From Laetiporus sulphureus 93-53 (taxonomy: Eukaryota; Basidiomycota; Agaricomycetes; Polyporales; Laetiporaceae): 64,000 nt of DNA. Within the stretch, counting starts at the first letter, position 1. Every line of letters starts with the position of its first letter. The stretch is from NCBI RefSeq assembly GCF_001632365.1, contig NW_024468540.1:1-64000 (forward strand), written 5' to 3'. The notes beneath the pieces are model-generated. The model saw only the letters and a program-made list of their open reading frames with translations, had not been told where the DNA came from and did no database searches. A program made the position numbers and the translations under genes. Positions 1 to 64,000 of the stretch are shown piece by piece.

Positions 1-1616
1 AAGAAAATCCTCATCATCTTCTACCTCCGTGATCCTAGCTGCTTCGACAGCTGGTTCCGGTTCTGCCTCCTTTTCCTTTCCCTTCGCGTCGTAGCTGGCG
101 ATGAAAGCACGGACTGCTTCATATCTCGCCTTGCTGTCGTCGGAGATATCTGAGGCCGCATTTGAAGAAATTGCCCTTGCTGCTTGGCCCCGCTTCGGCA
201 TTTCGAATTTGCCTTTGTACTTGGGGTCTGGGCATCGCTGTTTAAAAATGAAGGGGTGTTTCCCACATCATACACACAGCTTCTTCTCCAGCCATCCTTC
301 TTGTTCCTTAGTGAGGGTGGATACTCGATCCACGACCATTGCATTGGGGTCTTTCAGGGCCCATGGTGCCGATGATGATGATGTTGTAACCGTTCCACGT
401 TGTCCTGCTTTGTCGGCTCTGAACTTGGACCCCAGTTGAAGGCACAGGTCGAGGTATTCCGGCCATGTGATGGGGTCGGAAATTCCTAGGCTGTCTCGTG
501 TGACCATTGCCTGGCGTACGTCCTTGCTTCGGTGTTCAGCGATGTAACCGATGAGTGCAGTGTGCCCTAAGTTGGTCTTAGTGGCCCATTGCTGGAACTG
601 TTCTGTGAAAGATACCATTGTGGGATATGTCTTACTGCAGATATCCTTCAAATGCTGCTGCGCATCCTTATCCAGGTCGAGGGTCCTGTAGTTCACTTTG
701 AGAATGTTGACGAAGTCTTCCCATGTGCCAAGTGCCTGCCGTGCTGCTGCTTTGGTCGCATATTCGGACATGTATGTGAACGCGCCACCTTCCAAGTGCA
801 GTAAGGCCGTGGTAATCTTGTGTTCATCGTCGTTGATCTCGTTCCACCGCATCCATATACCGAGTTGTTGGAGCCAGTCCTCCAGACTTCCTTTGCCCGA
901 GTAGTGTGGAGGTTCAGCAATTTTGATGCGGGGCTTGTGCGCTTGGACCATGCCGGATGTTTGACCTTGCATCATAGTGACGCCGCGCTTGCTTTGAGCG
1001 AAGCTAGCTCGTGCCGCAGCTTAATGTTAGCTGCCTTGATTTCCATCATTTCTTTGCCTGTGTCGAGCATTGCCGCCTGGGTTCCCGTGAGCTCGTTGTT
1101 CAAAACTGTCATATGCACATCTTGCGCAAGGATCCTATCCTTGAGCTTCCCAATCTCCGTCTGAAGCATTCCCTCCTTGAGTCGGTGTTCGCTCTTGTTG
1201 TTTTGGATCAGCGACTCGAAGGCTTTCTTGTGCTCGTACATTTTGTTTCTGAGCACATTGTAGACCTTGGCGACTTCGGTACTGACCGTGAGCTTCATCG
1301 CCACAATAACCCATTTGCGGATGTGATCCGGGACTTCTCCGGGAGCGGACTGTCTGAGCGCATCTTCTAGATGCTCGAACTGGTGTCCGTCGAATTCCCA
1401 GATGGGGGGAACATAGGCGGGTAAGAGTGATGGGGTTGGGGATGCTGGTCCTCCAACTTGCGATGCAGAATCCTGCGGTCCTAGTGCAGGTTCTGGTGAA
1501 TTGCGCTGCGAGGCGCGTGGGGTGCTTCCATCGTGTGCTGACTCAACGTTTGTATGCAGAATATCATCCATTCTTTGCCTGAATGTAGATGCGTACGCAC
1601 GATCGGCTCCTTCCAT
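1..1616 (-). pseudogene. gag of element 1, broken and running off the window
   Basis: Structural Gag protein of a Ty3/Gypsy element. It starts at the ATG at 1616 (MEGADRAY). An N-terminal third with a likely coiled coil is followed by a retrotransposon-gag capsid domain (LEDWLQQLGIWMRWNEIN through YLDLCLQLGSKFRADK) and a short Cys/His segment (CxxCGKHxF then a later Cys), an atypical zinc-knuckle-like motif. Two lesions are visible: about two extra bases near 975 compared with the copy at 12460-14088, and a TGA at 268-270 where other copies have Arg inside the Cys/His motif. It is in the same frame as ORF0 upstream, separated by one stop codon. Confidence 0.88.
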
Positions 1617-1637
1617 TGTGATATAGATGTAGTTAAA

Positions 1638-2495
1638 CTAATTGAAAATGAAGCCTAGGTACTGCTTGTCCTTGACTTTCCCAATCTCCCTGATGATCTC
1701 GTCTAACCTCTGCTGCTTCCCTATCTCCTTGAAGTTGATCCTTCCTATTTCTAGGCAGCACGTGTTGATGACCTGTTTGTCGATGAAGGTGTATTCGCGA
1801 GTTCCCGTGTAGAGGTCTGCGCAGACTTTGTCTAACTCCGATGCGAGGAGTTGTACCTTCTTTCGTTTGTCCTGATCAATTCTCTCCCAGAACGCTCCTA
1901 ATATTGGTTGTGGTCTGAAGCGGGTAGCGGAGACCTGCTTCTTGAGTGTTTCGATGTGGAGGGTGGGCCTGACTTTGGATGGAAGAGGGCGAATGGGTCG
2001 TGCGTGTGTGTTGCCCTTAACGAAGTTGGGAAGGGGTCGCACTGGCTGTGGAGCAACAATGATGGGGGAAACGGCATTGGAGGTTATAAGCTCTGGGGGC
2101 AGTGCCAGCTTGCGACTACCAGTGGTAAGACGTCCTTTTCTGGGCTTGTAGCATTCGAGCGGTGGGGTGTGATCGCGTGGCTTGCAGATGATTCTGCGCT
2201 TTATGATGTGTGTGGTATCTACAACCCTAGCTGCTGCTCGCTGCCTGTCTGTGGATGATGCGCCTAGTGACGCAAGTGTGAGGAGCCTTCCACGCTCCTT
2301 GTTGGTTTCCTGATGCTTGTAGTGGGAGTCGAGGTTGATCCTGGGGGTGGCCTTGCGCTTTGAGGCTTTGGGCAGCTCAGAGTCTTGCTGAGGCTCACGC
2401 CGGGTAGAGATCAGATTGGAATGTGTGTCAAAAAAGCCGCGCGCTACGGCTGAAACTGCTTGCGCTGAAAATACGCGGCCACTTGTGTTAGACAC
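1638..2495 (-). CDS. ORF0 of element 1, unknown retrotransposon protein
   Basis: A 285-residue open frame starting about 36 bp inside the 5' LTR and ending just before gag. I recognise no known domain: no zinc knuckle, no membrane segment. The N-terminal half is basic and proline-rich (KRKATPRI, HTPPLECYKPRKGR, PVRPLPNF); the C-terminal part looks helical (LLASELDKVCADLYTG, LEIGRINFKEIGKQQRLDEI). Homologues sit in the same place in the other copies (14104-14958; 38017-38870; remnant 39627-40310). Its stop is TAG, followed in frame by seven sense codons and the gag ATG. It may be a leader or accessory protein, or an N-terminal Gag region made with occasional readthrough; which one is unknown. 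Confidence 0.75.
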   Translation of the reverse strand: MSNTSGRVFSAQAVSAVARGFFDTHSNLISTRREPQQDSELPKASKRKATPRINLDSHYKHQETNKERGRLLTLASLGASSTDRQRAAARVVDTTHIIKRRIICKPRDHTPPLECYKPRKGRLTTGSRKLALPPELITSNAVSPIIVAPQPVRPLPNFVKGNTHARPIRPLPSKVRPTLHIETLKKQVSATRFRPQPILGAFWERIDQDKRKKVQLLASELDKVCADLYTGTREYTFIDKQVINTCCLEIGRINFKEIGKQQRLDEIIREIGKVKDKQYLGFIFN

Positions 2496-2531
2496 TAAGC
2501 AGGGGCACAGAAAATGTCAGATTGTTTCTAA

Positions 2532-3254
2532 TGTCACAGTAACACCGGACAAGAGATCAAAAAAGACTAAAAAGGGACAGTCACGTGGAACGTGCCGCCC
2601 TGATCCCCCTGATCCCAAAAGTATCCCCCTGAACCCTATGTGGTGCAAGAGCCTGTTGACTTACTGGTCGATGTGGCAGATGCAGGAAAGGGTGAGAGAT
2701 ATATGAAGGAGCTGGTGGGCTCAGTGAGTGCTACAGGTAGTAGACGAGGAGAAACAATCTGAGGTTTCGTCCCCTACATGGCTGGTCTTATATACACATA
2801 CAGCAGGCTATCTTACCTAAGCTACCTATCTACGGGTATAAGCAAATGGCCGTACATGAAACAATAGGATGTCCGGAAGTAGAACAATAAGTGGGAAGAT
2901 CGATGGTTGCTGCAGTAATGCGTGTGCACATCGTGCCTATCTTGGTTTCCCTTTTGTTCTCCGGTGTGAACATCGTGCCTATCTAGGCTTCTGGCTAAAC
3001 TAATAGGAAGCGGAAGGCCGATGCATAACAATAGTCCTTGTTCCCTTTGTTCCCAAATGGGTGCCTCTATTGTATCCTGGAATAGACAGGTCTGACCGTA
3101 TCATCCACGGGTCTGGACCATAACATGTGATGTGGACTATCACCTGATCTCTACGCGTCGCGTCTGTGGCTGAGTGGCGTGAGATATTGGTGAAGCACGT
3201 GATCTGTGGTGTGAGAAAAGTCACGTGCGGACTTTGTGGCGAAAATCTGTGACA
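2532..3254 (-). repeat. 5' LTR of element 1 (LTR family I)
   Basis: 723 bp bounded by TGTCAC and GTGACA inverted ends. Inside the element are a 2-bp spacer and the 13-base primer-site candidate at 2517-2529. On the minus strand the LTR has a TATATAAGA box followed about 30 bases later by TCAGATTGTTTCT (2750-2762 on the plus strand as its complement), the probable transcript start. More than 90% alike by eye to the LTRs at 7510, 14995, 24161, 29310 and 38907. Confidence 0.93.
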
Positions 3255-3336
3255 GCTTGACACACCAGGTCGCTATCGGCCTTTGCGAAGAGGTGACATG
3301 CTAGATTAACATGCAGGAAGTGAAGGGTCAGACAGC

Positions 3337-3869
3337 ATGCATGTACCATGTATTTCTAGAATCTTGTCCATCCCTGACATGTTCATGTAGATATCTCCAG
3401 TCGCGACCTACAGCAGAGTCAGTGTGATGGCCCAGGACAGGACAAGGAAAGTGCACCCCACACAAAATTTCTCTCCAAACTGGCAGCTCTGCCCCATGGC
3501 ACAATGGGCACTGGCATTTTGTGCAGTGTTGATAATCTTGATGACGTCTTCCATGCCAATAGAATGAACCATGACAGAGTGCGCCGAAGTGGGGTGACAA
3601 GAGTTGTCAGAGTGACCATATGTCTGCAAGATATCCGGGTCAGTGAACACGGCATCCTCAGGGAGAAGGGCAACTTGCAGCTCTGTGATGGCCTATTGGA
3701 TCTCTTCCTTCGACACATACTTGGAGGGCTGTGAAGGTGGCGGAAGGTCTTGGTGCTTGGTGGTCCTTGGGATCTTGCCAGAGTGGACGTCGTCACTGGG
3801 TCCAACGTTCACACCATCGAGATGGATGGCTTGGCTCTGTACATAGTAGACAACAACAAGAGCGAGCAT
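3337..3869 (-). pseudogene. Remnant of D-lactate dehydrogenase (cytochrome), 5' portion
   Basis: The minus strand reads like the start of a mitochondrial FAD-linked D-lactate dehydrogenase: a hydrophobic lead (MLALVVVYYV), a linker with SGKIPRTTKH, then KYVSKEEIQ-AITELQ and the FAD-binding opening AVFTDPDILQTYGHS, HSVMVHSIGMEDVIKI, VPIVPWGRAASLE and GDIYMNMSGMDKILEIH. The pieces fall in different frames: a TAG sits after KEEIQ and at least two frameshifts follow. The rest of the FAD domain and the catalytic domain are absent. Family assignment is from remembered motif order, without an alignment. Confidence 0.72.
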
Positions 3870-4161
3870 GATTCCTGCACCTAAAAGGAAGCTCTATACA
3901 CTTTTGAACTCGCTGCCTGCTTCAGGATGCTTGGCCGTCGACGAGAGAGAACAGCGCGAGGTTGCGCCTTGGAAGGCAATGTAATTCCAATTTGATTGCT
4001 TGGGCCTGACAAGAGAATATAATCACAGTGAACTATATGAACGTGAGAATCATGTGACCGTTAGCAAGGAAAGCTTCATGATGAGAAGGTCAGGAATGTT
4101 GAGGAAAGCAGAGGCGCAGGTTTGAGCACCACAGTTTTGTTAGTTACTGTGAAGAGATGTA

Positions 4162-6116
4162 ATGTGTCCGGTGCTTGTTTCTAGTGCAGGCATCTCCTTG
4201 ATACTCATACTCGATGATGAGAACCAGCTTGTACTCACCAAACGTGAGATACTGCAGAATCTGCAAACCATCGTTATGATCAGAGTGCCCATGCACGAGG
4301 TCAGTCATTACACTCTATCAATTACAATTATGTACTTGCGGCTCACATGCCTCCCGTAGGTTGCATGCAACTCGATAGATGTTCTTTCTACCGAAAACTG
4401 CAAGCTCTGGTTAAGCCTTCACCATCAGCTGTCAAAGAATGGGAACAATGACTCATGTCTGCAAATCATCGACAACGTGCTCTTCATTGTCTGTCTCGAC
4501 GATGTGACACTGGAGAACCTCGCTGAGCTGTGCAACAACTTCCTGTGTGGCATATACAACCTGAAGAATGGGGTTCAGGTTGGGACGTGTACAAATCAGT
4601 GGTGTAACAAGGTGGGTTTTACAATATATACGCTTGGAATCTCTCGCTAATGCTGGAATTTACATACAGCTGCGAATCATCATGTGTGCAGATGGCTATG
4701 CTGGGACCAACTTTGAACACACTGGCATTGATGGCCATACCATCCTTCGGTAGGTGCTCAACAATGCTCATACAGTTTTTTTAGCTTACGAGTTCGCTCC
4801 ACTCTAGCTTCACCGCTGACATCTTTACGAAGGTCTCATGCTGATTGCATGTTCTATCAACCCCTCTGCCCTGACCCTCTTCCATGCGACACTCTCTTCA
4901 TACGCCAAGTCGTACAAGTACTGGTGGGCCCACCGTCGCTCCGCAGCTCAGATACGTCATCGACACCATTCCAAAGAAGCTCGAATGGGCACTCTATCCT
5001 GAGCTGCACCCTGCTATTAGGTTCACAGAAAACCATCTGAGTGACCTGATCTGCCAGAACGACTGCCAGGCATTGAAGTTCAAGGGATATGGAAAGAACT
5101 TCATCGTGAGCCATGGGATCAGCCTGGATGTGTTTGTGTGGATGGCATTCCAGGCAGCGTACTACAGGTTGTATGGTGAGTGACTGGCTTGTACAAGGTG
5201 TTGCAATGTGCTCATGATCGCTATAGGCTGCATCGAGTGCACATATGAGCGTGCAATGATGAAGCACTTCCTACACAGCCATACCAAGGCAATCCGCACT
5301 GTCCAATCACACTCGGTCAACTTCATCAAGACATTCTTCTCCGAGGTGCTGCTCAGACAGAAAATTACCATGCTGCAGACTGCATGTCAAGGGCATGTCA
5401 AGTTCATGAAGAAATGCAGCTAGAGACTCAGGCAGGACCACCACATGTACGCAATGTACTGCCTTGTGCAATGAGAGCACGAGGTGATCCGTGAGGAGGA
5501 TGAGGCACCCTCATTGCCCAGTGGGAGCATGAGCTCGTTGACAAGCACTGGGAGTGAGCGGCCAGCGCTGCCGTCGATTTTCACTAATCCGGGCTGGAGC
5601 ACGCTGGTCATGTCGATCCTGTCAACATCAAACTGTGGAAACCCGGCGCTGCAGCTGTTTGGGTTCAGGCCCATCGCAGCGGAGGGATATGGCATCGGGT
5701 ACCTCATCAAGAATGAGGGCATCTCAATCTGTGCATTGTCGAGGCACCTGCAGATGCGGCAGTTCTTGGACATGCTGGAGAGGTACCTGCTGGAAGTGCA
5801 GCAGATGCTGATCCAGTTGCACCTGAGCATGAACCCAAGGCCAGAGCCGTTTGTGGACCATGTGGGTGTCCTGCATGACTCAAAGATGGGACAGCCGATG
5901 AAGGGGCAAGTGACCGGGTACGAGAAGTATGACGATGGGAACATCATGCGTACATTTGTTCTTTCTTCTAGATGTGGCGTGCGGGTGGCTGACGGAATGT
6001 CGCTACCAGCTGGCTATCCATTCTTCGACAGTGTGGATGTCGAGCTGCTTGGACGGAGAAAGCAGATGCCAAAGTATTACAATACAGGAAGGATCATTCC
6101 TCTCGCTGAATATTAG
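4162..6116 (+). pseudogene. Carnitine O-acetyltransferase pseudogene, N-terminally truncated
   Basis: Acyl transfer between CoA and carnitine would be the intact function. Recognisable stretches in order: LTKREILQNLQTIV (4230s), VLSTENCKLW and FIVCLDD (4380-4510), NGVQVGTCTNQW, FEHTGIDGHTILR (4710-4750), LFHATLSSYAKSYK, YGKNFIVSHG, AFQAAYYRLYG, the motif ILSTSNCGNPALQLFGF (5610-5665), GYGIGYLIKNEGISIC, and a fungal tail ending LGRRKQMPKYYNTGRIIPLAEY. At least two short introns seem to remain. It is broken: frameshifts near 4829 and 4920, an in-frame TAG at 5421-5423 and a TGA about 45 bases later. The N-terminal third of the family's usual 600 or so residues is not seen. Confidence 0.85.
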
Positions 6117-7504
6117 CTGAATCGCACGCGAGGATACCTTGGCTGCGTGTGCGTGTTTCTTTGGTTGGTGTCATTTTTGCTGGGGTTCAGGAGAGAAGTA
6201 TCTGTAATAATGTCCTGCTAACTATGTAGACTGTGCACGTAAGATTGCGATTGTGGTTTGTGGGTGCTGTATCTTGGATATCGACCCATATGTATTATTG
6301 TATGTATATGATGGAATTTCTATTAGACGTTGAAAAAAAATTGTAGTGTTTCTGGACGAGCTGATTCAGTAAGTTTTCAAGACACATTTCACTTCTTACC
6401 TAGAACACACATCGTCACCTTTGCAAGCCCCCACGCATATGAACTTCTTTATGACAAGCCTTGAGATCTGACAATCCAAAGATCAGATATTGACATCTTG
6501 GCATATATATGACAATCCTCTTTCGACTTGCGGATTGGCCCAACATCTTCTTTTCCTTCCTCCGAGTAATGCTGTCATTCGTTCCTCATCAGCATCTGGT
6601 GCGTATGGGGAGGCCTCTTGATCTCGAATGGATCCGAAGCTGTTTTTCTTCCGCTTCAATAATCATATGCATATGGAGTTCTCTACATGTTTTGATTCGA
6701 TAACTGATGTAAAATGTGTCGCTGAGGCGACAGAGTCGATAAATGGTGAGTCTGGAGGTACGTAGTCCCACAATCGGCTTTCTTGACCTGAGTTGACTCC
6801 ACGTCCTTGATGCCTTGTTCCATACCTCAAAGCTAGAGTCTAGCATGCTGCAGAAGAATCTGTCAAAGTCCTTTCCAGGTATGATCAGTTGCTGCTGCCA
6901 TCACCGCTTCAATGGTGCTGACCTCTGAATTGCCATGTGGGAACCACGAGGGCCAGGAATACAGGCCACGGCGATCTTCACATCTTCTTTGTGGTGTTGC
7001 AGCCTGTAATGCAGTTCGTTAATGTGCATCTGTGGCAGCGTGAACGTGTTGTTGGGAGCAGTCATTTCTCGGTTGTAACCGAACTATACAACCACTCAAT
7101 TCTCTTCCCCTACATTGATATTGATATCGTCTCACTGCATATCTATGCACTGGCCTCATCGATGGCTTTGAGCCAGATACGGTTCCTGATGACCTGGACC
7201 TCAGCACTCAGCACTTGATCTGAAGTGTTGTTGTCCGATTACAGCAGATGAACTCGCATGCCCACGAAAGCTCTTCCAGCTCATGCTGACATCCTTGTTC
7301 TAATTCCTGATATTGATTCTTCAGTCGTTGTGAAGGGCCTGCAGTTTCTATTTCATTGCAGTTGACTTTGAGTCACTTGGGGACCGTCGATCTCACTCAT
7401 CCATATAATCAGTTCAAGGAGGTACGACACATTTGTTGCTCATCTATCCATAGCATCTGATTGTCTGCATTTCTCGCGAAGCAATAGTGAGAGATTGAGT
7501 CCAT
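6117..7504. other. Unassigned host DNA between carnitine acetyltransferase remnant and element 2
   Basis: No gene could be supported. Short open stretches (for example 6589-6846 minus, 6937-7218 plus) resemble nothing I know. A run reading FEPDTVPDDLDLSTQHLI near 7170-7220 looks protein-like but is isolated. Confidence 0.4.
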
Positions 7505-7509
7505 ATCGC

Positions 7510-8231
7510 TGTCACGGTAACACCGGACAAGAGATCAAAAAGACTAAAAAGGGACAGTCACGTGGAACGTGCCACCCTGATCCCCCTGATCCCAAAATAT
7601 CCCCCTGATCCCTTAAATGGTGCAAGAGCCTGTTGACTTACTAGTCGATGTGGCGGACGCAGGCAAGGGATAGAGATATATGAAGGAGCTTATGAGCTCA
7701 GTGAGTGCTACAGGTAGTAGACGAGGAGAAACAATCTGAGGTTTCGTCCTCTACATGGCTGGTCTTATATACATGTACAGCAGGCTATCTTACCTAAGCT
7801 ACCTATCTACGGGTATAAGCTAATGGCCATACATGAAACAATAGGATGTCCGGAAGTAGAACAATAAGTGGGAAGATCGATGGTTGCCGCAGTAATGCGT
7901 GTGCTCATCGTGCCTATCTTGGTTTCCCTTTTGTTCTCCAGTGTGAACATCGTACCTATCTAGGCTTCTGGCTAAACTAATAGGAAGCGGAAGGCCGATG
8001 CATAACAATAGTCCTTGTTCCCTTTGTTCCCAAATGGGTGCCTCTATTGTATCCTGGAATAGACAGGTCCGACCGTATCTTCCGCGAGTCTGGACCATAA
8101 CATGTGATGTGGACTATCACCTGATCTCTACGCGTCATGTCTGTGGCTGAGTGGCATGAGATATTGGTGAAGCACATGATCTGTGGTGTGAGAAAAGTCA
8201 CGTGCGGACTTTGTGGTGAAAATCTGTGACA
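7510..8231 (-). repeat. 3' LTR of element 2
   Basis: 722 bp, TGTCACGG to TGTGACA, immediately preceded (element direction) by a polypurine tract. It has two copies of a short CCCCCTGATCCC-type unit near 7577-7612, where the partner 5' LTR has one fewer. Confidence 0.96.
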
Positions 8232-8247
8232 CTACCCCCCTTTCAAG
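8232..8247 (-). promoter_or_regulatory. Polypurine tract of element 2
   Basis: On the minus strand CTTGAAAGGGGGGTAG abuts the 3' LTR. This is the expected primer for plus-strand DNA synthesis. The same tract is at 24144-24160 in element 3 and 32146-32161 in element 4. Confidence 0.88.
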
Positions 8248-8249
8248 GC

Positions 8250-8651
8250 TCATTGTCCCGAGGAGCCAAAACCTTTATTACCCCTTCTAGTTGCTCGCAA
8301 TGGTTGGTAGCTTCGGGAGGGAAGCCCTTCTGCATAATACTTAAAGATTATTTGGGCTATTCTGTCTCCCGGCTTGACCGAAAATATGAAATCCGTTGTG
8401 TTGATTAGTACGACCTTGAGTTCTCCAGTGTAATCTGGATCGACGACTCCTGCGCCCACATCAATTCCTCATGCAGCCAGTCCGCTGCATGGAGCTATTC
8501 ATGTATAGGTATGTTTGGGAGGGTCAATCGCGACTCCCGTTCCTACCACAGCTCGTGAATGCGGGGGGATTTCATGTGTTTCTGCCGCATAAATATCCCA
8601 TCCTGCTGCTTCATTTGAGGATTGTTTTGGTGATTTGGCGAGATCTGTCAT
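8250..8651 (-). other. dUTPase domain at the C terminus of element 2 Pol
   Basis: Trimeric-type dUTPase, which hydrolyses dUTP to dUMP and keeps uracil out of newly made DNA. All five motifs are visible in order and in one frame with the integrase: motif 1 NEAAGWDIYAAE; motif 2 IAPCSGLA (PRSG in the copy at 32146-32580); motif 3 GVVDPDYTGELKVVL with the catalytic Asp and the base-stacking Tyr; motif 4 KPGDRIAQII; motif 5 RRGNKGFGSSGQ just before the stop. The domain starts at about MTDLAKSP and has the family's usual length (about 130 residues). Two in-frame TGAs (8499-8501, 8469-8471) sit where Arg codons are expected. Copies occur in elements 3 and 4. Confidence 0.92.
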
Positions 8652-11600
8652 CTTATGATATAGGAAGAACTCGTCTGGATGGTCGGACATGTTGATTCGG
8701 TGTGTTGATATCGGTGCAACTTCATATGAGGATAATTCGAAGTGTTTTCCACCAAAAGTGACGACCCTGATTGGTGCTTTGGCTGCATCTGGGTGTTGCT
8801 GGTGGAATTCATGAAGAAGCTCATCGACGTTGGTAAGATTTGTTCAGGGTTCCCATGTATCATCGGAATGGTCATAGCCTTTCCATTTGACGAGGTATTG
8901 GACACTTCCCCTTACGACCTTAGAGTCTAGTATTTCTTCAACTTCGAATTCTGGTTCTTCTTCGATTTCTATAGCTGGGGGCTTTGGGGGTTCGCAGTTT
9001 GCGACCGTGTCTTGATGGTACATGATCAATTTGCTAGCGTGGAAGACTGGGTGGACCTTCATTTGCTTAGGCAGTTTCAGTTTGAATGTGACTGGGCCTA
9101 GCTTCTGAAGTACTTTGTAAGGTCCGAAGTTTTGTGTGCCTAGCTTCGCAGACTTGACTTTTACTCTGAGATCCTTTCCCTTGAGTAGTACCAGATCTCC
9201 GACTTTGAATGGGACTTCTCCCTTTTTCTCGTCAAAGTACCATTTCATCCGTGAAGCTGAAACTTCCAATGCTGCCTTTGCCTGTTCTTGTGCCTCAGAT
9301 TGGTGAGCAAATAGATGTTCCAATGAAGGGTGACATATTGATTCATGCACGTCTGGTGCCATCTTTGGATGCCGGCCATATTCGACAAAGAATGGGGAAA
9401 GTGCGGTGGACTCATGGATCTGGTTATTGTATGAAAATTCTGCCGTTGGCAGATAGTAGACCCAATCATTCTGTTTGTGGTTACAGTACATATGTAGATA
9501 CTGTTCCAACACCTGATTAACCCTTTCTGTCTGACTGTCTGTTTGGGGGTGATATGCTGTAGACATTGTAGACTTTATACCAAGTTTCTGGCAGAACTCC
9601 TGGAACAGTTTGCTCGCAAATTGAGTACCTCTGTCTGAGATAATCTGGTGCGGCAATCCGTGGAGTTTGAAGACTTCATTATAGAATACATTAGCAACTT
9701 GCGACGATGTGACTGTGTCGTCCGTTGCGTAAAAGTGCGCTCGCTTTGTGAGTCTGTCTACGACGACAAGTATTGCCATCTTCTTTTCTCCCCTAAAGTC
9801 CATGGCTGGAGGAAGTTGAGTGATGAGATCGACTGTGACGATTTCCCATGGTTCTCCTGGTACCTCATTGGGTTGTAATAGTCCGTATGGTTTTTCTCTT
9901 GAGTACTTGTTGCGTTGACAACTGTCGCAACCTTGTACGTATTGTTTAACCATTACAGACATTCCTGGCCACCAATAATTCCGCAAAATAAGCTCCAACG
10001 TTTTGAACCTGCCGGGGTGTCCGGCTGGTAAGGTGTCATGATGGAGTTTTATTAGGTCAAGGCATAGCTGTTGATCCTTGGGGACATAAACCTTTCCGCG
10101 ATGGAGCAGCAGTCCGTGCTCAAAGTTCCATTCTGCGAGGTTTTTCCCAAATTTGTGTTGTCCTGTAGTCAAAAGCGCACGATAATTTTTGGTCATCATG
10201 TCGTCTGTGAGTGCCTTCTTGATCCTTTCCAGTAGTTGAGCATCATCAACTTCAGATGCGTGAGCGGGTCGAATCGCATTGATAGCGAAAAATTCAGGTT
10301 TTAACAGCATTTGGTTCGAATTGTCGCTGTCTACCCCTCTCTCATGGTCTGGCCTCCTGGACAGAGGATCAGCACATAGCATAGTCTTTCCAGGTCGGTG
10401 ACTAAGTATGAAATTAAATCTTGTGAGGAATAATGACCAGCGCGCTTGGCGCCGGGATAATTTTTGTGCCTGATGGAAGTATGTAAGGTTGAGATGGTCT
10501 GACCAAATTTCAATGGGTTCTGGGTGTCCTTCTAAATAGTGCCGGTATTCTTCTAGTGCCCGAATGATAGCAAGCATGTCTTTGTCATAAATCTCGTAGT
10601 TCCGCTCATGTTTGTTGAGTGACTTAGAGTAGTATGCGACTGGATGCCATAGCTTGTCCTCTCCCAGTTGTTCGAGTACTGCACCAGTTGCATAATCTGA
10701 AGAGTCTGTCTCTAGACGGTATGGTGCAGTGTCGTTGGGGAGTTGTAAGATCGGGGCTGAGGTAAACACCATTTTAAGTGCACTGAAGGCTTGGTCTTGC
10801 TCTTCCTTCCATTGCCAGGGCACGTCCTTACAGGTGAGAAGCGTTAAATGTCGTGCAAGTTTCACAAAGTCCTTTATAAATCGCCTGTAGAAATTCGCGA
10901 ATCCTAAAAAGGCCTGTACTTGTTTGACCTTTGTCGGTGCGGGCCAGCCAAGTACACCTTCAACTTTAGCAGGGTCCATCTGTACTGAGTTCTTGCTGAT
11001 GATCATGCCAAGATACTCGATTGAGGACTGTTCAAAGAAGCATTTCTCCGGTTTGGCATATAAGTCATTGTCCCGGAGGCACTGTAGAACTGCTTTCACT
11101 AGTCGTCGGTGTTCATCGAGATCGTCCGTAAATATGAGGATATCGTCTAAGTAGACTACCACCTTTCCAGTGCGAATTAAGTCTTCGAGGACTGTATTCA
11201 TCATTGTTTGGAAGGTGCTAGGAGCATTGCAGAAACCGAAGTACATTACGGTGGGTTCAAAGAGGCCACGATGTGTGATGAAGGTGGCTTTCTCTTCGTC
11301 TCCTTCCCTAATCCTTATGTTGTTGAACCCCCATCTCAGATCAAGCTTCGTAAATATACTAGCATGTGAGAGTCTGTCGATGAGGTCCGAAATGCGTGGG
11401 ATTGGGAACTTGTTCTTCTTTGTGACTGCGTTGAGGTTCCTGTAATCTTGTATGAGCCTCAGTGATCTGTCTTTCTTTTTGATGAAGAAAACGGGTGCTG
11501 CGGTTGGACTCCTTGATCTCTTGATGTAACCTTTGGCCAACTCTTGGTCTATCCACGTGTCGAGCGAATTCCTTTCCTGTAGGTTCATAGGATATAACTT

Positions 11601-12391
11601 TGCCGGGTGTGGTAACGATGCTTCTGGAACAAGTTCGATTGGATGATCGTAGGGCTTTCTTGTGGGCATTTGTTCCGACTGCTTCTTGGAGAACACATCG
11701 CCATACTCGTGGAAGTGTTTGGGGACATAGGCTGACCAGTAGTCTTTGTCCTGTTCTCCTTTTTGCGGTGCTCTATCCTGATTCCTCTTGGTGTCAAGAC
11801 CCATAATGAGTGATGCTATGGCCTGTGCATCAGGGTCTTCTGATAGTGACACCCATCTAATGAAGCTGTCCATGTCATTCCAGTTGTCACCCAACTCCTG
11901 GGAACTGACGAACTCCATTAGGTCTTCGATGTGGAGGATGTTTGTGTCTTCCAGGTCCTCCTCCTGGATTGCTACCTGTGAGGGTGTGCATCTTTGTGGG
12001 CACCGGGTGAAATTGACTGTGAGTTTTCCCAATCCACTTCGGGATTATGCTCCTTGAGGAAACTCATGCCTAGTATAACATCTTTATGTCCTATATCGGT
12101 GACCAAAAGGCTTTGCCTGCTTGTGTGGTTTCCGATGGTTATACTTAGAAGAACCCTTTTCTTAATGGTTCCACCCTTGTTGTGAGATGCGTCTGCATTG
12201 TAAACCCTGATCTCTTTCTCGAGTGAGATCGTAGCGAGATTCAACTGATCAACCAGCCGTGGGTTGATGTAGCAAGAATATGCTCCTGAATTGAGGAGCG
12301 CCTCAGTCTGGACTTCCCTTACTCCCTGTTTGAGGTGAACAGGTAAATCGATCGTGTGTTTTGACGAACCAGTAAATGCGATGTATAACAA
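8250..12391 (-). pseudogene. pol of element 2: PR-RT-RNase H-IN-chromodomain-dUTPase
   Basis: The replication polyprotein. The protease part is in the frame of 11972-12391 (LLNSGAYSCYI, aspartic-protease-like, with Asn where other copies have Asp). A one-base deletion near 12027 shifts into a 1,062-codon open frame (8844-12032) holding RT (YLDDILIF, about residues 294-301 of that frame), RNase H ([13 protein letters not shown], about 432), integrase with an HHCC zinc site ([12 protein letters not shown], about 662-706), a catalytic core with DRGTQF and a Glu in TERVNQ, and a chromodomain ([25 protein letters not shown]) at the end. The frame continues past a TGA at 8844-8846 into a linker and dUTPase to 8250, with further TGAs at 8499 and 8469. 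All downstream parts share one frame, so Pol was probably about 1,330 residues. Confidence 0.93.
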
Positions 12392-12459
12392 ACTTGATAC
12401 TGGTACATGCGAGAGCGAGTAGATACTATTACAGTGTCTATGAGAACTCTGGCCAAACC

Positions 12460-14088
12460 TCAGAGAACCCGCCGAAGAAAATCCTCATCATCTTCTACCT
12501 CCGTGATCCTAGCTGCTTCGACAGCTGGTTCCGGTTCTGCCTCCTTTTCCTTTCCCTTTGCGTCGTAGCTGGCGATGAAAGCACAGACTGCTTCTTCCCT
12601 CACCTTGCTGTCGTCGGAGATGTCTGAGGCCATGTTTGAAGAAATTGCCCTTGTTGCTTGGCCCCGCTTTGGCATTTCGAATTTGCCTTTGTACTTGGGG
12701 TCTGGGCATCACTGTTTGAAAATGAAGGGGTGTTTCCCACATCGTACACACAGCTTTTTCTCCAGCCATCCTTCTTGCTCCTTGGTGAGGGTGGATACTC
12801 GATCCACGACCATTGCGTTGGGGTCTTTTGGGGCCCGTGGTGTTGATGATGATGATGTTGTTACTGTTCCGCATTGGCCTGCCTTGTCGGCTCTGAACTT
12901 GGACTCGAGTTGTAAGCAGAGGTCGAGGTATTCCGGCCATGTGATTGGGTCGGAAATGCCTAGGCTGTCTCGTGTGACCATTGCCTGTCGTACCTCCTTG
13001 CTTCGGTGTTCAGCGATGTAACCGATGAGTGCGGTGTGCCCTAAGTTGGTCTTAGTGGCCCATTGCCGGAACTGTTCTGCGAAGGAGACCATGGTAGGAT
13101 AGGTCTTTGCGCAGATCTCCTTCAAATGTTGTTGCGCATCCTTGTCCGGGTCGAGGGTCCTGTAGTTTACTCTGAGAATGTTGACGAAGTCTTCCCATGT
13201 GCCAAGTGCCTGCCGTGCTGCTGCTCTGGTCGCGTACTCAGACATGTATGTGAATGCGCCACCTTCCAAATGCAGCAGGGCCGTGGTAATCTTGTGTTCA
13301 TCGTCGTTGATCTCATTCCACCGCATCCATATACTGAGTTGTTGGAGCCAGTCCTCCAGACTTCCTTTGCCCGAGTAGTGTGGAGGTTCAGCAATTTTGA
13401 TGTGGGGCTTGTGTGATTGGACCATGCCGGATGTTTGACCTTGCATTGTAGTGACGCCGCTTGCTTTGAGCGAAGCTAGCTCGTGCCGCAGCTTAACGTT
13501 AGCTGCCTTGATTTCCATCATTTCTTTGCCTGTGTCGAGCATTGCCACCTGGGTTCCCGTGGGCTCGTCATTTAAAACCGCCATATGTGCATCTTGCGCA
13601 AGGATCCTATCCTTAAGCTTCCTGATCTCCGTCTGGAGAACTGCCTCCTTAAGTCGGTGTTCACTTTTGTTGTTTTGGATTAGCGATTCAAAGGCTTTCT
13701 TGTGCTCGTACATCTTGTTTCCGAGCACATTGTAGACCTTGGCGATTTCGGTAGTGGCTGTGAGCTTCATTGCGACGATTACCCATTCGCATATGTGGTC
13801 TGGGACTTCTCCGGGAGCGGACTGTCTGAGAGCATCTTCTAGGTGCTCGAATTGGTGTCCGTAAAACTCCCAGATGGATGGAACGTAGGCGGGTACAAGT
13901 GATGGTGTCGGGGATGCTGGTCCTCCAACTTGTGATGCAGAGTCCTGCAGTCCTAGTGCAGGTTCTGGTGAATTGCGCTGCGAGGTGCGTGGGGTGCTTC
14001 CGTTGTGTGCTGACTTGACATTTGTATTAAGAATGTCATCCATTCATTGCCTAAACATGGATGCGTGTGCACGATCGGCTGACTCCAT
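12460..14088 (-). pseudogene. gag of element 2
   Basis: A 542-codon reading frame from the ATG at 14088 (MESADRAHAS) to the TGA at 12460. It has a coiled-coil-like N-terminal part, a capsid domain (LEDWLQQLSIWMRWNEI..EYLDLCLQLESKFRADK), a Cys/His segment CVRCGKHPFIFKQ, and an acidic C-terminal tail (EVEDDEDFLRRVL). Two in-frame TGAs interrupt it, at 14044-14046 and 12709-12711; other copies have CGA (Arg) at both. Pol starts in the -1 frame relative to this gag, and the same offset is seen in elements 3 and 4. Confidence 0.9.
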
Positions 14089-14103
14089 TGTGATATAGGT
14101 AAA

Positions 14104-14958
14104 CTAATACAAAAAGTGCAAATATCTCGCTTTCGAGATAAAGACCAGAGCCTTGGCGATTTCCTGCAGCCTCTCTTCCTTTCCTATCTGCTTGAAACTG
14201 ATTCCTCCTATCTCCAGACAGACTTTGTTGATAACCTGCTTCTCGACGAATGTATATGTGTGCGTCCCTGTGTGTAGGCCGGTGCAGACCTTATCGAGCT
14301 CTGTGGCGAGGCTAAAGATGGGTCCTTGGTGCTCATCCTTGAGATGATATGAGAATGCTCCTAATATGGGTTGGAGCCTGAAGTGGGTAGCATCTACCTG
14401 CTTCGTAAGGGTCTCAATGTGGATCGTCGGCCTGACTCTGGAAGGGAGTGGGCGGATGGGACGTGCGACGGTGTTTGTCTTTATGAAGTTGGGTAGGGGA
14501 TGAGTTGGAATGGGAGCAATGACAGGGGGAGGAACTGCGTTGGAAGTGATAAGCTCTGGAGGTGGTGCCGGCTTGTGACTACCAGTGGTAAGACATCCTT
14601 TTCTGGGCTTGTAGCGTTCGAGCGGTGGGGTGCGATCGTGAGGTTTGCGGATGATTCCGCACTTTATAATGTGCATAGTATCGACAACCCTAGCTGCTGC
14701 GCGCTGCCTGTCTGTGGACGATGCGCCGAGTGATGCGAGTGTGAGGAGTCTTCCATGCTCCTTGTTGGTTTCCTGATGCTTGTAGTGGGCGTTGAGGTCG
14801 ATCCTGGGGGTGGCCTTGCGCTTTGAGGCTTTGGGCAGCTCAGAGTCTTGCTGAGGCTCACGCCAGATAGAGATCAGATTGGAATGTGTGTCAAAAAAGC
14901 CGCACGCTACGGCTGAAACTGCTTGCGCTGAAAATATGCAGTTGCTTGTGTTAGACAC
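14104..14958 (-). CDS. ORF0 of element 2, unknown protein upstream of gag
   Basis: 284 codons, intact, beginning MSNTSNCIFSAQAVSAVACGF about 36 bp inside the 5' LTR and ending TAG 15 bp before the gag ATG, in the same frame as gag. A proline-rich basic middle (PLERYKPRKGCLTTGSHKP) is followed by a likely helical C-terminal part (LATELDKVCTGLHTGTHTYT). No known domain. It stayed open while gag and pol of the same copy did not, and differs from the copy at 1638-2495 mostly by substitutions rather than stops, which hints at selection on the source element. Confidence 0.75.
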   Translation of the reverse strand: MSNTSNCIFSAQAVSAVACGFFDTHSNLISIWREPQQDSELPKASKRKATPRIDLNAHYKHQETNKEHGRLLTLASLGASSTDRQRAAARVVDTMHIIKCGIIRKPHDRTPPLERYKPRKGCLTTGSHKPAPPPELITSNAVPPPVIAPIPTHPLPNFIKTNTVARPIRPLPSRVRPTIHIETLTKQVDATHFRLQPILGAFSYHLKDEHQGPIFSLATELDKVCTGLHTGTHTYTFVEKQVINKVCLEIGGISFKQIGKEERLQEIAKALVFISKARYLHFLY

Positions 14959-14979
14959 TAAGCAGGGGTGCAGAAAATG

Positions 14980-14994
14980 TCAGATTGTTTCTAA
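14980..14994 (-). promoter_or_regulatory. Putative self-primer binding site of element 2
   Basis: Two bases inside the 5' LTR the minus strand reads AGAAACAATCTGA (14980-14992). There is no TGG start as in tRNA-primed sites. These 13 bases are the exact reverse complement of TCAGATTGTTTCT inside the LTR (complement at 15193-15205), about 30 bases after the TATA box. That is the arrangement expected for Tf1/sushi-type self-priming, in which the folded-back mRNA 5' end primes reverse transcription. The same pairing holds at 2517 and 38892. Confidence 0.75.
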
Positions 14995-15697
14995 TGTCAT
15001 GGTAACACCTGACAAGAGATCAAAAAGACTAAAAAGGGACAGTCACGTGGAACGTGCCGCCCTGATCCCCCTGATCCCTTAAATGGTGCAAGAGCCTGTT
15101 GACTTACTAGTTGATGTGGCGGACGCAGGCAAGGGATAGAGATATATGAGGGAGCTTATGAGCTCAGTGAGTGCTACAGGTAGTAGACGAGGAGAAACAA
15201 TCTGAGGTTTCGTCCTCTACATGGCTGGTCTTATATACATGTACAGCGGGCTATCTTACCTAAGCTACCTATCTACGGGTATAAGCTAATGGCCATACAT
15301 GAAACAATAGGATGTCCGGAAGTAGAACAATAAGTGGGAAGATCGATGGTTGCTGCAGTAATGCGTGTGCTCATCGTGCCTATCTTGGTTTCCCTTTTGT
15401 TCTCCGGTGTGAACATCGTGCCTATCTAGGCTTCTGGCTAAACTAATAGGAAGCGGAAGGCCGATGCATAACAATAGTCCTTGTTTCCTTTGTTCCCAAA
15501 TGGGTGCCTCTATTGTATCCTGGAATAGACAGGTCCGACCGTATCATCCGCGGGTCTGAACCATAACATGTGATGTGGACTATCACCTGATCTCTACACG
15601 TCGCATCTGTGGCTGAGTGGTGTGAGATATTGGTGAAGCACATGATCTGTGGTGTGAGAAAAGTCACGTGCAGACTTTGTGGCAAAAATCTGTGACA
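14995..15697 (-). repeat. 5' LTR of element 2
   Basis: 703 bp, TGTCATGG to CTGTGACA, directly followed by the target duplication ATCGC. Compared with the 3' LTR it lacks one copy of the CCCTGATCCC-type unit near 15060-15080. Confidence 0.96.
15193..15237 (-). promoter_or_regulatory. LTR promoter: TATA box and predicted transcript start
   Basis: On the minus strand TATATAAG (15230-15237) is followed about 30 bases later by TCAGATTGTTTCT (15193-15205). A start at or near 15205 would place the primer-complementary bases at the very 5' end of the RNA, as self-priming needs. The start is inferred from spacing. Confidence 0.65.
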
Positions 15698-15712
15698 ATC
15701 GCCTCCATAAGA

Positions 15713-16940
15713 ATGCTGCCATACACTCCAGTCATTCCGACTGTTCCCAGTCCAACTTCTAGAAATCCATCTACAGCACCACCACACACTCCCAATGGCC
15801 ATTCGGCAATGCCACCCTGGACCCAACCGCAACAGATGCCCGTCAACCCTCCCTTTGTTGGCGTACACCCCATGACAGGCACACCTGGATCTTACTTCAT
15901 GCCACCCGTTGTGCTGCTGCCTCAGCAAAGTCCCAGTGTTGCATCTGTCGGGAGCAATGGGTTTCCTCCAGATTGGACTGGATTTCCAACCATGTCGCCA
16001 TATGCACAGAGTGGGATGCCTCTCGCTTCGCATTTGCAAATGCCATTTGTCACGCCCGGTGCTGCATACGCTGCATTTCAGCTGCAGCTGCCTGCAGGTT
16101 AACCCATTTACCCTGGGATGTGGCCGACACCGATGATACCACAAATGGGTGGATTCACTCCATATCTGCTCAAGCCCAGGTCCCACAACCAACAGGCAGT
16201 GCTCCACCACCTCCGCTGATTTGTCATCAAGATGCAAGTGAATTTGACAAATTTGCAGAGGGTTCACATTGTACGTGAAACAGCAACTCATCAATACTAT
16301 CTACCTGACACTGCAATCCACAGATGGACCCGTTTTGTCTCCGCTTCTGGTCAAGAAGGTAAAAGCATGGTTGCAGCTGAACCCGCTGCTGATGCCGACT
16401 CCCGATGAAGAGGGGTGCAACTACATCAAGTGGAATATGCTCTTCTCCACCGCACAGTGCCAGCGCTCCTCTGACCCTGCCTATCACTCCTGGTCTGATG
16501 GCCGCTTCGCACCTGCGACCTGGCCACACGTGTCCCCCCTTCACCTTATATCCTGTCACATCCCATGGCCCATTGAAGTTTCTGCGTTTGATGAAGCCAT
16601 CGGCATCACATGTGGGGATGTCATCGAAGGCATACATGCATACATGAATGGGCACGTCGTGCAATGGCAGTTCGACTCCGCATCAGCAGACCATAAGCGT
16701 GTCATTTCAAATGCATTCTACCACAATCACTCGACGGTGCAGGGCATGCCCAGCAGGCAGCTACCACAAATGCTCCTCCACTTCGACTGGCTCAGGCAGG
16801 ATACGATGTTTGGTGGGATCGCAATCAATGAGCAGTTAGTCCAGGAGGTCTGCAGCGGGCCGCTGCTGTGTGTGTTTGAGTTGTTGTGTCGAAGGCACTA
16901 CCTGACATCTGAGCAGGAGATCTTGGAGCAGGAGGAGTGA
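15713..16940 (+). pseudogene. DUF6699-like host gene, decayed
   Basis: A proline-rich lead (TPVIPTVPSPTSRNPSTAPP, then YPGMWPTPMIPQMGGFTPYLL) is followed by a segment (16320-16890) that reads like the DUF6699 domain common in mushroom genomes: LQLNPLL, IKWNMLFS, ISCHIPWPIEVSAFDEAIGITCGDVIEGIHAYMN, DWLRQDTMFGGI. No function is known. The leading frame is cut by TAA at 16100-16102 in obvious coding context (probably CAA->TAA), and its continuation meets a TGA before the domain frame opens. Element 2 lies 15 bp upstream of the first possible ATG, so the gene also lost its promoter region. Introns may explain part of the frame change. Confidence 0.6.
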
Positions 16941-17379
16941 GAGAGGCAGGCGGATGCATGTGCGAGATGAAGGGGGCAGTCTCAGGCTACCTCATGAGTG
17001 ACCTCCACTACTGGGATGTCCTCGCAGAATGGTAGTCAAACTGATTCTGGAGATGGGGCTGAGTGATTCAAATCTGCGTTCGATGCTGTGTTTTTCTTTA
17101 TACCTCTACTAGCTCATACCCTTTCATAAGCCTGTTGAAATATGTAACACTCTTCTGTAGGCTGCAACGTTGTTGTGCGATGTATTAGTCTTGCTTAAGG
17201 GTACCTTGTGAACCTTGTGACTGTATTCTATTCTAGAGCACGTGTGTGCTTGTTGTCCATGCTCATCTATTTTGTCAATCCATTTGGTGCTCCAATGAAT
17301 ATTTGTGTCCGCAATGGTGAAATGTCCAATCCATGACAATAGAATAATATTGCAGAAGTAAACTATAGAACGATAGCAG
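16941..17379. other. Intergenic, no gene seen
   Basis: Between the converging ends of the DUF6699-like remnant and the ALG2 pseudogene. Nothing identifiable. Confidence 0.5.
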
Positions 17380-19048
17380 CTAGACAAACACACTCAAAAT
17401 GAGAGCAGCAAAAACTGCCAACAGAGCCCAGCATACAAGCAGCAAGGACGATGCCATGACGGGGCCCATCCCGACCACCTCCTTCAACACCTCTTCGAGT
17501 CCCTTCACCATAGTGTCCATACCAAAGTTCTCTCTCATGCATCGATGCGCCCTTTCTGTGAGCACCGTCCGCTCTGCTTCAGACAGACAGACGATTTCCG
17601 TTAACACCTCTGCCTACACTTCGGGCTCTGGAGGGCGCAGCCAGCCTGTCCATTCTTCCAGCGGTGAGTTGATCACGCTTTCCATAGGCCCTCCACTATT
17701 ACAGGCTGAGATCGGCAAGCCACAGACCATGCCCTCCACAGGCCTGATACCAAAGTGCTCCTTCATTGGTGTGTAGAGGAGTGCAAGGGTGGCAGGGGAG
17801 GTTGGCAGTGCTGAGTGTTGGGCTATGATGAAGTTGAGGAGGAAGCGGATGTCGGGAGAGGAAGGCATTAGATTGAAGGGTGGGATGGCGATGTGAGATG
17901 TGGAAGGCATGACGATGTTGAAGGTCAGTGAGTTGGCCTTTGCGCGGTCGATCAACCCGACGAGGGTCATCATATTGTCCTCCAATCTTGGATCATATCC
18001 ACCTGACATCCCTTGTTATCACAGACAACTTTGGCGAATAACTGCAAAATGCTCACCCACAATAACCAGCCTCATGCTCTCCTGCGATGGGAATGAGCCT
18101 GAAGCTCACTTTTTATGCCGCAATGCAAATGCATCAACTGCTAATGCAGTGTTCTTCTTCTTCTCAAAGCGATTCAACAATAGCAGCATCGGGCGACCTC
18201 TGCTCTTTGGCACATCTCAGCACATGCCACCCATGTGAAGTGATGGGGATGTACGAGGCAACCTGAATGATATCCAGATCCGAGGCATCATATGCCATCG
18301 CCTCATATGCTGACAAGTTAATCCCTGAATATACCACCTTGGGCATCGATGGAGTGGAAGGAAAGTGCTTTTGGAAGACTCGTGCGGTGAACTTCAAGTT
18401 GGCCAGAATAATATCTGCCTGTCTTGTTGTCACTTCCTCCAGCCAGTCCATCCAGTCCATCGGGAACCGATCCATCCTCTTCAGCATGCTCCCACTCCTC
18501 CGGCCTTTGCCCTCCACGTACGCCCCATCCGTGAGGAGCTTATCTGGGAAGTGACAGTAAAACACAACTCGTGTGTGACCGAACACATGCAGGAAGGGTA
18601 TACATGTTGACAATTGGTCTACAGAAGTAGACGTCGTATTTCGGTGAGGACGGGCGGAGCAGATAGGTCGTTAGGTGCAGTTGGCGGGCATGAGAGAAGA
18701 GGATGTGGAATTTGCCCTTGAACGAGCGCAGAAAAGGCAGTTCGATTCCATGCACCCGTAGGGTACCTGCATTCTGCCAATATGAGCATGGAATTGTACT
18801 ACGGTACGTGATTCGTGCATACCATCTCGAGTCTCGTTGAAACAATGGTTCAGATCGTGATGTGAGGTGTAAATGTCAACCTCATGCCCTAGCTTCTGCA
18901 GGCTGAGTGCAGTGTCCACAACCAAGCGTTCAGCACTGCCTGTGATGAAGGTGTCAGAGTAGTCAAGTCATGGTCACACGACCTAATCACCTATTTCAAG
19001 GTCGGGATGCACAAAGGCAATGCATAGCTTGGAAGATGAGGAAGCCAT
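17380..19048 (-). pseudogene. ALG2: ALG2 mannosyltransferase, nearly complete but with two lesions
   Basis: Intact ALG2 adds the second and third mannoses to the lipid-linked oligosaccharide at the ER. Exon 1 (18991-19048) reads MASSSSKLCIAFVHPDLEIG; exon 2 (18823-18939) [32 protein letters not shown]; exon 3 starts at 18766 ([16 protein letters not shown]) and runs on to DQLSTCIPFL, VVFYCHFPDKLL, ILANLKFTARVF, VVYSGIN. Later exons give LLLLNRFEKKKNTALA, GGYDPRLEDN, LLYTPMKEHFGIRPVEGMVCGLP and a C-terminal membrane segment (SSLLLVCWALLAVFAALILS). Introns have GT..AG borders. Breaks: one extra base near 18618-18626 in exon 3, and TAG at 17614-17616 where Trp is expected. The start motif IGGAE is altered to IGSAE. 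A working copy should exist elsewhere, because the gene is essential in yeast. Confidence 0.85.
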
Positions 19049-19333
19049 GCTTTGGCACTGAGCATGTTCAGAGTGACTCAACAGGTTCTATTAACGAAGG
19101 CAAAGCATACACATCACGTAAATGCAAAGTAAAAAGTGAAAACAGCAATTGAGGCGGAAAGTGGGGGAGTGGCAACGGGACCTTAATTTAGATGCCAGGT
19201 AGGCAATCTATTACGAATAGCGCTCAAGGCGATTTCTGCGTAGCGTTGATCAAATAGTATAGGAGTTTTAATTACCCCACAGCAATGAATACAACAACTT
19301 TCTAATAACCGCTCAAGCATGAAGGAAGGCCCG

Positions 19334-19701
19334 TCAATGATTGATCGTCATGGAAAAGTCCTTGAACCACGCATACTGATCCTTTGATGATGCATACTCC
19401 GGTTCATGTCCTCCAAAGAAAGTACTGTGGAAAAAGCGGTTAGCATTAATGGATGCTGCTATGATCAAAACTGATCTGAAGAATAGTCCTGCGAAGTGAA
19501 TGGGCTCCGAGGCCTACATAGCTTCGATGGCAAAAAGCTCAGCCGTCGGCACCACAGTGGGATAGACCATAGTCATGCTCATTGTCACTGATGTTACAGT
19601 TTCTGTGAGAGCACCAGGTTGAGCGCAGGTCACTGTTGTGTTGAAGGTGTTAGACATTGCTTGAGTGGCCGACCCGTTCACATATGACACTGCCATACAG
19701 T
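19334..19701 (-). pseudogene. 3' fragment(s) of unidentified secreted-type protein
   Basis: A short exon-like stretch (19334-19424, minus), STFFGGHEPEYASSKDQYAWF to NH-stop after a plausible AG acceptor, resembles the C terminus of fungal polysaccharide-lyase-like secreted proteins. A second open stretch (19514-19700) reads MAVSYVNGSATQAMSNTFN..ELFAIEAM and may belong to another gene. Element 3 begins directly upstream, so the 5' part is lost. Family assignment is weak. Confidence 0.35.
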
Positions 19702-19932
19702 AAAGGCAAATTCGAAATGCCAAAATGAGGACAAGCAACAAGAGCAATATCAACAATGGCATCATCCAGCAGCTCCAATGACAGCAAGATGAGAGAAGAA
19801 GCAGTCTGCGCCTTCCTCGCCAGCTATGATGCGAAGGGAAAAGAGAAGGAGGCAGAACTGGAACCAGCTGTCGAAGCAGCTAGGATCACAGAGGTAGAAG
19901 ATGATGAGGATTTTCTTTGGCAGGTTCTCTGA
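19702..19932 (+). pseudogene. 3' end of gag, element 3
   Basis: Reads KFEMPK-stop-GQATRAIS..AFLASYDAKGKEKEAELEPAVEAARITEVEDDEDFLWQVL and ends TGA at 19930-19932, matching the gag tail of the other copies. The stop after MPK replaces an Arg codon (CGG/CGA->TGA class). Confidence 0.85.
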
Positions 19933-22900
19933 TGTCTGGCCAGAGTTTCCATAGACATTGTAACAGTACCTACTCGCTCTCGCATGTACCAGTATCGAGT
20001 TTTCTCTATATTGCATCAACTGGTTCATCAAAACATGTGATCGATTTACCTGTTCACCTCAAACAGGGAGTAAGGGAAGTTCAGACTGAGGCGCTCCTCG
20101 ATTCAGGAGCATATTCTTGTTACATCAACCTGCAGCTGGTTGATCAGTTGAATCTTGCTACGATCTCACTTGAGAAGGAGATCAGGGTTTATAATGCAGA
20201 CGCATCTCACAATAAGGGTGGAACCATTAAGAAAAGGGTTCTTCTAAGTATAACTATCGGAAACTACACCAGCAGACAAAGTCTTCTGGTTACCGATATA
20301 GGTCACAAGGACATTATACTAGGCATGAGTTTCCTCAAGGAGCACAACCCAGAAGTAGATTGGAGAAAACTCACGGTCAATTTCACCCAATGCTCACAGA
20401 AATGTGCACCCTCACAGGTAGCAGTCCAGGAGGAGGACCTGGAAGACACAAACATCCCCCACATTGAAGACCTGATGGAGTTCATCAGTTCCCAGGAGTT
20501 GGGTGACAACTGGAATGACATGGACAGCTTCATTAGATGGGTGTCATTATCAGAAGACCCTGATGCACAAGCCATAGCATCACTCATTATGGGCCTTGAC
20601 ACCAAAAGGAATCAGGATAGAACACCGCAAAAAGGAGAACAGGACAAAGACTACTGGTCAGCCTATATCCCTAAACACTTCCACAAGTATGGTGATGTGT
20701 TCTCCAAGAAGCAGTCAGAACGAATGCCCACAAGAAAGCCCTACGATCATCCAATCGAACTTGTTCCAGAGGCATCATTACCATGCCCGGCAAAGCTATA
20801 TCCTATGAACCTACAGGAAAGGAATTCGCTCGACACGTGGATAGACCAAGAGTTGGCCAAAGGATACATTAAGAGATCAAGGAGTCCAACAGCAGCACCC
20901 GTCTTCTTCGTCAAAAAGAAAGACAGATCACTGAGGCTAGTTCAAGACTACAGGAACCTCAATGCAGTAACAAAGAAGAACAAGTTCCCAATCCCCTGCA
21001 TTTCGGACCTCATCGACAGGCTCTCACATGCTAGTATATTTACTAAGCTCAACCTGAGATGGGGGTTCAATAACATAAGGATTAGGGAAGGGGATGACGA
21101 AAAAGCCACCTTTATCACGCACCGTGGCCTCTTTGAACCCACAGTAATGTACTTCAGTTTCTGCAATGCTCCCAGTACCTTCCAGACAATGATGAATACA
21201 GTTCTTGAAGACTTAATTCATACTGGGAAGGTGGTAGTCTATTTAGATGATATCCTCATCTTTACGGATGATCTCGAAGAACACCGATGACTAGTAAAAG
21301 CAGTTCTACAACACCTCTGGGACAATGACTTATACGCCAAACCGGAGAAATGCTTTTTTGAACAGTCCTCAATCAAATATCTTGGCATGATCATCAGCAA
21401 GAACTCGGTACAGATGGACCCTGCTAAAGTCGAAGGTGTACTTGGCTGGCCCACACCTACTAAGGTCAAACAAGTACAAGCCTTTTTAGGATTCGTGACT
21501 TTCTACAGGCAATTTATAAAGAACTTTGCAAAACTCACATGACCTTTAACGCTTCTCACCTGTAAGGACATGCCCTGGCAATGGAAGGAAGAGCAAGACC
21601 AAGCCTTCAGTGCACTTAAAATGGTGTTTACCTCAGCCCCGATCTTACAACTCCCCAACGACACTGCACCATACCATCTAGAGACAGACTCCTCAGACTA
21701 TGCAACTGGGGCAGTACTCGAACAATTGAGAGAAGACAAGCTATGGCATCCAGTCGCATATTACTCTAAATCACTCAACGAACATGAGCGAAATTATGAG
21801 ATTTACGATAAAGAGATGCTTGCAATCATTCGGGCACTAGAAAAATACCGGCACTACTTAGAAGGACACCCAGAACCCATTAAGATTTGGTCAGACCATC
21901 TCAACCTTACATACTTCTATCAGGCACAAAAATTATCCTGGCGCCAAGCGTGCTGGTCATTATTCATCACACGATTCAATTTCATAATTAGTCACTGACC
22001 TGGAAAGACTATGCTACATGCCGATCCTCTGTCCAGGAGGCCAGACCATGAGAGGGGGGTAGACAGCGACAATTTGAACCAAATGCTGTTAAAACCTGAA
22101 TTTTTCACTATCAATGTGATTCGACCCGCTCACGCATCTGACGTTGATGATGCTCAACTACTGGAAAGGATCAAGAAGGCACTCACAGATGACATGATGA
22201 CCAAAGATTATCGTGCGCTTTTAACCACAGGACAGCGTGAATTTGGGAAAAACCTCGCAGAATGGAACTTTGAGCACGGACTGCTACTCCATCGTGGAAA
22301 GGTTTATGTCCCCAAGGATCAACAGCTACGCCTTGACCTAATAAAGCTCCATCATGACACATTACCAGCCGGACACCCAGGCAGGTTCAAAACATTGGAG
22401 CTCATTACTTGGAACTATTGGTGGTCAGGAAGGTCTGTAATGGTTAAGCAATATGTACAAGGTTGCGACAGTTGTCAACACAACAAGTACTCTAGAGAAA
22501 AACCATACAGACTACTACAACCAAATGAGGTACCAGGAGGACCATGGGAGATTGTCACAGTGGATCTCATCACACAACTTCCTCCAGCCATGGACTTTAG
22601 GGGAGAAAAGAAGATGGCAATACTTGTCGTCGTAGACAGACTCATGAAACAAGCGCACTTCTATGCGATGGACGATACAGTCACATCGTCGCAAGTCGCT
22701 AACATATTCTATAACGAAGTCTTCAAACTCCACGGATTGTCGCGCCAGATTATCTCAGACAGAGGTACTCAATTTGTGAGCAAACTATTCCAGGAGTTCT
22801 GCCAGAGGCTCAGTATAAAGTCAACAATGTCTACAGCATATCATCCCCAGACAGATGGTCAGATGGAAAGGGTTAACCAGGTGTTGGAGCAGTATCTACA

Positions 22901-24148
22901 CATGTACTGCAACCACAAACAGAATGATTGGGTCTATTACCTGCCAACAGCAGAATTTTCATACAACAACCTAACCAATAAGTCCACCGCACTTTCCCCA
23001 TTCTTTGTCGAATATGGCCGACATCCAAAAATGGCACCAGACGTACATGAATCAATATGTCATCCCTCACTGGAACATTTATTCGCCCACTGATCCGAAG
23101 CACAGGAACAGGCAAAGGCAGCATTGGAAGTTTCGGCTTCACGGATGAAATGGTACTTTGATGAGAAAAAGGGAGAAGTCCCATTCAAAGTCAGAGACCT
23201 AGTACTACTCAAGGGAAAAGACATTGGAGTAAAAGTCAAATCCGCGAAGCTAGGCACATAAAACTTCGAACCTTACAAAGTACTTCAGAAGCTAGGCCCA
23301 GTTACGTTCAAACTGAAATTACCTAAGCAAATGAAGGTCCACCCAGTCTTCCATGCTAGCAAGTTGATCATGTACCATCAAGACACGGTCACACACCATG
23401 AACCCCCAAAGCCCCCAGCTATAGAAATCGAAGGAGAACCAGAATTCGAAGTTGAAGAAATACTAGACTCGAAGGTCGTGAGGGGAAGGGTCCAATACCT
23501 TGTCAAATGAAAAGGCTATGACCATTCCGATGATATATGGGAACCCCAAACAAATTCCACCAACGCCGATGAGCTTCTTCAAGAATTTCACCAACAACAC
23601 CCAGATGCAGCCAAAGCACCAATCAGGGTTGTTACGTTCAGTGGAAAACGCTTCGAACTATTCTCATACGAAGTTTCACCAATATCCACACACAGAATCA
23701 ACATGTCCGATCATCCAGACGAGTTCTTCCTATATCACAAATGACAGACCTCACCAAATCACCGAAAAAATCCTCAAACGAAGCAGCAGGATGGGATATT
23801 TATGCAGCAGAAATGCACGAAATCCCTCTGCATTCACGAGCTGTAGTAGGAACAGGAGTCGCCATTGACCCTCCCAAACATACCTATACATGAATAGCTC
23901 CATGCAGCAGACTGGCTGCAAGAGGAATTGACATGGGCGCAGGAGTCATTGACCCTGATTACACTGGAGAACTCAAGGTCATACTGATTAACACAACAGA
24001 TTTTGTATTTTCGATCAAGCCAGGAGACAGGATTGCCCAAATAATCTTTGAATATTATGCAGAAGGCTTCCCTCCAGGAGCTATCAACCGTTGCAAGCAA
24101 CTAGAAGGGGAAATAAAAGTTTTGGCTCCTCGGGACAATGAGCCTTGA
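19908..24148 (+). pseudogene. pol of element 3 with C-terminal dUTPase
   Basis: In the -1 frame relative to gag, overlapping it by about 22 bp. Protease LLDSGAYSCYI (the catalytic Asp-Ser-Gly is kept here), RT with YLDDILIF, RNase H, integrase (DRGTQF; CDSCQHNK with the zinc site), chromodomain ([14 protein letters not shown]) and dUTPase (GVIDPDYTGELKVIL, KPGDRIAQII). In-frame stops: TGA at 21288, 21540, 21996, 23091 and 23508, TAA at 23259; all fit C->T on one strand or the other, except that 23091 may need two steps. No frameshift occurs until a one-base loss near 23743, at the start of the dUTPase, then TGA at 23891 and another one-base loss near 24068 that removes motif 5. Confidence 0.92.
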
Positions 24149-24160
24149 GAGGGGGGGTAG

Positions 24161-24865
24161 TGTCACAGATTTTTGCCACAAAAGTTCGCACGTGACTTTT
24201 CTCACATCACAGATCACGTGCTTCACCAATATCTCATGCCACTCAGCCACAGATGCGACACATAGAGATCAGGTGATAGTCCACATCACATGTTATGGTC
24301 CAGACTCGCGGATGATAGGGTCAGACCTGTCTATTCCAGGATACAATAGAGGCACCCATCTGAGAACAAAGGGAACAAGGACTATTGTTACGCATCAGCC
24401 TTCTGCTTCCTATTAGTTTAGCCAGAAGCCAAGATAGGCACGATGTTCACACCGAAGAACAAAAGGGAAACCAAGATAGGCATGATGTTCACATGCGTTA
24501 CTGCGGCAACCATCGATCTTCCCACTTATTGTTCTACTTCTGGACATCCCATTGTTTCATGTACGGCCATTAGCTTATACCTGTAGATAGGTAGCTTAGG
24601 TCAGATAGCCTGCTGTACATGTATATAAGACCAGAATGTAGAGGACGAAACCTCAGATTGTTTCTCCTCGTCTACTACCATAGCACCCACTGAGCTTACC
24701 AAGCTCCTCATATATCTCTCTCAACCTCCAACCGCTTGCTTCACCACCAAGTAAGTCTTAGGCTCGCCAGCCACATAAGGGTTCAGGGGGATTACAGGGC
24801 GGCACATTCCACGTGACCATTACCTTTTTAGTCTTTTTGATCTCTTGTCCAGTGGTGCTGTGACA
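24161..24865 (+). repeat. 3' LTR of element 3
   Basis: 705 bp from TGTCACAG to CTGTGACA, preceded by the polypurine tract (24144-24157) and TAG. The pol stop codon lies inside the tract. TATATAAGA near 24622 and CAGATTGTTTCT near 24655 mark the promoter and transcript start. Confidence 0.95.
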
Positions 24866-25608
24866 ATTGCTGCACAGTGTCCATATAAACTTCCAGCCAA
24901 TCCGATGAATACTTGTGTCTGAATTATAATGGCTTCGCATAGTTCCTGAGATATTTGAAAGCTCTCGGCAAACATGACATGCGATTATAATTGATTGGGC
25001 TATTGTATGTGTTCGATGAGTGATCACATTGACTCATAGGTGCAATATATGCCCGCTCAACTGGTCAACATTATTGTGTTCATTAACATTATGGTATGCA
25101 ATATATTACATGTTATTCATATATACAGGAGCCCGCTTTTTGCTGTCTAATGAAATAGATCGATGTAAGAGAAAGACTGAATGGGCAGTTAACGATCATA
25201 CTCACCTCACATGTTGAAAATCGGCATCACGTTGACACTAATATGGTCCGTGAATGGGGAGTAGATTGTCAACATCAACACCAAACCTCACGTGAACTAT
25301 CAATTCTCTGAAAAACACAGTGATCGATATCGTTGCCTCCACAGACAGCAAACTCATACACAAAAGGTGGGCAGGAATCATCGCAACTATCAACATACAA
25401 TCACCAGACCTCATGCTCATGCCATGCAGATGCACCAAATGCAACAATGAGTGGTATGGCAGATAAGTAGCAATGAATGAAAGGGGAAGCTGTGAGCGAA
25501 TTTGAACCAGTATAGGTGGCAAAGAGCCTGTAAGTTCAGACACAAAGCACCCACAATATAATAAGTGTGCATCGCTGACAATGCCATTCGAAATTGATAA
25601 TAGTTTGC
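24866..25608. repeat. Host DNA with repeat block R1, copy 1
   Basis: No gene seen in 24866-25250. From about 25255 to 25608 the DNA is a diverged direct copy of 27255-27625 (shared runs such as GCAGACAGCAAACTCATA and CATGCCATGCAGATGCACC with small changes). The copy continues after the solo LTR at 26593. It was probably once genic; identity unknown. Confidence 0.6.
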
Positions 25609-26592
25609 TGTCACAAAGCACCAAAGCACTTAACCCAATTAAGGGCAAGTCTGCTTTTGTGACCTGCACAAATGATCTCACATAAAAAGCCTGCCACAAG
25701 GGCTAGGCTGAGAACATGCGCAGTAGTATGCAGTCTTGAAAAGGGGCTCAAAGGGCCCTTAGCCTTATGCTCACAACAAAGGAGTGAATTGGCTGGTTAG
25801 GCCGCATACAATAGAATAATGAATCTAAGGTTCTCCCTTAGATCCTCATGGGCTTATATACATGTAGGGCAGGGCCCCTGACACTGTGCTACTGTGAGAC
25901 CTCAGATACCTACATGTGAACATATTGCCAGAACCGGTAATGGTTCTGGACTTCGTCATAGCAACTATCTACAATGGCTGTGGATACGCTGAGGTAATCC
26001 TATCTAATCCAATGAGATAAATGCCTGTAAGTGGGCCCACTGTTGAGGGGCCAATGGGTGATGGCCAACAGAGCACATCACAATGGTTGCAACATCAGAT
26101 GAGAGGATCTGTCCAAACTCAGAACAATGAGTGTGACAATCAGTCTTCATGTGGATAGGGTTGTGAGAAGATCTAGCCTATCCTGTACCTGGCTATACTG
26201 TATGCCGGTTGGTAGGGGGATCCTCTGTTGTGGTATCTGCCTATTGGTTTAGGCAGCAAACTGGTGCCACTATCTTGAGTGGCGAATTGGGTGCTTGCTA
26301 GCTTGATGGTCCAATGGGTTCCTTTCTGGGCAAGTGGCCTGGTGTCACGTGACCAATGCCTGACAACTTCTGAATAGGGCAAGTGGCCAGTGTCACATGA
26401 CTGGGTGGCTGAATCATGGGCGCTTGATGGTCATGTGGTAGACACAGTCATGTCCGTGATATATGTGGCGGCATTGTGCTGTTTGTCTAAGTATCCACTT
26501 TGTGAGACCAATATGAAGGTTGGCGTCCGAATAACCACTCAAATGAGGACTTTAATGGTGCAAAAAGAAAGGTGCCACCTAATACTGTGACA
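25609..26592 (-). repeat. Solo LTR, LTR family II
   Basis: 984 bp with TGTCAC..GTGACA ends and a perfect target duplication TTTGC at 25604-25608 and 26593-26597. Homologous in reverse to 42972-43917. On the minus strand TATATAAG occurs near 25855. Repeat block R1 copy 2 (about 27600-27660) shows the corresponding sequence without the insertion, supporting the borders. Confidence 0.88.
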
Positions 26593-27254
26593 TTTGCATG
26601 CAGTGAATACATTAGAGTGAACAGCGGTAAACCCCTTGAATAAACGAGAAGGTCCAAACATGACAAACATGTGGGCGAGACAAGGGCAAACTGCATGGAC
26701 ATGAAGATGCAGGTGGGTCATCATCAGTGATGTGGAGAGTACAAGTACTGTTCAACAGATGACTGCTCCACGAGACAACCACATACAGCACATGGCTTAC
26801 CGATAGCATCTGGGGTGAAACCAGAACACCACTCTCTCACTATGTTAGCCAAATCCTCTGCACTTAATGGAGGGGGAGAAGAAGCTACACTGACCAACAC
26901 CCAGCATTAAAGATGCACAATCATCCGTCACACAGCCCGAGGAAGAAGACATCGTTAAGGTGACATTGCGATCTGAGACAGGCCAAAAGACAGTGACTAC
27001 TCGCTCACAGCAAGCACCGGAACAATTGTGTGCATCCAGCAGCATGCTCACATCAACAATGCTTCAATACACTCACTAACTATGATCTCATGAACAGCTG
27101 TGAGTCACAGCAGTTGATCCAATGGCAAATTACCAGTTAAAGATGACACAGCAGCATAGACTGCAAACTCATCAGATGCAAAAGTTGTGCATGATGCAGC
27201 AGACCAAACGAAATGGAACAGCTCACATTGTGATGAGGTGACACCGATCACAAC
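26593..27254. other. Host DNA, R1 continuation then unassigned
   Basis: 26593-26730 aligns with about 27625-27760 (AAACCCCTT.., AAGATGCAGGTG). The rest has no recognisable gene. Confidence 0.45.
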
Positions 27255-27790
27255 CGGAAATGAATGTCAAATCTCACGTGGACTATCGATTTTCTGAGGA
27301 ACATGGTGAACAACATCGCTGCCTATGCAGACAGCAAACTCATATCAGAAAGGTGGGCAGGAATCATCGCAAGTATGGTGAACAAGTGCAATAATGATAG
27401 CATCCAACGTATGATCAGCAGACCTCACACCCATGCCATGCAGATGCACCAAAGGCAACAATGAGCAGTATGGCAGATGAGCAGCAATGAATGAAAGCAG
27501 AAGCTGACAATGAAACTGACCCAGTGTACATGGCAAAGAGGCAGTAAGTTCAGACACAAAGCACCCACAGTATAATAAATGTGCATCGCCTGCAACACCA
27601 TGCGGAATTGACAGCTAGTAGTTCACACACAGCAAATACGTTAGATCTAAGTGAGATAAACCCCTTAGACAGACAGGCAGGGGTGCAAACACGACAGATA
27701 TGCAGGTGAGATGACAGCAAACTGCAAACATGAAGATGCAGGTGCAATAAACGGCCAAACACAGACAGCGTGAGAACCACGACAAGCAGC
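27255..27790. repeat. Repeat block R1, copy 2 (uninterrupted)
   Basis: Direct, diverged duplicate of 25255-25608 plus 26593-26730. A 66-codon plus-strand frame (27264-27464, MSNLTWTIDFLRNMVNN) is open here but not in copy 1, so it is not convincing as a gene. Confidence 0.6.
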
Positions 27791-27949
27791 GGACAGTGAG
27801 AGATGATGATGGCAGACCCACAAGTCAGCCACCAACCAAAAACTGGGGCACAGTTTCAGCCACTCGGCAAGTGGAGCAGACAACGGGTGACATAATTATG
27901 TAAGCTCCACTGCACTTGCTTTTTTCAAACTGAATGAAGGATCATTCAG

Positions 27950-28450
27950 AACTTGATTTATTGCAGTTGAGGTTGACGCAATGAAACAACGCTTCAACTT
28001 TATTTTGTGCTCTGATCCGCAAGAATTTTCAATGGCCTGCTTGCCTTTGGCTGAGATGTGTCTCATTTCAGAGTGTGTTCCACTGCATGTTCTTTATCAT
28101 CAGTGTTTCTGATGACATACACTGGACTATAACCTACAGTCTTCTTTCCTGCGATGTGGTTGCTGCATGTGTCAAGTGGAGACCATTCTGCAAGATGTGC
28201 TGCACAGCTCACTATGAATTCAATATGTCAATGCCATTGTGCACATAGTACATTTTGGCAATGTTATACCATCTGCTATATGTATGTCTCCAGATTTGCC
28301 ATCGTCCAACTTTCTGGTCGGGCTCTTATTAGCATTTGTTAGAACTACAGCTAACTTGGTTTTTTTGCTACTCAGATTGTAGACTTGGTCCATTACACTT
28401 CAAAATTAAGGCACCTTCTCCAACCCTGTTTGTTACAGCCAAAGCATGGT
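27950..28450. repeat. Repeat block R2, copy 1
   Basis: A diverged direct duplicate of about 30800-31395. Shared runs include CATTGTGCACATAG/CATTGCGCACATAG, AAGGCACCTTCTCCAA and AGCATG. Function unknown. Confidence 0.55.
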
Positions 28451-29264
28451 GCCTTCATTGGGATCCGTTGATATGCACTGAGATATTCTGTGATCAGAAA
28501 ATGCCAGAAACTGTGTCCAACTATCGCACAATCGGATAGCGAGTCACCGTGATCCAGAAAGACAAACACCAAGCTGAAACAGTCCAGAGTGGGCAAAGAA
28601 GACTTTACTGACAGCCTGGGAACATGGAACTGTGTGAAGGGGTCAGAAGGTGAACATGAGGTGCAGAAATGATGAGCGAGCCATGAGGAAGCATAGCCAA
28701 TTACAAGGTGCAGCACGAGAGCAGAATGTGACTGGTTAGGCAACTCAGAAATGAACAAGTGTGCTAACTGAATGGAAGATAGGGTAGCAGACTGACGAAC
28801 CCTGACAGGGCTGAACTCCCAGTTTCCTGACTGTATGATATGGAGAGGGGGCAGGGACGAGCTTTGTGACAGGTTTCAATGGATTGGAAACACAATATAT
28901 GATCAGAAACGTGTTTCAGCAACTCAGCTGGCTCATTTCCAATCCACTATATAATCTACACTGTACATAGAAATAATAAGAGAGTTTTACACAGAGTTTC
29001 CCCATGCAGCAGTGCTCAGTTCTCATCTTGTCTATGCTAGGGTGTCATGCCCGACTACATCTATGTCTATTGCGATCACATTCTACGTCTCTAGGATTCT
29101 CGACACTGAGAGAGGCAGCACTCTCAGCAGTAGCCTCTAGCTTGACTCAGGTTTCAGCCAGATAAGTCACATTATCGCATTCTCGTATCTCATGCCATCG
29201 CATTTTGCTCGCATGCCACCAGTCATGAGTCTCAAACCAGGATTCCATCCCCATCAAATTCTGT
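28451..29264. other. Unassigned host DNA
   Basis: No gene supported. It contains an imperfect inverted repeat around 28873-28950 (CAATGGATTGGAAA against TTTCCAATCCACT). Confidence 0.4.
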
Positions 29265-30210
29265 AGCCTCGCTAGCACCCAGGAGTTTATTGTCAGTGCT
29301 CATTCCCATTGTCACAGATTTTCACCACAAAGTCTGCACGTGACTTTTCTCACACCACAGATCACGTGCTTCACCAATATCTCACGCCACTCAGCCACAG
29401 ACATGATGCATAGAGATCAGGTGATAGTCCACATCACATGTTATGGTCCAGACCCGTGGATGATACGGTCGGACCTGTCTATTCCAGGATACAATAGAGG
29501 CACCCATTTGGGAACAAAGGGAACAAGGACTATTGTTATGCATCGGCCTTCCGCTTCCTATTAGTTTAGCCAGAAGCCTAGATAGGTACGATGTTCACAC
29601 CAGAGAACAAAAGGGAAACTAAGATAGGCACGATGTGCACATGCATTACTGCGGCAACCATCGATCTTCCCACTTATTGTTCTACTTCCGAACATCCTAT
29701 TGTTTCATGTATGGCCATTTGCTTATACCCATAGATAGGTAGCTTAGGTAAGATAGCCCACTGTACGTGTATATAAGACCAGCCATGTAGGGGATGAAAC
29801 CTCAGATTGTTTCTCCTCGTCTACTACTCATAGCACTCACTGAGCTCACCAGCTCCTTCATATATCTCTCACCCTTTCCTGCATCTGCCACATCGACCAG
29901 TAAGTCAACAGGCTCTTGCGTCACATAGGGTTCAGGGGGGATACTTTTGGGATCAGGGGGATTAGGGCAGCACGTTCCACGTGACTGTCCCTTTTTAGTC
30001 TTTTTGATCTCTTGTCCGGTGTTACCGTGACACCCATTCAGAGACACCCAGGGGTTCATCATTGGTGCTCATTCCAGTCAGAAGCGCTCAGGGCTTCATC
30101 GTCGGAGCTTATCCCAGCTTGGAGACAGTTAGGGGTTGCTCGTCAGTGCTTGACCCAGCTCAGAGACAGTTAGGGGTTGCTCATCAGTGCTTGACCAGCA
30201 CTTTCCAGAT
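29265..30210 (+). repeat. Minisatellite, about 41-bp unit, split by a solo LTR
   Basis: Imperfect tandem units of the form CAGAGACAGTTAGGGGTTGC..TCAGTGCTTGACC. One unit lies left of the LTR (about 29270-29309) and about four lie right of it (30033-30205). The last two units are nearly identical; the outer ones are more diverged. Confidence 0.7.
29310..30032 (+). repeat. Solo LTR, LTR family I
   Basis: 723 bp, TGTCACAG to CCGTGACA, flanked by a perfect 5-bp duplication CCCAT (29305-29309 and 30033-30037). No internal element sequence. It is the usual product of recombination between the two LTRs of an inserted element. Confidence 0.97.
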
Positions 30211-30599
30211 ATAGAAGGTCCTCGTGCTCCAGCCCAGACCTTCAGCCACCACAGTTCATGAGTACGAAAGTCGCCAATCACATTCTACACCCACACATCC
30301 CCACATTCCAGCTTTTGACTGTTTCCCAGTTAGAGGCATCCATACAGTTGAGTCTGACACTCACTGATCCAGAACCTTTGACAATCTGACTCCATTCCAA
30401 GCATCACAGCTGAACAACTCATGGCCGCCTGTCACTGCATTATCATCTGAAGTTTCCAGTGACTGTAGCCCAAAGGGACCACGAACAAACAGAGCCCCAG
30501 TTCACCTTCTACCAGTAGGGGTTTGGTTAGGAGCACTGCTCACGGCCAGGACACAGTTGAGCATATCACCATATGACCTCTATTTGGCCAACCACAAAC

Positions 30600-30760
30600 C
30601 ACACAGTGGCAGTTCTGTGCATGTCTGCAACTCTATATAAACTGATTGCATGACATCTATTGATCTATCACCTCCCCAATGGCAGATATTTTGATGACCT
30701 CATTCATGCACAAGCTCAAGTCTCTCTGCCCTTCTTGCACCTGTCCTCTCCTCACTAAAA
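30600..30760 (+). pseudogene. 5' stub of an AhpD-like gene
   Basis: A TATA-type promoter stretch (CTATATAAACTGATTGCATG) and an ATG at 30679 followed by MADILMTSFMHKLKSLCPS match the start of the pseudogene at 41062 and, less closely, the intact gene at 47917. The coding sequence stops aligning after about 26 codons. Confidence 0.6.
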
Positions 30761-30799
30761 AAAAGGGAGATTATAGGTCTGCCTAGGTGAGAAAATATG

Positions 30800-31395
30800 A
30801 CAATGCATTCGAGGATCATTCAATTGGGCTTTGCTGCTACTACAGTGCTTTAACGATATCATCGCTATGACACTCTCAGTCGACATTCAAGTTCAGGTGG
30901 AAATCAACTATATTGGAGGCTGAGCAGGTGCTGCGTTAAAGGTACGTGACCAGTTTTGATATATGTCTTCCATGGCAGGCTCAGATTCACAAGAATATAT
31001 TGCCTGCTTAGCACTTGCCCCAAGCGATGTGTCACGTCTCAGAGGGTGTTTGGCTGCATTCTGTTCATCATCACTGGTGCTTCTGGTGACAAATGGTGGA
31101 CTATAAGCTATGGTCTCTACCTTGCGATGAAGCTGTGATTATGTCAAATGGAGATCGTTCTTCCTCACATTTACTTCAATGGCATTGCGCACATAGGTAC
31201 GTTTTGACAATGACATCCATCTGGTATATTTGTTTCTGGATTTATCATAGTGTGACTTTCTGCCCTGGCTCTTATCAGTTGTTAGAACCACAGCCAACCC
31301 AAATTGTAGGCTTCTTGTTCCATTACAATTCTACTTCAAGGCACCTTCTCCAATATTGTTTGCTACAGTCAAAGCATGATGCCTACATCAGGACA
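30800..31395. repeat. Repeat block R2, copy 2
   Basis: Diverged duplicate of 27950-28450. It runs directly into the promoter-like DNA (31395-31446) of the AhpD-like pseudogene interrupted by element 4. Confidence 0.55.
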
Positions 31396-31446
31396 TTGGT
31401 AGTTCCATTCACATCTGCAACTCTATATCAACTGACTGCATGAATC

Positions 31447-32145
31447 TGTCACAGCACCGCTGGACAAGAGATCAAAAAGACTAAAAAAGGAACGGTTACA
31501 TGGAACGTGCCATCCTGATTCCCCTGATCCCTAAAGTGGCTTGAGAGCCTAACACTCACTTGTTGGCGAAGCAAGCATATGGAGGTGTGAAAGATATATG
31601 ATGGAGCTGGTAAGCTCAGTGGGTGCTACAGTGGTAGACGAGGAGAAACAATCTAAAGTTTCATCCTCTACATGCTGGTCTTATATACGTGTACAGGAGC
31701 CTGATTACGTAACCTTCATTGTACTACTACTACAGAATAGATGATTGGCTATCTACATATCTAGGCGACTAAACTATACACAGAACAATAAGTGAGAGAA
31801 TCTATCTGTAAGTAGAACAATAGGTGAGAAGATTGATGTTCTCCTGTGGCAACGGTGAGATGATCCATCCTATCATGGTAATGGCTATACCTTGAGCTGA
31901 TTGCCTAGATGATCCTGATCAATAGTCCTTGTTCCCTTTGTTTCCAAATGGGTGCCTCTATTGTATCCTGGACTAGACAGGTCCGGCCATATCATTCGTG
32001 AGCCTGGATCATAACATGTGATGTGGACTATCACCTGATCTCTACGCATCACGTCTGTGGCTGAGTGGCATGAGATAATGGTGAAGCATGTGATCTGTGG
32101 CATGAGAAAAGTCACGTGTGGACTTTGTGGTGAAAATCTGTGACA
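31447..32145 (-). repeat. Outer 3' LTR of element 4 (699-bp subtype)
   Basis: TGTCACAGCACC to CTGTGACA, preceded in element direction by a polypurine tract (CCTTGAGAGGGGAGTAG). It differs in its middle from the 720-bp LTRs, with its own AT-rich block near 31690-31880. Confidence 0.94.
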
Positions 32146-32149
32146 CTAC

Positions 32150-35100
32150 TCCCCTCTCAAGGCTCATTGTCCTGAGGAGCCAAAACCTTTATTTCCCCTT
32201 CTTGTTGCTCACAACGGTTGGTAGCTTCTGGAGGGGAGTCCCTCAGCATAATATTCGAAGATTATCTGAGCTATCCTGTCTCCTGGCTTAATCAAAAATA
32301 CGAAATCTGTTGTGTTGATCAGTATGACCTTGAGTTCTCCGGTGTAATCTGGATCAACGACTCCTGTGTCCATGTCAATTCCTCAAGCAGCCAGTCCACT
32401 ACGTGGAGCTATTCATGTATAGGTATGTTTGGGAGGGTCAATGGTGACTCCTGTCCCTACCACAGCTCGTGAATGCGGAAGAAAATCGTGTGTTTCTGCT
32501 GCATAAATATCTCATCCTGCTGCTTCATTTGAGGATTTTTTCGGTGATTTGGCATTGTCTGTCATTTTATGATATAGGAAGAACTCGTCCGGGTGGTCGG
32601 ACATATTGATTCTGTGTGTGGATATCGGTGCAACTTCATATGAGGATAATTCGAAGTGTTTTCCACCAAAAGTGATGACCCTAATTGGTGCTTTGGCTGC
32701 ATCTGGGTGTTGTTGGTGGAATTCTTGAAGAAGCTCATCAGCGTTGGTGAGATTTGTTTGGGGTTCTCATGTATCATCGGAATGGTCATAGCCTTTCCAT
32801 TTGACGAGGTATTGGACCCTTCCCCTCACAACCTTCGAGTCTAGTATTTCTTCAACTTCGAATTCTGGTTCTCCTTCGATTTCTATAGCTGGGGGCTTTG
32901 GGGGTTCATGGTTTGCGACCATGTCTTGATGGTATATGATCAACTTGCTAGCATGGAAGACCGGGTGAACCTTCATTTGCTTGGGCAATTCCAGTTTGAA
33001 CGTGACTGGGCCTAGCTTCTGAAGTACTTTGTAAGGTTCAAAGTTTTGTGTGCCTAGCTTCGCAGATTTGACTTTTACTCTGAGATCCTTTCCCTTAAGT
33101 AGTACTAGTCTCCGACTTTGAATGGGACTTCTCCCTTTTTCTCGTCGAAGTACCATTTCATCCGTGAAGTCGAAACTTCCAATGCTGCCTTTGCCTGTTC
33201 TTGTGCCTCAGTTCAGTGGGTGAATAGATGTTCCAATGAAGGGTGACATATTGATTCATGTACGTCTGGTGCCATTTTTGGATGTCGGCCATATTCGACA
33301 AAGAATGGAGAAAGTGTGGTGGACTCATGGGCCTGGTTGTTGTATGAAAATTCTGCTGTTGGCAGGTAATAGACCCAATCATTCTGTCTATGGTTACAGT
33401 ACATTCGCAGATACTGTTCCAACACCTGGTTAACCCTTTCTGTCTGACCGTCTGTCTGGGGGTGATATGCAGTGGACATTGTTGACTTTATACCGAGCTT
33501 CTGGCAGAACTCCTGGAATAGTTTGCTTGCAAACTGAGTACCTCTGTCTGAGATAATCTGGCGCGGCAATCCGTGGAGTTTGAAGACTTCATTATAGAAT
33601 ATGTTATCGACTTGCGACGATGTGACTGTGTCGTCCATTGCATAAAAGTGCACTCGTTTCGTGAGTCTGTCTATGACGACAAGTATTGCCATCTTCTTTT
33701 CTCCCCTAAAGTCCATGGCTGGAGAAAGTTGAGTGATAAGATTGATGGTGATGATCTCCCATGGTTCTCCTGGTACGTCATTGGGTTATAGTAGTCTGTA
33801 CAGTTTTTTCCTTGAGTACTTGTTGCGTTGACAACTGTCGCAACCTTGTACGTATTGTTTAAACATTACGGACATTCCTGGCCACCAATAATTCTGAGTA
33901 ATAAGCTCCAACGTCTTGAACCTGCCGGGGTGTCCAGCTGGTAAGGTGTCGTGATGGAGTTTTATTAGGTCAAGGCGTAGCTGTTGATCCTTGGGGACAT
34001 AAACCTTTCCACGATGGAGCAGCAGTCCATGCTCAAAGTTCCATTCTGCGAGGTTTTTTCCAAATTCGCACCGTCCTGTAGTCAAAAGTGCACAATAATC
34101 CTTGGTCATCATGTCGTCTGTGAGTGCCTTCTTGATCCTTTCCAGTAGTTGAGCATCATCAACTTCAGATGCGTGAGCGGGTCGAATCGCATTGATAGCA
34201 AAAAATTCAGGTTTTAACAGCATTTGATTCGAATTGTCGCTGTCTACCCCCCTCTCATGGTCTGGCCTCCTGGACAGAGGATCGGCACATAACATTGTCT
34301 TTCCAGGTTGGTGACTGAGTATAAAATTGAAACGTGTGAGGAATAATGCCCAGCGTGCTTGGCACTGGGATAACTTCTGTGCCTGGTGGAAGTATGTAAG
34401 GTTGAGATGGTCTGACCAAATCTCAATGGGTTCTGGGTGTCCTTCTAAGTAGTGCCGGTATTCTTCTAGTGCTCGAATGATTGCAAGCATTTCCTTGTCG
34501 TAAATCTCATAGTTTCGCTCATGTTCATTGAGTGATTTAGAGTAATATGCAACTGGATGCCATAGCTTGTCTTCCCCTAATTGTTCGAGTACTGCACCAG
34601 TTGCGTAGTCTGAGGAGTCAGTCTCTAGACGGTATGGTGCAACGTCGTTGGGGAGTTGTAAGATCGGGGCTGATGTAAATGCCGTTTTGAGTGCACTGAA
34701 GGCTTGGTCTTGCTCTTCCTTCCATTGCCAGGGCACGTCCTTACAGGTGAGAAGTGTTAAAGGTCATGCGAGTTTCGCAAAGTCCTTTATAAATTGCCTG
34801 TAGAAATTCACGAATCCTAAAAAGGCTTGTACTTGTTTGACCTTTGTAGGTGCGGGCCAGCCAAGCACACCTTCAACTTTAGCAGGGTCCATCTGTACCG
34901 AGTTCTTGCTGATGATCATTCCAAGATACTCGATTGAGGACTGTTCGAAAAAGCATTTGTCTGGTTTGGCATATAAGTCATTGTCCGGAGGCGCTGAAGA
35001 ACTGCTTTTACTAGATGTCGGTGTTCATCGAGATCGTCCGTAAAAATGAGGATGTCGTCTAAATAGACTACCACCTTTCCAGTACGAACTAAGTCTTCAA

Positions 35101-36329
35101 GGACTGTATTCATCATTGTCTGGAAGGTACTGGGAGCATTGCAGAAACTGAAGTACATTACTGTGAGTTCGAAGAGACCGTGATGCGTGATAAAGGTGGC
35201 TTTTTCTTCGTCTCCTTCCCTAATCCTTATGTTATTGAACCCCCATCTCAGGTCGAGCTTAGTAAATATACTAGCATGTGAGAGCCTGTCAATGAGGTTC
35301 GAAATGCGGGGGAGTGGGACCTTGTTCTTCTTTGTTACTGCGTTGAGGTTCCTGTAGTCTTGTATGAGTCTCAGTGATCCGTCTTTCTTTTTGACAAAGA
35401 AGACAGGTGCTGCGGTTGGACTTCTTGATCTCTTGATGTAACCTTTAGCCAACTCTTGGTCTATCCACGTGTCAAGCGAATTTCTTTCCTTAGGTTCATA
35501 GGATATACTGTAACTTTGCCGGGCATGGTAACGATGCCTCTGGAACAAGTTCGATTGGATGATCGTAGGGCTTTCTTGTGGGCATTCGTTCTGACTGCTT
35601 CTTGGAGAACACATCGCCATACTCGTGGAAGTGTTTAGGAACATAGGCTGACCAGTAGTCTTTGTCCTGTTCTCCTTTTTGCAGCACTCTATCCTGATTC
35701 CTCTTGGTGTCAAGGCCCATAATGAGTGATGCTACAGCTTGTGCATCAGGATCTTCTGATAATGACACCCATCTAATGAAGCTGTCCATGTCATTCCAGT
35801 TGTCACCTAACTCCTGGAAACTGATGAACTCCATCAGGTCTTCAATGTGGGGGATGTTTGTGTCTTCCAGGTCCTCCTCCTGGACTGCTATCTGTGAGGG
35901 TGCTCATCTTTGTGGGCACTGGGTGAAATCGACTGTGAGTTTCCCCCAATCCACTTTGGGGTTATGCTCCTTGAGGAAACTCATGCCTAGTATAATGTCT
36001 TTGTGTCCTATATCGGTAACCAAAAGGCTTTGTCTGCTTGTGTGGTTTCTGATGGTTATACTTAGAAGAACCCTTTTCTTAATGGTTCCACCCTTGTTGT
36101 GAGATGCATCTGCATTATAAACCCTGATCTCCTTTTCAAGTGAGATCGTAGTGAGATTCAATTGATCAACCAGCCGTGGGTTGATGTAACAAGAATATGC
36201 TCCTGAGTCGAGGAGTGCCTCAGTCTGGACTTTCCTTACTCCCTGTTTGAGGTGAACAGGTAAATCGATCGCGTGTTTTGATGAACCAGTAGATGCGATG
36301 TATAAAAAACTTGATACTGGTACATGCAA
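32150..36329 (-). pseudogene. pol of element 4 with C-terminal dUTPase
   Basis: Same domain order as element 2: protease LLDSGAYSCYI (about 36200), [10 protein letters not shown] (about 35055), RNase H (about 34610), integrase (CDSCQRNK about 33830, DRGTQF about 33545), chromodomain (32767-32870) and dUTPase to about 32160. Several frameshifts and stops separate the pieces. The dUTPase keeps PRSG in motif 2 and GVVDPDYTGELK in motif 3, but the Trp of motif 1 is TGA and the Arg before IAPRSG is TGA (32413-32415), the same position as in elements 2 and 3. This copy spans the likely recombination point between outer and inner elements, so it may be a chimera. Confidence 0.88.
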
Positions 36330-36376
36330 GAGTGAGTAGGTACTATTACAATGTCTATGGGAACTCTGGCCAGACC

Positions 36377-37995
36377 TCAGAGAACCCGCCGAAGAAAATC
36401 CTCATCGTCTTCTACCTCCGTGATCCTAGCTGCTTCGACGGCTGGTTCCAGTTCTGCCTCCTTGTCCTTTCCCTTTGCATCGTAGCTGGCGATGAAAGCA
36501 CGGACTGCTTTTTTCCTCGCCTTGCTGTCATCGGAGCTGATGGATGATGTTGCTGTCGATATTGCCCTGGTTGCTTGACCCCGCTTTGGCATTTCAAATT
36601 TGCCCTTGTACTTGGGGTCTGGGCATCGCTGTTTAAAAATGAAGAGGTGTTTCCCGCATCGTGCGCACAGCTTCTTTTCCAGCCATCCTTCTTGCTCCTT
36701 GGTAAGTGTGGATACTCGATCCACAACCATTGCGTTAGGGTCCTTTAGGGCTTGTGGTGCCGATGATGTTGTTGTAACCGTTCCGCATTGTCCTGCCTTG
36801 TCGGCTCTGAACTTGGACTCCAATTGAAGGCATAGGTTGAGGTATTCCGGCCATGTGATGGGGTCAGCAATTCCTAGACTGTCTCATGTGACCATTGCCT
36901 GGCGTACGTCCTTGCTTCGATGTTCAGCAATGTAACCGATGAGTGCAGTGTGCCCTAAGTTGGTCTTAGTGGCCCATTGCTGGAACTGTTCTGTGAAAGA
37001 TACCATTGTGGGATATGTCTTACTGCAGATCTCCTTCAAATGCTGCTGCACATCCTTGTCCAGGTCGAGGGTCCTGTAGTTTACTTTGAGAATGTTGACG
37101 AAGTCTTCCCATGTGCCAAGTGCTTGTCGTGCCGCTGCCCTGATCGTGTATTCGGACATGTATGTGAATGCGCCACCTTCCGCAAGGCTGTGGTAATCTT
37201 GTGTTCGTCATCGTTGATCTCGTTCCACCGCATCCATATACCGAGTTGTTGGAGCCAGTCTTCCAGACTTCCTTTCCCCGAGTAGTGTGGAGGCTCAGCA
37301 ATTTTGATGCGTGGCTTGTGCGATTGGACCGTCTCAGATGTTTGACCTTGTGTCACAGTGATGCTGCTTGCTTTGAGCGAAGCTAGCTCATGTCGCAGCT
37401 TTGTGTTAGCTGACTTGATTTCCATCATCTCTTTTCCAATGTTCAACATTGCCGCTTGTGTACCTGAGAGCTCATCGTTGAGCACCGTTATGTGGGCATC
37501 TTGCATGTTGATCCTGTCCTTGAGCTTCCCATTTTCCGTTTGGAGGACTGCCTCCTTTAACTGGTGCTCGTTCTTGTTGTTCTGGATCAACGATTCGAAG
37601 GCCCTCTTGTGTTCGTACATTTTGTTGCTGAGCACATTGTAGACCTTGGCAACTTTGGTGCTGACCATGAGCTTCATCGCGATGATTACCCATTCACAGA
37701 TGTGATCCGGGACTTCACTGGGAGCGGACTGTCTAAGTGCATCTTCTAGATGCTCAAATTGATGCCCTTCAAACTCCCAGGTGGGAGGAACATAGGCAGG
37801 TAAGAGTGATGGTGTCGGGGATGTGGGTCCTCTGACTTGTGATGCAGAATCCTGGGGTCCTAGTCCAGGTTCAGGTGAGTTGTGCTGCGAGGTGCATGGG
37901 GTGCTGCCATCATGTGCTGATTCAACATTGGTGTGAAGAATATCGTCCATTCTTTGCCTGAACGTGGATGTGTACGCACGATCGGCTCCCTCCAT
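36377..37995 (-). pseudogene. gag of element 4
   Basis: Starts MEGADRAYTSTFRQRMDDIL at 37995 and ends RRVL-TGA at 36377. A 7-bp deletion near 37180 shifts the frame inside the capsid domain; a TGA (CGA in relatives) follows near 36886. The Cys/His segment CARCGKHLFIFKQRC is intact. Pol is in the -1 frame relative to the 3' part. Confidence 0.88.
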
Positions 37996-38016
37996 TGTGA
38001 TGTAAAGATGTGTAAA

Positions 38017-38870
38017 TTAATACAAAAAGTGCAAATATCTCTTTTTAGAGATGAAAACCAGGGCTTTGGTGATTTCCTGCAGCCTTTCCTCCTTTCCTAT
38101 CTGCTTGAAACTAATCCCTCCTATCTCCAAATAGACCGTGTTGATCACCTGCTTCTCAATGAATGTGTATGTGCACGTGCCGGTGTGAAGGTCAGCGCAG
38201 ACCTTATCGAGTTCTGTGGCAAGGCTATAGATGGGTCCTTGGTGCTCGTCCTTGAGACGGTATGAGAATGCTCCTAGTATAGGCTGGAGCCTGAAGTGGG
38301 TAGCATCTACCTGCTTTGTAAGGGTCTCGATGTGGATTGTTGGCCTGACTCTGGATGGGAGTGGGTGAATGGGATGGGCAATGGTGTTGGTTTTGATAAA
38401 GTTCAGCAGTGGCCGGACTGGGATGGGAGCAATGATGGGGGGAGGAACTGCGTTGGAGGTGATAAGCTCTGGGGGTGGTGCCAGCTTGCGACTACCAGTG
38501 GTAAGGCATCCTTTTCTGGGCTTGTAGCATTCAAGCGGTGGGGTGCGATCACGTGGCTTGCAGATGATTCCGCGCTTTATGATGTGCATTGTATCGACAA
38601 CCCTGGCTGCTGCGCGCTGCCTGTCTGTGGACGATGCGCCTAGTGAGGCAAGAGTGAGGAGCCTTCCGTGCTCCTTGTTGGTTTCTTGATGCTTGTAGTG
38701 AGTGTCGAGGTCAAACCTGGGGTGGCCTTGCACTTTGAAGCTTTGGGCAGCTCAGAGTCTTGCTGAGGCTCACGCCGGGTAGAGGTCAGATTGGAATGTT
38801 TGTCAAAAAAGCCGCGCGCTATGGCTGAAACTGCTTGCACTGAAAATACGTGGCCACTTATGTTAGACAC
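38017..38870 (-). pseudogene. ORF0 of the inner element, one-base frameshift
   Basis: Begins MSNISGHVFSVQAVSAIARGF at 38870. A one-base loss near 38720 shifts the frame and the rest (38017-38733) is open. It ends TAA, followed in frame by seven codons and the gag ATG, as in element 1. Confidence 0.75.
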
Positions 38871-38906
38871 TAAGCAGGGGTGCAGAAAATGTCAGATTGT
38901 TTCTAA

Positions 38907-39626
38907 TGTCACGGTAACACCAGACAAGAGATTAAAAAGACTAAAAGGAACAGTCACGTGGAACGTGCCGCCCTGATCCCCCTGATCCCAAAGTATCTCC
39001 CTGATCCCTATGTGGTGCAAGAGCCTGTTGACTTACTAGTCGATGTGGCAGATGCAAGCAAGGGGTAGAGATATATGAAGGAGCTTGTAAGCTCAGTGAG
39101 TGCTACAGGTAGTAGACGAGGAGAAACAATCTGAAGTTTCATCCTCTACATGGCTGATCTTATATACATGTACAGTGGGCTATCTTACCTAAGCTACCTA
39201 TCTACGGGTATAAGCAAATGGCCATACATGAAACAATAGGATGTCCGGAAGTAGAACAATAAGTGGGAAGATCGATGGTTGCTGCAGTAATGCATGTGCA
39301 CATCGTGCCTATCTTGGTTTCCCTTTTGTTCTCCGGTGTGAACACCGTACCTATCTAGGCTTCTGGCTAAACTAATAGGAAGCAGAAGGCCGATGCATAA
39401 CAATAATCCTTGTTCCCTTTGTTCCCAAATGGGTGCCTCTATTGTATCCTGGAATAGACAGGTCCGACCGTATCATCCGTGGGTCTGGACCATAACATGT
39501 GATGTGGACTATCACCTGATCTCTACGTGTCACGTCTGTGGCTGAGTGGCATGAGATATTGGTGAAGCACATGATCTGTGGTGTGAGAAAAGTCATGTGC
39601 GGACTTTGTGGCAAAAATCTGTGACA
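38907..39626 (-). repeat. Inner LTR in element 4
   Basis: 720 bp, TGTCACGG to CTGTGACA, closest by eye to the LTRs of elements 1 and 2. The primer site TCAGATTGTTTCT (plus-strand view, 38892-38904) lies to its left, so it is a 5' LTR. To its right is the cut ORF0 of the outer element; CAGAC (39627-39631) would be one half of the lost inner target duplication. Confidence 0.94.
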
Positions 39627-40310
39627 CAGACCTTGTCAAGTTCTGTGGCGAGGCTGTAAATGGGTCCCTGATGCTCGTCCTTGAGGCGATATGTGAACGC
39701 TCCTAGTATGGGCTGGAGCCTAAAGTGGGTAGCATCTACCTGCTTGGTGAGCATCTCGATGTGTATCATTGGTTTGACTCTGAATGGGAGTGGGCAAATA
39801 GGATGGGCAATGGTGTTGATCTTTATAAAGTTCAGTAGTGGCTGAACTGGGATGAAAGCAATGATGGGGGGAGGGAACGCGTTAGATGTAATAAGCTCTG
39901 CAGGTGGTGCTGGCTTGCGACTACCAGTGGTAAGGCATCCTCATCTGGGCTTGTAGCATTTGAGCAGTGGGGTGTGATCACGAGGCTTGCAGATGATTCC
40001 GCACTTTATAATATGTGTGGTATCAATGACCCTAGCTACTGCGTGCTGCCTGTCTGTGGACGATGTGCCTAGTGATGCAAGTGTGAGGAGCCTTCCATGC
40101 TCCTTGTTGGTTTTCTGACACTTGTAGTGGGCATCGAGGTTGATCCTGGGTGTGGCCTTGCACTTTGAAGCCTTGGGCAGCTCAGAGTCTTGCTGAGGCT
40201 CACGCCGGGTAGATATCGGATTGGAATGTGTGTCAAAAAAGCTGCACGCTATGGCTGAAACTGCTTGTGCTGAAATATGTGGCCACTTGTGTCAGACACT
40301 AAGCAGGGGT
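39627..40310 (-). pseudogene. Truncated ORF0 of the outer element
   Basis: About 225 codons similar to ORF0 (QAVSAIACSFFDTHSNPIST.., LITSNAFPPPIIAF.., LATELDKVC), cut by the inner LTR. It contains a stop after CYKPR (CGA->TGA type) and a small frame change near its start. Confidence 0.8.
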
Positions 40311-40336
40311 GCAGAAAATTGTCAGATTGTTTCTAA

Positions 40337-41035
40337 TGTCACAGCACCACTGGACAAGAGATCAAAAAAACTAAAAAAGGAACAGTCACATGGAACGTGC
40401 CATCCTGATCCCCCTGATCCCTAAAGTGGCTTGAGAGCCTAACACTCACTTATTGGTGAAGCAAGCATATGGAGGTGTGAAAGATATATGATGAAGCTGG
40501 TAAGCTCAGTGGGTGCTACAGTGGTAGATGAGGAGAAACAATCTAAAGTTTCGTCCTCTACATGCTGGTCTTATATACGTGTACAGGAGCCTGATTACAT
40601 AACCTTCATCGTACTACTATTACAGAATAGATGATTGGCTATCTACATATCTAGGCGACTAAACTATATATGGAACAATAAGTGGGAGAATCCATCTATA
40701 AGTAGAACAATAGGTGAGAAGATCGATGTTCTCCTGTGACAATGGTGAGATGATCCATCCTATCGTGGTAATGGCTATACCTTGAGCCAATAGCCTAGAT
40801 GATCCTGAACAATAGTTCTTGTTCCCTTTGTTCCCAAATGGGTGCCTCTATTGTATTCTGGAATAGACAGGTTTGGCCGTATCATCCATGGGCCTGGACC
40901 ATAACATGTGATGTGGACTATCACCTGATCTCTACGTGCTGTGTCTGTGGCTGAGTGGTGTGGGATAATGGTGAAGCACGTGATCTGTGGCATGAAAAAA
41001 GTCACGTGCGGACTTTGTGGCAAAAATCTGTGACA
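40337..41035 (-). repeat. Outer 5' LTR of element 4 (699-bp subtype)
   Basis: Same length as the 3' partner at 31447-32145 and closely similar. TCAGATTGTTTCT lies inside at 40322-40334; the LTR start region pairs with it over 11 bases (AGATTGTTTCT) rather than 13. Confidence 0.94.
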
Positions 41036-41061
41036 GAATCTATCGACGTATCACCTCCCTA

Positions 41062-41970
41062 ATGGCAGATCTTGCAACGACCTCATCCCTATACGAGCTC
41101 AAATCTCTCTACCCCTCTCATGGTGTGTCGAGCCCGATAATGTGGTTGACAACCCATGGTACCTTATCACCACAGTGGCTTTCAGCATAAGTGGTCAGCC
41201 AGAGGCTGTGCCACTCATCTACAAGTATGCATTGAATGAGCTGAAGCAGGAGCAGGACATGGAGTTGCCACAGGGTGCACTAGAGCAGTGTATAAGACTT
41301 ATGGACAGGCTCAGGGAGGCGTTGCTGCAATCTACCCTGCTGTGTGGGGCCTCGAGGGTATGCAGCAGGTGACAGCACAAGGACCAATCACATTGACGTA
41401 TATTATCTTCAGGTCATTGAAAGCTACTATGTTCTTTCCAAGGTCATCCCTGAGTCTCTTCACAGCAAACATGTCCAACGGTAAGCCTACAATGCTAAAG
41501 GTGACAACAACAGCTGACAAAAAGTATGCACACCCACAGTGACACAACCAAGAGCTTGAACTATTATCATGAGATGGGAGAGAACAACGTCCACTTTATG
41601 TACCATGAAAGAGCAGATGCCTTGAACAGGCTCGAAAAGATCTATGCAGATGTCAGTGAGTCCACGTGAATATTTGCAACCTTTGCCAGTCCATCTTCAT
41701 ATGCAATTAATGGCAGGTTGGTGGGTGCATTCAATCAGCTATGGGATCACATACACTGGGACAAACCTTCTTAAACTGATGGAGACAAACTTCGTGACCG
41801 CTGCAGTGATTGTGCCCATGGATGCTCCTCAACAGCTTGGCTGGCAGCTGGCGAATGCGAGGAACATGGGAGCAATGCTGGAGGAGGTGTGAGCAGTTCG
41901 GGAAATTGCAGTGAGGATTGCCGAGAGGTCGGGTGTGCAGTGGGAGGATGGGGTGCCAGAGGTTAATTGA
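41062..41970 (+). pseudogene. AhpD-like (carboxymuconolactone decarboxylase fold) pseudogene
   Basis: Four exons laid out as in the intact paralog at 47917-48825: NPWYLITTVAFSISGQPEAVPLIYKYALNEL; VIESYYVLSKVIPESL; a third exon with MGENNVHFMYHERADAL; and GWWVHSISYGITYTGTNLL.. to PEVN. The introns sit at the same places with GT..AG borders. Lesions: a frame change in exon 1 between the ATG (41062) and PDNVVDNPWY, and TGA at 41890-41892 where the paralog has a sense codon (EEV-x-AVREIA; the paralog reads EEAKAVREIA). Its promoter is separated from it by element 4. Confidence 0.82.
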
Positions 41971-42971
41971 TCTAAAATGATTAATGACTGTATGCATTAA
42001 TGTCACTAGCAATGCCTCTCCACCAGTGAAAGATTGCCTGGTGCATGTTCTCCTTCAGCATGCCAGAGAATGGATTCTCAAGTGATCAAGTGCTTGAGTG
42101 TGGTTGATTTCAAAATATGAATATGTGAGCACGCAGAGAACCTTGTGTCGCAAGGTGCGAAAGGCATTCAAGCTTATCTCACAAGTCGGAGAGGCGCAAT
42201 CAGCATTCTGCCCAGTTGACAGAACATCCATGTGAGGCACACCATTGTCTTGTGGGCCTGGCCTCTGACATTCACATGAAAATGAAACCATCCAGGGATG
42301 CAATCAAGTTGGCCAGCTTATGGAACTCAATTCTCTCATAGGGAACTATCGCCTTGTCATTAGGTTCGTGACTTGTGTGATGTTGACGTTAAAATCAGTC
42401 TCTGGCTGACGCTGTCTGGGCATACCTGGACTGATGTGGCTGATCATCGATTTTGAACCAGCCCAGCGATGATGTGCATCGATAGTGTTGAGAAAGCTGA
42501 ACCTCACGACCGAGGCTCAGGGACAAGCCGAGGTATCGAGGCCCTCACAAATGAAGAGTTCGGACCAATGTGGCTGAGGGATTATATAATATTTTCTAAT
42601 GTGTACACATATATATTAAGGAATGCCATATTAGGAAGATCTGTATCTTTCCGCATCCTCCTTTATCCTCAATGCTCACCCGTGTTCCATCCCTGAATCC
42701 AAGGGACAATAGATAGCATTTCTTTCAGGGAAGTCCGTCGTCCAAGATATGTGTTAGCAATCATCGCTTCCTCACTTCGACTTCAAATTGGTCAAGCAGA
42801 ATGTTATTTCTGGGAATGCTAGTTAGTAGTGTGATGTTGAGGTTAAACTGTATTCTTCCCTGGCTCGCCTGTCCGGGGATACTATCACTGATGTGACTGA
42901 ACATCAATTTTGAATTGTCATGTCTATGTTCCTCATCAATAGCATGGCATGCTTTATTCGGGGATGCTGTC
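41971..42971. repeat. Unassigned DNA with a diverged ~110-bp duplication
   Basis: About 42376-42490 and 42830-42945 are similar (GTGATGTTGA.GTTAAA, then CCTG.ACTGATGTG.CTGA.CATC). No gene seen. Confidence 0.45.
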
Positions 42972-43917
42972 TGTCACAGTATTAGGTGGCACCTTTCTTT
43001 TTGCACCATTAAAAGTCCTCATTTGAGTGATTATTTGGACGCCAACCTTCATATTGATCTCACAAAGTGGATACTTGGACAAACAGCACAATACTGCCAC
43101 ATACATTGCAGATATGACTGTGTCTACCACATGACCACCAAGCACCCATGATTCAGCCACCCAGTCATGTGACACTGGCCACTTGCCCAGAAAGGAACCC
43201 ATTAGACCATCAAGCTAGCAAGTACCTGATTCACCACTCAAAATAGTGGCACCACTTTGCCACCTAGCCAATAGGCAGGCACCACAGAGGATCCCCCTAC
43301 CAACCAGCATACAGTATAGCCAGGTACAGGATAGGCTGAATCTTCTCACAACCTTATCCAGATGAAGACTGATTGTCCCACTCATTGTTCTGAGTTTGGA
43401 CAGATCCTCTCATCTAATGTTGTAACCATTGTGATGTGCTCTGTTGGCTATCACCCATTGGCCCCTCAACAGTGGGCTCACTTACAGGCAATTGTCTTAT
43501 TAGATTAGATAGGATTACCTCGGCGTATCCATGGCCTTTGTAGATAGTTGCCATAATGAATACAAAACCATTACTGGTTTTGGCTATATGTTCACATGTA
43601 GATATCTGAGGTCTCACAGTAGCACAATGCCAGGGGCCCTGCCCTACATGTATATAAGTACCCATGAGGAAGCTGGGTATCCTTAGCTTCATTCATCTAT
43701 TTCATGTGGCTTTACAAGCCATCACCTCCTCTTTGTGTGATATAAGGCTAAGGGCCCTTTGAGCCCCTTTTTATAGGCTGCATGTCACTGCATGCCTTTT
43801 TGACCTAGCCCCCTTGTGGCAGGTCCTTATTTTGATTTTTGTGCAGGTCACTGAGCACGGCTAGCACCTTGCAGCCATTTTCTTGCCTTTTGGCAGGATT
43901 CATGATGTGCTGTGACA
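42972..43917 (+). repeat. Solo LTR, LTR family II
   Basis: 946 bp, TGTCACAG to TGTGACA, with a perfect target duplication CTGTC (42967-42971 and 43918-43922). TATA-type signal near 43648 (GTATATAAGTACC). Confidence 0.92.
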
Positions 43918-44360
43918 CTGTCACATGAGGCATGCATTTGTGCCCATTCACAGCCAGCACGTATTCTCGTCCAAATTCATCGTAAGTATTTCCCCAACAC
44001 TCCCATCTTGGAGCGAACATAGAAGCCTCTGTCGACATCTTGCATTCTAGAGCCTTATGATGCAGTTGAAGGGCACACCACGCATGTCTTCTCATGTATG
44101 TATGCCATCCTGTTCACGGTTCTCTTCACACTCTCTTACACTCTGCATCCATATATAATGCCTTCTTCACATTTCACTCATTCCTCAGTCTTATCCTTGA
44201 CGTCCAGATGGCCTCCCTGAAAGACATTCAAACTTGGACCCAAATCTTTCACGATGCTCATAGCAACGTCTCTTCACAAGTGCGAGATGAACTGATTCGT
44301 GTTGGTGCTTCAGCCAGCTGCAAGGGCAATTACTCAGATTCAGTCATCAAGTGCTTGAGC
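43918..44360 (+). other. Possible host gene start, interrupted by a solo LTR
   Basis: A TATA-like CATATATAATG (about 44148) precedes an ATG at 44208 reading MASLKDIQTWTQIFHDAHSN, cut by the LTR at 44361. Beyond it, MDVTELYTFEQPEDGKLQAQ.. to a TAG near 45320 could be the continuation. I do not recognise the protein. Confidence 0.35.
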
Positions 44361-45217
44361 TGTCGTAGTATTAGGTGGTAACTTTCTTTTTGCACCATTA
44401 AAGTCATCATTTGGCAACCACAAGTGGTTATTCGGACGCCAACCTTCATATTAGTCTTAAAAAGTGGATACTTGGACAAACAGCACAATACTGCCACATA
44501 CATTGCGGATACAACTGTGTCTACCACATGACCACCAAGCGTCCATGATTCACCATCCAGTCACGTGACACTGGCCACTTGCCCTATTCAAAAGTTATCA
44601 GGGGTTGGTCACGTGACACCAGGCCACTTGGCCAGAAAGGAACCCTTTGGACCATCAAGCTAGCAAGCACGCAATTCGTCACTCAGATAAGTGACACCAA
44701 CCCTATTGGCTACTCCATAGTGGCCTCATGTCGCCGCTCAATAGTGGCACCACTTTGCTGCTCAAATAGTGACACCACCTTCAGGCAATTATCTCATTGG
44801 ATTAGATAGGATTACCTCAGTGTATCCATGGCCTTTGTAGATAGTTGTCATAGTAGCTACCAGAACCTAATCGGTTATGGTATCATGTTCACATGTAGGT
44901 GTCAGGGGTATTTACCTTAGTATAGTGACTGAGGTCCCTACCTGCATGTATACATATAAGCACCCATGAGGAAGCTAGGTATCCTTAGCTTCATTCATCT
45001 ATTTCATGCAGCTTTACAAGCCATCACCCCTCTTTGTGTGATATAAGGCTAAGGGCCCTTTGAGCCCCTTTTTGCAGGCTGCATGTCACTGCATGCCTTT
45101 TTGGCCTGACCCTTTGTGGCAGACCCTTATTTTGGTATTTGTGCAGGTCACTGAGCACGGCTAGCACCTTGCTGCCATTTCCTTGCCTTTTGGCAGGATC
45201 TATGATGCACCATGACA
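44361..45217 (+). repeat. Solo LTR, LTR family II, degraded
   Basis: 857 bp, homologous along its length to 42972-43917 with gaps. The ends have drifted (TGTCGTAG, CATGACA), and the flanks TGAGC and TGGAC are not a clear duplication. Older than the other two copies. Confidence 0.82.
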
Positions 45218-45610
45218 TGGACGTGACAGAATTATATACATTTGAGCAGCCAGAGGATGGCAAACTGCAAGCACAGGTAGTTTTCAAGCTTGTCGTCAAA
45301 GAAGGTGGGCGGCCTGTATAGCTGTGAGACAAATATTGCTGAGAAGGCGATAGACATGTGCAGCGGATACAATTTAATCCAGGGTGCATGCCTCGTGTTC
45401 TTGATAGATCAGTACATGGACTAAGCTCCTGTTTGATTAACAACTGAAGGCTTAATGTTGCACTTTGATAGTTGCTCGTCGAGTGCTATTGTATCGAAAG
45501 GACTCACTATTAGTGATGGTAGCTTCGAGGCTGTCTCCCAATCCATCAACATCGTGTTCTATGCTGGAACTTCTCCGTGCGTCATGTCTTATCATTGTCT
45601 ATGACCAATC
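45218..45610. other. Unassigned host DNA
   Basis: Contains the short frame MDVTELYTFEQPEDGKLQAQ near its start and DGSFEAVSQSINIVFYAGTS near 45520-45580; neither is recognised. Confidence 0.35.
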
Positions 45611-46769
45611 TGTTGACTTTCCCGGCCAGCCCGCTGCACGGCCAGGAATTTGGGAGTCACCTGCTCTCTAGAAGATGGCTCCACAGGGCCAAACCGATGG
45701 CCCGTCCCATTGTAGCTGCACCCTATTATATACACACGCACTACTACTCTTCCACGCCGGTGGTGCAGGTCACACTGGGGCCTCTCGCATCTGCGCTCCA
45801 TGCCCAGATTCCAACACGCCCCCTCGACCTAGCCACTGCTGCATCTATCCCATTGTGGGCCACACACCTGTATCACACTCCCTGTCTCCAGAGATGCCGG
45901 TCTCCATTTCATGTGCTTCCCTGCCTGCCTCGGTCCATATGCCAGTTCCAGCACCCCCTGATCTTGGGTTCCGGTCTCCGTACCATGTGCATCCCGTACG
46001 TGCCCATTTTCAGTGACTTCCTATAGCACGTCCATGCGCTCGTCACTCACTCAGTCTGCACGCCAGTCCCAATGCTCCTTGGATTCGGGTCTCGATCTCC
46101 GTTCCATGCGCTCTCCATGCAAGCACCTCGCTCGGCTTTTCTTCAGCGCTCTGCATGCTGTGGCTGTGCCGCTTCGTCGGACTGCTGACCTGTCTCGCTC
46201 AGCATCTGCTCAGCCCACCCTCTGATGCCCTGCTCTGCCCATCACCTTGCTGGTAGGCCCACCCTCATGCGGTGCCCACCTCCTGTGCCTGGTGTCTTGT
46301 ATCACCGCAGCGGCGCCCCGTGATCAACTCTCTGGCCCTCACCCTCCTGCCCTCGACCTCCTGATCCCACCTCTGCCTGGTTGCACCTGTCCCTCAGCTG
46401 CCCTGCAGCCTTCACACCTTGGCAACCTGCCCCAGCTCCCAGCCCTTGACCTGCCAACTGGATCACTCACCAGCCAGCATCCTGGTCCCCCCAGCAGGAG
46501 CCTCGTAGTTGATGGTTTCACATCGATTGCGGTGAGTGCCCCTTGGTCAATGGTTATCGGTTTGTGTTGACTTTCCCGCCAGCCCGCTGCACGGCCAGGA
46601 ATTCGGGAGTCGCCCGCTCTCTAGAAGATGGCTCCACGGGGCCAAACCGATGGCCCGTCCCATTGTAGCCGCGCCCTATTATATACACGCGCGCTACTAC
46701 TCTCCCACGCCGGTGGCGCAGGTCGCACCGGGGCCTCTCGCATCTGCGCTCCGTGCCCAGATTCCAACA
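45611..46769 (-). mobile_element. TRIM-like miniature LTR element
   Basis: Two direct repeats of 206 bp (45611-45816) and 205 bp (46565-46769), each TGTTGA..CCAACA, with a perfect target duplication CAATC (45606-45610, 46770-46774). The 748-bp interior is C-rich and encodes nothing I recognise, so the element is non-autonomous. On the minus strand each LTR has a TATATAAT box, and GGTCGAGGGGGCG abuts the left LTR like a polypurine tract; both suggest minus orientation. No convincing tRNA primer site was found. Confidence 0.88.
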
Positions 46770-46774
46770 CAATC

Positions 46775-47916
46775 TGACGGAATACCCCTGCAGCGGAGAC
46801 AAACTGCGTGTAATCAATGAAACGACTTCTGTGGGCTCCCGTGTCATTACCGCAAAGACGGAAGTGAGCGATCACCACAATTGTGAGTGAGGCTCCCTTG
46901 GCCTTACATTATGTTTTCAGGTTTGGAATGTATCAACCAATCGACTTGTTGCGTCTGGTACTCACACGAAGATGAAGCCGACGACGTCTCAGCTCAAACT
47001 CTAGGACATTTTGAGGTTCTTCCGGTACCTCGCATCTGTATGAATTGTGCAGATTTAGACGTATACATAGGGTAGTAGAATGACAGTCATAGCGCTTTTA
47101 TCACGGCATTACAGTCCTACATTGTCAAATTGACAGTCGTGAGGAAGAGTGAACGCTCGACGTTCTAAATTCGGCTTTGCTCGTAATAAAGCTGAGATAG
47201 CGTATACATTCAAAGTTGCATGTAATACAACTCTTGATCTCACACAGTGTTATGTATTATCAACCGCATGAGTGAGCGAAGCTACCGTGTAGCTAATGGT
47301 TCACGATGGGAGTGACCGGGCAAAGTTATTCAATAGGTACATGATGACGATGACGACTACTGATACAAAAGATTTGACTTCCCACTGCACTACTTGGTGA
47401 CCAGCACCTTCAATAGACAGTCTACGCAGCGACCACCCTTCAAAAACCACCTTTAGACCATGACCTCAGTGATCCTTTGTAGGGTCCTCGGTAAGAGACC
47501 CGTTGCGCTAACTATCCACGCTGTGGTAATATTGCTGGATTGACAACATTTTCGTAAGTCCCTGAATTATATATGCTGCTCATGTACAAACGAACGATCG
47601 TCCCGGCGGATAGAGAGACACTACTCCAGCGTACGCAAGGGTCAGTGAAAGGCGAATTACCAGCACCCTCTCAGTTGAGCCGCGAGCCTCGGCAATTCGA
47701 ACGTTCGAACGTCCGGGACAAAGTTCAGCGCTATCCGAGGTGGTAGTATGCCCAGCATATCCCTTGGACAATTTCCTTAAGCCTCCTGCCTGGAGCGGAT
47801 GACTCAGAACTTCGAAGCGATGCAGACAAATTCTGGCGTATTCGAACACAGCGAATGATATTTAGATGAGGTAGAACCCCGCTCTCGCAAGTTGTTCCTT
47901 ATCTCGACCCGCCTCA
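46775..47916. other. Intergenic DNA at the transposon/gene boundary
   Basis: No gene supported. The stretch right after the TRIM reads EYPCSGDKLRVINETTSVGS and may be the end of the frame it interrupted. The rest is AT-rich; the last few hundred bases should hold the promoter of the AhpD-like gene. Confidence 0.4.
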
Positions 47917-48825
47917 ATGGCAACAATCGCAAGCCAGACATTCCTCCGCCAGCTCAAGTCCATCTTCCCCTCACCCACCCTAACGACTCCCGATGCTGTC
48001 ATAGCTCAGCCGTGGTACCTCGTCGCGGCGGTGGCCTTCAGCGCTAGCCGCAAGCCCGAGGCAGTTCCCGTTGTATATGAGTTTGCACTGAACGAGCTGA
48101 GGCTCGTGCAAACCGCGGAGCCACCGGAACGTGCGCATGAGCAGCAGATGAGGTTGACGAGTAAAGTCCGGGAGGCGATCCTGCAGTCTGGGTTGCTTAG
48201 CGGGTTCCCGAGGGTATGTGGCACTGAAGCAGGCATGATTCCGAGAGGCTAAGCAGTTCGTCAGGTCATCGAGAGCTTGATCGCGCTGCAAAAAGTCACT
48301 CCTGAGAATTTACGCAGCACACAGGTACTACGGTAAGTTTGGTCCACGCATGCTCGAATCTTTAGTTCACGTTGAACCGCGATTGGAATACTTAGCAATT
48401 CGACACAAACCGTCGAGCAATATGCGAAGGACGGAGAGAAACTATTCCGATCCATGTACCGCGAGACTGCAGACCCCGTCCAAAGCCTCCTTGACTCCGC
48501 ATACCTTGATTTAGGTGAAAACAATTCTATTGCTCACATAAACACGAACTGAAGCTCATGTTGCAACATAGGATGGTGGTGCAATACGGTCGGCTACGGC
48601 ATCACTTATGGCGGCACGGATGTTCTCACACAAGTCGAGACAACCTACGCGATAGTCGCTGCGCTCATAGCGGTTGACGCGCCGCGGCAAGTGGGCTGGC
48701 ACCTTGCGAACGCGCAGCATGGCGGGGCAACGAGAGAGGAGGCAAAGGCCGTGAGAGAGATCGCAATGAAGGTCGCGGAGCAGGCTGGCGTGAAGTGGCA
48801 GGATGGCGTGCCGGATGTCGAGTAA
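47917..48825 (+). CDS. AhpD-like protein (fungal carboxymuconolactone decarboxylase fold)
   Basis: Four exons, 47917-48213, 48265-48332, 48396-48514 and 48572-48825, joined with GT..AG introns of 51, 63 and 57 bp, give 245 residues. It starts MATIASQTFLRQLKSIFPS and has PWYLVAAVAFSASRKPEAVP, VIESLIALQKVTPE, ADPVQSLLD, GWWCNTVGYGITYGGTDVLT and a C-terminal PRQVGWHLANAQHGGATREEAKAVREIAMKVAEQ. The pattern matches a fungal family related to AhpD/CMD-fold proteins; no CxxC redox pair is seen, so peroxidase-partner activity is doubtful and the true role is unknown. It is the only intact member of three copies in the window. Confidence 0.85.
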
Positions 48826-49430
48826 TGCCGAACGGATGATAATGTTGAACGGAGAACATCGAACTTCCACGTCTTGGATTGGCTTGATTGATTGGCAGTG
48901 CATCGTCCCTCCAGCGGCCGCTCAGTCATTTGGACGCTTGAGATCGGGAGTTGTGTAAGTACGAACCTTAACGGAGACAGATTACCAGTCTTTCCGGACA
49001 TGAAGATGAACTCACCAGCGACCTTCCACAACCCGGATTGTTCAACGAACTTGATTGCAGAAACCCTAGATACAAATGCAGAGATTGACAAAACACAGAC
49101 AATATATATACATCAAACATATATAGGAGACGACCAAAAGAGATCTACAACCGAATTGCAAGCCTAGCTATATGTACAGACAGAAGATATACATACAGAT
49201 GCGGGTATTCGGAAAAATACACCAAGGAGATAGGACGTGGAGCGACTCAGAGTCAGGTAGTTGACTTATGTACATGTCCGTGTCCATGTCCAAGATCAAG
49301 AGGCGATAAATAGAGAGAACAAGGTATGCGAGATGCCGTTGTTTCGTGTCGTGTGGTCGTGAATTTTCGTTGTGATCGCTGCCTGTGGATATGTAGGTCC
49401 TATTCGCAAACACCGTTGGTCGCGCCATCG
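48826..49430. other. Region between AhpD-like and FAM72 genes
   Basis: Between the 3' ends of two converging genes; no further gene seen. Probably their 3' untranslated regions. Confidence 0.5.
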
Positions 49431-51086
49431 TTATCGTCCTGCGAGCACTCTCCTCCTGACGCTCACGCCCGTCCCCGGTTGCGCGTCCTTTTCTCGTGTC
49501 GCGCCGTACCCCTTCCTCGCACGCGGGTCCTCCGACACCGATGGTATGTCTCCGCTCCTCACCAGATGGTGCCAGTACAGTAAATCGCCTGCCTTCAACT
49601 TTTCCGGCGCGGGCGGCGGAGGGAGAGGAGGGACCACCATTCTGTGTGACTGGCTGGAGTCGAGATCGGCAACGCTCGGAGAGTTGGCGCCAGCAGTGAT
49701 TGAACGGGAGTTGGGAGGCGTCGGGGGAAGCTGTGCCATCGAGAAAGATGAAAAGCCTTCGACGGGAGCCGTCGATCGATGACTCGCACCGCTGCGGGAG
49801 GCAATGACAGGCGATACAGGGAGACGAGTCTCGTTAGACAGCTCGGTCCCAGTCGAGGGGTCTTCCAGGGATAGCGATGTCCTTGAGGGTAGAAGATCAT
49901 GGCTCGAGGTGAGTACAGACATAGAGTCGGCCGTAGTGGACGCCGAGAGAGTAGGATGCACCGCCTGCGCTCTCGACAGAGGTGGCGGCGCCGGAATCGA
50001 TGTTCTCGTCAACGAAGGCCGCAGCGGCAGCCTGTTCATCGTCCGCATCGCATGCAAAGGCGGCATCAGTGGCGGCCGCGGCTGCTCAGAGAGCACGCCA
50101 TGCTCCCCGGGCACGTACCGCCGCTCCTCCGCATCGACCTCCTTCGCGTAGAACACGAACCGATGCCCATTTGTCGCACGCTGGCTCGCCGAGATCGACG
50201 ATGTACACCGCCGGCACGGGCTCACGATCGTGTACCCCACTGCGCTTCCGCAGCCATGGCAGCAGAGCGTCTGCGTCAAGCATTCGCACGTTCGTGTCGC
50301 AGAGGAAAATTCTGGTGGTGAGGAGGCGCAGATTGAGGAGGTCTCAGGGTAGGGAGAATATGCAGAGCAGTTGATCGGTAGCGCATCTGTCGAGTAGAGC
50401 GGGACGTTCGGCCTAAGAAGAAGGACCGCCTGCGGTAATATATCAGCGCGCGTAAGAGAAGGTAGATCATGTAAGCTGAAATGGAAATATATAAACGATA
50501 CAAATCTTCCTCGGATCACACAATCTAGACAAAATGCGGGGAACCCACAGGGTCCAAGATTGCATTGCAGATCCTAGCATTCCAGCTGTCTGCGAAGCAC
50601 CCAAACAAGCGCGCCACAAAAGAGTCGATAACTCACTTTCATGCCTCTGTTCGTCAAGAACATCCCACACGACTTGCAGTCCAGAATCCACACTTTGTGC
50701 ACCATTGGTGGCGGTGGCGGTACCGCACTCGCTGGGGCACGCACGGTCTGGTACCCCCCATATGCACCCGGTGGGTACAGCCACGGAGGCATGGGTGGGT
50801 GGCTATTCCTCTGCACATACGAGGGGTAATTGAGCGTACCCTGACGATCTGAGACGTAAGGAGCGTGAGGAAGCGTCGGTCGTTCTGCCGCGTCCGTTGA
50901 TGTGAACTGGGGACCTTGTGAAGCAAACATCCTGTGTTCGCGAGAAGTGGCGGTGAACTCGAGGTGGCCTGGGTCGAACAAAATCTGCCATTGGGGATCA
51001 GCGAGCATCTCTCCTCCAGGTTGTCGTGAGATGGCGGGCGTGGGCCTGTAGTGGGCCCGTTCGGAGGACAGGACACGAGCGGGCAT
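49431..51086 (-). CDS. FAM72-family protein
   Basis: Two exons: 50637-51086 and 49431-50429, with a 207-bp GT..AG intron, give 482 residues. The family core spans the junction: VWILDCKSCGMFLTNRGMK, then AVLLLRPNVPLYSTDALP, TCECLTQTLCCHGCGSAVGY and VSPCRRC, with four Cys pairs suggesting zinc binding. It has a long proline/serine-rich N-terminal extension (150 residues in exon 1, with PPPPPMVH) and a long low-complexity C-terminal tail, so it is much longer than the roughly 150-residue animal proteins. The start at 51086 is the first ATG of the open frame; a later one cannot be excluded. Its role in fungi is unknown. Confidence 0.82.
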
Positions 51087-52715
51087 CGTCGCTACGTCGA
51101 AGCTCGGTGTATCACTGCAACGGGGCTTGTCTTGCGAGTGCGAGTGAATACGTGGACCAGGAGGAGGGCGACGTGGGTAAAATGCCTGCCGTGCGGCTAT
51201 ATGAGCCTGAGAGAGCGTGCGCGCCTGGAAGCGAGATGGCAGTTGTCCGGGGAAGAGTTGCTTTCCATCGCTGTTGATCCTGAGCGCAAACGTTTGACGT
51301 GGTTTATCTAATCGATCTTTTCCTCTTGCGAGCGCTCACTCGTTTATATTTTGCTTTCTTCCAGTTGTTCTAAAGTCTGCCCCTGACTCATCGTCCGCGA
51401 CGAGCTAAGGATGATTGTGCCTCGGCTGGAGCGACTTAGCAGCAGAAGTTTCTCCAATTATGGTGCGCATTGAAAGGCTCGTTTCCCAATACTGATAATG
51501 CCGCGTACTTTGTGCGGATCCGAGCTTGCATGTGCTGGAAACGCCCGGGTAGGACATATGACCATATGCATATGGCTACAGTTCTATTGAATGTACCAAA
51601 GTAAGTGGTTTCTGAGTCGCTTCCGGAGATCAATCGTTGGCGTGGTGCTAAAGACTTTTTGACCGAGCTCTGTGTCGCTTGATGTGATGTGACTTAAGTC
51701 CTTCGGACATATTTCAGGGACTTTTGATTTAATGAAATACTTTAGATTCATTGAAAAAGATGGAGACTATGTCACCTATCTCGTCCATACTTTGATCTCT
51801 GGTGGCATTCATCTACAAATTCACGCGGATCAATGTAATTGGAGCTATTTCGTGGATCTCAAGATCGCTTCGCCAGCCTAGATCAAATATAGTGAGCATG
51901 ATCTCATTCTGTTTAAAAAAGGGTTTTCCTCACATTCGTCTTTCTGTCGTTAGCATTTGTAGGACAAGGATTGAACGACAGTCAACATCATGGCCTGTTT
52001 CTCAAACAATATGGTGTTTCAAGGTTCAATGTTCATCCCCCAGAGCTCCAAGTGACACACCCCCATGCAAGAGTAGTTATATATCAGCGGGCTTTCACAG
52101 CGTGCCTGGTAGCCACCAGTCGCGGTAGTATCTCAACCACTAAGTCCGTTCAGTTGCTGATACCTGCCTGATTTAGGATAGCTCTAGCTATCTGTGCCGC
52201 AACGGCATTTGCCGGTCTACCTACGTGCAACTGTTGGATTTTGCTCTGGTTTTCCATATCGCAACGCAGGCCCGACATCTGCGTGTGTATGATTGTAAGG
52301 AGCCCACATTTGAATCCTGAATCGCGTCCATCGTCATTCTACTAAGCATAATACGCCTTTCTTACAAACGTGATACGAAGAAGCTCTTGAAGATCGTTCT
52401 ATAATTGACGATGGCATGTTGGGTGCGAATTTTACATATCAACTAAGGCGAGTAACATACTTTTCACATGCGTGGTTCTTTTCATTTCCAATCAAAACAG
52501 CTAGCATGCATGTGATAGTATCTGCTGATGCGGTCTTCTCGGGCGTTGCCACTTGAATACAAATGACAAAGAGAATCGTGATTACACGACAGCGTCATAC
52601 AAGTGCAATACTGCTGTGGTGAAATACATAATTCTTGGTTATTGAGCAAGACCTTGTGTCAAAAAAGTGGACGAGGATTACAAGGTCGGTGACATGATTG
52701 ACTGATCGCCAACTG
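51087..52715. other. Long intergenic region
   Basis: About 1.6 kb with only short non-coding-looking frames. The part next to 51087 should contain the FAM72 promoter. Confidence 0.5.
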
Positions 52716-53613
52716 TCACAACGATTCAATTGAGCCAGGCAGGAATGCCGGTCCGTCTTTGTTATCCTCGTACCACGGAACATCGTGCACAATCAGCACC
52801 CTCACCCTCGGCATCTTCATCAACACCTTGACCTGCTCGATAGTGGCCGCAGCGATGTTCTTGTCTGTATGTACACAGCCTAAATGCTCGTGGTCCGCAA
52901 TTCCAGTTTCTCCCACCAGCAGCCGCCAGTCGCCTGCAGCGTCCCCCGCGAGGAAGATCCATCCGCCGTCCGCGGACGTCCGCGCAAGCACGCCCAAACT
53001 TGAATGGCCGGGTAGTTGGCCAGGCGTGTCGACGATGTACAAGCTGCCGTCACCGTAAACGTCAAGCGTGCGCGAGAACGGGCCAATCGGTCTCATATCC
53101 TCCGTAGTGGGAGATATATATCGAGTACGCGCGGTAGGGAGGAGGTCACTGCGGAACTCCGCCTCTGGGTCGGCCGGATGGCCTGGAGTGAGTAGGTCGC
53201 GCGTGTTCTCTCCGACGATGAAAGTCGCGTTCGCGAAGGATGCGGGATTGCATAGGTGATCGAGGTGGATGTGCGAGAGGCAGATATGCTTGACCTGTGA
53301 GCGATCGTATCTGCCCTTCTGCAGCGACTGTGTCACATTCTGCGGAACCACGACCTTCGCGCTTCTCCTGACCTTATCTGTGAGGACGGGCGGAAGAGCC
53401 TCCTCCCAGTCTCTCCGTATCCCGAGATCGAAGATGAAGGTGTCTCCGTTGCAAGAATGACGCAGCATGAATGAGAGGCAAGGGAGGCGGACACGCTCTT
53501 CCCCCACCGCAGTGTCAATGATATATGACAGAGAAACCCCGTCTGTGCACCCTGCCTCCAGTGCAGAGACAGTGCAGTAGGTTTGATTCTCTGATGGGGG
53601 GTGGCAGACTCAT
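52716..53613 (-). CDS. Metallo-beta-lactamase-fold hydrolase (lactonase-like)
   Basis: Zinc-dependent hydrolase fold. The frame 52716-53507 (263 codons) has the metal signature SHIHLDH (HxHxDH), a later LDVYGDGSLYIVDTPGQLPGHSSLG with the third His, FLAGDAAGDW with the bridging Asp, and HDVPWYEDN near the end. This layout fits fungal lactonase-type MBL proteins. The family N terminus (MSLPPP..YCTVSALEAGCTDGVSLSYIIDTAVGEE) is encoded just upstream from an ATG at 53613, but a run of six C on the minus strand (53596-53601) puts it out of frame; five C would restore it. This is a one-base sequencing or assembly slip, or a real fresh mutation. No intron is needed. Confidence 0.82.
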
Positions 53614-54346
53614 CATATGCAAACCTGCGGCTTAGTGTCAGCGTGGTGTGCCAGATGACTGCCAGTTTAGTCGAACACATAATGATAGGTCGCTCAGCTG
53701 CAGGATACCCAGCGCTCAATAATGAACTAATCAGTGCTCGGCTTGCTGTTAAGAGAGTTGGCTAATAGTGAGGAGGGTCAGTGCTTCCTGCTGAAGCCAC
53801 ATCTTGTGGCCCCAGTTCAAGCCAGCGCACATCAACCAATGCAATCTTCGAAGCTACTGCTCTATCATAATATGACTTGTGGACAAATTGATTTCATGGA
53901 TTGTATGAGCATTAAGTCAAATCTCCATGCGCATGGTTGAAACTAGCGAATTGCAAGCATCTAGGAGGCAGAGAAATGAAAAGGAGAGAACAGGATCATT
54001 GAAAAGTCGGACATACTAGTATGCAATTCGTAGTCACAAACTCTCATGTAGTACAACCGCTCTTTGTCTTCCGTAGGCAGACTGCAGAATGGCTCCTTTG
54101 TGTATGGAAAGATCAGTAAGCTATGTGGTGCCTTACATTCTAGATACTTTTGGTGTAAGAGACAGGCTCGGAAATGATCGCCCGAGAATATGCCGCTCCA
54201 CCGTAGGCAGCCACGGAAATTCCCACTACGTCAACAATGGACAAATACAACGTCGTCAAGATCGTACGTTCATCATCGTAAAACTACACACTACTAGAAT
54301 ACAATATGAACCAGAGGAAAAACGCCTACTATGGCATCGTCATAAA
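53614..54346. other. Intergenic, no gene seen
   Basis: Between the 5' end of the hydrolase gene and the 3' end of the transporter gene. Confidence 0.5.
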
Positions 54347-57300
54347 CTACCAGTGGGACGGACTGTTGAGGAATAACGTCAGCAAATCGCATGTGTGACT
54401 CGTTGTCTCTGATTACTCACCCGAAGTATCCGCCAGACTCGACAACCTTGTAGCTAGCAGATCGACCATCCGCATTGTCCAGGAACACAGTATTTCCCCA
54501 CCACTTCTGCAGTGTGTCTGCGCCAATCTTCCCTGCGCGCGGGTATTGCACGCAGAAGAAGATCACGATGATCGACACGGCAAGCCCGGAGTCCAAACCC
54601 GCGGACAGCACATCTGACGACAGAACGTCAACATTTCATTGCATGACTTCATGCGCATCGTGCTCACAGTTGTACTTCGTCCACCAGGAGAAGTGACGTC
54701 TACGAATGATGTAGTTGAAGATGAACCCAACGATAGCCCATGGGACGTAGTTGACAGCGGTAGCTGGCGGAATGTTACCAGTCCCGCTGAAGATGACGGG
54801 GAAGTTGACGTATTTGACCCACGAGTTGGGATACCTCAGGGAAATGAGCCAGCCGCCTAGCGGGCAAAGCATGCCAACCAGGAAGAACCACACAAGGCCG
54901 CTGATTAAGTTATCGAACAGTCAGAACAAGGGAAAGTATGACTGAAGATATCGGCTCACTAGTAGAGCTGTCCTTTCGAGAACTGACGTGCTGGGCCGAT
55001 AACTCCCCAGATGAAAGATGCTGTACCGAACACCTCCGTTGACGGACACTGCAGGACATATCAACCAAATGAATTACAGCAGTTGCAGCAACCAGGACTG
55101 ACAATGAAACCATTCTGCTGGGTGGATGAGCACATGTCAGGGATGTTGGTGAACATCCACGCCTGCACTCCGAGTTGGACGGTGCCCGCAATGACAGTTG
55201 CGACGACCTGGCTCCAGAACATCTGACGAGGGTCGATCTTCATGTAGTGTCCCAGTTTGAAATCTGACGTGAACTGCAGCGCCTGTGCCATCGTAATGTA
55301 TCCCCACGTCTTGAACATCATCATGGCAATCGGCCTGCCAGGCAGCGCGTAGCCGATGATCAGCTCAGTGATGACACTGTATCGCGTTCGTCAGCTCGAT
55401 GACCCGCATTCGCGTCAGGCAGACTTACTTGAGCCCGAGCTGCTGGTTGGTGATTGCCTGGATCATGCCGACTGGGACACAGTACACGAAGGCTGCGTAG
55501 TGGTGTCAGCTTGAGTTTGACTATCAAAGGAGAGGACCCTCACATATGATCAGACTTAAAACGAACGCCCAGACAGGGAATTCGGTATGCCAGACTTCAA
55601 TGGAGATGATACCGAATACGAACATGGTGACTGCGCAATTATCAGACAGCCATCCGCGCTTGTAATAGTAGAGTATTACGCACCAAGGATGACAGCATAC
55701 CACCACTCCGGTACTTGCCGATACCTCGACATCAGGCGGGCATGGATGTCAGGCTGCTCGTGCATGGATCGGCGTGACTGCACCCAGATCATCTTGCGGA
55801 AGTACAGGAAGGTGTGCGTAAAGATGGAGGTGATGGACGCAAATGACAGACCGTAGGACATGGCGAACGTGATCGAGAGGAACAACGGGCTGTACGCCTC
55901 ATACTTCTCAACGTTGAGCGAAGCATCAACGTTGATGATAGCGCTGATGTTGTAGGCATTGCCGAAACGATCAAAGGATCCTCTTGATGACATTCTATTG
56001 CAGCACCTTTCAGTATCTCTCTTTGAAGAAAATCAAATCCTGAAACTTACGGCAACCAAGCGCTGTACCACGTGTCCGTGTAGTAAAGAATAGGCGCGAG
56101 GATCCCTGGATAATTCTTCAGCACCATTTCTTCAGATCTGAAGAATGAACTCACAAAAGAAGAAAACGAAGCCGACAGCAATATTGGCCTCTGCCCACCA
56201 AGGCGTTGGTAAGGGAGAACCATTGTAGGCAATCTGATGTACGCGTTCAGCCTTCACACTATCGAACATAATTGTTGCTTGATCATACCTGAGACCAGTC
56301 GAACGTAATCAATGACATCCCCTAGTATCAAGAATTAGTGGGGTGACCATTGTGCCGTAATCATTCCCGGGCTCACGCACCAGGCCACTCGTATATCCGA
56401 AAAGCTGGTTCACGACAACGTTGTTTGGAACGATCCAGCACACCCAGTTAAAGTAGGACAGTGCTTGGAAGATGTAGCCGGGGAACCAGTACCAGCAGAA
56501 CGAGCCGACGAATACATAGAGGAAGAAACGTTCACGGCTGATACCTCCACGGGTACCCATACCAGCGTAGTGCTGCTGGTGCAACGTGTTGAACAGCGCG
56601 CAAGTAACCAGGTTAACTGGCCAGACTGCGTACCAGGTACATCAGTGCGGTGTGAACCTCAATGAGTGAATTACTTACTCATCGAAGGTGGCTGTACGAG
56701 GAACCTGCGCAGGATGCCTCCGATAGAGAACCCAATCTGCGTTGACAGTCCATCAGTCGATCGCTCGCTATAAAAGTTCTAGCTCAGATTCACCAGCTGC
56801 GTGCTCATGACAACCATCCATTGATCTGCAAGTCAAGTAGCGGCACATTAATTAAATCCGCAACGGACGACAACAGTTTCGCTCACATCCGAAGTTGTAG
56901 TCCTGGCTGTAGTAAACGCGTTGTACGGCGATGATGTCCGTCTGCAAAGAACCTTCGTGAGCTAATACGGAACATTGGGTACGAGACGCCGACGTACCGC
57001 ATACGCCGAGGAAGCCCCGACGCTCGCCATGATAGTTATCAAGACGTGCTCTTTAACGCTGAATGGACCAGGATTAAGAGGAACACCAAAAAGCTTCACA
57101 CGAGGCATGAACTTTGCCCAAGCACGGCCGATGGGAAATGTGATCAGCAGAGCGACGAACTGGCAAGGCATGGTTCAGCGAGGGCTCTAAGCGAAGCCAT
57201 GCGGGTACTCACACTACCAACGGTAACCGAAGGGTAGCGGAAGAAGAAGAACTGGTTCATGCCAGGGATGATCATGGCCCAAATGACACCCAAGACCCAT

Positions 57301-57644
57301 GTGCGAATAGTAGATGCAGGCATGGTGGGGTCGTCGGTGTTGGCAACCGCAGATCGGACCTCAGGATATGGGGAGTCCTCCTCTGATTTCCATGTCAGAG
57401 CAAACGGCTGAGCATGTCGACAACCACTTACCGAAGTCGAGCCCTTCGAGCGCATCCCTGTCGAGATTGGGATCGTCGAAGTCGACGACGGGCACGACGG
57501 GACGTACCACTACGACAATGTACACGTGAGCGCGTTGTGCGCTGGGCAGAGAGTTGAAAGACACCTACCATCCTTCTCGATGTCGACCTTCTCCTTGCCA
57601 GAGATCGAACTCGCGCTCCCCTGGTCATCATGTATGCTGGCCAT
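54347..57644 (-). CDS. OPT-family oligopeptide transporter
   Basis: Proton-coupled transporter of small peptides, plasma membrane. Start chosen at 57644 (MASIHDDQGSAS), giving a short acidic cytosolic head (VVPVVDFDDPNLDRDALEGLDF). About a dozen exons with short introns follow, encoding many membrane segments: IRTWVLGVIWAMIIPGMNQF; the OPT signature VPLNPGPFSVKEHVLITIMAS; WYWFPGYIFQALSYFNWVCW; SLFLSITFAMSYGLSF-like; GHYMKIDPRQMFWSQVVATV; QAWMFTNIPDMC; RYPNSWVKYVNFPVIFSGTGNIPPATAVNY; WWGNTVFLDNADG. The stop at 54417 overlaps a GTGAGT donor; splicing to a 16-bp terminal exon (54347-54362) gives the usual C terminus YFGPSHW. Exon borders in the middle were not all resolved. Confidence 0.88.
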
Positions 57645-59208
57645 GATGGAACGAAGGAAGACGGAGCGGAGGATAGCTCAGCTTCCCAAGCACACGCTTC
57701 TTATGCGCCTCGGGAGCAAGCTTCCCGTGCGATAAGCGGTGGATTTCACTCATGGAGAAGCGCGGGCCCGTGTGCCTTATCACGGTGAGACATGTATGCC
57801 AGGTATTGGTGGCATGTGTAGCAGGACCTAGATGCAATCTGACGGGGGAGCGCGAGGAGCCTGACTGCGCCAAGCTCGACACTCGTGGATGATCCGTAGA
57901 CACTCTGCAGAGTCTTCGCTCCATCAGCAAATGGACCGCCACACTAATGATTAAGGGAAGTAGGTTGTCTTCTAGGGAACTCCAGAACCCCGACTGGCAT
58001 TGACTGTTGGACAGCCATCAGCACCATGAACTCTTCACGGCAATTGCTGTCTCGCATTTGGTCTCAGTGGCGTGGATTTTCTCGGCATTCATAATCACCG
58101 AAGTGGACGAAGCCGCCGTGCTACAGAAAAGCTATCAGCATATTGGGACGATAGTGCTAAACTGGGATACGCACTCGGTAAGCCTTCACATGGATCTGTC
58201 GGGACGGAGCAGTTGCGCCCAGTTTCATGACAGTATCTTGAGTCCCGCATCTGCTAGAACAGATGGTCACTGCCTGATAGCATGATGCTGAGCTTTGAAA
58301 TCTGATGGGTCGCCCATGATAATGCAGACGCCATGAGCGGTAGGATACTTCCAAGTGCGGCTTCGGATAACGTCGTGCTGCACAACCATGTGCACGCGGT
58401 TCTGAGGATTCTGCGTTGTGGTAGCACAATGCTGCAAGTGAATCTGCCCCAGAAGTCGGCGATCATCCTCCGTGTGTATGCCTCTTGACACCGTTTCATG
58501 TAGTACCAAGTCATTTGGAAATCTGTTCGCGAGCGAATCTCACGAGACGTCAGGTCGGTCCGCCCAGCGCATCATGCATCAAGAGTCCGACGTAGCGGGG
58601 AAGAGAGGCCCAGGGTCTTTAAGCTTCATCCTAAAATAATGAAGCCGAGTAGACATCGACAGCGCGTGCAACGAGGCTATGGCGGGATCATTCGGTGTCC
58701 GCGGGCCATCTGCTCGGCAGTCTGTGCGTACCGGCGGCAGAACCGTGCATTCAGATCGCGGAAACAACGTCCCCACAATGAGCACCTGAGCAGACATGGT
58801 TAGGTCACCCGGGGTGCATTTGCTGAAATATTAATTGACAGCCCGGGTTCGTGGGATCTGGAACAGATCCTGAGCTATCTTGAGTAACGGAGCCATGTGG
58901 TCAGCGGCGCAGCATCCGCAGAATACTTCCACAAACGTACCGCATTATCGCGTAAGGCGTCACCATTCGCGGCAACGATGCAGAATTAGAAGAGCAGCTT
59001 CTCCCGACATCTTGCTGGAAAGGAGAGTCGTCCGTCGTTTTGACTGAACTTTATGTTTTCATCCCAAGCCATCATTTATGAATGAGACGTGGCATGTGGT
59101 GTGATGAGTTTGATCTACAGCGAAGCTGCCTATTTTGGCAGATTTCGCCTCCTCGGTTCAACGCCTGCGCGGCGCTCAGCCACAATCGCTCATCTGCCCT
59201 TGCTCAGC
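57645..59208. other. Intergenic region with one unidentified open stretch
   Basis: Minus-strand 58267-58545 reads NDLVLHETVSRGIHTEDDRRLL.. to HHAIRQ-stop and 58579-58797 starts MSAQVLIVGTLFPRSE; both look somewhat protein-like and could be exons of one small gene, which I cannot name. The first part holds the OPT promoter and the last part the RRP17 promoter. Confidence 0.35.
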
Positions 59209-60139
59209 ATGTCTTCAAACCTCGCCTTCCTCACGAACTCCCACAAAATCATCGCCGCCAAAAAGCGTGCAAAGAAGGCGCAGATCAAGGAGGTCTTATT
59301 CGACGACGATGCCCGCAGGTTGGCTCAAATTAATTAATTATCAAGGATGGAGTCTTAATGCATGCCTGCCCGTCTCAGGGAATTCTTGACTGGGTTCCAC
59401 AAGCGCAAGGTGCAAAAGAAGGAGGCTGCCAAACAGAAAGCTATTGAAAGGGAGAAACAAGAGCACCTGGAAGCGAGGAGAGAGGTATGCTCATAAGGTA
59501 TCAACTTGCGTGACCGAGCGTTCATGTGGCGCAACACGCTAGAAACGTAGAATGCTTGCCGAACGTGCTGCTCAGAACGCGGCGGAAGTGGAGAAGGCAT
59601 ATGGCGGTGCAACCGGTAAGTGTCGACCGGTGTGATCTGTCCTTGTGCTACATATGACCACGCGATGATTGACAGAAGAGCAGAGCGCATCGGGTGACCA
59701 ATGGTCCGGTCTGTCGGCGGGCACATCCGCCGACAAGGGTGAAGAGAGACAGCAAAAGGAAGAATACGAGTACGAAGAGGAAGTAGCGACCGTGACTGTC
59801 GTCGAGGATTTTGATCCCGACGCTCTCATTCATGGATCGAGTGGTCCAGATAAGCGAGCCGAGGCGAATGCTCAAGACCATCCGGGGCGCCCATCACACA
59901 CAAACAGCGGTGGCCGGCAGAATACAAGCAGCGCGACATCCAAACAGAAAAATAAAGCTGCTGTAGGCCGAACGAAGATGGCAACCAAGACAGCAACCAA
60001 AGCAAAAGACATTAAATACCTGACAAATGCGGCGCGAAAATCAGACAGAATAAAACAGAATAGACGGAAGGTGGAGAAGGCTGAGCGAGCGGGAGGTAAA
60101 ACGTCGCGCAAAAGCGGCGGGGGCCGCAGGAAGCGGTGA
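59209..60139 (+). CDS. RRP17: RRP17/NOL12-type ribosomal RNA processing protein
   Basis: Nucleolar 5'-exonuclease family acting in large-subunit rRNA maturation. Exons 59209-59318, 59379-59484, 59543-59615 and 59676-60139 give 250 residues. The family core is FDDDARREFLTGFHKRKVQKKEAAKQKAIEREKQEHLEARRE..RRMLAERAAQN, a long basic coiled region across exons 1-3, followed by an acidic patch (EEYEYEEEVATVTVVEDFDPD) and a very basic C-terminal tail (KTSRKSGGGRRKR) of nucleolar type. The third exon is set with the acceptor at 59542 because the next AG breaks the frame. Confidence 0.87.
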
Positions 60140-60285
60140 CGGCAAAATGCTGCATGCTACCCGCACTATGCTCTTTACGGCAGCTGTTCTTTCTACTCGC
60201 TTCGGTTGATAGATGGTTTTCTTTCACACGCAGACATTGGCGCGATCCCCGTAGTACGTATCACCGTATCCATGAGTAACAGATG

Positions 60286-61563
60286 CTATTCTTGACCAAC
60301 AGACAGCCTCTTCCATCCAATCCAAATTACATATGGTCTGTCTAAAATGCCGTCGACCCTGAAAACCTTCCATGCGCCCTCCGGCGATAGAGCAAGCCAT
60401 CGCTCCAAAAACTCTCTGACAACATCTTCTGCTCGTAATTCAGTCACCACCAGGACCGCTGTCAGCTCCGGCGTTGTCAAATGGTCAATCGTCGACAGCA
60501 GCGCAGGGAGTAATGATGGATGGTAGATGCAATCCACAACGAGCAAAATGTCTATCGGCGGAAACTTGTAGAGGGACCGACGTGCGTGAGCGGACGCACG
60601 GTGCAGCATCTCCCAGTCCAGAGCCTCGACGATGACATTCGCCAAGAGATCACTATGAGCGGTATCTCCACGTGAATGCACGCGCCGATGTTTTGGAGAC
60701 GGGGAAGGGGGTAACTTCGGTCGGTTCAGCGTGAGATTTTTCCGGATGAGTGGGACGAGAGCCTCAATGTCCGTTGCGGTGTATCGCGCGACGATGCGCG
60801 ATAGCACGATGGCGAGAAGGCCCGTTCCGGTTCTGCATGCGGCGTTGCGAATCAATCATGGGCGCAGAGCCGGCGAGGGCGGGCTTGACGTGAGTCGACT
60901 GACGCACGCGACCTGGAAGGGAGCCGCGCTCACCCTAGCTCGAGCACATGCGCACCCTGCAGCGCGGCTGGACTGATGAGCGCGTCCGGCGCTCGGGCAT
61001 AGTATTGCTGTAGGACGTAGTGTGCGAGATCAACGCTAGACAGCCATTCATACGCTTCGCGCGTGCCTGATTACAGCAAAGTGATTGATAACTCACCTTG
61101 CACGCCAAAGGACACTCCCCGTATCGCCCTTGCGACTCCGCAATGCGGTCTTGTCCTGGTACAGCTCGACTGATAGGACCTGTTCCTGCCCAGCCAATGC
61201 CACCTTCTGCTTCTTCGTGGCGGCCCTGCCTAAGCGCCTCTGCGGGATTGCGCGATCGTTTTCAACGATAGCAGAAGAGGCGTCTGGAGTCTGGATGGTG
61301 AACTCAATTGTGAGAGTGTCCTTGTGCGAGTCGACGTATCCTAGTCCGCGGAACCCAGTCGAACTGTCCGTAGGGTCCTGAGCAGCCAAGCTGGTATATA
61401 GCAGAAAAATCTGATGGCATGCAAGGAATTGGCTGTATATTTGAACGTCACCGCTGTTCGCACTGATGCTGCGTACCTCCTCATCTGCATCGGTAACACG
61501 GATCGTTGATGGCGGAAGCCGTATGGGACCGCATGCTGAGGGAAACTCTGGCTCTTCTTCCAT
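60286..61563 (-). CDS. METTL21-type protein methyltransferase
   Basis: Class I SAM-dependent methyltransferase of the lysine methyltransferase group (fungal EFM/RRG1-like). Exons 61104-61563, 60934-61066 and 60286-60832 give 379 residues. The SAM-binding motif I spans the second intron: HVLELGTGTGLLAIVLS. The post-I region is RYTATDIEALVPLIRKNL, the family motif is ILLVVDCIYHPSLLPALL, and near the C terminus is VLVVTELRAEDVVREFLERW. The first intron is placed with donor GTGCAA because the nearby GTGAGT gives a stop. Substrate unknown. It converges with RRP17 (stops 147 bp apart) and diverges from BOS1. Confidence 0.82.
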
Positions 61564-61918
61564 GGCTTCCTAAAGGATTTCCCAGTGACAAGGGGGTTCA
61601 GATGGCTATTGCTGACGTTGATCTAACAGCATATATGCGTGAAGGACAAAATGATAAGTCTGCGGTCAACTGGAAGGCGAGACAAAGACACTGACCGTGA
61701 CAGAGTTGGCGTGACAGTCGCGACTATGTCACGGGCTTGTGGCGTTTAGTGCCGACATCGTGTCCAGCTGCGTGCAGCGCTGTCTGCGACTATCACCAAG
61801 CAAACGTGTCTAGTAGCTTGTCTTGCTTACACGTAGCTCTAATCGTGGAGACAATTCCAAGGACTAATCCCTTCACAAAAGCTTGCGCCTTGTGTGGCTT
61901 AACGTCCCCGTTGTCAAG
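61564..61918. other. Divergent promoter region of methyltransferase and BOS1
   Basis: 355 bp between two starts pointing apart. No clear TATA box. Confidence 0.5.
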
Positions 61919-62927
61919 ATGAACTCACTTTATACCCTCGGAGTGCGCCAAACGAATTCCATCCAGGCAGACCTGGAACGCCTGCGCAACGGCGAGAAAT
62001 CTGCGGCTCTCATAGGTCCGTGCATGCGATGCTGCACTTCGCACACACCGGCGCGTCGTGCGAGCACTCTGGCGGAAGGATCCGGAGATGTGACGACTTG
62101 TCCTGATGTTTGACAGGGCAGATATCCGCGTCGTTGGCGGCGATGCACCGGACGGTGGACGATTATGACTCGATGGCGAAGAGGGAGATTATCAAGGCTA
62201 AGCAGGAGAAGGCAATGATGTGCGTGTCTACCTCCTGCATGCAGCGAATATGGATTGATTGACCCTGCACTCACTAAGGCGAGTACAGAAGTTTCGAGCA
62301 GATTATGCGGAATTAAAAGGTCAATTCGAACGGATAAAGGGCGAGGTCAGTTTTGTTTCATCTACTGGTAACGCTCACAGCTCCTGAGCCATGCATGTTG
62401 TTCCCTGCCAGAGTGAAGCAGCGACGCGTGCCGAATTGTTATCAGCATCGTCATCCTCAACAACACCGCTGTCACCGGGAGACGCGAGAAGACGGTTTAT
62501 GGCCGGACAGTCAGCTTCATCCTCCGAGGTGTCCGAGTCGCCGTTCAGTGGTCCCACACCGATGCCGATGTCTGGCCTTCGAGAAGATCACGCACTACGC
62601 GAACACAGCTTCATCCACAATACTGAAAATCGGCTAGACGAGTTCATTGCGCAAGGTCGTGCGGTGCTGGACGACCTTGTGGACCAACGTTCGGTTTTGA
62701 AAGGGACGCAGAAACGTCTGTTGGATGCCGCGAATACCCTTGGACTAAGCAAGGATGTTATCGGATGGATTGAGAGGAGAAGGTGCGTAGTCGTATCGAT
62801 CATCCAATTCTCGGCTGATCTCTGACGATTCTATGCATTGCTTAGTACACAAGATATGTATATTTTCATCGTTGGCGCGATCTTCACCTTCGTCTGTTTC
62901 TTTTTCATCTGGAAATACCTTGGGTAA
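61919..62927 (+). CDS. BOS1: BOS1 (membrin/GOSR2-type) ER-Golgi SNARE
   Basis: SNARE for vesicle fusion between ER and Golgi. Exons 61919-62015, 62117-62219, 62279-62345, 62412-62782 and 62846-62927 give 239 residues. N-terminal helical domain MNSLYTLGVRQTNSIQADLERL..GQISASLAAMHRTVDDYDSMAKREI; a serine-rich linker (SASSSSTTPLSPGDARRRF); the Qb-SNARE helix EHSFIHNTENRLDEFIAQGRAVLDDLVDQRSVLKGTQKRLLDAANTLG; and a single C-terminal membrane anchor (MYIFIVGAIFTFVCFFFIW) with no luminal tail. All exon junctions keep frame with GT..AG borders. Confidence 0.92.
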
Positions 62928-63245
62928 CGTTCTGACGCTGGACTTTCCGGACTCTTTTCATGTGTATCTCTAGTACTGTCGTAATACATATGTTGTCGCT
63001 TGCTTTCTGCCTATCGTAAGCTTTTGTGTACCCGCCGCCTTTGCCCGGTCGGCAGCAAATGCACGCGAGCCCGGACGTAGTTAGCGAACGTTTTCTAGCC
63101 GCCGGTGCTTGCGCGCCTACTTCACACTGAATTTCAATCATGGCTGTCTCTGTCTCTTGAATATCGTCGAGGCTATCTATCATTTGATCGCTAGCGGCTT
63201 TGTCATTGGTAAAGGATTATAGTATTCTACTATCAAGGTCCTCCA
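62928..63245. other. Intergenic between BOS1 and the next gene
   Basis: 318 bp, no gene seen. It contains the promoter of the following plus-strand gene. Confidence 0.5.
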
Positions 63246-64000
63246 ATGGAGCCTGACTCCTCTCGGCTTCGATCGTACGACTATACTGAAGGCGCTTCGG
63301 CCATCGACATCCAGGAAGCTATAGCTAGCAACTCACGGGGGAGAAGAGATTCTCGGTATGGCGAGGAAGGAGAGGGTGCTATGTTTGACGGACCATCGCA
63401 TTCCGTCAACCCTAGTAGCGTGTCGAGGATGTCCCTTGGGGAGCGTCGACGGCGCAGCAGCGATGCGTGGTCGAGAGGCTCGGGGACGCGCAGACACAGC
63501 GAGGCCGGCTCCAGCGAGGGTATGAGGAGTCCACATCGGAGACACAGCCGGGACAGTAAGGTGTATGGGTCGGCAGAGAATGGGGAGAGGCAGCACGACG
63601 GTGTGGTCTCCGATGAAGAAGAAGAGGAGAGCCATGGTTTGCCCACGAGATCAAGACGAGGTCGGTCGCCTTCAGGTTCACCTGTTCTCAGACACAGTAT
63701 GTTCGACAACATTGCGCACATGTTCGGCAGAGGGTATACAGAGACGGGGTCACCCCCGCGTAGCCGCCGTCCGTCCACGGCAAGCCGTATCTCAAGGACC
63801 AGTTTATTCCATCGATCCAGCAGCAGGCGGTCAGTTGCAAGCTCGGATTACGCCGTCGAGTCGGAAGGGGAGGGGCACGATAGGTGGGGGTACTCCTCGG
63901 GAGAAGAAGACGAGGAAAGTGTAGCCTCTCTGGACGTCGCCCGCGGCGATGCGAGCGAGACCTCAAGCATCAATGTACTCGACTATGGTTCGTATCCCCC
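63246..64000 (+). CDS. Start of a gene with a long disordered serine/arginine-rich N terminus
   Basis: An open frame from the ATG at 63246 (MEPDSSRLRSYDYTEG) to the window edge. About 250 residues are low-complexity: Ser/Arg-rich (RMSLGERRRRSSDAWSRGSG), acidic (VSDEEEEE), and repeated phospho-site-like runs (SRRPSTASRISRTSLFHRSS). No domain is reached. Such leaders occur in fungal membrane transporters, including P5-type ATPases, but nothing here proves that. Confidence 0.65.
   Translation, partial: MEPDSSRLRSYDYTEGASAIDIQEAIASNSRGRRDSRYGEEGEGAMFDGPSHSVNPSSVSRMSLGERRRRSSDAWSRGSGTRRHSEAGSSEGMRSPHRRHSRDSKVYGSAENGERQHDGVVSDEEEEESHGLPTRSRRGRSPSGSPVLRHSMFDNIAHMFGRGYTETGSPPRSRRPSTASRISRTSLFHRSSSRRSVASSDYAVESEGEGHDRWGYSSGEEDEESVASLDVARGDASETSSINVLDYGSYP

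What the first reader, a model, noticed from the sequence alone, without database searches (positions are those of the whole stretch)
8250..8651. A dUTPase fused in frame to the C terminus of a fungal chromovirus Pol, after the chromodomain
Seen: the five dUTPase motifs in order (AAGWDIYAAE, IAPCSGLA, GVVDPDYTGELKVVL, KPGDRIAQII, RRGNKGFGSSGQ) in the same frame as integrase and chromodomain, ending just before the polypurine tract. Copies lie at about 23744-24139 and 32160-32577. Known: retroviral dUTPases lie between RNase H and integrase (non-primate lentiviruses) or near protease (betaretroviruses). A position after a chromodomain would be a third arrangement. Inference: it limits uracil incorporation during reverse transcription in dUTP-rich cells, or acts on the integration complex. 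I cannot say whether it has been described in fungal elements.
Basis: partly seen in the sequence, partly recalled or inferred. Interest (0 to 1): 0.88.

Follow-up and report, generated by a model that had tools for sequence, protein, structure and literature searches.

The report
Fungal retrotransposon carrying dUTPase enzyme tail
Dead copies of a fungal jumping gene in this stretch end in an enzyme domain of the kind that destroys the DNA precursor dUTP; the same arrangement is kept intact by selection in other copies of the genome, and a similar one was already reported from another wood-rotting fungus.

Summary
The dUTPase is real. It lies on the minus strand (8253-8651), behind integrase and chromodomain in one reading frame, at the Pol end of a complete Ty3/Gypsy chromovirus (7510-15697; LTRs, 5-bp target-site duplication). 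The layout is no accident of dead copies. In the same 38.6-Mb genome (probably Laetiporus), 123 of 150 scored dUTPase stretches lie 105-203 nt downstream of a chromodomain; open Pol frames with this ending exist in two sister families, the window's own family has one open from integrase on, and two full-length Pols from other public records share it. On an RT-RNase H tree they form one clade (100/99). Three family II copies show dUTPase dN/dS of 0.05-0.08, so the domain is selected to work, most likely as a dUTP hydrolase keeping uracil out of cDNA. It is not new in kind: PMC2864245 (2010) reports dUTPase at the carboxyl terminus of Pol in PosPlaTy3-4 of Postia placenta, and ERV3 carries it downstream of integrase (PMC4299795). 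Verdict: new member of a known kind.

The parts
8253..8651 (-). dUTPase domain of copy A at the C terminus of Pol (stop codon 8250-8252); two in-frame TGA at 8499-8501 and 8469-8471
   Evidence: Pfam PF00692 E 1.6e-33; frame and stops
8799..8948 (-). chromodomain of copy A, with one in-frame TGA (8844-8846)
   Evidence: PF00385 71 bits, 1 TGA
8847..12032 (-). open part of Pol of copy A: RT, RNase H, integrase, SH3-like, start of chromodomain (1062 aa)
8232..8244 (-). purine-rich tract before the 3' LTR
   Evidence: read from sequence
7510..8231 (-). 3' LTR of element A (TGTCAC...GTGACA)
14995..15697 (-). 5' LTR of element A; K2P 0.032 to the 3' LTR (22 differences in 703 columns, 19 gap columns apart)
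7505..7509 (.). target-site duplication ATCGC (other copy at 15698-15702)
23744..24138 (+). dUTPase of copy C; TGA and frame breaks
23445..23594 (+). chromodomain of copy C, 1 TGA
24161..24865 (+). LTR downstream of copy C
32167..32565 (-). dUTPase of copy D; four TGA
32713..32862 (-). chromodomain of copy D, 1 TGA
31447..41035 (-). element D between LTRs 31447-32145 and 40337-41035, target-site duplication GAATC, LTR K2P 0.080; another family LTR (38907-39626) lies inside

Best explanation
The window holds decayed copies of a chromodomain-bearing Ty3/Gypsy (chromovirus) family whose Pol ends in an extra domain, a trimer-type dUTPase, in the order PR-RT-RNase H-integrase-chromodomain-dUTPase. 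Shown: position, frame, homology, the motif residues in the open copies, purifying selection, and one clade, on an RT tree of 31 rows, of the sampled elements with this layout. Inferred: the domain is made and packaged as the tail of the integrase, hydrolyses dUTP to dUMP around the reverse-transcribing particle, and so keeps uracil out of the cDNA, which the host's uracil-DNA glycosylase would otherwise attack. That the selected activity is dUTP hydrolysis is likely (about 0.8); that the benefit is less uracil in cDNA is plausible (about 0.65). The window copies themselves are dead.
For: Homology: Pfam E 1.6e-33 (window copy), 1.2e-34 (open copy L022), 1.4e-30 and 1.1e-36 in the Pol of L024 and L017; AlphaFold model of the 90%-identical public protein P0023, core pLDDT above 90, matched to human dUTPase by Foldseek, E 2.4e-13. 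Layout: 123 of 150 scored dUTPase stretches have a chromodomain 105-203 nt upstream on the same strand, 0 within 400 nt in the reverse order or on the other strand. Open Pol: 1393, 1390 and 1499 aa; P0143 and P0144 from other records have the same order. The five C-terminal rows form a clade, 100/99, on the RT-RNase H tree. Selection: three family II pairs, dUTPase dN/dS 0.05-0.08 and RT 0.01-0.02 (ratios), against an expected N:S of 1.75-2.77 without selection. Motif residues in families I-III, P0143 and P0144. Host UNG exons on contig 14.
Against: No activity was measured. dN/dS shows that the protein sequence matters, not that dUTP hydrolysis is the reason. Family III pairs are too alike for a firm value (0.08-0.51). 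The open copy of the window's own family (L022) is masked over most of Pol, so an uninterrupted full Pol of family I was not seen, and L026 of that family has an altered motif II. Whether the domain stays joined to integrase or is cut off by the protease is unknown. The tail of the structure model with motif V has low confidence (blocks of 58 and 51).
Confidence: 0.85

Rival explanations
1. The domain is kept mainly for an architectural or regulatory role: its trimer helps the integrase-chromodomain assemble or tether, and hydrolysis is secondary.
For: It is fused directly behind integrase and chromodomain through a poorly conserved linker (21-39% identity between families).
Against: Residues recalled as catalytic are kept, and on the RT tree related elements carry dUTPase in three other places (before PR, PR-RT, RNase H-integrase), which fits an enzyme whose place does not matter better than a part of the integrase.
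Confidence: 0.08
2. A recent capture of the host fungus's own dUTPase gene.
For: The host gene exists (L033, intron-bearing) and element copies lack introns, as a captured cDNA would.
Against: Host and element dUTPases share 43%, 43% and 49% of residues (families I-III), against 64% between host and human. An old capture is not excluded: C-terminal rows plus P0030 plus host as one clade gives AU p 0.151 and 0.091; families I-II plus host, p 0.199; without P0030, p 0.0067.
Confidence: 0.04
3. The fusion is an artefact of nested dead insertions: a dUTPase gene that happens to lie after a chromodomain.
For: All three window copies carry stops, and several LTR elements lie close together in the window.
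Against: Open frames through both domains in families I, II and III and in two other records; 123 of 150 same-strand pairs at clustered distances.
Confidence: 0.01

Closest known systems
PosPlaTy3-4, Ty3/Gypsy LTR retrotransposon of Postia placenta (Novikova et al. 2010, PMC2864245; passages seen, figure and supplements not seen)
   Same: Fungal Ty3/Gypsy element with dUTPase at the carboxyl terminus of Pol; the same genome has other families with dUTPase elsewhere in Pol, as here. The title of that paper's Additional file 2 speaks of dUTPase domains from chromodomain-containing Gypsy elements.
   Different: Its sequence is not held here, so family membership could not be tested; the passages do not say in words that the chromodomain comes just before the dUTPase.
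dUTPase-containing Metaviridae of Phanerochaete chrysosporium (Novikova and Blinov 2008) and Tmt1 of Tuber (Riccioni et al. 2008)
   Same: Fungal LTR retrotransposons with dUTPase, as cited in PMC2864245.
   Different: Neither paper was seen. PMC5408684 and PMC6431247, citing Riccioni et al., place the fungal dUTPase between PR and RT.
ERV3 (class III) endogenous retroviruses
   Same: dUTPase domain downstream of integrase (PMC4299795, passages).
   Different: No chromodomain is mentioned in those passages; vertebrate retroviruses, not Metaviridae; not compared by sequence here.
Bdelloid rotifer Juno, Vesta and TelKA elements (PMC5408684, passages)
   Same: dUTPase inside Pol of an LTR retrotransposon.
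   Different: Between PR and RT; no chromodomain found in any lineage.

Membership tests
Trimeric dUTPase (PF00692) | Match over the whole domain model | tested here: met
   E 1.6e-33 for the window copy, model positions 3-129 of 129
Trimeric dUTPase (PF00692) | Five motifs in order with the catalytic residues (motif names and roles recalled) | tested here: met
   Open copies L022, L024, L017 aligned with human dUTPase. Exceptions: window copy A has stops and one altered motif II residue, L026 an altered motif II, P0023 one motif IV change, P0143 one motif V change
Trimeric dUTPase (PF00692) | dUTP hydrolysis and homotrimer | not testable with these tools
   Only a monomer model was made
Chromovirus (chromodomain-bearing Ty3/Gypsy) | Domain order PR-RT-RNase H-integrase-chromodomain | tested here: met
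   P0002 (L024) and P0003 (L017); window copy A from RT on
Chromovirus (chromodomain-bearing Ty3/Gypsy) | LTR pair, 5-bp target-site duplication, purine tract | tested here: met
   Element A
Chromovirus (chromodomain-bearing Ty3/Gypsy) | Primer-binding site | not tested
   The sequence after the 5' LTR was printed but not matched to a tRNA
PosPlaTy3-4-like elements | dUTPase at the carboxyl terminus of Pol | tested here: met
PosPlaTy3-4-like elements | Sequence relationship to PosPlaTy3-4 | not testable with these tools
   Sequence not held; supplementary files not available
Lentiviral or betaretroviral dUTPase layout | dUTPase between RNase H and integrase, or by the protease | tested here: not met
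   dUTPase follows integrase and chromodomain in L024 and L017 and in the window copy; L009 of family IV does have it before PR

The most novel reading that the evidence does not exclude
The C-terminal fusion founded a distinct chromovirus lineage in which an integrase-chromodomain-dUTPase chain works as one unit: the dUTPase trimer both cleans the nucleotide pool at the intasome and helps to assemble or tether the integrase at heterochromatin.
Probability: 0.07. Interest if true: 0.6.

Novelty: new member of a known kind. Interest (0 to 1): 0.3.

Why it matters
LTR elements carry dUTPase in several places of Pol; this genome has two layouts side by side (before PR, and after the chromodomain). 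The C-terminal layout marks one RT clade in the sample, and its enzyme is under strong purifying selection, which adds evidence of function to a domain whose role the 2010 paper called unclear. Comparing lineages with and without the domain would be a way to ask when an element needs its own dUTPase.

Tried and rejected
Recent host capture: rejected on identity. Old capture, and one dUTPase capture for the whole C-terminal clade: undecided. In one search the nine C-terminal rows could be one clade (AU p 0.485). With P0143 and P0144 added, the C-terminal rows on their own were rejected as a clade (p 0.012; p 0.0085); the short public protein P0030 pairs with P0144 at 100/99, and with P0030 included a clade is not rejected (p 0.494; 0.276). 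P0030 may be a fragment of such a Pol, which I could not check. C-terminal rows plus host without P0030: p 0.0067. Some other element dUTPases are closer to the host gene (P0151 60%, P0145 58%, family IV 54%), and P0151 joins it on one tree (91/76), so capture from fungi may have happened in other elements. The layout has one origin on the RT tree; the dUTPase trees (about 140 columns, few supported branches) cannot say whether the domain was ever replaced.

RIP in CpA context as the cause of the stops: not supported. C-to-T-type differences of window copies A, C and D from L022 fall in CpG in 8 of 11, 11 of 19 and 13 of 26 cases, while L022 has 42 CpG among 188 C sites counted on both strands; CpG observed/expected is 0.79, 0.45 and 0.51 against 0.92 in L022. 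This looks like decay of methylated CpG. L022 is not the ancestor, so direction is assumed.

Uracil glycosylase: PF03167 found nothing at E 0.001 and one weak hit, E 0.0016; the ung model found three colinear exons on contig 14 (E 3.8e-16, 1.9e-11, 4.7e-5; none alone reaches the curated cut-off). Viral contigs: no match. Four low-scoring dUTPase hits taken as possible host exons were element copies. One search stopped on a script error after its tree (12 rows; C-terminal rows one clade, 98/96); the rest was redone. Values for L025 are out of register and were recomputed.

Full report
What is there. The finding lies on the minus strand. Translating 8200-9000 in reverse shows chromodomain, linker and dUTPase in one frame, ending in TGA at 8250-8252, followed by a purine-rich stretch and the LTR start at 8231. 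With X at stops the domain matches Pfam dUTPase over positions 3-129 of 129, E 1.6e-33, far beyond chance. The frame is broken by one TGA in the chromodomain and two in the dUTPase. Copies C (23744-24138, plus) and D (32167-32565, minus) are broken as well. The element around copy A is complete from LTR to LTR: 7510-8231 and 14995-15697, 5-bp duplications ATCGC on both sides, LTR distance K2P 0.032. Element D has its own 5-bp duplication and LTR distance 0.080.

Not an accident of dead copies. The window's genome is held (38.6 Mb, 124 contigs). The nearest named public proteins are from Laetiporus sulphureus 93-53 (94% over 87% of the query, and a 186-aa chromodomain-dUTPase piece), so the host is probably Laetiporus; I did not test host genes for this. 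A PF00692 search scored 150 of 204 candidates, all 150 above the Pfam cut-off, so 150 is a lower bound. Set against the 150 scored chromodomain stretches (of 195 candidates), 123 of 150 dUTPase stretches have a chromodomain 105-203 nt upstream on the same strand, with gaps at 105-129 (39), 156-172 (56) and 177-203 nt (28); none has the reverse order or the opposite strand within 400 nt (groups summed from its table). Likewise 123 of the 150 chromodomain stretches have such a dUTPase. 29 of the 123 have no stop inside the dUTPase stretch. The 27 dUTPase stretches without a chromodomain include the six loci of a fourth family and L026, whose upstream part is masked.

Families. The 20 loci fetched were all chosen among those without a stop inside the dUTPase. 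By identity to copy A over chromodomain and dUTPase, or part of them, 14 have the chromodomain-dUTPase layout or, for L026, its visible part: family I (the window's; L022 and L026, about 93%), family II (L023, L024, L025, L027, L028, 49-52%) and family III (L015-L021, 38-40%). In L009-L014 only the dUTPase matched; in L009, the one mapped, it lies before the protease. I call these six family IV. Eleven of the 20 loci have masked stretches. Open Pol frames with all domains mapped are 1393 aa (L024) and 1499 aa (L017); L028 has a 1390-aa frame of the same kind. L022 is open from within the integrase through the dUTPase, but masked upstream.

Elsewhere. Four have dUTPase after the chromodomain: L024 and L017, and P0143 (1346 aa) and P0144 (1384 aa) from unnamed public records. 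The most frequent layout with a mapped chromodomain is PR-dUTPase-RT (15 proteins). Ten had no dUTPase. In 19 only the dUTPase was mapped by these models; five of these are Ty1/copia-like by Pfam. A third search with the domain alone found 7983 proteins and listed 120.

Trees. On an RT-RNase H tree of 31 rows (30 of the 80 proteins and window copy A), the five C-terminal rows (families I, II, III, P0143, P0144) form one clade at 100/99, beside chromoviruses without dUTPase and with an N-terminal one; the six position states need ten changes on that tree, though some states rest on incomplete proteins. Long branches were flagged there, none in this clade. The dUTPase trees are poorly resolved: families I and II pair firmly (98/96; 99/98), and the rest is open (tests in Tried and rejected). 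The host dUTPase, found by a DNA pattern and read from an intron-bearing gene (L033), is 43%, 43% and 49% identical to families I, II and III, against 64% to human.

Selection. In family II, the dUTPase of L023, L024 and L028 differs by 21-26.5 synonymous and 4.5-7.5 non-synonymous changes per pair (dN/dS 0.05-0.08); over all ten pairs of five copies the range is 0.03-0.10. For the same three copies RT gives 0.01-0.02, RNase H to integrase 0.03-0.04, integrase C terminus with chromodomain about 0.03-0.04 (ratios). So the dUTPase is somewhat less constrained than RT, but strongly constrained. Without selection, 1.75-2.77 non-synonymous changes per synonymous one are expected for one copy each of families I-IV under five mutation biases. 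Family IV gives 0-0.06 (four of six loci used); family III, close relatives, 0.08-0.51 (six of seven loci used); family I 0.11-0.51, most pairs involving dead copies. Pairs within a family share history, so they are not independent. Choosing copies without stops removes nonsense changes, not missense ones.

Fold and mechanism. An AlphaFold model of P0023 (193 aa, 90% identical to family I in the dUTPase; 30 sequences in the alignment) has mean pLDDT 83 and core values above 90, with a weak tail, and matches human dUTPase, E 2.4e-13. In L022, L024, L017, P0143 and P0144 the aspartates of motifs I and III, APRSGL of motif II, GDR-AQ of motif IV and GFGS-G of motif V are kept; P0023 has one motif IV change, P0143 one in motif V, L015 one in motif II, and L026 an altered motif II. 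Uracil-DNA glycosylase exons are present in the host genome. The likely mechanism is hydrolysis of dUTP at the reverse-transcribing particle, as proposed for retroviruses; this step is inferred.

Known or new. PMC2864245 (passages; figures and supplements not seen) says that in Postia placenta the dUTPase is found at the amino terminus of Pol (PosPlaTy3-3), at its carboxyl terminus (PosPlaTy3-4) or between PR and RT (PosPlaTy3-5), that its role and origin remained unclear, and that it seems to have been acquired independently. PMC2774666 (passage) mentions dUTPase of various fungal chromoviruses. PMC4299795 (passages) describes dUTPase downstream of integrase in ERV3. PMC5408684 (passages) says that in vertebrate retroviruses dUTPase can lie after IN. 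PMC6431247 (passage) mentions it between PR and RT in fungi and rotifers. PMC4531489 has no hit for retrotransposon, fung, chromodomain or Ty3. So the layout is a known kind and the element a new member. I saw no measure of selection on such a dUTPase in the passages read; the literature searches were (most listed papers were seen as listings only), and none searched for selection tests as such.

Noticed in passing
L009-L014 (same genome): A separate element family; in L009 the dUTPase lies before the protease, in a pol frame that overlaps the end of gag. The dUTPase of L009, L010, L011 and L013 has pairwise dN/dS 0-0.06.
   Followed up: partly
P0010, P0012, P0013, P0016, P0019, P0020, P0021 (public proteins): dUTPase domains inside Ty1/copia-type polyproteins (RVT_2 or Pol_BBD domains in five of these seven; P0012 and P0013 labelled copia by eye only).
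   Followed up: partly
window 38907-39626 within 31447-41035: A third LTR of the family lies inside element D, whose outer LTRs share a GAATC target-site duplication; this looks like a nested insertion or recombination between copies.
   Followed up: no
window 25952-26553 and 43012-44699: Inverted repeats of 89-93% identity of what looks like another repeat family.
   Followed up: no
L033 (G000 C1, near 1115396): What looks like the fungus's own dUTPase gene, split by introns.
   Followed up: partly
P0174, P0177, P0186, P0187: Plant proteins (tea, ginger) with dUTPase and, in two of the four, a reverse transcriptase domain, perhaps of integrated plant pararetroviruses (recalled).
   Followed up: no
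P0151, P0145: Element dUTPases from other records that are 60% and 58% identical to the window host's own dUTPase, closer than the C-terminal families; possible captures from fungi.
   Followed up: no
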